From Pelagimonas varians (GTDB taxonomy: Bacteria > Pseudomonadota > Alphaproteobacteria > Rhodobacterales > Rhodobacteraceae), in assembly GCF_003208435.1 (NCBI RefSeq), contig NZ_QKMF01000028.1:1-34894 (forward strand): 34,894 bases of DNA. Direction: 5' to 3'. A program made the translations under genes and the position numbers. Each line of letters begins with the position of its first letter. The stretch's first letter is position 1. Shown one piece after another: positions 1 through 34,894 of this stretch. Under the pieces are notes generated by a model. The model saw nothing but the letters and a program-made list of their open reading frames with translations. It ran no database searches and was not told the origin of the DNA.

Positions 1-109
1 AAGCCATCTCCGGATCAAACCAGATCGACAACGATCCGCGCTGCTTCAAGCTGTCATTGTAAGACGACCAGTTTGTGGTCTTGTACTTCGTCGGGGTCCA
101 GCTGCTCAT
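1..109 (-). CDS. IS5-family transposase, N-terminal fragment cut by the window edge
   Basis: Reading the minus strand from the ATG at 109-107 gives 36 codons that run off the window. The peptide contains YKTTNWSSYNDSLKQRGSLS followed by IWFDPEM, the typical opening of IS5-family DDE transposases (usual form: Y-K-T-x-N-W, Y-N-x-A-L-K-x-R-G-S-L-x-I-W-F-D). The catalytic DDE residues would lie further on and cannot be seen. The position just inside a terminal inverted repeat supports the call. Confidence 0.8.
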   Translation of the reverse strand, partial: MSSWTPTKYKTTNWSSYNDSLKQRGSLSIWFDPEMA

Positions 110-173
110 GACCGCCTGCTATCACACTGGATTCGCGACATGAATCCCCGCAGCCGATTTGTGCAACAAAGCC
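1..173 (-). mobile_element. End of an IS5-family (IS903-group-like) insertion sequence
   Basis: The window opens inside an insertion sequence. Bases 154-173 read ccgatttgtgcaacaaagcc; seen from the outside this is GGCTTTGTTGCACAAATCGG, which resembles the GGCTTTGTTG-type terminal inverted repeats of the IS903 group of IS5 elements. The transposase start lies just inside this end, on the minus strand. The outer boundary is therefore inferred at base 173, with bases 174-182 as a candidate flank of the target duplication. The other end lies outside the window, so neither the duplication nor the intactness of the element can be checked here. Confidence 0.75.
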
Positions 174-182
174 GTCCTGAGC

Positions 183-1487
183 CTAATCATAGTCGAACCT
201 TTCGGACAGGATGCGATTGGACGGAGTTCCGGACGACACCAAGTAGCCTTCTACTAGGTCCATCATTACAGCGGGGCCACACATCACAAAAAGCCACTCT
301 TTTTTTTCCTGTGACGAGAAAACACGGTCCAGGAGCGCTGTATCTATGAGACCAACCTCTCCTTCCCAGTCCTCCGGTGGCTCCGACAGCACGTAGGTAA
401 CATCTTCAAGATCCAAATCCTGCCGACAAACAATTTGGTCGACCACCCTATTTCCGTATATTAGCTTCACCCGACGTGGGTCTTTGGTAAGGCGCATTTG
501 TCTCACAATCCCCAATAAGGGGGAAATACCCACACCGCCCGCAATAAACGCGATCCCCGGTTCGGTGCGCCCCTCTACAGTCAGGCTGCCAAATGGACCA
601 TCGAGATATGCACGCGACCCTATTTCTATTTGACCAACTGTTTGGCTAAAATCACCCAGTTCTTTGATGATAAAAGAAACATCAGGTCCGGAATTCGGTG
701 CGGAACTAATTGAGAATGGATTTTCTTTAACTGAAAAGGGACTGTGGCCTACATTCAACCACACAAATTGCCCTGCTTGGTAATCAAGGCCCGCATGCCC
801 TTTTGGTGAAACTGTCAGTTGCCATTGCTTTTGCGCCAATCTGGTGACGGATATAACGTGCCATGGACGTCTCAATTTTCGCAAAGGTTGAATGAGGTAA
901 ACGTAAATGAGTGATCCAACCGAAACGCCCGTCATGACCGACCATAGCCAAGTCATTGCGGGCTGTGATCCATAGCGCCCGGCATAGACGGAATGGTGGA
1001 GCAAAAGTGCCGCTATCAAGAGGGCTCCAATCCCGTGCATCAAGCGCCAAGTTTCATATTTGTAGTCTAATTGTGTGCGGCCGATCGCAAGAAGAACAAG
1101 GCTGGGCAGAAGCACAAATGCCAAAATGCCCGTTGAAAGAGAGGCAAGGTCAGTGGTGATAGTGAGTTGCCGCGTCGGATCCCAAGGGCGTGGGCCACCA
1201 GAAGGCGTGCCTTGATAAAGCAAAGGGTGCAGCAGCGCAAAAACCAATGCTATGCGCGCCATCATCTGATGAACCCGCATAGTCACGTCCATACCCACAC
1301 CATTCGAAATACTTTTGAAACGGCCCGATAGCACGAATTCCACAAGGATTATTGAAAATGCAAGAATTCCAAGACCAGAGGCAAGCTCTTGCCAAAACAC
1401 ACGTGGAGGCCCGCCGACGAGCCGTGAAACGGCCAGCGGTAACGTGACTGCGAACAGATACAAGAGGAGCAATAATCGCGGTTTCAT
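183..1487 (-). CDS. Ferric-reductase-like heme/flavin transmembrane oxidoreductase
   Basis: 434 residues from the ATG at 1487; a longer reading frame upstream would overlap the ATPase gene and has no membrane or domain features. The N-terminal half is a ferric-reductase-type membrane domain of about six helices with two candidate heme-binding histidine pairs, one in VHQMMARIALVFALLH and one in MHGIGALLIAALLLHH. The C-terminal half is an FAD/NAD(P)-binding ferredoxin-reductase module: NPFSISSAPN is the flavin motif, GGVGISPLLG the nucleotide motif, and MCGPAVMMD the C-terminal motif. There is no C-terminal [2Fe-2S] domain. It should pass electrons from NAD(P)H via FAD and heme across the inner membrane; the acceptor is unknown. 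It lies 110 bp downstream of the P-type ATPase on the same strand, probably co-transcribed. Its stop codon is 10 bp from the inferred IS boundary, but the C-terminus ends in the usual ERFDYD-like way, so the gene looks intact. Confidence 0.8.
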   Translation of the reverse strand: MKPRLLLLLYLFAVTLPLAVSRLVGGPPRVFWQELASGLGILAFSIILVEFVLSGRFKSISNGVGMDVTMRVHQMMARIALVFALLHPLLYQGTPSGGPRPWDPTRQLTITTDLASLSTGILAFVLLPSLVLLAIGRTQLDYKYETWRLMHGIGALLIAALLLHHSVYAGRYGSQPAMTWLWSVMTGVSVGSLIYVYLIQPLRKLRRPWHVISVTRLAQKQWQLTVSPKGHAGLDYQAGQFVWLNVGHSPFSVKENPFSISSAPNSGPDVSFIIKELGDFSQTVGQIEIGSRAYLDGPFGSLTVEGRTEPGIAFIAGGVGISPLLGIVRQMRLTKDPRRVKLIYGNRVVDQIVCRQDLDLEDVTYVLSEPPEDWEGEVGLIDTALLDRVFSSQEKKEWLFVMCGPAVMMDLVEGYLVSSGTPSNRILSERFDYD

Positions 1488-1597
1488 GTGATTTTTCTGA
1501 AGCGCTTTTTTCGGAATTTCAATTTCTTTGGTCCTTAATGCCAATTCGTTGCTTGTTTTTTCAGTCCAGTTTGAGAGCCAATTTTTCCATTTTGCAT

Positions 1598-4345
1598 TCA
1601 AACGGGCCTGTCTGCATTTGCATGAACTGAGGACTTCCCGCGCTGACCATACCGGACAAGCCAATCAAAACCACCTGTCGCCAGCAGAGCTTGCCCAAAA
1701 ATCAACGGCAACAAGCTCATGCCTGCGGCCAATCCAACCCCTGAAATGCCGGGATATGGCAGCCCCAGAAGTCCGGACAAACCGGGATGCCAGAGCGCCG
1801 CGATGATCAGGCCCAGACAAAGCGCCAGCGCGCCCCAAACATAGCGGTTGCGCGTCACGTCATTCCGCAACATCCCACTTTCGGGACTACGAACATTGAA
1901 GACATTCCAAAGCTGTGCGAACGCAAGCGTCAGGAATGCCACTGTTACCGCTGCTGCGGGCGATACCTTTAGCCAAAAAAGTGCAAGTCCGAATGCACCA
2001 AGCGTCACCAATGTGATCACTGCTCCAAGCAACCCCAACAAAATCCAGCGTGGACGGTCCAATATCTGTTCTTCGGGATCGCGTGGCGGCCGCTCCATTT
2101 CGTGGTCATCGCCCTTCCCCAACCCAAGCGCGAAGGCCGGAAACACATCGGTAACAAGGTTCAGGAACAAGATTTGGAGCGGCAGGATCGGCGTTGGCAA
2201 ACCAATGGCAAAGGCAAGTCCGACGACAAGCAATTCACTAACATTGCAGGACATCAAGTAGACAACAAACTTGCGGATGTTGGCGAATATCACACGCCCT
2301 TGGCGCATGGCATCGATAATCGAATGAAGGGAATCGTCTTTAAGAACCATATCCGCAGCCTGACGCGCGACCTGAGTTCCCCTCTGGCCCATAGCAATGC
2401 CGATATCCGCCTTTTTCAGAGAGGGCGCATCGTTCACCCCGTCCCCAGTCATAGCCACCACATGCCCGGCTTGCTGATAGAGACTGACAAGAGCAAGCTT
2501 GGTTGCGGGTGTAACACGGGCAAAAACGTCAGCCGCAAGCCCGCGGGCACGAACTGTCGGGTCTTCCGTATCCGTTTCGATCTTCTGCCATTCGCGTCCC
2601 TCAATCACTGCCAGCTCTCCCTCTCCAAGGCCAGCCTCGTGAGCGATGGCCTCTGCGGTATCTGCGTGATCTCCTGTAAGCATCACAACGCGTACACCAG
2701 CCCGGCGGCTGGCATGGATCGCGTCACGAACACCGTCACGCAAGGGGTCTTGCAAACAGACCAGCCCGACAAGCGTCAGGCCTTCATAAGGTTCTGCGTC
2801 AGCAGAGACATCTTGTTTCATGGCCAGCGCCAACAAGCGAAGGCCGTCCTTGGCAGCAAGGGCACCTCGTGCGGCCCAGTCTGTGCGCCGGTCTTGATCC
2901 AAAGCGCATGGACCATCGGGGCCCAGTTCTGAATTGCACGCGGCCATCACGGCTTCTGGCGCGCCTTTAACAACATAGTCATAGCCATCGTCTCGCCTGT
3001 GGACGTTGGCCATCATTTTGGTGTCCGCATCAAATGCGTATTCCCGCAGCTCTTCGTGCGTCTTGAGTATGTCGTCGCGCGCGGTGCCAGCATCCCGCGC
3101 GGCAACAAGCAAGGCGATCTCCATCGGATCACCCGATTGCCCATCGGCTCCGGCACCCAAAGATGCATTGTTGCAAAGCGCCCCAATCCGCAGCGCCCAG
3201 CTTAGCCGCTTTTCCCCTTTTGGAGATACGTCCATCCCCTTGGTCACAAATGATAATTCACTCTTGCCGCGTTTGGCTTCAACATCCAGACCTGACAACA
3301 AATAGCGCACCGCCGTCATCCGGTTCTCGGTTAACGTTCCAGTTTTATCCGTTAGAATGATTGTCGCCGCTCCCAGCGTCTCTACCGAGGATAGCTGTGT
3401 GATCAGCGCATTGCGTTGCGCCATCCGCCACATGCCCCGCGCAAGAGTCAGCGTCGCAACTATGGGCAACCCCTCGGGGACAGCTGCCACAGCAAGGGCA
3501 ACGCCGGTCTGAACCATGTCCAACACCGGATGGCCGCGCAAGATGCCCAAACCGGCCGTTACCATCGCAAGCGCAATCGTCAACCAGACCAACCGATGCC
3601 CAAGCCGGTCAAGCCGCTGTTCCAATGGCGCAGCCACGCTCTTGGCACCGTGAACCAGCGCACTGATGTGACCAATCTCGGTCGCCATCCCGGTTGCGAC
3701 GACAATGCCCTCACCCGCTCCCTGCGTAATCGCCGTGCCCTTGAACGCCGCACTGAAACGGTCCCCTATCAAGGCATCGGCCTGCGTCACCTCAGTGTTT
3801 TTTGCGACCGGTACTGACTCCCCTGTCAGTATGGACTCGTCGATTTGCAGGTTCGAGGCCTCTATGATCCGAAGATCAGCAGTGACCACATCCCCAGCCT
3901 CGAGAATGACCACATCACCGGGGACCAGCTCCTGCGCGTCGACCTGTTTTATGGACCCATCCCTGCGCACACGGGCGCGGACTTCTGCGAGTCCGAGCAA
4001 CGCCTCCATCGAGCGGGCGGCGCGAAGTTCAGTGAAAAAACCGATGGCGCTGTTGATAACAAGAACGACAAGGATCGCCATGCCTTCGGGCAGATCACCA
4101 AAGGCAAACGACAGAGCCGCTGCCGCAGCAAGCAGCCAGACAATGAAACCCTTGAACTGATGCAGCAGGATGCGCAGGACGCTTTTCTTTTCCTGACGAA
4201 GCAGCTTGTTTGGACCATAGCGCTGCATTTGCAATTCAACGGCTTTCGCACCCAGCCCCACTTCTGGATCGGTATTCAAAGCCGCTGCAACATCCGCGAC
4301 GGAGCGCGCATACGCCATTTCAATTGATTTAGCCATTTCGTCCAA
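1598..4345 (-). CDS. P-type cation-transporting ATPase, type IIA (Ca2+-ATPase-like)
   Basis: 915 residues, full length for the family. Order seen: N-terminal cation-ATPase domain (about 10-75), first transmembrane pair, actuator loop with TGES at 174-177, TM4 with PEGLP at 290-294, phosphorylation motif DKTGT with Asp333, nucleotide-binding domain, hinge motif MTGDGVND at 632-639, then C-terminal membrane helices. The residues that form calcium site II in SERCA are all present: Glu291 in PEGL, Asn701 and Glu704 in TM5 (SCNVSELL), and Asn729, Thr732 and Asp733 in TM6 (NLVTD). This points to Ca2+ (or Mn2+) export driven by ATP rather than H+ or heavy-metal transport; the ion itself is inference. 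The gene is divergent from phosphoenolpyruvate synthase and upstream of the ferric-reductase-like gene. ATG at 4345 was chosen; ATG at 4336 would change only three residues. Confidence 0.88.
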   Translation of the reverse strand: MDEMAKSIEMAYARSVADVAAALNTDPEVGLGAKAVELQMQRYGPNKLLRQEKKSVLRILLHQFKGFIVWLLAAAAALSFAFGDLPEGMAILVVLVINSAIGFFTELRAARSMEALLGLAEVRARVRRDGSIKQVDAQELVPGDVVILEAGDVVTADLRIIEASNLQIDESILTGESVPVAKNTEVTQADALIGDRFSAAFKGTAITQGAGEGIVVATGMATEIGHISALVHGAKSVAAPLEQRLDRLGHRLVWLTIALAMVTAGLGILRGHPVLDMVQTGVALAVAAVPEGLPIVATLTLARGMWRMAQRNALITQLSSVETLGAATIILTDKTGTLTENRMTAVRYLLSGLDVEAKRGKSELSFVTKGMDVSPKGEKRLSWALRIGALCNNASLGAGADGQSGDPMEIALLVAARDAGTARDDILKTHEELREYAFDADTKMMANVHRRDDGYDYVVKGAPEAVMAACNSELGPDGPCALDQDRRTDWAARGALAAKDGLRLLALAMKQDVSADAEPYEGLTLVGLVCLQDPLRDGVRDAIHASRRAGVRVVMLTGDHADTAEAIAHEAGLGEGELAVIEGREWQKIETDTEDPTVRARGLAADVFARVTPATKLALVSLYQQAGHVVAMTGDGVNDAPSLKKADIGIAMGQRGTQVARQAADMVLKDDSLHSIIDAMRQGRVIFANIRKFVVYLMSCNVSELLVVGLAFAIGLPTPILPLQILFLNLVTDVFPAFALGLGKGDDHEMERPPRDPEEQILDRPRWILLGLLGAVITLVTLGAFGLALFWLKVSPAAAVTVAFLTLAFAQLWNVFNVRSPESGMLRNDVTRNRYVWGALALCLGLIIAALWHPGLSGLLGLPYPGISGVGLAAGMSLLPLIFGQALLATGGFDWLVRYGQRGKSSVHANADRPV

Positions 4346-4645
4346 TCAGACTAGGTTGCCCAAGTTCACTGCAAAAGTGACGAATCTGTGCCGCGTGCAC
4401 CTTAATGCAGATCAAACCGCCGCTCTTTGGAAAACTGTAGTGCGCTATTGAGCTGGCCAGATTTAGCAAAGACGTACTTGTAACCTGCTGGTTCAACATC
4501 CTCGATGCAGGTCAACATCAGCTCGGCGCGGCAATGTCGATGTTGCCAAAAAAACTTGTCTCTCGGATCGCGAACTTGCTCCATGTCAATTCGTCGGTGT
4601 TTTTTCCAGTACTCTGTCCGAAAGCACTAGCGTTAGGAAATCACC
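4346..4645. promoter_or_regulatory. Divergent intergenic region between the P-type ATPase and PEP synthase
   Basis: This 300-bp gap must hold promoters for both divergent genes. I see no FNR-type TTGAT-N4-ATCAA box and no clear perfect palindrome. A 60-codon reading frame on the minus strand (4402-4584) lacks a ribosome-binding site and recognisable similarity, so it is not called. The SD-like agga before the ATG at 4646 belongs to PEP synthase. Confidence 0.45.
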
Positions 4646-7030
4646 ATGGCCAAGCCCCTTCTCTTTGTGATGAACTTTTCAGATGTGACGCGTGGCGATA
4701 TTGCGATCGTCGGAGGCAAAAACGCTTCGCTGGGCGAAATGATTGGAGCCCTTGGGGAAAAAGGCATCCGAGTCCCGCCCGGATTTGCCACCACCTCCGA
4801 TGCATTTCGCGCCTATCTGGCAGCGAATGACCTCAACGACCGCATTGACGCGGCGTTGGAAAAACTGGCAACCGGCAAGGCCACATTGCATCAAACCGGC
4901 GAGGCAACCCGTTCACTCATTCTGGGTGGCAAATGGCCCAAAGACATAGAAACGGCGATAGGCGATCACTACCGTGCCCTTTGTGAAACAGCAGGCAAGA
5001 CCAACGTCGCCGTTGCTGTCCGGTCCAGTGCGACGGCAGAAGACTTGCCGGATGCCAGCTTTGCCGGTCAGCAAGAAACCTTTCTCAATATCACTGGGAA
5101 GGACGCGCTGATGGTGGCCTGCAAACGTTGCTATGCCTCTCTCTTCACTGACCGTGCGATTTCCTATCGCCAGATGCAGGGATTTGCCCACCAAAAAGTC
5201 GCCCTTTCCGTCGGGATACAACAAATGGTGCAGGCAGACACCGGTGGGTCTGGTGTAATGTTTTCGATCGATACGGAATCCGGTTTTCCCGATGCAGTGC
5301 TGATCAACGCAGCTTGGGGTCTTGGTGAAAATGTGGTGCAAGGCGCGGTGGACCCTGACGAATATCAGGTGTTCAAACCCTTTCTCGACACCCCCAAACT
5401 AATACCCATCTTGGAAAAGCGGATAGGCGCAAAAAAGATCAAGATGATCTACGGGCGTGATGGTATGCCCCGCAACGTGCCGACCTCCAAGGCGGAACGC
5501 AGGGAATTTGTCCTCAATGACGCCGAGATACTGTCGCTGGCAAGACAGGCCAAGATCATTGAGACGCATTACGGTCAACCGATGGACATCGAATGGGCGC
5601 GTGATGGCTCGACTGGAACCCTCTATATCGTTCAGGCACGGCCAGAAACTGTCCAGTCAAATGCCGATATTGGTGCGCTTAAATCCTATACAGTAAAAGA
5701 CCCCGGCAAAGTGATCCTGACCGGCATGAGCGTCGGAGACGCAGCCGTCGCCGGACAGGTGAGTATCATCGAAAATGCGGCTGATATTGATCGTTTTGTC
5801 GATGGATCCGTACTGGTCACAAGCACCACTGATCCTGACTGGGTGCCCATTATGAAACGAGCAGCCGCTATTGTCACCGATCACGGCGGGCGAACCTCAC
5901 ATGCAGCAATCGTAAGCCGCGAATTGGGCTTGCCGGCTGTCGTCGGTTGCGGCAACGCCACTCACGTCTTGCATGACGAACAGGACATCACCGTTTCTTG
6001 TGCTGGCGGCGAAGAAGGCGTGATCACCTCGGGCATTTCCGAGATCACAGTGTCTGAGGAAGAATTGCACATATTGCCAACCACGAAGACCAAAGTGATG
6101 CTAAATCTAGCCAATCCTTCGGCCGCCTTGCGGTGGTGGCGCTTGCCGGTTGAGGGCGTCGGTCTGGCTCGAATGGAGTTTGTGATCAACAGCGCAGTTC
6201 GGGTTCACCCAATGGCGCTCGCGCATTTCGACAAAATCACAGACCCGGCGCAGCGTCAGGCGATTGAAGATCTGACCACGGGCTACGACAGTAAACCAGC
6301 CTATTTTGTGGACCGGCTGGCCCGAGGTCTGTCACGCATTGCTGCCTTCTGCTACCCGAAACCTGTGATCGTCCGCATGAGCGATTTCAAAACAAACGAA
6401 TATGCGGAACTGTTGGGGGGGCGTTCTTTCGAGCCGAATGAAGAAAACCCGATGATCGGTTTTCGCGGGGCGTCGCGCTATTACTCCGCTGCATATAGCG
6501 ACGGGTTTGCGCTGGAATGTCAGGCGATAGCACGTCTGCGCACAGAAATGGGTTTTGACAATGTCATTGTGATGATCCCCTTTTGCCGGACACCGGAAGA
6601 GGCCGACCGCGTACTTGCGGTTATGGCCGAACACAACTTGGTTCGCGGGCGCGACAAATTACAGATTTATGTGATGTGCGAAATACCGTCAAACGTGGTT
6701 CGCGCAGCAGAATTTGCCACACGATTTGATGGATTTTCCATCGGATCCAACGACTTGACACAGCTCACGCTGGGTATCGATCGCGATTCCGGTGAATTGG
6801 CGTCGCTCTTTCGAGAGGATGATCCTGCAGTTTTGTGGATGATCGAAACGGTGATCAAAGAAGCGCATAAGGCAGGATCAAAAGTCGGATTTTGCGGACA
6901 AGCACCGAGCAACGATCCGACTTTCGCCCGTGTCCTCGTCGACTACGGAATCGACAGCATATCTGTTACGCCGGATAGCTTCATCAAGGTGTTGCGCAAT
7001 GTGGCCAAAGCAGAAAAAATCAACTCATAA
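4646..7030 (+). CDS. ppsA: Phosphoenolpyruvate synthase (pyruvate, water dikinase)
   Basis: 794 residues, matching the family length (about 790). It converts pyruvate, ATP and water to phosphoenolpyruvate, AMP and phosphate in the cytoplasm, the entry to gluconeogenesis from C3 acids. The N-terminal ATP-grasp/PPDK domain opens with GGKNASLGEMI and contains VRSSATAEDLPDASFAGQQE. The swivelling phosphohistidine domain carries GGRTSHAAIVSRELGLPAVVG (positions about 414-434), with the catalytic His at residue 419, close to His421 of E. coli PpsA. The C-terminal PEP-binding barrel has RMSDFKTNEY, GFRGASRYY, GSNDLTQLTLGIDRD and the catalytic-Cys motif GFCGQAPS. ATG at 4646 follows an AGGA-type site. 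It stands alone on its strand and fits a cell living on organic acids, like those the neighbouring catabolic modules would produce. Confidence 0.95.
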   Translation: MAKPLLFVMNFSDVTRGDIAIVGGKNASLGEMIGALGEKGIRVPPGFATTSDAFRAYLAANDLNDRIDAALEKLATGKATLHQTGEATRSLILGGKWPKDIETAIGDHYRALCETAGKTNVAVAVRSSATAEDLPDASFAGQQETFLNITGKDALMVACKRCYASLFTDRAISYRQMQGFAHQKVALSVGIQQMVQADTGGSGVMFSIDTESGFPDAVLINAAWGLGENVVQGAVDPDEYQVFKPFLDTPKLIPILEKRIGAKKIKMIYGRDGMPRNVPTSKAERREFVLNDAEILSLARQAKIIETHYGQPMDIEWARDGSTGTLYIVQARPETVQSNADIGALKSYTVKDPGKVILTGMSVGDAAVAGQVSIIENAADIDRFVDGSVLVTSTTDPDWVPIMKRAAAIVTDHGGRTSHAAIVSRELGLPAVVGCGNATHVLHDEQDITVSCAGGEEGVITSGISEITVSEEELHILPTTKTKVMLNLANPSAALRWWRLPVEGVGLARMEFVINSAVRVHPMALAHFDKITDPAQRQAIEDLTTGYDSKPAYFVDRLARGLSRIAAFCYPKPVIVRMSDFKTNEYAELLGGRSFEPNEENPMIGFRGASRYYSAAYSDGFALECQAIARLRTEMGFDNVIVMIPFCRTPEEADRVLAVMAEHNLVRGRDKLQIYVMCEIPSNVVRAAEFATRFDGFSIGSNDLTQLTLGIDRDSGELASLFREDDPAVLWMIETVIKEAHKAGSKVGFCGQAPSNDPTFARVLVDYGIDSISVTPDSFIKVLRNVAKAEKINS

Positions 7031-7766
7031 ATCTCAGGGCTGCCCCCAAAACAGCGCTGTAAAATTATCCATCGGGCACCCTGAGCGTGGCGCGCGTGCG
7101 GTTGGATCCAGACCAACGTGTGATCAACCGGGCTCTAGGGATTTTCCCCGACGCAAGCGCCCCACAGCCGCGAGAGCCGCCTTCCGCCTCCCTTCATAAA
7201 CGTCTGTTTCAAACAGGCCTTCAAATATGCCTTCTACTGGGAACCGACACATATGAGTAACAATAGTGTTCGTTGGCACTAAATATGCAGACAATAATCC
7301 GCGCGATGATCATTGCCCAAGTTCGCAGCAATAATCGCTTTTTGCCGTGCCTGTGGCACCACCGGCGGCAATGGCTGGGGTTTTGGATAACTCCGTGGGT
7401 TTAGCGGGTCGAGGCAGGGCAATTCCGATCAAGTCGCTCCAACTGTTGTCGATGTTCGCCGGCTACCCTGCCCCTATGATTGCGCCGGTCAAGATCATCC
7501 GTTTTCGCGCAAACGATCATGCAAAGATTGCCGGACGAAAGTTGCCATAAACTCTTGCGGTGGCGACGCTCGGCCAAGTTGATTGCAGTGGTGCGGACGT
7601 TCGATACACGTTGGATCGCCAGCCAAGATGTGGACTTTGCAATCTTCGCCACTTGCCCGTCTGCACGACCTCATGCAAACTTGACGGTGGATAGGGGTTT
7701 TCGGTTGCCCGCTGGGTCAACCGCGACACGGATCTGCGCGCTAACAGATCTTGGGAGGAATTGTTC
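7031..7766. other. 736-bp stretch without a recognisable gene
   Basis: No intact gene is supported here. Short open stretches exist on both strands, for example plus-strand 7063-7250 and minus-strand 7520-7650, but none has a good start site or a family I recognise. The stretch could hold worn-down remnants of genes. The last bases (7753-7758, gggagg) are the ribosome-binding site of the next gene. No convincing factor-independent terminator is visible directly after PEP synthase. Confidence 0.5.
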
Positions 7767-8585
7767 ATGACATCCGAAACTGCAGGTCCTAAACCACCGA
7801 ACAATCTGGCTCCGCAACAGCCCGGTATGCCCAAGGTCAACAAAGTGACCGCAGAGGACATCACCGCGTCGCTGAAGGCCGGGTTTTCAGACTTTCTGGC
7901 GCGCCCTGTCATCAGCGGATTCTTCGGCCTGTTCTACGCAGTTTTCGGCATCCTGTTTGTCTGGTGCCTTGTCTGGCTCGGCAAGATCTGGATGATTATT
8001 CCCGCCGCGATCGCCTTTCCTTTGGTCGCGCCTTTCGCCTGCGCCGGTCTTTATGAAATGTCCCGCCGGTTGCAGAAAGAAGAGAGTTTCGGCTGGTCGG
8101 ACATCCTCACCGTCATGGCAAACCAACGCAAGCGTGAAATGGGTTGGATGGCCTTTGTCACCCTTTTCGTTTTGTGGATCTGGTTTTACCAGTTCAGGAT
8201 TGTGCTGGTGATCGTTTTGCAGGATTCATCCTTTTCGGATTTAGACGGGTTTTTCAATACCGTACTGTTTACGACAGAGGGCTGGACCTTCCTTGCAATT
8301 GGCACGTGCTCCGGTGCTGTTCTTTCAGCAGTCTTGTTCACAGTGACCGTCGTGGCCATGCCCATGCTGCTTGACCGGGACATCGATTTCGTTACCGCCA
8401 TACTCACGTCCGTTCGCGTCGTCACAGAAAATCCCATGGTCATGCTCTCATGGGCAGCTATCATCACGGCAACCATGCTATTGTCGCTGGTTCCGGCGTT
8501 TATGGGCCTGATCTTTACCCTGCCGATCCTTGGCCACGCCACATGGCATCTCTATCAGCGGGCCGTCTCTCCGGCAGAGGAGTAA
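7767..8585 (+). CDS. DUF2189 family integral membrane protein
   Basis: 272 residues from ATG 7767, which lies 8 nt after the strong site gggagg (7753-7758); a TTG two codons earlier is too close to that site. After a hydrophilic N-terminus (about 40 residues) with the VNKVTAEDITASLKAGFSDF segment, the protein has about six hydrophobic helices. The pattern, including PLVAPFACAGLYEMSRRL in the first half and ending in LPILGHATWHLYQRAV, matches DUF2189 (PF09955), common in Rhodobacteraceae and of unknown biochemical function. It stands alone between two gene-poor stretches, so context suggests no partner. Confidence 0.8.
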   Translation: MTSETAGPKPPNNLAPQQPGMPKVNKVTAEDITASLKAGFSDFLARPVISGFFGLFYAVFGILFVWCLVWLGKIWMIIPAAIAFPLVAPFACAGLYEMSRRLQKEESFGWSDILTVMANQRKREMGWMAFVTLFVLWIWFYQFRIVLVIVLQDSSFSDLDGFFNTVLFTTEGWTFLAIGTCSGAVLSAVLFTVTVVAMPMLLDRDIDFVTAILTSVRVVTENPMVMLSWAAIITATMLLSLVPAFMGLIFTLPILGHATWHLYQRAVSPAEE

Positions 8586-8760
8586 ACCCCGGTACAATTG
8601 GGTCGGCGCATCCGTGTCAGATTTGGTGCTCAAACCTTGGGAAGACGTGATTCATGTTTTGAATTCAATCAGGGTTTGCGCTGATATAAGCAGTTGCACA
8701 CCTAAGAGGGACAAGGCCCCGACCCGAGCGGAGTATTAACCGGTCCCGTCATCTTGGACA

Positions 8761-8880
8761 GGTTTGCGGCAGGCTGAGGTGGCAATCTTCGAATGCATTG
8801 ACGGGATCTACAATCCGCGCCGCCGACATTCAGCGCGAGGCTGGAAAAGCCCAATCGCAGGCGACAGGAATGTGGCTTAA
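8761..8880 (+). mobile_element. IS3-family transposase (OrfB) C-terminal remnant
   Basis: From about 8761 to the TAA at 8880 the plus strand encodes LRQAEVAIFECIDGIYNPRR followed by RHSARGWKSPIAGDRNVA. This is the signature tail of IS3-family OrfB integrase-type transposases (usual pattern: A-x-F-E-Y-I-E-x-F-Y-N-x-x-R-R-H-S-x-L-G-x-x-S-P). Only about 35 codons remain, and the DDE core upstream is gone. It is a dead remnant marking past transposition at this spot. Confidence 0.75.
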
Positions 8881-9020
8881 ACGAGGACTTGGGTAAAGTT
8901 TGGTTAGCCCTTGGTCTTGCTCGCCGTTGGTTTCCAAATGCTCTTTCTCTCAAGCTATCGCGTCTGATTTAAACCGTGAATCCCCGGTTTAACGAGTCTA
9001 TGGCGAATTATTCGGTGGAT

Positions 9021-9061
9021 CGAACGCAGGCGGGATTGGTGCCACTTTGTGCCCGCGTTCG
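9021..9061. repeat. Inverted repeat with 7-bp arms
   Basis: CGAACGC at 9021-9027 pairs with GCGTTCG at 9055-9061, and GGG/CCC next to the loop can extend the stem across a 4-nt bulge. No T tract follows on either strand, so a standard terminator is not supported. It lies between two convergent genes and could be an IS end, a transcript-stabilising hairpin or chance. Confidence 0.35.
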
Positions 9062-9179
9062 AAGCTTGTGATCGCCGTATTGTTCGGTAGCGCCACGGCC
9101 TGAAATGACGACCTAACCCCAAAACCTTTTCTTCCATTCACTAAAATGGAGTGGGCCAAAATCCCTTAGGATTGAACAC

Positions 9180-10373
9180 CTAGGAGTTTTGCGTATCAGA
9201 GGGGCATGTTGTCGATTGCTTTAGGTGATCCAGTGCCGCTTGTGCCCCCCCCGATTGGTGCGGAATACCTGCTTTTTCCAATCCCATTTCGACGCCCGAG
9301 AGCGTGGCCATGAGCATCAAGTCATTGAAATCGCCCAGATGCCCGATGCGAAACACTTTGTCAGCCACCTTGGACAAGCCGTTGCCCAGTGAAATGTTGT
9401 AGTGTTTCAGTGTCGTCGCCCGGAAATTGTCCGCTGAATAATCCGTTGGGACCAACACAGCAGTCAGCACGCCGGATTCATCCCCCTGACGGGCACATAA
9501 TACTTCTAGTCCCCATGCTCGCACAGCGGCGCGGGTAGAAGCTCCATGGCGGGCGTGGCGGGCAAAAACCTGATCCAACCCTTCTTCATGCAGCATCTCA
9601 ATGGCTTCGTTCAGGCCATAAAGCAGGTTGGTGGACGGAGTATAAGGGAAATACCCGTTGGAATTTGGCCCAACCATATCGTGCCAATCCCAATAACTGC
9701 GGGGCATGGTTACGGACTTGGCGCGTTCCAATGCCTTTTCACTGACAGCATTAAAACTTAGGCCCGGTGGCAGCATCAGGCCCTTTTGCGATCCTGAAAT
9801 GCAGACATCCACTCCCCATTCATCGAAACGAAAATCAATCGAAGCAAGGCCAGAGATAGAATCCACCATCAACAAGGCCGGATGGCCTGCGGCATCAATG
9901 GCTTTGCGGATCTCTTCAATCGGGGAAACGGATCCGGTCGACGTCTCATTGTGGACCACGCAGACGGCCTTGATCTCGTGGTGCGTGTCCTGCCGCAACC
10001 GGGCCTCGATGCGGTCAGGTTCAGCACCGCCGCGCCAATCACCTTCGATAACCTCAGGGGTGAAGCCGATCTTGCGAGCCATGCTGCTCCACATTGACGC
10101 AAAATGGCCGGTTTCGAACATCAACACCTTATCCCCCGGAGAGAGGGTATTGACCAAGGCAGCTTCCCAAGCACCGGTGCCTGATGACGGGAAAATAAAG
10201 ACATGCTGGTTGGTTTTAAAAATGGTTTTCATACCATCCAGCGCCGCTTTCCCGACGTCAGCGAAGTCCGGCCCACGATGATCGATTGTCTGTTGGCCGA
10301 TGGCTTTGAGAATGCGGTCCGGCACCGAGCTGGGGCCTGGAATTTGCAAGAAATGTCTGCCCGGTTGGCGCAT
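9180..10373 (-). CDS. Class V aminotransferase, serine/alanine-glyoxylate aminotransferase family
   Basis: 397 residues from ATG 10373, preceded at 8 nt by AAAGGA; a GTG eight codons earlier lacks a site. PLP-dependent fold-type I enzyme. It opens with PGRHFLQIPGPSSVPDRIL and carries DHRGPDF, SSGTGAWEAAL (cofactor phosphate), HNETSTG and VDSISGLASIDFRFDEWGVD, then ISGSQKGLMLPPG with the Schiff-base Lys197, and ends near RIGHLGDFND. This is the SgaA/AGXT group, which transaminates glyoxylate with serine, alanine or, in the BhcA branch, aspartate; the donor cannot be fixed from sequence. It is divergent from a 2-hydroxyacid dehydrogenase, with a perfect palindrome midway between the two starts. 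A plausible role is to aminate the oxoacid, such as glyoxylate, made by that enzyme. Confidence 0.85.
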   Translation of the reverse strand: MRQPGRHFLQIPGPSSVPDRILKAIGQQTIDHRGPDFADVGKAALDGMKTIFKTNQHVFIFPSSGTGAWEAALVNTLSPGDKVLMFETGHFASMWSSMARKIGFTPEVIEGDWRGGAEPDRIEARLRQDTHHEIKAVCVVHNETSTGSVSPIEEIRKAIDAAGHPALLMVDSISGLASIDFRFDEWGVDVCISGSQKGLMLPPGLSFNAVSEKALERAKSVTMPRSYWDWHDMVGPNSNGYFPYTPSTNLLYGLNEAIEMLHEEGLDQVFARHARHGASTRAAVRAWGLEVLCARQGDESGVLTAVLVPTDYSADNFRATTLKHYNISLGNGLSKVADKVFRIGHLGDFNDLMLMATLSGVEMGLEKAGIPHQSGGAQAALDHLKQSTTCPSDTQNS

Positions 10374-10429
10374 CGAATTTGTCCTTTCACCGGCCACAAT
10401 CTAGTGGCCTCGAATACCTATTGCTAAAA

Positions 10430-10453
10430 CATAATTATGAATTCATAATTATG
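10430..10453. promoter_or_regulatory. 24-bp nested palindrome, candidate GntR operator
   Basis: Two copies of the self-complementary decamer CATAATTATG flank AATT, making a perfect 24-bp palindrome. Its centre is about 68 bp from the aminotransferase start (10373) and about 69 bp from the dehydrogenase start (10511). This symmetric position in a divergent promoter region is typical of an operator serving both genes. The likely binder is the GntR/FCD protein encoded at 13403-14068, downstream of the dehydrogenase; that pairing is inference. Confidence 0.7.
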
Positions 10454-10510
10454 TCAACCGAAAACCCGCGCCCACATCAGGCAAACCAGATCAGGAGTTG
10501 CGAAGGAAAA

Positions 10511-13393
10511 ATGGCCTCACACATGCAAGAAAATATACGCCTTTCCAAACGCTTAACCTCTTCAATTCAGGGTGGGGTGATGACTGACCCCGCCTCGCGC
10601 GGGCGGTATGCGACCGATGCGTCGATCTATCAGATGGTGCCGCAGGCGGTGGTCGTGCCCCGCTCCGTGCAAGATATCGAGGCGGCAATGGAGATTGCCC
10701 GCGACGAAGATGTGCCCATTTTGCCCCGTGGTGGTGGCACGTCGCAATGTGGTCAAACCGTGAATTCAGGGATCGTTATCGACAATTCACGCCATCTCAA
10801 TCGTGTTCTCGATATCGACCCGAATGCGATGACGGCGAAGGTCGATCCCGGGGTGGTTCTGGATGAATTGAACCGGGCGCTCAAACCGCATGGTTTGTGG
10901 TTCCCTGTTGACCCCTCCACTGCATCACGTTGCACCTTGGGTGGCATGGCGGCCAACAATTCGTCGGGCGGCAAGTCACTGCGATATGGGATTATGCGTG
11001 ACAATGTTCGTGCGATTTCAGCGCTCCTGCCGGATGGATCAAAAGCACGCTTTGATACCTCGGCTGGTTCTGGGGCCTATGCGGATCTTGTCACGGATAT
11101 GCGGTCATTGGGTCAAAGGGAGGCGGCTGAAATCAATGCGCGTTTTCCGAATGTTCAACGCCGGGTGGGAGGATATAACATCGATGCCTTATCCGGCGAT
11201 GACGTAAATATGGCGCATCTTCTGGTCGGATCTGAAGGGACGCTGGCGTATTTCACCGAGCTTGAACTGAGCCTTGCGAAATTGCCCGGAGAGAAAGTGA
11301 TCGGCGTTTGCCATTTCTCGACCTTCGACGGGGCGATGGATGCCGCGCAGCACTTGGTAACATTGCATCCGCAGGCTGTCGAATTGATCGATGATACGAT
11401 GATCGCGCTTGGTCGTGATTTACCTTTGTTTCGCGCAACAATCGAGGCCTTTGTTCAAGGGGAACCCGCAGCGGTCTTGTTGGTGGAATTCGCCGAAGGC
11501 AGCGCCGCAGCCAATGCTGCAAAGCTTGGTGAACTGGCGGAGCTAATGGGTGATCTGGGCTATTCCTTTGGTGCGCAAGGGGCGGCTTGGGGCGGTGTTC
11601 TTCCGGTTATCGATCCAGCCCTGCAGGGGGCCATCGCCGAGTACCGCAAAGCCGGTTTGAATATTATGATGTCGATGAAAGAGGCGGGTAAACCTGTTTC
11701 GTTTGTTGAGGATTGCGCCGTCGCTTTGCCGGATCTGGCCGCCTATACACAAGGTTTGACTGATATTTTCGCTAGGCATGGCACCAAAGGGACGTGGTAT
11801 GCCCATGCCTCGGTTGGGTGTTTGCACGTGCGCCCTGTCCTCAACATGCGTCAGGATAATGACGTCAAAACCATGCGGGCCATCGCCGAAGAAGCGTTTG
11901 ATCTGGTCAAGCACTACAAGGGGTCCCATTCGGGCGAGCATGGGGATGGGATCGTACGCTCTGAGTTCCATGAGAAGATGTTTGGCAGGCGGATCGTTTC
12001 CGCTTTTGAAGAGGTCAAAACACGTTTTGACCCGAGCGGTTTGATGAATCCGGGCAAGATCGTACACGCGCCCGCGATGGATGATCGTCGTTTGTTTCGC
12101 TATGGGCCGGATTACGGCGTGAGTGAGTTTGAAACGGCACTCGATTGGTCGGCATGGCCCGGAGCCGCGGGCGGTTTTCAAGGCGCGGTCGAGATGTGCA
12201 ACAACAACGGGGCCTGCCGCAAGCTAAAGGGCGGCGTGATGTGCCCCTCGTTTCGCGCCACCCGCAACGAACGTGATGTGACACGGGGCCGTGCGAACAC
12301 CTTGAGGTTTGCCATCAGCGGCCAAATCCCCGGCGGGGTTGGATCGGATGAGATGGCCGAAACAATGAAATATTGTCTGTCTTGCAAGGCCTGCAGCCGC
12401 GAATGCCCCACAGGCGTTGATATGGCGCGCATGAAGATAGAGGTTCTCGCCGCCCGCTACAAAGCGCATGGACCATCGCTTGCCGACAGGCTTGTCGGGT
12501 TTCTACCGCGCTACGCGCCGATGGCCAGCAAGTTCGCATGGCTCTTGAACAGCCGAAACAAAATCTCCGTCATCCGCAAGTGGACGGAAAAGCTTGTCGG
12601 TGTTTCCCATCGCCGTGATCTGCCCGTTTGGTCCTCTGATCCATTCCGCGACAACGAAGCCATGGATGCAAATCCAGATGTGCTGCTTTTTGCAGATGTG
12701 TTCAATCGGCATTTCGAACCCGAGAACCTGCGTGCCGCGTTGCGGGTGATACGGGCTGCCGGATTGCGCGTCGCGGTGGCCCAAGACGGCACCGGAAAAG
12801 CGCTGGATTGCGGGCGCACCTTGCTGGCGATCGGGGCCGTCGACGAGGCCCGCAAAGAGGCAGAGCGCATCATCAAGGCCACCAAGACTTTTGTCACCGC
12901 AGGAGTTCCCGTCATCGGACTCGAACCTTCGTCGATCTATACGTTCCGGGACGAATTTCTTGGGCTTTGTCCGGGCCCGGATGCCCAAGCGCTGGCCAAA
13001 CTGACCTATAGTTTTGAAGAATATATGGTCAATTTCCCAAAACTTCCGCTTCGGCCGCTGAAGCAACCGATTTATGTCCACGGGCATTGCCATCAAAAAG
13101 CGCATGGCGCGATGTCCCCCGTTCTGGACCTGCTCCAGCGTATTCCGGAAGCCGATGTTACCCTGATCGACAGCGGTTGCTGCGGGATGGCTGGGGCATT
13201 TGGATATGCGCCCGAGACTGTCGATATTTCGCTGGAAATTGCAAATTTGGATCTGGTTCCGGCGCTCAATGCCGCACCGCCCGGCGCAATTATTGTTGCG
13301 GATGGAACCTCTTGCCGTCACCAAATATCAGGTACCAGCGCCCGGCGTGCGATCCATGTCGCCCGCTTGCTAGAGCAAGCACTAAGAGGCTAG
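10511..13393 (+). CDS. FAD-linked oxidase / Fe-S 2-hydroxyacid dehydrogenase (YdiJ / D-lactate dehydrogenase-like)
   Basis: 960 residues from ATG 10511, which follows gaagga; an in-frame ATG at 10451 lies inside the palindrome and has no ribosome-binding site. The N-terminal half is a VAO/GlcD-type FAD domain with ILPRGGGTSQCGQTV and GGMAANNSSGGKSLRYG, followed by the FAD-oxidase C-terminal domain (HSGEHGDGIVRSEF). The second half has an Fe-S region with Cys563, Cys569 and Cys578 and then C-x2-C-x2-C-x3-C at 622-632, and a CCG domain with Cys860 and Cys890-Cys891. The fused flavin plus GlcF-like arrangement matches YdiJ-type D-2-hydroxyglutarate dehydrogenases and Fe-S D-lactate dehydrogenases (about 950-1020 residues). 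It should oxidise a D-2-hydroxyacid to a 2-oxoacid and pass electrons to quinone or cytochrome. The substrate is not determined. It is followed after 9 bp by its probable regulator. Confidence 0.85.
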   Translation: MASHMQENIRLSKRLTSSIQGGVMTDPASRGRYATDASIYQMVPQAVVVPRSVQDIEAAMEIARDEDVPILPRGGGTSQCGQTVNSGIVIDNSRHLNRVLDIDPNAMTAKVDPGVVLDELNRALKPHGLWFPVDPSTASRCTLGGMAANNSSGGKSLRYGIMRDNVRAISALLPDGSKARFDTSAGSGAYADLVTDMRSLGQREAAEINARFPNVQRRVGGYNIDALSGDDVNMAHLLVGSEGTLAYFTELELSLAKLPGEKVIGVCHFSTFDGAMDAAQHLVTLHPQAVELIDDTMIALGRDLPLFRATIEAFVQGEPAAVLLVEFAEGSAAANAAKLGELAELMGDLGYSFGAQGAAWGGVLPVIDPALQGAIAEYRKAGLNIMMSMKEAGKPVSFVEDCAVALPDLAAYTQGLTDIFARHGTKGTWYAHASVGCLHVRPVLNMRQDNDVKTMRAIAEEAFDLVKHYKGSHSGEHGDGIVRSEFHEKMFGRRIVSAFEEVKTRFDPSGLMNPGKIVHAPAMDDRRLFRYGPDYGVSEFETALDWSAWPGAAGGFQGAVEMCNNNGACRKLKGGVMCPSFRATRNERDVTRGRANTLRFAISGQIPGGVGSDEMAETMKYCLSCKACSRECPTGVDMARMKIEVLAARYKAHGPSLADRLVGFLPRYAPMASKFAWLLNSRNKISVIRKWTEKLVGVSHRRDLPVWSSDPFRDNEAMDANPDVLLFADVFNRHFEPENLRAALRVIRAAGLRVAVAQDGTGKALDCGRTLLAIGAVDEARKEAERIIKATKTFVTAGVPVIGLEPSSIYTFRDEFLGLCPGPDAQALAKLTYSFEEYMVNFPKLPLRPLKQPIYVHGHCHQKAHGAMSPVLDLLQRIPEADVTLIDSGCCGMAGAFGYAPETVDISLEIANLDLVPALNAAPPGAIIVADGTSCRHQISGTSARRAIHVARLLEQALRG

Positions 13394-13402
13394 AGTGCAG
13401 GT

Positions 13403-14068
13403 ATGACTTTAGCAGAAACGATCAAACGCCCGACGCTTCATCAAGAACTCGTGGACCGAATCCGCAACCTGGTGATTGAGGACGGGCTGAAGCCAGGCGA
13501 AAAAGTTCCCGAGAAAGAACTTTGCGAAGCTTTTGGCGTCTCCCGCACTCCGCTTCGAGAAGCGTTAAAGGTGCTGGCATCCGAAGGGTTTGTAGTCCTT
13601 CAGACCAATCGCGGGGCCCGCGTTGCAGAGGTGACGCGCCAAGAACTGGAAGACACGTTTCCGGTCATAGCACGGCTAGAGCAACTGGCCGGAGAGCTGG
13701 CCTGCGTTCATTTGAGCGACACCGACATTGCCGGGATCGAGGCCCGGCACAAGGCGATGGTATCCGCCTATAAAGCACAGGATCGCCCCAGCTATTTCAA
13801 AGAAAATCAGGCCATTCATAAAGCTTTGATTGGCGGAGCCAAAAACAAAATTCTAGAAGACCACCACAAGCTTTTAGCGGCGCGAATTCAGCGGGCACGG
13901 TTTATGGTCAATCTATCTGACGAGCGTTGGGCCGCGGCCATCGCGGAGCATGAAACCATGATGGAGCACTTACAATCCCGCGATGGCGACATGCTTGGCC
14001 AAGTCATGAAAGTGCATATCGAAAACAAATTCCGTGCCTTTATGAAGGGTTTGGACGCCCAATCCTAG
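13403..14068 (+). CDS. GntR-family regulator with FCD domain
   Basis: 221 residues. The N-terminal winged helix-turn-helix (about 10-75) shows LKPGEKVPEKELCEAFGVSR and TPLREALKVLASEGFV. The C-terminal helical FCD domain has the metal/ligand histidines in ENQAIHKAL, IAEHETMMEHL and MKVHIENKF. FadR-subfamily proteins of this type bind palindromes and respond to small organic acids. The ATG at 13403 comes 9 bp after the dehydrogenase stop with a weak gcagg site, so the two are one transcription unit. The obvious candidate operator is the nested palindrome at 10430-10453. A bidirectional terminator follows. Confidence 0.9.
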   Translation: MTLAETIKRPTLHQELVDRIRNLVIEDGLKPGEKVPEKELCEAFGVSRTPLREALKVLASEGFVVLQTNRGARVAEVTRQELEDTFPVIARLEQLAGELACVHLSDTDIAGIEARHKAMVSAYKAQDRPSYFKENQAIHKALIGGAKNKILEDHHKLLAARIQRARFMVNLSDERWAAAIAEHETMMEHLQSRDGDMLGQVMKVHIENKFRAFMKGLDAQS

Positions 14069-14149
14069 ATTGAGATTTTTGGAAAATGACATCGATCCAG
14101 TGGGTGTTTTCAATTCCTAATCGCGCCCAGAGTCGGGTTTTAAAATAAC

Positions 14150-14184
14150 GGCGGCGGAAGACATCATGTCATCAGCCGCCTTTT
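14150..14184. terminator. Hairpin terminator between convergent genes
   Basis: GGCGGC (14150-14155) pairs with GCCGCC (14175-14180), with an inner GACAT/ATGTC pairing, and TTTT follows directly on the plus strand. On the minus strand the stem is followed by an A/T-rich run (GTTATTTTAAAA). It lies between the convergent GntR gene (stop 14068) and FAH-family gene (stop 14212), so it can end transcripts from both sides. Confidence 0.75.
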
Positions 14185-14211
14185 CGCTAGTGGGCGCAAC
14201 AAACCCCAGTG

Positions 14212-14895
14212 TTAAACGACGTTGACCGTGAGCGATCCGACACCTTCGATCTCGGCCACCATAACATCGCCCTTGACGATGGCATTCACGCCGGACGGGG
14301 TTCCCGCCATGATGACGTCACCTGCTTGAAGCTCAAAGTACTCCGAAAGATAAGAGATCATCTCAGGTACTTTCCAGATCATCTGATTGAGATCACCTTC
14401 TTGGCGGGGCTCGCCATTGACACTCACGGCGATGCGCCCCTGATCCGGATGTCCGATTTCCGATGCGGGATATACAGGACCAACCGGACCTGACCGTTCG
14501 AAGGCTTTGCCAATTTCCCATGGACGGCCCATTTTCTTCATCTCACCTTGAAGATCGCGCCGTGTCATATCGAGCGAAACGCCGTAACCCCAAACATGCT
14601 CCAACGCTTGATCAAGGGCGATGTTTGTGCCGCCGGACTTTAAACAAACAAGCAACTCTACTTCGTGGTGCACATCGGATGAGTGCGGCGGATAGGGGAA
14701 TTCACCAGACGCATCGAGGTTGTTGGGGTTCTTTTGAAAGAAAAACGGTGGTTCACGATCGGGGTCGTGACCCATCTCAACGGCATGGGCTGCAAAATTG
14801 CGACCGATGCAATACACGCGGCGCACTGGAAAGGCGTCGCCCCCGCTGGTGGGAATGGTGTGCACCTGCGGCGTTGGAATTACATGGTTAGACAT
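14212..14895 (-). CDS. FAH-superfamily hydrolase, fumarylpyruvate hydrolase-like
   Basis: 227 residues from ATG 14895, preceded by GGGAG at 7 nt. The opening MSNHVIPTPQ, FPVRRVYCIGRNFAAHAVEM and DPDREPPFFFQKNPNN match the small single-domain FAH group that includes fumarylpyruvate hydrolases. The metal-binding residues are visible: Glu78 and Glu80 in HHEVELLV and Asp109 in GVSLDMTRRDLQ. MAGTPSGV is the usual substrate-loop motif. It should hydrolyse a C-C bond in an acylpyruvate-like 2,4-dioxo acid, or act as a decarboxylase or tautomerase; the family is broad. A perfect 20-bp palindrome lies about 160 bp upstream and matches the site before the neighbouring GntR gene, so the two are likely co-regulated. 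Confidence 0.8.
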   Translation of the reverse strand: MSNHVIPTPQVHTIPTSGGDAFPVRRVYCIGRNFAAHAVEMGHDPDREPPFFFQKNPNNLDASGEFPYPPHSSDVHHEVELLVCLKSGGTNIALDQALEHVWGYGVSLDMTRRDLQGEMKKMGRPWEIGKAFERSGPVGPVYPASEIGHPDQGRIAVSVNGEPRQEGDLNQMIWKVPEMISYLSEYFELQAGDVIMAGTPSGVNAIVKGDVMVAEIEGVGSLTVNVV

Positions 14896-15053
14896 AGATC
14901 GACTCCCGATTGATTGACGGCCAGACGCACAATGATGGACAGCGAGGGCTGTCCCGCAAACGCAATGCGTTCCATGCAAAGAAACGCGGCCGGTTGATGA
15001 ATAAATTCGAGAATTTGCGCATTTTAGCAAGAGGGCGGGGCTGATTTCACATC

Positions 15054-15073
15054 AACCAATTCCGGAATTGGTT
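15054..15073. promoter_or_regulatory. Perfect 20-bp palindrome, candidate GntR operator (copy 1)
   Basis: AACCAATTCCGGAATTGGTT is perfectly self-complementary. It lies between the GntR gene (stop 15145) and the downstream FAH gene (start 14895), in the latter's upstream region. The core ACCAAT-N6-ATTGGT recurs at 15828-15845, in front of the GntR gene itself. Two matching sites around one regulator make this a credible operator. Confidence 0.75.
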
Positions 15074-15144
15074 TTTCCAGAGCTTACTTGTCCCACAGTC
15101 GAGGGCTGCGGTCTTTCAGACCCGTGGAAAACACGATGGGGTTT

Positions 15145-15819
15145 TCAGGTTTTAGGCGGAGCTTTGTTTAAACGGGCATGGATGGTATTGAGATGGCGGG
15201 TCATCACGGCGGCCGCCCCTTCCCCATCTCCACTGATGATACCCTCAACGATCGCGCTATGCTCGTGAAAGCTGACATAGTCAGCGGGCGGTCCGCCCGT
15301 GGTGCGCGGCTGCGCCCAAACAACTGATCGCCGCAGCGAATTCAGCGTTTCGAAAAAGTAGAGAAAAAGCTGGTTACGCGTTGCCCGAGCGATCGCGTAA
15401 TGCAGGTTGTTGTCCCAGGCTTCATAGTTCCGCCAATCCAAAGAAGTGCAGCAATTATCGTGGCATAGTCTCATTTGTTCGTGGTCTGATTTCGCGGCGT
15501 TGCGCGCAGCGAGGCGGCAGAGCTCTGGCTCGATGGACAGGCGAACTGCCATCACTTGTTCAGGTTTGATCTGGTCGCGCAAATAAGAAACATCTTGGAG
15601 GTTGAGCACCGGCCGCGCGCCGACAAAAGTGCCCCGCCCGACATGACGCCAAATCCGGCCCTGTGCCTCTAGTTCGGCCAATGCGTGGCGCAGTTGATTG
15701 CGCGTGGTTCCAAACTTTTTGCACAGCTCGCGCTCGGGCGGAAATCTGTCGTTATACCGGTATCCAGCGTTGTCTATCATGTCACGCAGCTGCGCGACCA
15801 AATCTTTGAGTTCTGTCAT
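15145..15819 (-). CDS. GntR-family regulator with FCD domain
   Basis: 224 residues. The winged helix-turn-helix is at about 5-70 (YNDRFPPERELCKKFGTTR, then NQLRHALAELEAQGRIWRHV, GRGTFVG) and the FCD ligand domain at about 85-215, with histidines in WDNNLHYAIARATRNQLF, FHEHSAIVEG and TRHLNTIHARL. The ATG at 15819 lies 9 bp from the operator-like site ACCAAT-N6-ATTGGT (15828-15845), suggesting autoregulation. It is divergent from the FAH-ABC-dehydrogenase operon and upstream of the other FAH gene on its own strand, so it is placed to control both. It is clearly different in sequence from the GntR proteins at 13403 and 22416. Confidence 0.9.
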   Translation of the reverse strand: MTELKDLVAQLRDMIDNAGYRYNDRFPPERELCKKFGTTRNQLRHALAELEAQGRIWRHVGRGTFVGARPVLNLQDVSYLRDQIKPEQVMAVRLSIEPELCRLAARNAAKSDHEQMRLCHDNCCTSLDWRNYEAWDNNLHYAIARATRNQLFLYFFETLNSLRRSVVWAQPRTTGGPPADYVSFHEHSAIVEGIISGDGEGAAAVMTRHLNTIHARLNKAPPKT

Positions 15820-15827
15820 CTTTCCCG

Positions 15828-15845
15828 ACCAATTTAGGGATTGGT
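15828..15845. promoter_or_regulatory. ACCAAT-N6-ATTGGT site, candidate GntR operator (copy 2)
   Basis: ACCAAT (15828-15833), spacer TTAGGG, ATTGGT (15840-15845) has the same half-sites and spacing as the perfect palindrome at 15054-15073. It lies in the divergent gap between the GntR gene (start 15819) and the FAH-led operon (start 15962), where a repressor could block both. A further related half-site, AACCCAAT, follows at 15858-15865. Confidence 0.75.
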
Positions 15846-15961
15846 TGCTTGATTAATAACCCAATGCGCCGAACACTTCTAATCAAATATCACGTGGTGG
15901 ATCACCGCAGGCACTTAGCCCGATGGGACCAGTGATACCAATAGAATTGGAAGGGGACCAA

Positions 15962-16888
15962 GTGCGACTGGCGACAATTTCTGTAAATAATAAAGCGACT
16001 TGTGTGGCAATCTTGAAGAACGGCCAACGGCTGGACATCGCAAAGGCAGCGCGCAATTTCGACGACGAAGATCTCAGTTCATTGCAAAACGCGACCATGC
16101 TGTCTGTGATCGAAGCTGGCCCTGCCGTGCTGGAGGGTTTGGCCAAACTGATCACCGAAGCCGAGGCTGGAGGCCATGCCGACGCACTGGCACCGGCAGA
16201 TGCGCCATATCTTGCCCCCATCCCTACGGTCCGCAAAAACGTGCTGTGTGTGGGTCGAAATTATGCCGAACATATCGCCGAAGGTGACCGCGCCCAAAAG
16301 CAAACCGTCGGCGTGACCGAATACCCGGTATTCTTTACCAAACCACCCACCACAATCACCCCCCCGGACGGAGATATCCCGCTTTTCCCGACGGTATCTA
16401 CGTCGATTGATTATGAAGTGGAACTGGCGGTCATCATTGGCAAGCCAGGGCGCAATATCTCAAAGGATGACGCGTTTGACCACGTTTTTGGATATAGCGT
16501 GATGAATGACATTTCGGCGCGTGACATTCAGCGCCGTCACGGCGGTCAGAATTTCAAAGGCAAGGCTTTGGATGGGTCCTGCCCGTTCGGTCCCAGCATT
16601 GTCACCGCTGACGAAATCGCCAACCCCCACGGCTTGCAAATCAGTCTGACCGTCAATGGCGACGTGCGTCAGAACGGCAATACCGCGGACATGATCTTCA
16701 ATATCCCCACACTGATCGCCTCCCTCTCCGAGGGTATGACGCTGGAGCCGGGCGACATAATTGCAACCGGCACACCTTCGGGCGTTGGCTACGCGATGGA
16801 ACCGCCCTGCTTTTTGAAAGACGGGGATGTTGTGGTTTGTGACATCGCAAAAATTGGAACGCTCAGAAACACAGTCCGGGAAGTTTAA
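15962..16888 (+). CDS. FAH-superfamily hydrolase/isomerase (2-keto-4-pentenoate hydratase-like)
   Basis: 308 residues from GTG 15962, which has ggaagg 7 nt upstream and gives the usual family opening (M)RLATISVNNKATCVAI; an in-frame ATG at 15923 adds 13 residues without a ribosome-binding site. Two parts are seen: an N-terminal cap region (about 1-90) and the catalytic FAH domain with VLCVGRNYAEHIAEG, YPVFFTKPPTT, metal ligands in DYEVELAVIIG and MNDISARDIQ, and GTPSGVG. This is the larger type of FAH protein, as in 2-hydroxyhepta-2,4-diene-1,7-dioate isomerases and acylpyruvases. It probably acts on an oxo-dicarboxylate made in this pathway. It leads an operon with an ABC transporter and an Ldh2-type dehydrogenase. 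Confidence 0.82.
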   Translation: MRLATISVNNKATCVAILKNGQRLDIAKAARNFDDEDLSSLQNATMLSVIEAGPAVLEGLAKLITEAEAGGHADALAPADAPYLAPIPTVRKNVLCVGRNYAEHIAEGDRAQKQTVGVTEYPVFFTKPPTTITPPDGDIPLFPTVSTSIDYEVELAVIIGKPGRNISKDDAFDHVFGYSVMNDISARDIQRRHGGQNFKGKALDGSCPFGPSIVTADEIANPHGLQISLTVNGDVRQNGNTADMIFNIPTLIASLSEGMTLEPGDIIATGTPSGVGYAMEPPCFLKDGDVVVCDIAKIGTLRNTVREV

Positions 16889-16954
16889 AGAATTTCGCAG
16901 TCAGATGCGAAGTGGGCAAACAGTCAATTGCCCGAATTTGGGAGGAGAACCAAA

Positions 16955-17983
16955 ATGATGAATAGAAGAACATTCACAAAGTCGCTGTTGTCAGCGGTGC
17001 CTGTCGCAGGTGCCTTCGGTAGCGGAGCATTTGCGCAAGGTTTACGTGATATCACGTTCGTTCAGCCAAGCCCGTCAGCCATTAACTCGTTTCCTGTCTT
17101 TGTAGCGATCGGCGAAGGTTATTTTGAGGAGGAGGGCCTCAAAGTGACCGTAGAAGCAATCAACGGTTCGGGTGCCGTTCTTCAGGCCCTTTCGGCTGGC
17201 CAAGCGCAGTTTGGGCGCCCTGGCCCGGGTCCGATGCTCGCGGCTCGGTCGCGCGGCGTGGAAGCTGTGCATATCTACAACGTCGCAGCCCGCAGCAACT
17301 TTGGCATAGCCGTCCAAGAAGGCTCCCCGATCCAGAACGTCGAAGAGCTGCGCGGCAAGGTCATCGGCACAGGTACTGCGGACGGTGCCGAAGTCGGCTT
17401 TGCGCGCAATGTTATGACAAGCGTTGGCATGGTCGAAGGTAAGGACTTCGAATTCCTGACTGTCGGCGACGGCGGCCCTGCAACAGCAGCCTTCTTGAAT
17501 GGCGCAATTGATGCCTATTCCTCTTCGACGGCTGACACCGCGGTGTTGAACCAACGCGGAATGGCTGTGCGTGACATCACTCCTGCGGAGTTTGGCCGTT
17601 TCTTTGGCAATGGCATTGCGACCATGGCCGATACCATCGCTAACGACCGCGAACTGGTCGAAGGTTGGAGCCGCGCCTTTGCACGCGGTCATGCATTTTC
17701 GCTTGATGATGCCAACCGTGAGACTGTGCTGAAACATCTTGCAACCGGTAACCCACAAGAAGGCGAAGACAAAGAGTTCCAATCAGCACTGTTTGATGCG
17801 GTTCGCTCGAAAACCATTCCGACCGATACCAGCAACGGCTACGGTTGGTACCCTGCCGAGGTTTGGCAAGAATGGCATGACTCTCTCTTGGCTGGAGGCG
17901 AGATCCCTGCCCCACTCGATGATCTAAGCGCTGCTTGGACCAATGAGTTTGCCGCAATCGGGAATAAGGCGATTGGCGGATGA
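16955..17983 (+). CDS. ABC transporter substrate-binding protein (SsuA/TauA/NMT1-like)
   Basis: 342 residues from ATG 16955, 9 nt after GGAGG. The N-terminus MMNRRTFTKSLLSAVPVAGA carries a twin-arginine-like RR-T-F motif, a hydrophobic stretch and an FAQG cleavage region, so export by Tat is likely. The mature protein has the NMT1/SsuA-like features PSPSAINSFPVFVAIGEGYF, EEEGLKV, LSAGQAQFG and LRGKVIGTGTADGAEV. This class binds small anions such as sulfonates, nitrate, bicarbonate, taurine or pyrimidine precursors. The stop codon overlaps the ATPase start (ATGA), so translation is coupled. It delivers the substrate that the flanking FAH hydrolase and dehydrogenase presumably break down. Confidence 0.87.
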   Translation: MMNRRTFTKSLLSAVPVAGAFGSGAFAQGLRDITFVQPSPSAINSFPVFVAIGEGYFEEEGLKVTVEAINGSGAVLQALSAGQAQFGRPGPGPMLAARSRGVEAVHIYNVAARSNFGIAVQEGSPIQNVEELRGKVIGTGTADGAEVGFARNVMTSVGMVEGKDFEFLTVGDGGPATAAFLNGAIDAYSSSTADTAVLNQRGMAVRDITPAEFGRFFGNGIATMADTIANDRELVEGWSRAFARGHAFSLDDANRETVLKHLATGNPQEGEDKEFQSALFDAVRSKTIPTDTSNGYGWYPAEVWQEWHDSLLAGGEIPAPLDDLSAAWTNEFAAIGNKAIGG

Positions 17984-18792
17984 ACACTGCAATTGCGCAG
18001 GACAATGCCGGCTCACCCAGTTTGGGTGAGCCGGTTTACGAGCTGTCCAATGTTAGCAAAACCTATGCCCGAAATCTCGTGGTCGCTTTGGACGATGTCA
18101 GCCTGACCCTGCGCAAGGGTAGCTTTACATCGGTCATCGGATCCAGCGGGTGCGGAAAGTCGACACTCCTGAAAATTATGGCAGGGTTGATTCCGCCTAC
18201 ACAAGGCAGGGTTGCCTTGCAGGGGAAACCGGTGACCGGACCCCGCCGTGATATCGGCATGATGTTTCAGCAGGCCACACTTTTCCCATGGAAAACGGCG
18301 GTGGAGAACATCGTGCTGCCCATTGAAATTCGCGACGGTAGAGCAGCCGCAGCCAAAGCCATGGACAAGGCCCATGACCTATTGGATATCGTTGGGCTAA
18401 AGGGATTTGACGGGGTCTACCCCAATGAGCTTTCGGGCGGCATGGCGCAGCGGGCGTCGATCTGCCGGATGCTCATCACGGAACCGGCGGTTCTGTTGCT
18501 GGATGAACCGTTTAGCGCGCTCGATGAGTTGTCACGTGACATGATGAACATGGAGCTCCAAAGAATTTGCCGCGAACAGGACGCTACAGCATTTCTAGTG
18601 ACCCATTCGATTCAAGAGGCCGTGATCTTGTCAGACGAGATCGTGGTGATGAAGCCCCGTCCGGGACGGGTTGCCGAGATTGTCAAAGTTGATCTGCCTC
18701 GACCAAGGACGTTGGACATGATGACGACACCGGAATTCGGTGAAATCGTTGAATACATCCGTGGGCTTCTGGATAAAGGAGAAGACATGTGA
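17980..18792 (+). CDS. ABC transporter ATP-binding protein (SsuB/TauB-like)
   Basis: 270 residues. Walker A GSSGCGKST at 54-62, Q-loop in GMMFQQATLFPWKTA, signature LSGGMAQRASICRML, Walker B AVLLLDEPFSALDE and H-loop VTHSIQEA. The FPWKTA segment is typical of the nitrate/sulfonate/taurine ATPase group. It powers the importer formed with the genes on either side. The ATG overlaps the previous stop by 4 bp, and the next gene's GTG overlaps this stop, so all three are translationally coupled. Confidence 0.92.
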   Translation: MNTAIAQDNAGSPSLGEPVYELSNVSKTYARNLVVALDDVSLTLRKGSFTSVIGSSGCGKSTLLKIMAGLIPPTQGRVALQGKPVTGPRRDIGMMFQQATLFPWKTAVENIVLPIEIRDGRAAAAKAMDKAHDLLDIVGLKGFDGVYPNELSGGMAQRASICRMLITEPAVLLLDEPFSALDELSRDMMNMELQRICREQDATAFLVTHSIQEAVILSDEIVVMKPRPGRVAEIVKVDLPRPRTLDMMTTPEFGEIVEYIRGLLDKGEDM

Positions 18793-19652
18793 GCGACGTT
18801 CAGAACAACGCCCCGATAGAGCGCAATGACACAGAAGATACGGTCTGGGTCCAGGAAATATCGTTTATCGACTCGGTTCCCCGATGGCTCGCGATGAGCT
18901 TTGTCTTTTTTGTGTTTGTCGGAACTTGGCAACTGGTGACATTCTTCGAAATGGTTTCGCCGATTATTCTTCCAACGCCGTGGGAAACTTTACTCGACAT
19001 GATTTTCGTCGGTAAAAACCTATTGACTGGTGGCTATATGCTGGTCGCGCTTTGGATCACGATCCAAGAAGTGATCCTAGGTTTTGCCTTGGCCATTGCC
19101 CTTGGATTTTCCTTGGGGATCTTGGTCGGAGAAACCGCATTTGGCGAAAAGGCCGTGATGCCCTACCTGGTTGCCATCGATACGATGCCAAAGGTGGCAT
19201 TTGCCCCGCTGTTTGTCGCGTGGCTTGGGTTTGGGATCGAATCCAAGGTTGCCTTGGCGGCCTTCATTGCAACCTTTCCAATTGTAGTTGGCACGGCGGC
19301 AGGGCTGCATTCGGCGGATGAAAACGCCCGCATGCTGTTCAAAACGATGGGCGCAACACGGATGCAAACCTTGTTCAAAATGAAACTGCCTACAGGTCTG
19401 CCCCAAATATTTACCGGCCTCAAGATTGGTGCCGTAGGTGTTATGGCTGGTGCGATTACCGGTGAATTCCTTGGCGGTGGCAAAGGCTTCGGAGAATTGA
19501 TCCGTGTCGCAGCTTCGCAGCTCAACACGCCTCGGGTGTTCTCGTTGATCTTATATCTGAGCCTTGTTGGACTGGTGGTCTACTTGTTGGTTATGCACGC
19601 CCAACGCAAAGTGGTGTTCTGGCATGAAGAACGGGTTGGTGCCCATGACTGA
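18789..19652 (+). CDS. ABC transporter permease (SsuC/TauC-like)
   Basis: 287 residues starting at GTG 18789, overlapping the ATPase stop. After a hydrophilic start of about 30 residues come about six membrane helices, and the cytoplasmic coupling motif of binding-protein-dependent permeases is seen as GLHSADENARMLFKTMGATR followed by PTGLPQIFTGLKIG. DTMPKVAFAPLFVAWLGFGI is typical of SsuC/TauC-type permeases. It forms the inner-membrane channel of the importer. Its last codons overlap the start of the next gene by 8 bp. Confidence 0.9.
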   Translation: MSDVQNNAPIERNDTEDTVWVQEISFIDSVPRWLAMSFVFFVFVGTWQLVTFFEMVSPIILPTPWETLLDMIFVGKNLLTGGYMLVALWITIQEVILGFALAIALGFSLGILVGETAFGEKAVMPYLVAIDTMPKVAFAPLFVAWLGFGIESKVALAAFIATFPIVVGTAAGLHSADENARMLFKTMGATRMQTLFKMKLPTGLPQIFTGLKIGAVGVMAGAITGEFLGGGKGFGELIRVAASQLNTPRVFSLILYLSLVGLVVYLLVMHAQRKVVFWHEERVGAHD

Positions 19653-20694
19653 CAATGTGATTGCAGTCGATGCTCTGCGCGGCTTCGTGGCCCGCGCTCT
19701 GACTGCACAAGGTGTGCCGTTATCCGATGCGGCACAAGTCGCCGCTTTGATGGTCGAAGCGGATGTCTATGGGTACAACACCCATGGTGTGTTCCGGTTG
19801 CGCCAGTATTTGGCGCGGCTAAAGGGGGGGGGCTGCAATCCCACCCCTACCCTTTCTGTGGTCCAAGAAACCGTCGCGACCGGATTGATCGATGGCGACA
19901 ACGGGCTTGGCCATCTTGCAATGGCCGCCGCTCGGGATCTGGCGATGGAAAAAGCCCGCAAAGTTGGAATTGGCTGGGTCGGTGTGCGCGGAGGCAACCA
20001 CGCAGGGCCACTTGCTCTTTACGTGCGTCCTCAAGCCGAAGCGGGTTTGTTGGGAATGGCCGCCGCCGTAGGAAGCGCCAACCACGTGCCCCCCTATGGC
20101 GGGTCAGATTTGTTGATCGGGACCAACCCAATTGCCTTCTCGGCACCAGTTGATGGCCCGGACCCCTTCGTCTTTGATATGGCAACAACAGTCGCTGCGA
20201 TGGGCAAGATCAAGACTTTGCTACAGCAAGGCGAACCGATGCCGGAGGGCTGGATGGTTGGCAAGGACGGCAAGCCACTGACCGATCCCAGCCGCAAATC
20301 CGAAGGGTTTTTACTGCCGATTGGGGGCCCAAAAGGGTTTGGACTGTCTGTTGCCATTGGCCTATTGGCTGGCGTTCTGAATGGAGCGGCTTTCGGGTCT
20401 GACGTCGTGGATTTCACCGCCGACACAACATCGCAAACCAACACGGGGCAGTTTGTCATGGCGCTCGACCCGAACGCCTTCGGGCTCGGGGACGACTTCG
20501 GGCAAGAAGTGGCGCGTATCTTTGCAGAAATGCGCGCTTCGCCACCCCTGTCGGGCCATGATCCCGTTCGTTTGCCGGGGGACGGAAAAACCTTATCCGC
20601 GGCCGCCATCCGCAGTAATGGCATCGCGCTAAAGCCTGCTCTGCGGTATGACCTAGACTTGCTCGCGGCGGAATACGACATCGCCAAGCTTTGA
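19645..20694 (+). CDS. Malate/L-lactate dehydrogenase (Ldh2) family NAD(P)-dependent oxidoreductase
   Basis: 349 residues from ATG 19645; longer in-frame starts lie deep in the permease gene. The Ldh2 family fold is shown by YGYNTHGVFRLRQYLARLK (Thr46, His47, Arg51), GWVGVRGGNHAG with the probable catalytic His119, GTNPIAFSAP and GGPKGFGLSVAI. The family includes (R)-sulfolactate dehydrogenase ComC, ureidoglycolate dehydrogenase AllD, malate dehydrogenases and imine reductases, all acting on a 2-hydroxy- or 2-oxo-acid type group. Being the last gene of the FAH-ABC operon, it most likely oxidises the imported compound or an intermediate. A run of nine G residues at 19824-19832 encodes the three glycines after RLK and could slip. 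Confidence 0.87.
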   Translation: MTDNVIAVDALRGFVARALTAQGVPLSDAAQVAALMVEADVYGYNTHGVFRLRQYLARLKGGGCNPTPTLSVVQETVATGLIDGDNGLGHLAMAAARDLAMEKARKVGIGWVGVRGGNHAGPLALYVRPQAEAGLLGMAAAVGSANHVPPYGGSDLLIGTNPIAFSAPVDGPDPFVFDMATTVAAMGKIKTLLQQGEPMPEGWMVGKDGKPLTDPSRKSEGFLLPIGGPKGFGLSVAIGLLAGVLNGAAFGSDVVDFTADTTSQTNTGQFVMALDPNAFGLGDDFGQEVARIFAEMRASPPLSGHDPVRLPGDGKTLSAAAIRSNGIALKPALRYDLDLLAAEYDIAKL

Positions 20695-20707
20695 CAAGGC
20701 TGTCGTT

Positions 20708-20723
20708 CGGTCAACATTGACCG
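20708..20723. repeat. 16-bp inverted repeat before the TauE-like gene
   Basis: CGGTCAA-CA-TTGACCG has 7-bp arms and a 2-nt centre. It lies 14 bp after the dehydrogenase stop and about 110 bp before the exporter start. Its compact, protein-site-like shape suggests an operator rather than a terminator, but no regulator can be assigned; it does not match ACCAAT-N6-ATTGGT. Confidence 0.5.
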
Positions 20724-20759
20724 GCCCGTTCCACATACCTTTTTCAGAGACTTAGCAGC

Positions 20760-20794
20760 GGATCAACGCGCCCGGATATTGGTCGCGTTGATCC
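20760..20794. repeat. 11-bp-arm inverted repeat before the TauE-like gene
   Basis: GGATCAACGCG (20760-20770) and CGCGTTGATCC (20784-20794) are perfect complements around a 13-nt loop. No T tract follows on either strand. As RNA it would form a strong hairpin 40 bp before the exporter start. It could be a terminator of unusual type, an attenuating or processing hairpin, or a DNA site. Confidence 0.6.
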
Positions 20795-20834
20795 ACAATA
20801 CGACGCGCTCGGCCTCTAACAAAGAAAGATCAAA

Positions 20835-21662
20835 GTGACTGACCTAACAACACTACAAATTTCGCTCATTTTGTGCGGCGTCATCTTTGCATCGATCACC
20901 GCTGGTATCTTGGCCGGTTTGCTTGGTGTTGGTGGGGGTATCGTTCTTGTCCCCGTTCTGTTCTGGATTCTATCTTTCACGGATTTCCCGCCCGAGCTTT
21001 CCATGCATATGGCAGTGGCTACATCTCTTGCCACGATCATTTTCACCTCTGTTTCGTCGGCAAGGGCGCATAACGCGCGCGGCGCTGTCGACCGGAATTT
21101 GTTGCGGAGCTGGGCCCCTGGTCTGGTTTTTGGCGCTTTAGCAGGCGGCATATTGGCCCGCTATATCGATGCAAATGGGTTACGGGCCATATTTGGCGGT
21201 ATAGCCGTTTTGGTGGCCATAAATATGCTGCTACCACGCACTCTGGTAATCTCATCCACATTGCCTGAGGGCTGGCTGCCAAATGGGTTTTTATCGGGGG
21301 TTACCGGCCTGTTTTCTGCTCTGATGGGTATCGGAGGAGGCACATTATCCGTCCCTCTCCTAAGTGCCTTTTCAGTCGAAATCCGGCGGGCAGTTGGTAC
21401 TGCTGCAGCCTTTGGCTTTCTCATCGCGGTTCCGGCCGGAGTTGGGTTTGTCATTTCCGGGTGGAACGTGCCGGATCGCCCGCCATTTTCCTTGGGCTAT
21501 ATCAATTATGCGGTCGCAGCTCTCATCTTGCCGTTTACCGTCGGCTTCGCGCCTTTGGGGGCGCGGCTTGCGCATACTCTCGACACAGTCTGGATAAAGC
21601 GAGGGTTCGCACTCTTTTTAATGATCACCGCTGTGAACATGCTCGCAGCATTCACTGCCTAA
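20835..21662 (+). CDS. TauE/SafE family membrane exporter
   Basis: 275 residues from GTG 20835. About eight hydrophobic helices in two similar halves, each with the family's glycine-rich signature: GILAGLLGVGGGIVLVPVLF near the N-terminus and LFSALMGIGGGTLSVPLL in the middle. This is the TauE/SafE (formerly DUF81) family, whose studied members export sulfite, sulfoacetate or related anions. It is 140 bp downstream of the dehydrogenase on the same strand, separated by two inverted repeats, so it may belong to the operon or have its own control. Its presence beside an SsuABC/TauABC-like importer hints at organosulfonate use, but family members with unrelated roles are common. Confidence 0.88.
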   Translation: MTDLTTLQISLILCGVIFASITAGILAGLLGVGGGIVLVPVLFWILSFTDFPPELSMHMAVATSLATIIFTSVSSARAHNARGAVDRNLLRSWAPGLVFGALAGGILARYIDANGLRAIFGGIAVLVAINMLLPRTLVISSTLPEGWLPNGFLSGVTGLFSALMGIGGGTLSVPLLSAFSVEIRRAVGTAAAFGFLIAVPAGVGFVISGWNVPDRPPFSLGYINYAVAALILPFTVGFAPLGARLAHTLDTVWIKRGFALFLMITAVNMLAAFTA

Positions 21663-21709
21663 CGGGGGCTTGGTTTGCTCTCGCGACTGTATGTCTTGGG
21701 CGAACCAAC

Positions 21710-21940
21710 CCTTTGGGACGGGCCGCAAAACGACTGTTACGCAGGCTGTGTGAGCGTCTTGGTTTCTTTCCCAAACTGATTATCACGGACAAGGGACTGA
21801 ACAACCGCATCGATAGCAGCCACAAACTGTTGCTAAAACGGGAAAGGGCCATGCAGGGACATCGATCGCGTGAAAGCCTGCAGTGGTTTGTATCTGCTCA
21901 CACTGCGGTCCGAAATCGTTTTTCCATTCCTGCACGCCGC
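21710..21940 (+). mobile_element. IS6-family transposase remnant with internal deletion
   Basis: The plus strand encodes GRAAKRLLRRLCERLGFFPK-LIITDK and then, directly joined at about 21791, GLNNRIDSSHKLLLKRERAM, QGHRSRESLQWFVSAHTAVR and NRFSI. These are the middle and C-terminal blocks of IS6-family DDE transposases. Intact relatives have a few dozen residues between the ITDK block and the NNRAENSH block, and these are missing. The N-terminal third is absent too. The fragment is dead and lies 48 bp after the exporter gene. Confidence 0.75.
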
Positions 21941-22415
21941 GGCTCAGCAACAGCAAATCCGCCCCCCTCCTTGAAGCTTTGAGTTCTTGGCAGATGCAAC
22001 TCAGGGTGCTTGAAAACTGGCTTTGCAGAAACTCTTCGGCCTTGGACATTTAGCGTGACAACCCCGTTGAATGAGCTCGACCTGTCTGCTGACATAGTCA
22101 CTATGCCCGCTCACGCAAAGCGCGGTTCGACCAGCTTGAAATGCGCATTCTCTAGAGCCATTTCGAGGGAACGCACCACCCGCGCACTCCCAAAGAGATC
22201 GACGCGCAACAGGGGGATTTTGCCCACGGGGCCCTCCACCTCCATCAACAAAGGCCGGATCGATATCCTTCGCAGCGGTAACAAAACGAAGTTGTCAAAG
22301 ATCCGCAAGCGGTCATTCAGGCTGGTGCAATTGGACCGATGTGTTTTGATACCGGAGCTGAAGCGGTTCTCCGAAAATGCAGGAACCACAAGCGGCAGCA
22401 AGCTGGCCCGGATAC
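21941..22415. other. 475-bp stretch without a recognisable gene
   Basis: Both strands carry open stretches (for example minus-strand 22111-22458, which runs into the GntR gene, and plus-strand 22010-22423), but none has a credible start or a recognisable family. They may be worn remnants left by the neighbouring IS6 event. Confidence 0.45.
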
Positions 22416-23078
22416 TTAGGTAGGCAAGCGCAAGTTGTTGATATGTTCCGACAGGCACGCGAGAAGTAAGGGCTTGTTTCGGCTCACCAGCGCGTCGATC
22501 ATTCGATCATGCTGCTCGACCAAAAGTGTTAGGCTGGTGAACTCGATGTCATAGGCACGGGCCAGCTGGAAATGCATATGGTCGAAAGACAGATTGCGAT
22601 ATTGCTCGGTGATAAAGTCATTGCGCGCGAGACCGATCAGGATCAGGTGGAACTCACCATTCAGCCGCCCCCATTCGACCTTTGCGGCCTGCCCGTGCTT
22701 GACTATCTTTCGCATCTTGTCGTTCAGGCGACGCAAAGCCTCGATGTCCGCCTCAGTGGTATTGTCAAAACCCAGATCGACGGTGGACACTTCGAACAGT
22801 TCACGGAACTGCACAAACTGTGCAAACTCCTCGCGCGTGGGCTTGTCAGCGACAAAGTATCCGCGGTTGGGTTCGACCCGCACCAGCCGCGAGGCCAGCA
22901 ATCGGGCCAGCGCCTCTCGTACCGGGATCATGCTGACCCCATGCATATCGGCGATTTTCTTCACGCCGATATGAGCGCCAGGCTCATAGCCACCAGCCAG
23001 GATAGTCTCCCGGATCACCACCACCAGTCGGTCAACAAGGCTGCCTGGTTCAGTCAGCTTTACCCGTATTTCATTCAC
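22416..23078 (-). CDS. GntR-family regulator with FCD domain
   Basis: 220 residues. The winged helix-turn-helix (about 10-75) shows YEPGAHIGVKKIADMHGVSM, IPVREALARLL and VRVEPNRGYFV; the FCD domain (about 80-215) has LNGEFHLILIGLARNDF, LVEQHDRMIDALVSRN and LSEHINNLR. It is the last gene of the minus-strand operon PanB-like, Rieske, GcvT-like, regulator, 21 bp after the GcvT-like stop. Its probable operator is the AT-rich palindrome at 26231-26246 in front of that operon. The ligand is presumably the substrate or an intermediate of the demethylation module. Confidence 0.88.
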   Translation of the reverse strand: MNEIRVKLTEPGSLVDRLVVVIRETILAGGYEPGAHIGVKKIADMHGVSMIPVREALARLLASRLVRVEPNRGYFVADKPTREEFAQFVQFRELFEVSTVDLGFDNTTEADIEALRRLNDKMRKIVKHGQAAKVEWGRLNGEFHLILIGLARNDFITEQYRNLSFDHMHFQLARAYDIEFTSLTLLVEQHDRMIDALVSRNKPLLLACLSEHINNLRLPT

Positions 23079-23099
23079 GTTGTTTCACCTAGCCCCACC

Positions 23100-24203
23100 T
23101 CATACAAATGGCAGATCACAGATCGTGCCAGGAAGTGGCTCTCCGTTTCTGACAACCTCGACCCTATCCCCGATTTTCACTGTCCGCGAGACCAGAACGA
23201 AACCGATCACCGCGTGCAACCGCGGTGACCAGCCGCCATTGGTCATGCTGCCGACTTTTTGCCCGTCGACCAGTACGTCGCACCATGTGGCGTGACCAGC
23301 CTGTGTCGACCAGTCATCCAGCCTAACGCCAAGCTGATGTCGCTTCGGCCCGTCGGCGTGGATACGGCGCAAAGCCTTGATGCCGACCACATCGTCGGCG
23401 AGATCCAGATTTACGTATTGCCCAAGGCGCACCTCAAACGGGTTGGTCTCGTCATCGGTGTCACCACCATATGACAGCAGCCCGCTTTCGATCCGTTCCA
23501 CCGGGTTGGGGTTGCCGGGGCCGATGCCAAAGCGTTGCCCCGCCTCGCGTATGATATTCCACAGATCGACGCCGCGGCTGCCATCCATAAGGTACAATTC
23601 AAACCCGCCCTGCTTGGAAAAGCCTGAGCGGGCGATCTTCATCGGGATACCGTTGATCTCGGCCTCGGCGAACCAGAAAAACCTGATATCACGCACCCAA
23701 TCCCCGAAGATCGACGCGACAACATCCTCGGCCTTTGGCCCTTGTACCGCCATCGGGGACACGTCCGGTTCGCAGATATCAACGTCGAACCCGCGCTCAG
23801 CTGCGATGGCACGCGCCCACATCAGCATGTTGTTGTCGGCGATCGACATCCAGTACAGATCATCGGCAAGCTTCAGCACGACTGGGTCGTTGATCAACAC
23901 ACCGCGATGATCACAAATTGGCACATACTTGCCTTGGTTGACCGCGCATTTTGACAGGTCTCGCAGCGACAACACCTGCGTCAGGCGGGCCGCATCCGAT
24001 CCGCTGATTTGCACCTGTCGCTGCACTGCGACATCCCACATCGCAACACCATGCATCAGCCGGTCATATTCGGCCATCGGGTCACCATAGGACACTGGCA
24101 TCAGCATCCGGTTATATGGGGAAAAGGCCACAACGCCCTCTTGAACGGTGGCGTCGTAATAGGGCGATAGGCGCAGACGGGTGTTGGGTCCAATTTCTGC
24201 CAT
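23100..24203 (-). CDS. GcvT/DmdA-like folate-binding aminomethyltransferase family protein
   Basis: 367 residues from ATG 24203, 8 nt after AAGGT; a TTG two codons earlier is possible but poorer. The whole length matches the glycine-cleavage T-protein fold, closest by eye to the DmdA/LigM-type methyltransferases: VWDVS-like VAMWDVAVQRQVQISG, LINDPVVLKLADDLYWMSIA, EPDVSPMAVQGPKAEDVVAS, ARSGFSKQGGFELYL and NPVERIESGLLSYGGDTDD. Such proteins move a methyl group from a sulfonium, ether or amine to tetrahydrofolate. The neighbours are a Rieske oxygenase and a PanB-like enzyme, so a one-carbon role is likely. It is not called DmdA: the usual dmdA neighbours are absent and the N-terminus and C-terminus differ. 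A GC-rich hairpin (24223-24235) lies in the 78-bp gap to the Rieske gene. Confidence 0.82.
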   Translation of the reverse strand: MAEIGPNTRLRLSPYYDATVQEGVVAFSPYNRMLMPVSYGDPMAEYDRLMHGVAMWDVAVQRQVQISGSDAARLTQVLSLRDLSKCAVNQGKYVPICDHRGVLINDPVVLKLADDLYWMSIADNNMLMWARAIAAERGFDVDICEPDVSPMAVQGPKAEDVVASIFGDWVRDIRFFWFAEAEINGIPMKIARSGFSKQGGFELYLMDGSRGVDLWNIIREAGQRFGIGPGNPNPVERIESGLLSYGGDTDDETNPFEVRLGQYVNLDLADDVVGIKALRRIHADGPKRHQLGVRLDDWSTQAGHATWCDVLVDGQKVGSMTNGGWSPRLHAVIGFVLVSRTVKIGDRVEVVRNGEPLPGTICDLPFV

Positions 24204-24281
24204 TTGCAAAGACCTTGTTTCGGGGGCCGCGCCCCTTGGGGTTGGTATTTTGGGACCATGGAAGCGCCCCGCCTCAAGGGG

Positions 24282-25355
24282 TCAGGCGCTGCGTTCCGCG
24301 TCCAGCTTGCGTTTGAGAATCTGTCGTACCCGCACGCCAGCGCCGTCGGCACCAAGGTTGATTTCGGGGAAATCCAATCCACGCGGGTCCTCTGACACCA
24401 GCCTCTGGATCTTCTGCAACAAATCCTTGTCCTCGTTGAACGCGTCGAGGATGTTGGTCTTGGTCTGATCCAGCACCTCATCACTCACATCTGGCACGTC
24501 GAAGGCCGCCGCAAAGAAGTAATGCGTCTCGCCGCGTTTGCCGGGCGTCACGATATGGGCACCGCGCACAAGGTAGTCGATCCGCTCACCCGGAGCCGCC
24601 GCGATATCATGTACATTCCAGTCCGAGAACGACACTGCCAATGACGGCATGCGCCCTTCTTGTTCACGCTTGACAACTTTCCCGTCCGGGAACCCGAAAC
24701 CGGCGCAAAACAGCGGCGATAGCGGCGAGGGTTCGAAATCTTGTCTGTAAACAATGGACTCCCCTTCCATCGACACGCTGGCCGGATTTTCCCAGTCACC
24801 TTGTTTGAACGTCTTGGCATGCAAAAAGGCGATGTGGGTTAGGTCCAACACGTTTTCACGAATCAACACCCAGTTGGCATCGACCTCCATGTAGGCGGTG
24901 ACAACCGACCAGTCCGGATTGACCTGGTAGCCCATGTCCACCGGAGCATGGTCAATCTTATCCGGGTCCCCCATCCAGATCCAAAGGAACCGACCAGCCT
25001 GACGCAAAGGATAGCTTTGGACCTTGGCCGAGGGTGGAATGGTGCTTTGTGTTGGCACTCTCGTGCATACGCCGTCAGCGCCGAATTGCATACCGTGGTA
25101 GGGGCAGACCAGCTGATCATCGATGACACGCCCCTCGGACAACGGTGCCCAGCGATGCGGGCAGCGATTGTCCAGCGCCACCGGCGTGCCGTCCTTCTTG
25201 CGGTACATCACGACCGGCTTTTCCAAAAGCCAGCGCGCCATCGGCCTGTCGGTCACCTCATCCACATGGGCGGCACACCACCACATGTTGCGCGGATAGT
25301 TGTCATCCAACATCCCGTTCGGGATCAGCTGGGCACCTTTGGTCAGTTCGGTCAT
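24282..25355 (-). CDS. Rieske non-heme iron oxygenase, VanA-like
   Basis: 357 residues. The Rieske [2Fe-2S] domain has Cys65-x-His67 (CPHRWAPLSEG) and Cys84-x2-His87 (CPYHGMQF). The catalytic domain has the mononuclear-iron motif NVLDLTHIAFLH with Asp171, His174 and His179. Length and layout match single-component oxygenase subunits of the vanillate O-demethylase (VanA) class, which remove O- or N-methyl groups as formaldehyde or hydroxylate the substrate. A VanB-like reductase is not present in the window, so electrons must come from elsewhere. The start overlaps the PanB-like stop by 4 bp (ATGA), so the two are translationally coupled. Confidence 0.88.
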   Translation of the reverse strand: MTELTKGAQLIPNGMLDDNYPRNMWWCAAHVDEVTDRPMARWLLEKPVVMYRKKDGTPVALDNRCPHRWAPLSEGRVIDDQLVCPYHGMQFGADGVCTRVPTQSTIPPSAKVQSYPLRQAGRFLWIWMGDPDKIDHAPVDMGYQVNPDWSVVTAYMEVDANWVLIRENVLDLTHIAFLHAKTFKQGDWENPASVSMEGESIVYRQDFEPSPLSPLFCAGFGFPDGKVVKREQEGRMPSLAVSFSDWNVHDIAAAPGERIDYLVRGAHIVTPGKRGETHYFFAAAFDVPDVSDEVLDQTKTNILDAFNEDKDLLQKIQRLVSEDPRGLDFPEINLGADGAGVRVRQILKRKLDAERSA

Positions 25356-26206
25356 TCACCGTCCTCCTTGAGAATGGCAGCAAGCCTTTCGGCTTCTTCC
25401 GGTTTCATCTGATAGGAATGGTCTTCATCTGGAAACGCACCGGCCCGAACATCCCCAGCACAATCCGAGAACGCCTGCACCGCGATATCGGCCATATTGG
25501 CGTAACGTTTGGCGAATTTGGGTTTGAACATGTCGAAGGCTCCGAGCAAATCATAACCATTCAGCATCTGTGCAGTTCCAGCGGCACCGGCTCCGATGGA
25601 AAACGTAAAGATGTCCACGGCCTCATCCACGGCCTTGCTGACCTCGTAGGGCATCGCCTCCATCTCCAGCCCAATGGCGCCGGCCTCTTCAATGGCACGG
25701 GCATTGTCGATGATTTCAAGCGCCGCTTCCGCCGTACGGCCCTGCATCTTGAAACCACCAAATTTGTGCACGTAATGCGGCAACAGCCCGACATGGCTCA
25801 TCACCGGAACCCCGGCATCCGCCACGGCCTTGATGATATCAAACCTCTCGCGCCCGCCCTGCAGCTTTACTGCATCGCAGCCACTTTCCTTCATCAAGCG
25901 TACAGCATTTGTGACGGCCATCTCTGGCGTGGCGTAAGACCCGTAGGGCATCGACACCAAGCACAGTGTGTTCGGTGCGCCTCGACGCACGGCACGCGTG
26001 TGCTCGATCATGTGCTCGACCGTCATCGCCAGCGTGTTTTCATGGCCGTAAAGCGTCATGCCCAGACTGTCGCCAACACCGACGATGTCCACTCCGGCAC
26101 GCTCGGCCCAAGAGGCCGTCAGCACTTCGCCGACAGCCACCATAACCAGCCGTTCGCCGGTCCGTTTTTTTTCCACCAATTCGGGAATTGTCAGTTTCGC
26201 GCGCAT
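25352..26206 (-). CDS. PanB-like hydroxymethyltransferase homologue with altered metal site
   Basis: 284 residues from ATG 26206, preceded by GGGAGGGT. It has the PanB (3-methyl-2-oxobutanoate hydroxymethyltransferase) barrel throughout: VGVGDSLGMTLYGHENTLAM (Asp46), AVRRGAPNTL, SYATPEMAV, AVKLQGGRE (Lys114), SHVGLLPHYVHKFGGFKMQG, GLEMEAMP, SIGAGAAG and KFAKRYANM. True PanB transfers a hydroxymethyl group from 5,10-methylene-tetrahydrofolate in pantothenate synthesis. Compared with remembered E. coli PanB, the second Mg2+ ligand Asp84 is replaced by Ser85 (LCLVSMPYGSYAT instead of LLLADLPFMAYAT), and Glu114 by Gln116. With no panC nearby, but a Rieske oxygenase and a GcvT-like gene in the operon, a catabolic aldol or retro-aldol role is more likely than pantothenate synthesis. 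Confidence 0.85.
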   Translation of the reverse strand: MRAKLTIPELVEKKRTGERLVMVAVGEVLTASWAERAGVDIVGVGDSLGMTLYGHENTLAMTVEHMIEHTRAVRRGAPNTLCLVSMPYGSYATPEMAVTNAVRLMKESGCDAVKLQGGRERFDIIKAVADAGVPVMSHVGLLPHYVHKFGGFKMQGRTAEAALEIIDNARAIEEAGAIGLEMEAMPYEVSKAVDEAVDIFTFSIGAGAAGTAQMLNGYDLLGAFDMFKPKFAKRYANMADIAVQAFSDCAGDVRAGAFPDEDHSYQMKPEEAERLAAILKEDGE

Positions 26207-26230
26207 TTGCACCCTCCCAGCCAGAATCAT

Positions 26231-26246
26231 ATATTATATATAATAT
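26231..26246. promoter_or_regulatory. 16-bp AT palindrome, candidate operator of the PanB-like operon
   Basis: ATATTATATATAATAT is perfectly self-complementary and lies 25 bp upstream of the PanB-like start (26206), just beyond its ribosome-binding site. This position, between the divergent PanB-like operon and the aldo/keto reductase, suits a GntR-type repressor, probably the one encoded at 22416-23078. An AT-only palindrome can also be part of a promoter, so confidence is moderate. Confidence 0.55.
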
Positions 26247-26543
26247 CAAATCTGCAAAGTGGTTTTTCGCATTCTGGTCGACTGCAAATTCCGGAAGCGC
26301 AAGACAGCTAGCCCGCAGGATGCGGACCGGATCGTATGTCACGCGAATGATCGAAAACGAGCCTGACCAAATCACCCGATAAGAAAAGCTGCCATTTTCC
26401 GTTGTGTAAAAGGGGCCGGCGCTGTGAATGCTGGATCCCCCCTGTCCGCAGCCAAATCTGTATCCTCAACGGGTTCCATGATTCAGCACGCTTGGAGAGG
26501 TCATTGAATTGACGTTTCCCCCAGCAAGTCGCAGGCTGTGGGA

Positions 26544-27611
26544 ATGAGCCATATTCAAGCCCCGCGCCCCGCCTACATGACATCTTACACCCCCGCCCGG
26601 GATCGTTATGACCAGATGGTCTATCGCCGTTGCGGCAAGTCCGGCCTGAAGCTGCCTGCGATCAGCCTGGGGCTTTGGCACAACTTTGGCGATGACACGC
26701 CGCATGATGTGAAGCGGGCGATGTGCCGGACAGCCTTTGACGCAGGGATCACGCATTTTGATCTGGCAAATAACTACGGGCCAGAGCCCGGATCAGCTGA
26801 GATCGCTTTTGGCGAGATTATGCGAACCGATTTTCAGGGCTACCGCGACGAGATAGTCATCAGCTCAAAGGCGGGGTACATGATGTGGCCGGGACCATAT
26901 GGTGAGATGGGATCGCGCAAGTATATGATCTCGTCGTGCGATCAGTCTTTGGCACGAATGGGCGTAGACTACGTAGATATTTTCTATTCACACCGCTTCG
27001 ACCCTGAGACACCCTTGGAAGAAACCATGGGCGCGTTGGATCATATCGTGCGCTCCGGGCGGGCTTTGTATGCAGGGATTTCGTCATATAATTCCGAGCG
27101 CACGCGAGAGGCTGCGACGATCTTGAAGGAGCTGGGGACACCCTGCCTGATCCACCAGCCGTCCTATAATATGTTCAACCGCTGGGTTGAGACGGACGGT
27201 CTGCTGGATACACTGGATGATCTGGGCGTCGGATCGATTGCCTTTACGCCGCTGGCCCAAGGGATACTGACGGGCAAGTATCTGAACGGCATCCCCGAAG
27301 GCAGCCGCGCGGCGCAAGGCAAATCGCTGAAAGACGAGATGCTGAATGATAGCGCATTGGCGAGTGTGAGGGCGCTGAATGAAATGGCACAGACCCGCGG
27401 TCAAACACTGGCACAAATGGCGCTCGCTTGGGTGTTGCGCGGCGGGCGGGTGACAACAGCACTGATTGGCGCGTCGAAACCGAGCCAGATCGTTGATTGT
27501 GTGGGCGCTGTTGCGAACCTTGATTTCAGTGCGGATGAGTTGGCGCGAATTGACGAGATCGCCTCGGATGAAGGTATTAATTTATGGGCGAAGTCTTCTG
27601 AGACCGACTGA
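26544..27611 (+). CDS. Aldo/keto reductase, YghZ/MgrA-like
   Basis: 355 residues from ATG 26544; GTG 26538 and ATG 26577 are also possible, and none has a strong ribosome-binding site. The catalytic tetrad is visible as Asp73 and Tyr78 (HFDLANNYGP), Lys109 (ISSKAGY) and His150 (DIFYSHRFD). YRRCGKSGLKLPAISLGLWH and NFGDDTP are typical of the YghZ (L-glyceraldehyde 3-phosphate reductase) group, also related to potassium-channel beta subunits. GASKPSQIVDCVGAV holds the NADP(H) phosphate region. It reduces small aldehydes or ketones with NADPH; aldehyde detoxification or a sugar-like substrate would fit. It is divergent from the PanB-like operon across a 337-bp gap that holds the AT palindrome. 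Confidence 0.87.
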   Translation: MSHIQAPRPAYMTSYTPARDRYDQMVYRRCGKSGLKLPAISLGLWHNFGDDTPHDVKRAMCRTAFDAGITHFDLANNYGPEPGSAEIAFGEIMRTDFQGYRDEIVISSKAGYMMWPGPYGEMGSRKYMISSCDQSLARMGVDYVDIFYSHRFDPETPLEETMGALDHIVRSGRALYAGISSYNSERTREAATILKELGTPCLIHQPSYNMFNRWVETDGLLDTLDDLGVGSIAFTPLAQGILTGKYLNGIPEGSRAAQGKSLKDEMLNDSALASVRALNEMAQTRGQTLAQMALAWVLRGGRVTTALIGASKPSQIVDCVGAVANLDFSADELARIDEIASDEGINLWAKSSETD

Positions 27612-27948
27612 TTTGCCACTCGCAACGTCAAGGCTGGCAATTTGGACTGGCTGGCGGGCCGTTTGATCCTGCCTACAAACGCCATGGCCATCTTACCCGC
27701 AAGGCGGTCAGACGCATTGAGTGATGGGAAACGCGCAGCACCTTGAGTTTGATTTGCTTGCACCAATAGCCGCTATTGTGACCAAGTCATCCCGGTAAGA
27801 AAGCACCATAGCCCCTGCAAAGTGCGGTGCGACAATATAGACAAACTAGTTGCTCATTGCGTTGACAAGCGACACACTAGGTTAACTTTCACCGTGTTGT
27901 GCATTGTCCAAGCACAAACTCAATAACCGGTAACTGAGGGAAGCAATT
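27612..27948. promoter_or_regulatory. Intergenic region upstream of the peptide-type ABC operon
   Basis: No gene is seen in this 337-bp gap. CAATAGC-C-GCTATTG at 27764-27778 is a 15-bp inverted repeat with 7-bp arms, a candidate regulatory site about 170 bp before the operon. TTGACA at 27862-27867 is a perfect -35-like hexamer, but the -10 region at normal spacing is weak (around taacttt). gaggga just before 27949 is the ribosome-binding site. Confidence 0.45.
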
Positions 27949-29529
27949 ATGACTTTAAGCAATCTGGCTATCCGCACTCTGCTTGGCAGTGCACTGTCGG
28001 TGTGCGCCGTGGCAGCGTCGGCGGACGAGTTCCGCTGGGCATCAACGACTGACCCGCAAACGATGGATCCACACGCCGTAAATTCGGCACCTGTGCTTTC
28101 GTTTCTCAATAATATCTATGAAGGTCTGGTGCGGCGCGGGCAGGATATGTCGATCGAGCCATCGTTGGCGACATCGTGGGAACCTTTGGCAGATGAAGAC
28201 GGCTGGCGTTTTAATTTGCGCGAAGGTGTGACGTTTCAAGACGGGGCAGCATTCACCGCAGAGGACGTTTTGTTCTCATATCAGCGCGCTTCGGATGAGA
28301 CAGCAGATGTGCGCTCATGGTTTGCGCCTGTGACTGAGGTCCGCGTTGTCGGGGATTATACGGTTGATTTCATCACAAAGGCTCCAAACCCTTTGTTCCC
28401 GGATTCCATTGCCAACTTTATGATCCTTGATAAAGATTGGGCCGAGAGCAACGACGCCGCTCTTGCGGCACGTGATGCGGAAAACTTCGCAACCATGAAC
28501 GTCAATGGAACTGGACCATTCACGCTGGCCAGCCGTGATCCGGGGGTGCGCACCACATTGGTGCCAAACACTGCTTGGTGGGACGACGTCCAACACAACG
28601 TAACCGAGGCCGTTTTCACACCCATCGGAAACTCTGCCACCGGTTTGGCCGCACTTTTGTCCGGCGAGATCGACTTTATTCAGCCGATCCCCTTGCAGGA
28701 CGTTGCACAGGTTGAAGGACGTGACGGATTCAAAGTTCTGGAAGGTGAAGAAACACGTGTGATCATGTTTGGCTTTGGCCATGAACACGACACACTCCTT
28801 TACTCCTCTGATGTGACCGACGCGAACCCGTTCACCGACCCACGTGTTCGTTTGGCGGCAGCCCATGCCATCGACATCGCGTCTATCGATCGGGTTTTGT
28901 TCCGCGGCAAGATTGAAGCCGCAAGCCAATTGGTTCCTGCTGATATCTCCGGATTTTCCGAGGCCAATCAGGGTCGCGCCGACTTCAATCAGGAACGCGC
29001 CCGTGAACTACTGGCAGAAGCAGGCTACCCAGACGGTTTCTCGTTCGGTCTGAAATGCCCGAATGACCGGTATATCAATGACGAGGCCTTGTGCCGTGCG
29101 GCGGCGTCCATGTTCGCGGCCGTTGGTTTGAACGCCGAACTGTCCACTGGACCGGTCCGCGATTACTGGCCGCAGCTGCGCGAAGATGATTTCGACATGT
29201 ACCTGCTGGGTTGGTCTCCGGGCACGTTCGACATGGAACACCCGGTCCGCTTCTTGTTGCATAGCCAAGACAATGAGAAAAAGCTGGGGTCGTGGAACTT
29301 CGGCAATTACTCCAACGCGCGGGTTGATGAACTGTTGCCGCAGATCCAGCAAGAGATCGATCCCGCTGCCCGCCAAGCCATGCTTGATGAGGTTGTCGCA
29401 ATTACCCAAGAAGAGGTTGCCTATATTCCTCTTTACACACAGCCTTTGATTTGGGCCGCGAAGGATAATGTGGATCTGACGCAACGCGCCGACAACTTCT
29501 TTATGCTGCGCTGGGTGACTGTGAACTGA
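27949..29529 (+). CDS. ABC transporter substrate-binding protein, family 5 (DppA/OppA-like)
   Basis: 526 residues. The N-terminus MTLSNLAIRTLLGSALSVCA is a Sec signal peptide with cleavage likely after AASA. The mature part has the SBP_bac_5 hallmarks FRWASTTDPQTMDPHAVNSA, NIYEGLVRRGQDMSIEPSLA, TSWEPLADEDGWRFNLREGV, NGTGPF and LLAEAGYPDGF. The family binds di- and oligopeptides, nickel complexes, glycosides, opines and other amines, so the ligand cannot be named. It is the first gene of a four-gene importer operon with a good ribosome-binding site (gaggga). Being next to the demethylation module and the aldo/keto reductase, it may import that pathway's substrate. Confidence 0.9.
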   Translation: MTLSNLAIRTLLGSALSVCAVAASADEFRWASTTDPQTMDPHAVNSAPVLSFLNNIYEGLVRRGQDMSIEPSLATSWEPLADEDGWRFNLREGVTFQDGAAFTAEDVLFSYQRASDETADVRSWFAPVTEVRVVGDYTVDFITKAPNPLFPDSIANFMILDKDWAESNDAALAARDAENFATMNVNGTGPFTLASRDPGVRTTLVPNTAWWDDVQHNVTEAVFTPIGNSATGLAALLSGEIDFIQPIPLQDVAQVEGRDGFKVLEGEETRVIMFGFGHEHDTLLYSSDVTDANPFTDPRVRLAAAHAIDIASIDRVLFRGKIEAASQLVPADISGFSEANQGRADFNQERARELLAEAGYPDGFSFGLKCPNDRYINDEALCRAAASMFAAVGLNAELSTGPVRDYWPQLREDDFDMYLLGWSPGTFDMEHPVRFLLHSQDNEKKLGSWNFGNYSNARVDELLPQIQQEIDPAARQAMLDEVVAITQEEVAYIPLYTQPLIWAAKDNVDLTQRADNFFMLRWVTVN

Positions 29530-29554
29530 TCATCAAAAGGTAAGCAAATAGGCG

Positions 29555-30529
29555 ATGGTCTACTTCATACTCAAACGGCTGGTTCAATCCGTCTTCGTGA
29601 TGCTGGCTGTCGCCTTTTTGGCCTTTTCCCTATTCCGGTTCGTAGGTGATCCAATCACCCAAATGACCGGTGTCGAAACCTCCGTTGCGGATCAAGAACG
29701 GCTGCGCGAGGAACTGGGATTGAATGACGCCTTTCTTTTGCAATTCGGGCGTTTCACGGCTGACATTTTGCAAGGTGATTTTGGCTACTCTTACCGAACA
29801 CGCCAGCCCGTTGCACAAATGATCGCGGATCGCATACCTGCCACGCTAGAGTTGGGTCTCGTTGCGCTGCTCATCTCGCTCATCGTTGGTATTCCCGCCG
29901 GTGTTTATACGGCCTTGAAACCACGAGGGTTTGCAACCCAAGCGATTTTGATGACAACCCTTGTTGGTGTGTCCATCCCGACGTTCGTGATCGGTATCAT
30001 GTTGATCTTTATTTTTGGGGTGCAACTCGGATGGTTGCCAACCTTTGGGCGGGGCGGAACCGTGCAAATCGGCGGCTGGGAAAGTTCCCTTTTCACTATC
30101 GAAGGCTGGCGCGCGCTTTTGCTTCCGGCCCTCACGCTCGGTGTGTATCAGCTGACTTTAACGATGCGCCTGGTGCGGGCCGAAATGATGGAAGTCATGC
30201 GCACCGATTACATCCGGTTCGCGATGGCGCGGGGTGTGCCGATGAAAAAGCTGCATTACAAGCACGCGCTTGCCAACACGATGGTGCCCGTCATAACGAT
30301 TATTGGATTGCAGTTTGGTGGCGTCATTGCCTTTTCAATCGTCACCGAAAGCGTCTTTCAATGGCCCGGCATGGGCTTGTTGTTCCTTGAATCCATCCGC
30401 TTTGTCGATATCCCAGTGATGGGTGTATACCTTGTTGTCATTGCCTTTTTCTTTGTGCTTGTGAATCTGCTCGTTGATTTGCTTTACGTCGCCATTGATC
30501 CGCGATTGCGCGTGAGAGACGTGCAATGA
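29555..30529 (+). CDS. ABC transporter permease, DppB/OppB-like
   Basis: 324 residues. It opens with MVYFILKRLVQSVFVMLAVA and has the family's GDFGYSYRTRQPVAQMIADR loop, then about six helices and the coupling motif RTDYIRFAMARGVPMKKLHY, ending with AIDPRLRVRD. It is one half of the inner-membrane channel. It starts 25 bp after the binding-protein gene, and its stop overlaps the next start by 4 bp. Confidence 0.93.
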   Translation: MVYFILKRLVQSVFVMLAVAFLAFSLFRFVGDPITQMTGVETSVADQERLREELGLNDAFLLQFGRFTADILQGDFGYSYRTRQPVAQMIADRIPATLELGLVALLISLIVGIPAGVYTALKPRGFATQAILMTTLVGVSIPTFVIGIMLIFIFGVQLGWLPTFGRGGTVQIGGWESSLFTIEGWRALLLPALTLGVYQLTLTMRLVRAEMMEVMRTDYIRFAMARGVPMKKLHYKHALANTMVPVITIIGLQFGGVIAFSIVTESVFQWPGMGLLFLESIRFVDIPVMGVYLVVIAFFFVLVNLLVDLLYVAIDPRLRVRDVQ

Positions 30530-31431
30530 TTGCGTTCCTGAAACGATATGAAGGCCTTTGGCTTTTTGTCCACTCACCTGCGGCAATCATGGCTGCCGTT
30601 GTTGCGGTGGTGATCTTGGTCGGTGCGGTCCTTGCGCCTTGGATCGCGTTGGTGAATCCTTACGATCTATCGTCATTTAGCCTGTTCGACGGGCTGCTGC
30701 CACCTGTCTGGGAAGACGGTTCCAACCCGAAATTCCTGCTTGGGACCGATGATCAGGGACGCGATATGATCTCTTCAATCCTTTACGGTGCGCGACTGTC
30801 CCTTGTCATTGGCATTGCCGCCCTGACGATTGCAGCTGTGCTTGGGGTTGGACTTGGCCTTGCCGCTGGATACTATGGGGGGCGGTTTGATGCCATCGTC
30901 ATGCGTATTGCGGACGTCCAGCTTGCCTTGCCGGCGATCCTGACGGCACTGCTGATTGACGGTATTGCACGCGGTATACTTCCTGCTGCAATCCAACAGG
31001 ACTTGCGGGTTGCCGTGCTGACCCTTGCGATTGCTTTGTCGCTTTGGGTCAATTTCGCACGAACCGCCCGCGCTTCAACGTTTGTGCAGATGAACAAGGA
31101 ATATGTTCAGGCCGCCATTATGATGGGCCAGCGTCCGAGCCGTGTCATGTTCGTGCATATCCTACCGAATATTTTGGGTCCTTTGCTTGTCATCATGACT
31201 GTCGATCTGGCCTCTGCGATCTTGCTAGAGGCGACGCTGTCCTTTCTAGGCATCGGCCTGCCCGCAGACAGTCCCAGCCTCGGGACACTGATCCGCATCG
31301 GGATGCAGTTCCTGCTGTCAGGCGAATGGTGGATTTTGTGGATTCCGACTTTGTTCCTTGTGGCGCTGGTTGTATCGATCAACATTCTTGGCGACTTCTT
31401 GCGCGATGTCTTTAACCCGAGGTTGCGGTAG
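30526..31431 (+). CDS. ABC transporter permease, DppC/OppC-like
   Basis: 301 residues. It shows the DppC features KFLLGTDDQGRDMISSILYG and ARLSLVIGIAALTIA, the coupling region NKEYVQAAIMMGQRPSRVMF, and LEATLSFLGIGLPADSPSLG before the C-terminal helix and VFNPRLR end. It pairs with the preceding DppB-like protein. The ATG overlaps the previous stop, and the next gene begins immediately after this stop, so the operon is tightly coupled. Confidence 0.93.
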   Translation: MIAFLKRYEGLWLFVHSPAAIMAAVVAVVILVGAVLAPWIALVNPYDLSSFSLFDGLLPPVWEDGSNPKFLLGTDDQGRDMISSILYGARLSLVIGIAALTIAAVLGVGLGLAAGYYGGRFDAIVMRIADVQLALPAILTALLIDGIARGILPAAIQQDLRVAVLTLAIALSLWVNFARTARASTFVQMNKEYVQAAIMMGQRPSRVMFVHILPNILGPLLVIMTVDLASAILLEATLSFLGIGLPADSPSLGTLIRIGMQFLLSGEWWILWIPTLFLVALVVSINILGDFLRDVFNPRLR

Positions 31432-33123
31432 ATGCTGACGATCAAGGACCTCGCGGTTAAATTTCCCTCTCGCTTTGGCGATGTGTCCGCGATTGAAGAT
31501 GTGGATATGACAATTGCACCGGGCGAAATCCATGGTCTTGTCGGGGAAAGCGGCGCGGGCAAATCCACGGTGGGGGCTGCCGTTATCGGCCTTCTATCCA
31601 CACCCGGCTATATCGCGGGCGGCGAGTTGACGCTTGGTGACACCGACTTGCGCAGCCTTTCAGAACAAGAGGCGCATGCCATCCGCGGTGACCGGATATC
31701 AATGATCTTCCAAGACCCTCAAACCAGCCTCAACCCGCTCATGACGATCGAGGATCAGTTGGTTGAGACCATTCAGGCCCATTCGGATGTCAGCCAAGGC
31801 GCCGCTGTCAAACGCGCCGTCGATCTGCTTGAAGAAATCGGGATCGACAACGCCGCAACGCGCATCAAAGCCTATCCACATCAGTTTTCCGGAGGCATGC
31901 GTCAGCGCGTTGTTATCGCGCTTGCCATCTGCACCGATCCAGAGCTGATCATCGCGGATGAACCAACCACAGCGCTTGATGTCGCGGTTCAATCGCAAGT
32001 CCTCGACCTGATCCGGCGCCTTGCCAAGGACCGCCAGATCGCCTTCATGTTGATCACCCACGACATCGGGGTCATCGCCCAAATCGCAGACCGTGTGACC
32101 GTCATGCGCAAGGGGCGTGTGATGGAAACCGGTGATACAGAACAGGTTCTCAGCCGCCCGACACACCCGTATACACGGGCTTTGATGGATGCCGTCCCAC
32201 CGCTGGATCATCGTATCACCCGCTTTCGCACCCCGACTGACGCGGAAACAGCCCCCCCCGGATCCATACCGGATAATGCCGCTGAACGCTGGCTGCTTGA
32301 GGGCCAGCAACACGAACTTTTGGGCCTGACGCTGGATGGCATTCATCTTAGTTTTCCCGGCACGCGCACGTCGATCTGGCGCAAACCAGACCCTTTTGTT
32401 GCCCTACAAGACATAAACCTGACCATTCGCCCCGGTTCAATCATGGGCCTTGTCGGCGAAAGTGGCTCTGGAAAATCAACACTCGCGAAGGCCATCACCG
32501 GCCTGATTGCCCCCACCAGCGGCACAATGTTCCTAGGAGACAACGTTCTGCCCGCTGGAAGGGCGCGCAAGCGCAACGATCCTTCGCGCCAACTGATCCA
32601 GATGGTGTTTCAAGATCCCTACTCCAGTTTGAATTCTCGTCACCGGATCGGAGATATCCTGTCCGAGCCACTCTGGCTCTATGGGTTCGTCAATGATGCG
32701 GCCGAGCGCCGATCGCTCGCAGCGGCCATGCTTGAACTTGTGGGCATGGCCCCGGATGCCATCGATAAATACCCGCATCAATTCTCCGGCGGTCAAAGGC
32801 AGCGCGTAGCCGTCGCACGCGCTCTTCTGGCACGCCCACGCTTTCTCATTTGTGATGAACCGACATCAGCGCTTGATGTGTCTATCCAAGCCGAAATCCT
32901 GAATCTGCTTAAGGATCTGCAATCGGTCTTTGGCCTGACAATCTTGTTCATCAGCCACAACTTGGCGGTAGTGCGTCAGATGTCGGACGACATTGCCGTT
33001 CTGCGCAACGGCAAGATCGAGGAAATCGGATCAACCGAAGGCATGTTCGAACGTCCACAAGCCGATTATACCAAAAAACTCCTTGCCCTGACCCCTGTGA
33101 TGCCACGGACATGGCAAGTCTAA
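31432..33123 (+). CDS. Fused dual ATP-binding subunit of a dipeptide-type ABC transporter (DppD-DppF fusion)
   Basis: 563 residues with two complete nucleotide-binding domains. First: Walker A GESGAGKST at 38-46, signature FSGGMRQR at 152-159, Walker B LIIADEPTTALD. Second: Walker A GESGSGKST at 342-350, signature FSGGQRQR, Walker B FLICDEPTSALD. The C-terminal oligopeptide/dipeptide extension of the first domain (THPYTRALMDAVPPLDH) is present, so this is a head-to-tail fusion like GsiA or YejF rather than two genes. It energises the importer encoded just upstream. A run of eight C residues at 32252-32259 lies in the linker (TAPPGS). The ATG abuts the previous stop codon. Confidence 0.93.
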   Translation: MLTIKDLAVKFPSRFGDVSAIEDVDMTIAPGEIHGLVGESGAGKSTVGAAVIGLLSTPGYIAGGELTLGDTDLRSLSEQEAHAIRGDRISMIFQDPQTSLNPLMTIEDQLVETIQAHSDVSQGAAVKRAVDLLEEIGIDNAATRIKAYPHQFSGGMRQRVVIALAICTDPELIIADEPTTALDVAVQSQVLDLIRRLAKDRQIAFMLITHDIGVIAQIADRVTVMRKGRVMETGDTEQVLSRPTHPYTRALMDAVPPLDHRITRFRTPTDAETAPPGSIPDNAAERWLLEGQQHELLGLTLDGIHLSFPGTRTSIWRKPDPFVALQDINLTIRPGSIMGLVGESGSGKSTLAKAITGLIAPTSGTMFLGDNVLPAGRARKRNDPSRQLIQMVFQDPYSSLNSRHRIGDILSEPLWLYGFVNDAAERRSLAAAMLELVGMAPDAIDKYPHQFSGGQRQRVAVARALLARPRFLICDEPTSALDVSIQAEILNLLKDLQSVFGLTILFISHNLAVVRQMSDDIAVLRNGKIEEIGSTEGMFERPQADYTKKLLALTPVMPRTWQV

Positions 33124-33284
33124 ACGATACAGATCTTTGACCCCGATCTGACGTCAAGCCGCCCGCGAAGCCGCCCCCCTTCTGAACAAATACGCCCAAA
33201 CAGAAAATCCAAGTTGCGATAGCTGACATTGTTGGCCCAATCGGCTCATGCGCCAAGGGGGCAGCGAATGAACGCAATTAGGGT
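33124..33284. other. Short non-coding stretch after the ABC operon
   Basis: No gene or clear T-tailed hairpin is seen between the ATPase stop and the LysR remnant. Open stretches on the minus strand lack starts and similarity. Confidence 0.4.
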
Positions 33285-33685
33285 TTGCAGTACCGGAGAG
33301 TTCGAGGTTCTTGGACCACTTCTTGGTTGCGCGCTTCAGTGTTTCCTCCGGTCGGCTCGTGAATGCGCGGCGGGGGAACAACAAAAAGAGCGGCATGCCA
33401 AGCAATGTGTAGTCTGACAGGACCCGGTTTAGCGCACCTGAAGCCTACCCCCGCCGTGCCATAGCAATGGGCAAAGGGCCGATGCCCGCCCCCTGTAAAA
33501 CCATATTTCTTAAAACGCGACATCGTTGGCTATGAAGGTCGGCGGCGGCGCGATCTTTACTGTGTTTTTCGGCCCCTAAAGTCCCATCGAGTTGCCCGAC
33601 CTTGGGGACGCATCAAGATACAATGGTGATCCATCAGGTCCTCAGGCGTCTTTCGAGAACCAGCGCTTGCCAAGTACACCGGAGC
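33285..33685 (-). pseudogene. LysR-family regulator remnant (frameshifted, N-terminus lost)
   Basis: Reading the minus strand downward from about 33685, three frames in succession give consecutive parts of a LysR substrate-binding domain. The first is APVYLASAGSRKTPEDLMDH then HCILMRPQGRATRWDFRGRK. The second is PPTFIANDVAF. The third is LRNMVLQGAGIGPLPIAMAR, a stop, then ASGALNRVLSDYTLLGMPLF and LLFPRRAFTSRPEETL. At least two frameshifts and one stop break it, and the helix-turn-helix half is missing, because the NmrA-like gene starts at 33756 with no room for it. Divergent LysR/NmrA pairs are common, so this was probably that gene's regulator. The coordinates are approximate. Confidence 0.8.
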
Positions 33686-33755
33686 GGTACTTTGGCGGCC
33701 ATCCTTGCGGCCTTTCCCATCCAGAAGTCCTAAGCGCTCTTCCGGAGAAAACCCA

Positions 33756-34634
33756 ATGCACCTCATTATCGGCGCAACTGGCCCCACAGGCTCCCAAGCT
33801 CTCGCTGATCTTGTCGCCGATGGACAGCCCACACGCGCCATCGTGCGCGAGGCCTCCAAACTTTCGACGACCCCGAACGAGGTCATAGATGGCTCGGTCC
33901 TGAACCCAGAGGCACTCCGCAAAGCTATGACCGACGTTGCCTGTCTTTACCTGTCTTTGGGGAACTTACCCGGACAAGAAGACGCGGAGCTTGCGATTAT
34001 CTCAGCGACACAAGCCGCAGATGTGGCAAAGATCGTCAAACTTTCTGGTCCTTCTGCCGGACCTGCATCGCCCGTTGCGATTGCGCGGATGCACGGACGG
34101 ATCGAAACAGCGATCACAGACGCGGGGGGCGACTAGGTCTTTTTGCAACCCTACGCGTTCTTCCAAAACCTGACCAATTATCTAGGCCCCCTGTCGCATC
34201 TGAGTAGCCTTTTCGGGGGTACTGGCGACGCGCCGCGGAACATGGTCGATGCCCGAAATGTTGGGGCGGCCGCCGCGCGTGTTATGGCCAGTGCAGAATG
34301 GAACGGTCAGGTGATCGAATTGACGGGTAATGAAGTCTTGACCTGCGGACAGGTCGCACAAAGGCTCGGCCTTCTGTCCGGGTAGCCTTATCGTTTTTTG
34401 AACCGCAAACCAGAAGTCTATTATGCCGAGCTGCTTCAGCAAGGACTTCCAGACTGGACGACGAGACATGTGATCAAAATTCAAGCCATGACCCTAAAGC
34501 AAACCGAAGTCCCCGATTGCAACGTGCGGGGAATTACAGGTCGAAAGACTCAACGCTTAAACGACTACCTCCCTGAATTGCTGGCAATGATAGAAGCCCT
34601 TCGCAACGTTGATAAAAATGAGGTCCTCGCTTAG
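33756..34634 (+). pseudogene. NmrA-like NAD(P)-binding protein interrupted by two in-frame UAG codons
   Basis: One reading frame runs from ATG 33756 to the TAG at 34632-34634 (292 positions), broken only by TAG at 34134-34136 and TAG at 34383-34385. The translated parts join into a full-length atypical short-chain dehydrogenase of the NmrA/QOR2 type. MHLIIGATGPTGSQALADLV holds the GxxGxxG nucleotide motif. ARMHGRIETAITDAGGD is then interrupted before VFLQPYAFFQNLTNYLG, where relatives often have Tyr. MVDARNVGAAAARVM and ELTGNEVLTCGQVAQRLG follow, then the second break before PYRFLNRKPEVYYAELLQ. Both stops are one base from sense codons. With the wrecked LysR gene beside it, decay is the simplest explanation; UAG readthrough is the alternative. 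Confidence 0.75.
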
Positions 34635-34894
34635 CCATTGTGACTCGAAGGATAAGAAGCTTAAACCACAGGGTAACCTGATGGGGTGGATGGCTCATTC
34701 TCCAATCGGTGTTGCGCTGCGTCCTGATGCAGATGTCTATATCTGCTTTCAGCAGGTGCCAGCCCATGCATGTTACCCCAATTGGTCTGGATCTGGCCTA
34801 GAACGTTTTCCAAGTTCACGGTCTCTCTGAGACCGATGAGATCGTCATTATTCGGCCTTTTAGACGGACGCACTTATTGCCATTTTTTACCAAG
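34635..34894. other. Window end without a recognisable gene
   Basis: Open stretches on both strands have no ribosome-binding site and no family I recognise. Nothing is called in these 260 bases. Confidence 0.4.

Follow-up and report, generated by a model that had tools for sequence, protein, structure and literature searches.

By the window we mean the whole 34,894-nucleotide stretch of DNA analysed here. Four genes on its minus strand form the locus, and each product scored above the Pfam cut-offs of the family for which it is named, as the preliminary description had assigned them. They encode a PanB-like protein (25352..26206; PF02548, 290 bits, cut-off 28.7), a VanA_C-type Rieske non-heme iron oxygenase (24282..25355; PF00355, 78 bits; PF19112, 127 bits), a DmdA-like GcvT-family protein (23100..24203) with both GCV_T (PF01571, 134 bits) and GCV_T_C (PF08669, 40 bits) domains, and a GntR/FCD-family regulator (22416..23078; PF00392 (GntR), 48 bits; PF07729 (FCD), 63 bits). 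The perfect 16-bp palindrome ATATTATATATAATAT (26231..26246) stands at the 5′ end. The tight spacing described earlier was verified: the PanB-like stop and the Rieske start overlap by 4 bp (25352-25355), the Rieske–GcvT gap is 78 bp given a GcvT ATG at 24203 (an alternative TTG start lies at 24209), and the GcvT–GntR gap is 21 bp. The frame of the PanB-like gene is open to 26230, but the ATG at 26206, giving 284 aa, is better placed as the start because it yields the same MRAKLT... N-terminus as in Shimia and is preceded by GGGAGG. No tRNA genes were found in the window, and a PADLOC run on two of the proteins gave no match.

The preliminary description had left open whether this gene order was unique to one genome; it is not. 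Other Rhodobacteraceae share the operon, and Acidimicrobiales have it with a changed gene order. Since the same gene set is found again in further genera and in a second phylum, with dN/dS values against Shimia (about 0.036 for the PanB-like gene, 0.038 for the Rieske gene and 0.071 for the GcvT gene), the arrangement goes beyond chance, confirming that PanB-like, Rieske, GcvT and GntR genes constitute a real, conserved operon. The Rieske gene was found in 9 of 394 genomes of the family and was adjoined by the PanB-like gene in 8 of those 9. Members of the PanB-like clade were present in 2 of 398 genomes of the phylum, our own counted; a third match of that search, in G1136, was discarded as a canonical PanB adjoining a frame that looked panC-like by eye. 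Neighborhoods were compared across 35 loci, 26 of subgroup 1, to which the window belongs, and 9 of subgroup 2. In the 26-locus tally L006 was dropped because it shares a contig with L093, which was kept, and L098, which has the Rieske gene and lacks the PanB-like gene, stands outside the 35.

In a phylogenetic tree, the PanB-like protein fell into a separate clade with support of 100/100; its point of attachment to the canonical group, where long branches meet, may be unsure. The residues that set the clade apart lie in the active site (E. coli PanB numbers taken from the alignment). D45, D84 and E114, which we take to be the metal-site acids of PanB, are not all present: D45 is kept, whereas D84 is replaced by S, A or C and E114 by Q in all 32 aligned clade members, as is Q142 by H. 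These three positions were retained in 23 of 23 canonical PanBs (9 plus 14 second copies, the second hit of G999 being left out), and one further second copy, L176, also had canonical residues. In our own protein, S93 and Q124 (292-aa frame) occupy the D84 and E114 positions. Y25 is changed to G, A, P or L and V214 to N or L in the 32 members; an invariant Glu (E189) and a His (H152) have been gained. The disrupted L099 and the cut L148, which belong to the 26 loci and were left out of the 32 rows, showed, like L149, the clade residues wherever those positions exist. The equivalents of D45, K112 and E181 were nevertheless retained in all 32 members and H136 in 30. A separate clade in which metal-site acids are replaced while these residues persist suggests an active site that is modified rather than dead.

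The predicted structure is consistent with this. An AlphaFold model of the PanB-like protein (pLDDT 85) had an intact barrel in which E189 and E191 (model residues 181 and 183) lie two residues apart on one strand. Its best PDB folds were ketopantoate hydroxymethyltransferases (KPHMT, the PanB enzyme; TM about 0.8; 32-39% identity to 1m3u and 3vav in structural alignments), followed by 2-methylisocitrate lyase and 2,3-dimethylmalate lyase. The protein also passed the curated PanB models NF001452 (282.1 bits, cut-off 272) and TIGR00222 (258.3 bits, cut-off 207.55), and a clade member on an M. nodulans plasmid is annotated panB, yet carries the altered residues. Our own genome has a canonical panB elsewhere (351 bits; residues D-D-K-E-H-E), so the PanB-like gene is not its only panB. 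No second full-length PF02548 match was found in 8 of 24 genomes, nor in Ruegeria marina, and in those the PanB-like gene may therefore have a pantothenate role. With two metal-site acids replaced in 32 of 32 members, ordinary CH2-THF-dependent ketopantoate chemistry, on which the preliminary description had relied, should not be assumed.

The constant companion of the PanB-like gene is an O2-using oxygenase of Rieske, PhyH or fatty-acid-hydroxylase type, while the other partners change: an oxygenase was near the PanB-like gene in 30 of the 35 loci. Of the 26 subgroup-1 loci, 20 had a Rieske gene no more than 8 kb away; seven of the 26 (L092-L097 and L099) came from a Rieske search and contain it by construction, and among the 18 loci from PanB searches, Rieske was present in 12 and Rieske or PhyH in 14. 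L133 has PhyH without Rieske, a different PhyH type adjoins L135, and eight of the nine subgroup-2 loci have a PhyH or FA_hydroxylase type. No oxygenase match was obtained at L130, L131, L134 or L144 (a 3.9-kb contig). When the same queries and thresholds were applied to 19 canonical panB neighborhoods as a control, Rieske, PhyH, FA_hydroxylase and GcvT each scored 0/19. The operon oxygenase has the Rieske and VanA_C domains with CxH..CxxH and D..H....H motifs, and its CPH..CPYH cluster and DLTH..FLH motifs were invariant in 19 aligned sequences, the window included. Its best PDB match, the dicamba O-demethylase DdmC (3gb4), shares these domains and motifs but is distant (152 bits) and has other partner genes. 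The four operon genes include no reductase of the VanB kind, and no small-subunit, ferredoxin or reductase genes of the MsmABCD kind adjoin the Rieske gene.

Conversely, GcvT is optional and lies outside the core of the gene set, so the three-enzyme core proposed earlier did not hold: at 250 bits, GcvT was near 14 of 26 subgroup-1 loci and none of the nine subgroup-2 loci. A GcvT-domain protein of any kind was near 17 of the 26 (14 DmdA-like and 3 DMGDH-like), and because DMGDH-like genes also occur near 2 of 19 canonical panBs, they are no sign of linkage. The operon GcvT has the same two-domain make-up as DmdA and as its nearest solved relative 3tfh (289 bits), which we take to be DmdA. It is nevertheless not a DmdA itself: it scored 376 bits against NF009133 (DmdA), below the cut-off of 410, and shares 40-43% identity with seven over-cut-off DmdAs of these genomes, whereas our own genome's DmdA at C3:280800 scored 673 bits. 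An HpcH/HpaI lyase gene was near 4 of 26 subgroup-1 loci; the one scored, at L132, was RipC-like (257 bits, under the cut-off of 375). For transport, one TRAP binding protein, from subgroup 2 and not the window's subgroup, had among its closest solved relatives 2hzk (137 bits), titled sorbitol/mannitol SmoM and presumably a keto-acid binder, and then the ketoacid-binding 7ug8 (123 bits).

The GntR/FCD protein is presumed to be a local repressor, with ATATTATATATAATAT as its putative operator. Local regulation, as suggested earlier, agrees with genome scans at ≤1 mismatch: ATATTATATATAATAT had a single site in our own 4.93-Mb genome (G000), at the operon, and a single site in Shimia (G396), whereas G004, which was scanned as well, had no site; a control with the reversed sequence gave 0 sites in all three. 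Allowing one mismatch, L003, L004, L005 and L092 have a palindrome of 14-20 bp upstream of the PanB-like gene, but the Ruegeria loci L006, L007 and L093, where the GntR gene is also present, yielded none at that position. A related GntR gene was near the PanB-like gene in 7 of 26 subgroup-1 loci, the window included. We also scanned six genomes with TGTTCCAANTGGAACA at ≤1 mismatch, finding one site each in G176 and G049, at the operon, the operon site and one more each in G200 and G999, sites only away from the operon in G164, and none in G756. Since the reversed TGTTCCAANTGGAACA matched once in G049 and twice in G164, lone off-operon sites carry little weight. The second site of G200 falls within a frame that resembles nusB by eye. 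An operator-based hunt for a co-regulated transporter gave little yield.

Our tentative reading, to which we give somewhat less than an even chance, is a catabolic operon that has spread horizontally and is regulated locally, in which the oxygenase oxidizes a methyl group and the PanB-like protein removes the resulting hydroxymethyl group by a reverse aldol reaction. The Rieske enzyme, with a reductase encoded elsewhere, would hydroxylate or oxidatively demethylate a methyl-bearing organic acid, the proposed target being a methyl group on a 2-oxo or hydroxy acid; where the Rieske enzyme is replaced, a PhyH Fe/2-oxoglutarate dioxygenase or fatty-acid-hydroxylase-type enzyme appears to fill this role. 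The PanB-like protein would then take the resulting 2-oxo acid and remove the new hydroxymethyl carbon as formaldehyde or 5,10-methylene-THF, and the DmdA-like GcvT, where present, could transfer the one-carbon unit to tetrahydrofolate. The regulator would repress the operon at the palindrome until substrate or product appears. PMC7611260, in which KPHMT adds 2-oxo acids to formaldehyde, and PMC7073904, which names PanB running in reverse as one way in which THF might be supplied with C1, count for this mechanism. So do the separate clade with its modified site, the oxygenase linkage seen above the control, the GcvT-domain genes at 17 of 26 subgroup-1 loci and the ketoacid-binding relative of the subgroup-2 TRAP protein. 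A more specific form of the mechanism is doubtful: here the clade would be a new enzyme type, a reverse hydroxymethyltransferase descended from PanB whose metal site was rebuilt or relocated, and together with the oxygenase it would oxidatively C-demethylate a branched 2-oxo acid, the methyl carbon passing to folate or leaving as formaldehyde. The lost metal-site acids argue against ordinary enolate chemistry unless metal binding takes a new form, and the absence of GcvT from 12 of 26 subgroup-1 loci, with none detected in the nine subgroup-2 loci, weakens the folate link. Of the folate one-carbon module originally proposed, the conserved, regulated operon stood, and normal PanB chemistry and GcvT as a core member did not.

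VanA-type oxygenases perform O- or N-demethylation more commonly than C-methyl hydroxylation, which counts against the reading above. It is possible, if on balance unlikely, that the methyl taken off by the Rieske enzyme is bound to O, N or S, or that this enzyme cleaves a small sulfonate, and that formaldehyde is released; the PanB-like and GcvT proteins would then serve only to capture the formaldehyde or the methyl, with a 2-oxo acid or folate as acceptor. The relationship to DdmC favors this, as do a TauE-type gene (20835-21662) and an adjacent NMT1-type ABC transporter in the window. We set these TauE and sulfonate-type ABC genes aside because they lie on the strand opposite to the operon and the TauE gene had no match at any other locus at E 1e-8, a distant family member being seen in L148 only. 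Further support comes from Filomicrobium (KM879220), where Table 1 of PMC4433239 (2015) places GcvT-annotated (a 996-bp ORF) and PanB-annotated genes in a 20.3-kb segment with a Rieske-type methanesulfonate monooxygenase operon. That oxygenase differs from ours: it is MsmABCD, which has a beta subunit, a ferredoxin and a reductase. The resemblance of the PanB is one of annotation. The earlier statement that no described pathway has this combination must hence yield to an annotation-level precedent, though the paper ties the two genes only loosely to methylotrophic reactions. The optional GcvT and the altered metal-site residues, which disfavor a plain formaldehyde-condensing PanB, also count against formaldehyde capture.

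Other barrel lyases of the isocitrate lyase and PEP mutase type carry out C–C lyase, isomerase or enolizing chemistry. A PanB-like protein that acts in this way on another oxo acid, outside one-carbon chemistry, would fit the two lost metal-site acids, the changes at Q142, Y25 and V214, the added Glu, the rank of the two lyases behind the KPHMT folds and the HpcH/HpaI genes at 4 of 26 loci; we consider it rather improbable, since KPHMT is still the nearest match in sequence and fold, the K112 and E181 equivalents are retained and subgroup-1 loci frequently have a GcvT partner. Family names, the TIGR00222 score and the proximity of GcvT to 3tfh would suggest a redundant pantothenate gene, or the demethylation of DMSP or vanillate. 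These we reject as very unlikely because a canonical panB and a true DmdA are encoded elsewhere in the genome and the operon PanB copy has altered residues; the lack of a VanB-kind reductase in the operon points the same way. Homarine was also among the candidates considered.

Together, the PanB-like clade and its oxygenase partners point to an undescribed breakdown of some methyl-bearing acid. A PanB gene is usually read as a sign that vitamin B5 is made. Since the PanB-like protein passes curated PanB models and the M. nodulans member is annotated panB, genome-based metabolic models would probably assign this clade the wrong reaction. The clear residue signature of the clade makes the proposal directly testable. 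If the proposed chemistry is true, it would add a folate- or formaldehyde-linked removal of carbon-bound methyl groups to marine Rhodobacteraceae and Acidimicrobiales.

Within the window, which is the entire 34,894-base contig of a 4.93-Mb, 56-contig genome, Pfam confirmed each of the four families named in the preliminary description. Their genes lie on the reverse strand in the order PanB-like (25352–26206, with an open frame from 26230), Rieske oxygenase (24282–25355), DmdA-like GcvT (23100–24203), and GntR/FCD (22416–23078). The tight spacing reported earlier was also borne out (a 4-bp PanB/Rieske overlap, then gaps of 78 and 21 bp), and the palindrome at the operon 5′ end, ATATTATATATAATAT (26231–26246), was perfect and had a single site genome-wide with up to one mismatch allowed. 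An IS240/IS6-type transposase remnant (DDE_Tnp_IS240, 34 bits; 21680–21958, forward strand), a possible trace of insertion, lies between the operon and the TauE-type exporter gene of a second catabolic run (15923–21662, forward strand), which also encodes an FAA hydrolase, an NMT1-type binding protein, an ABC ATPase, a permease, and an Ldh2-type dehydrogenase; a GntR/FCD gene (15145–15819) is divergent from this run. A reductase-like gene among the scanned window proteins, encoding a ferric-reductase-like flavoprotein with an NAD-binding domain (183–1664, reverse strand), adjoins a P-type cation ATPase gene and is distant from the operon.

In an IQ-TREE analysis of 55 proteins, 32 PanB-like proteins (24 from subgroup 1, which includes that of the window, and eight from subgroup 2) were split from 23 canonical PanBs with 100/100 support, although the program warned that long branches meet at this split. 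Since Acidimicrobiales sequences were nested among alphaproteobacterial ones, the tree suggests that the gene moved between phyla. At D45, D84, K112, E114, H136, and E181 (E. coli PanB numbering via the 1m3u alignment), positions that include the metal-site acids D45, D84, and E114, canonical PanBs carry D-D-K-E-H-E and the clade D-(S/A/C)-K-Q-H-E, two of the 32 members having Q instead of H. Other residues invariant among canonical PanBs have been lost as well (window residues 32, 34, 51, 152, and 224), and clade-invariant residues include W41, R82, H152, and E189. One review describes PanB as dependent on a metal to form the enol and as having strongly conserved active-site residues (PMC7770189). 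The AlphaFold model of the PanB-like protein had an intact barrel (pLDDT 85), and its closest PDB folds were ketopantoate hydroxymethyltransferases (KPHMTs), followed by methylisocitrate and dimethylmalate lyases.

The PanB-like gene is not the sole panB, as residues confirmed a canonical panB in the P. varians genome and in 19 of 29 genomes overall (P. varians, G394, G395, Shimia, and 15 of a further 24). No second full-length copy was found in Ruegeria marina and eight of the 24; a second match in genome G999 fell outside the confirmed set. The operon GcvT likewise proved distinct from the DMSP demethylase DmdA, scoring 376 bits against a cut-off of 410, while the genome's own DmdA (673 bits) sits elsewhere. 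Because it was 40–43% identical to the DmdAs above the cut-off in 7 of 13 genomes searched, it is a DmdA-like paralogue. The same genomes contain more DmdA-like paralogues under the cut-off (L200–L203, L205–L207, L209, L211, L213, and L218; 40–51% identity to the operon GcvT).

Among the best 80 of 263 loci in a genome-contig scan for PanB-like relatives, the top eight (Shimia, two Ruegeria, Litoreibacter, two Rhodobacteraceae MAGs, and two Acidimicrobiales MAGs) showed 67–93% identity to the window's protein and the remaining 72, mainly from Prevotella-type genomes, 38–41%. The proposed co-occurrence held for PanB and Rieske in all top eight loci but for GcvT in only six, both Ruegeria lacking it; GntR was present in five. 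The Rieske gene (E ≤ 1e-60) occurred in 9 of 394 family genomes, own included, with a PanB-like gene beside it in eight. At E ≤ 1e-72, PanB-like genes were detected in 14 of the 385 genomes searched from the class, counting P. varians itself, in 6 of 297 from the order of an Acidimicrobiales MAG (L010), and in 3 of 398 from the phylum, with a canonical PanB accounting for one of these last three. The system is therefore rare and patchy. Purifying selection on its enzymes is strong (dN/dS against Shimia: PanB, 0.042/1.175; Rieske, 0.049/1.302; GcvT, 0.098/1.379). At one locus (L099, genome G109), the PanB-like gene is in two pieces and contains an internal TGA, and the Rieske match is likewise in two pieces, reflecting either decay or a sequencing fault.

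Within 8 kb of the PanB-like gene, Rieske was present in 20 of 26 subgroup-1 loci, seven of which had been obtained by Rieske search; for the 18 loci from PanB searches, the counts were 12 for Rieske and 14 for Rieske or PhyH. Other subgroup-1 partners were GcvT (14/26), MarR (11), GntR (7), and, at four loci each, HpcH/HpaI lyase, a related PhyH dioxygenase, and a DMGDH-like protein with a GcvT domain. DMGDH-like flavoproteins with GcvT domains were seen near PanB-like genes at L130, L131, L140, L147, and L005 (Pfam domains from L131 alone). Subgroup 2 (nine loci; Pfam names) had GntR (9), PhyH, TRAP, and fatty-acid-hydroxylase-type genes (7 each), and DUF6166 (6). L136–L143 and L149 share a conserved cluster of PanB-like, DUF6166, TRAP or MFS transporter, GntR, PhyH, and fatty-acid-hydroxylase-type genes, and a literature search found nothing on DUF6166 in this combination. 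The subgroup-2 locus on an M. nodulans plasmid contains DUF6166, sterol desaturase, GntR, and an MFS transporter, and its PanB-like gene is annotated panB yet has the clade's residues. An O2-using oxygenase lay near the PanB-like gene at 30 of 35 loci, counting L135, where a PhyH of a second type adjoins it. Conversely, in 19 canonical panB neighbourhoods (10–18 kb each) from clade-bearing genomes, identical queries and thresholds detected no Rieske, PhyH, fatty-acid hydroxylase, GcvT, MarR, TRAP, or DUF6166 gene and a DMGDH-like gene in two; two sub-threshold matches scored 55 bits (PhyH) and 71 bits (GcvT).

Two regulators with two putative operator types accompany the gene set. Among GntR-layout loci, an AT-rich palindrome was present in the window, L003, L004, L005, and L092 and was not found in L006, L007, and L093. 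GTTCCA..TGGAAC-like palindromes were detected at the MarR-gene loci L008, L094–L097, L132, and L133. Of six MarR-layout genomes, TGTTCCAANTGGAACA preceded panB exactly in G176, G049, and G200 and with one mismatch in G999, with no match in G164 and G756; the reversed control matched in two of the six.

The preliminary description knew of no pathway with this combination. Our literature search, mostly short of full texts, found no published description of the clade or operon. The combination has one precedent at the level of annotation, close to genes for methanesulfonate monooxygenase (PMC4433239). Published work supports the view that KPHMT handles formaldehyde and 2-oxo acids and that its reversal could supply C1 units to THF (PMC7611260, PMC7073904). 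For one subgroup-2 importer, a ketoacid-binding protein is among the closest relatives of known structure. As the most economical reading, we infer that the oxygenase would oxygenate a methyl-bearing acid and that the altered PanB would then act on the oxygenation product.
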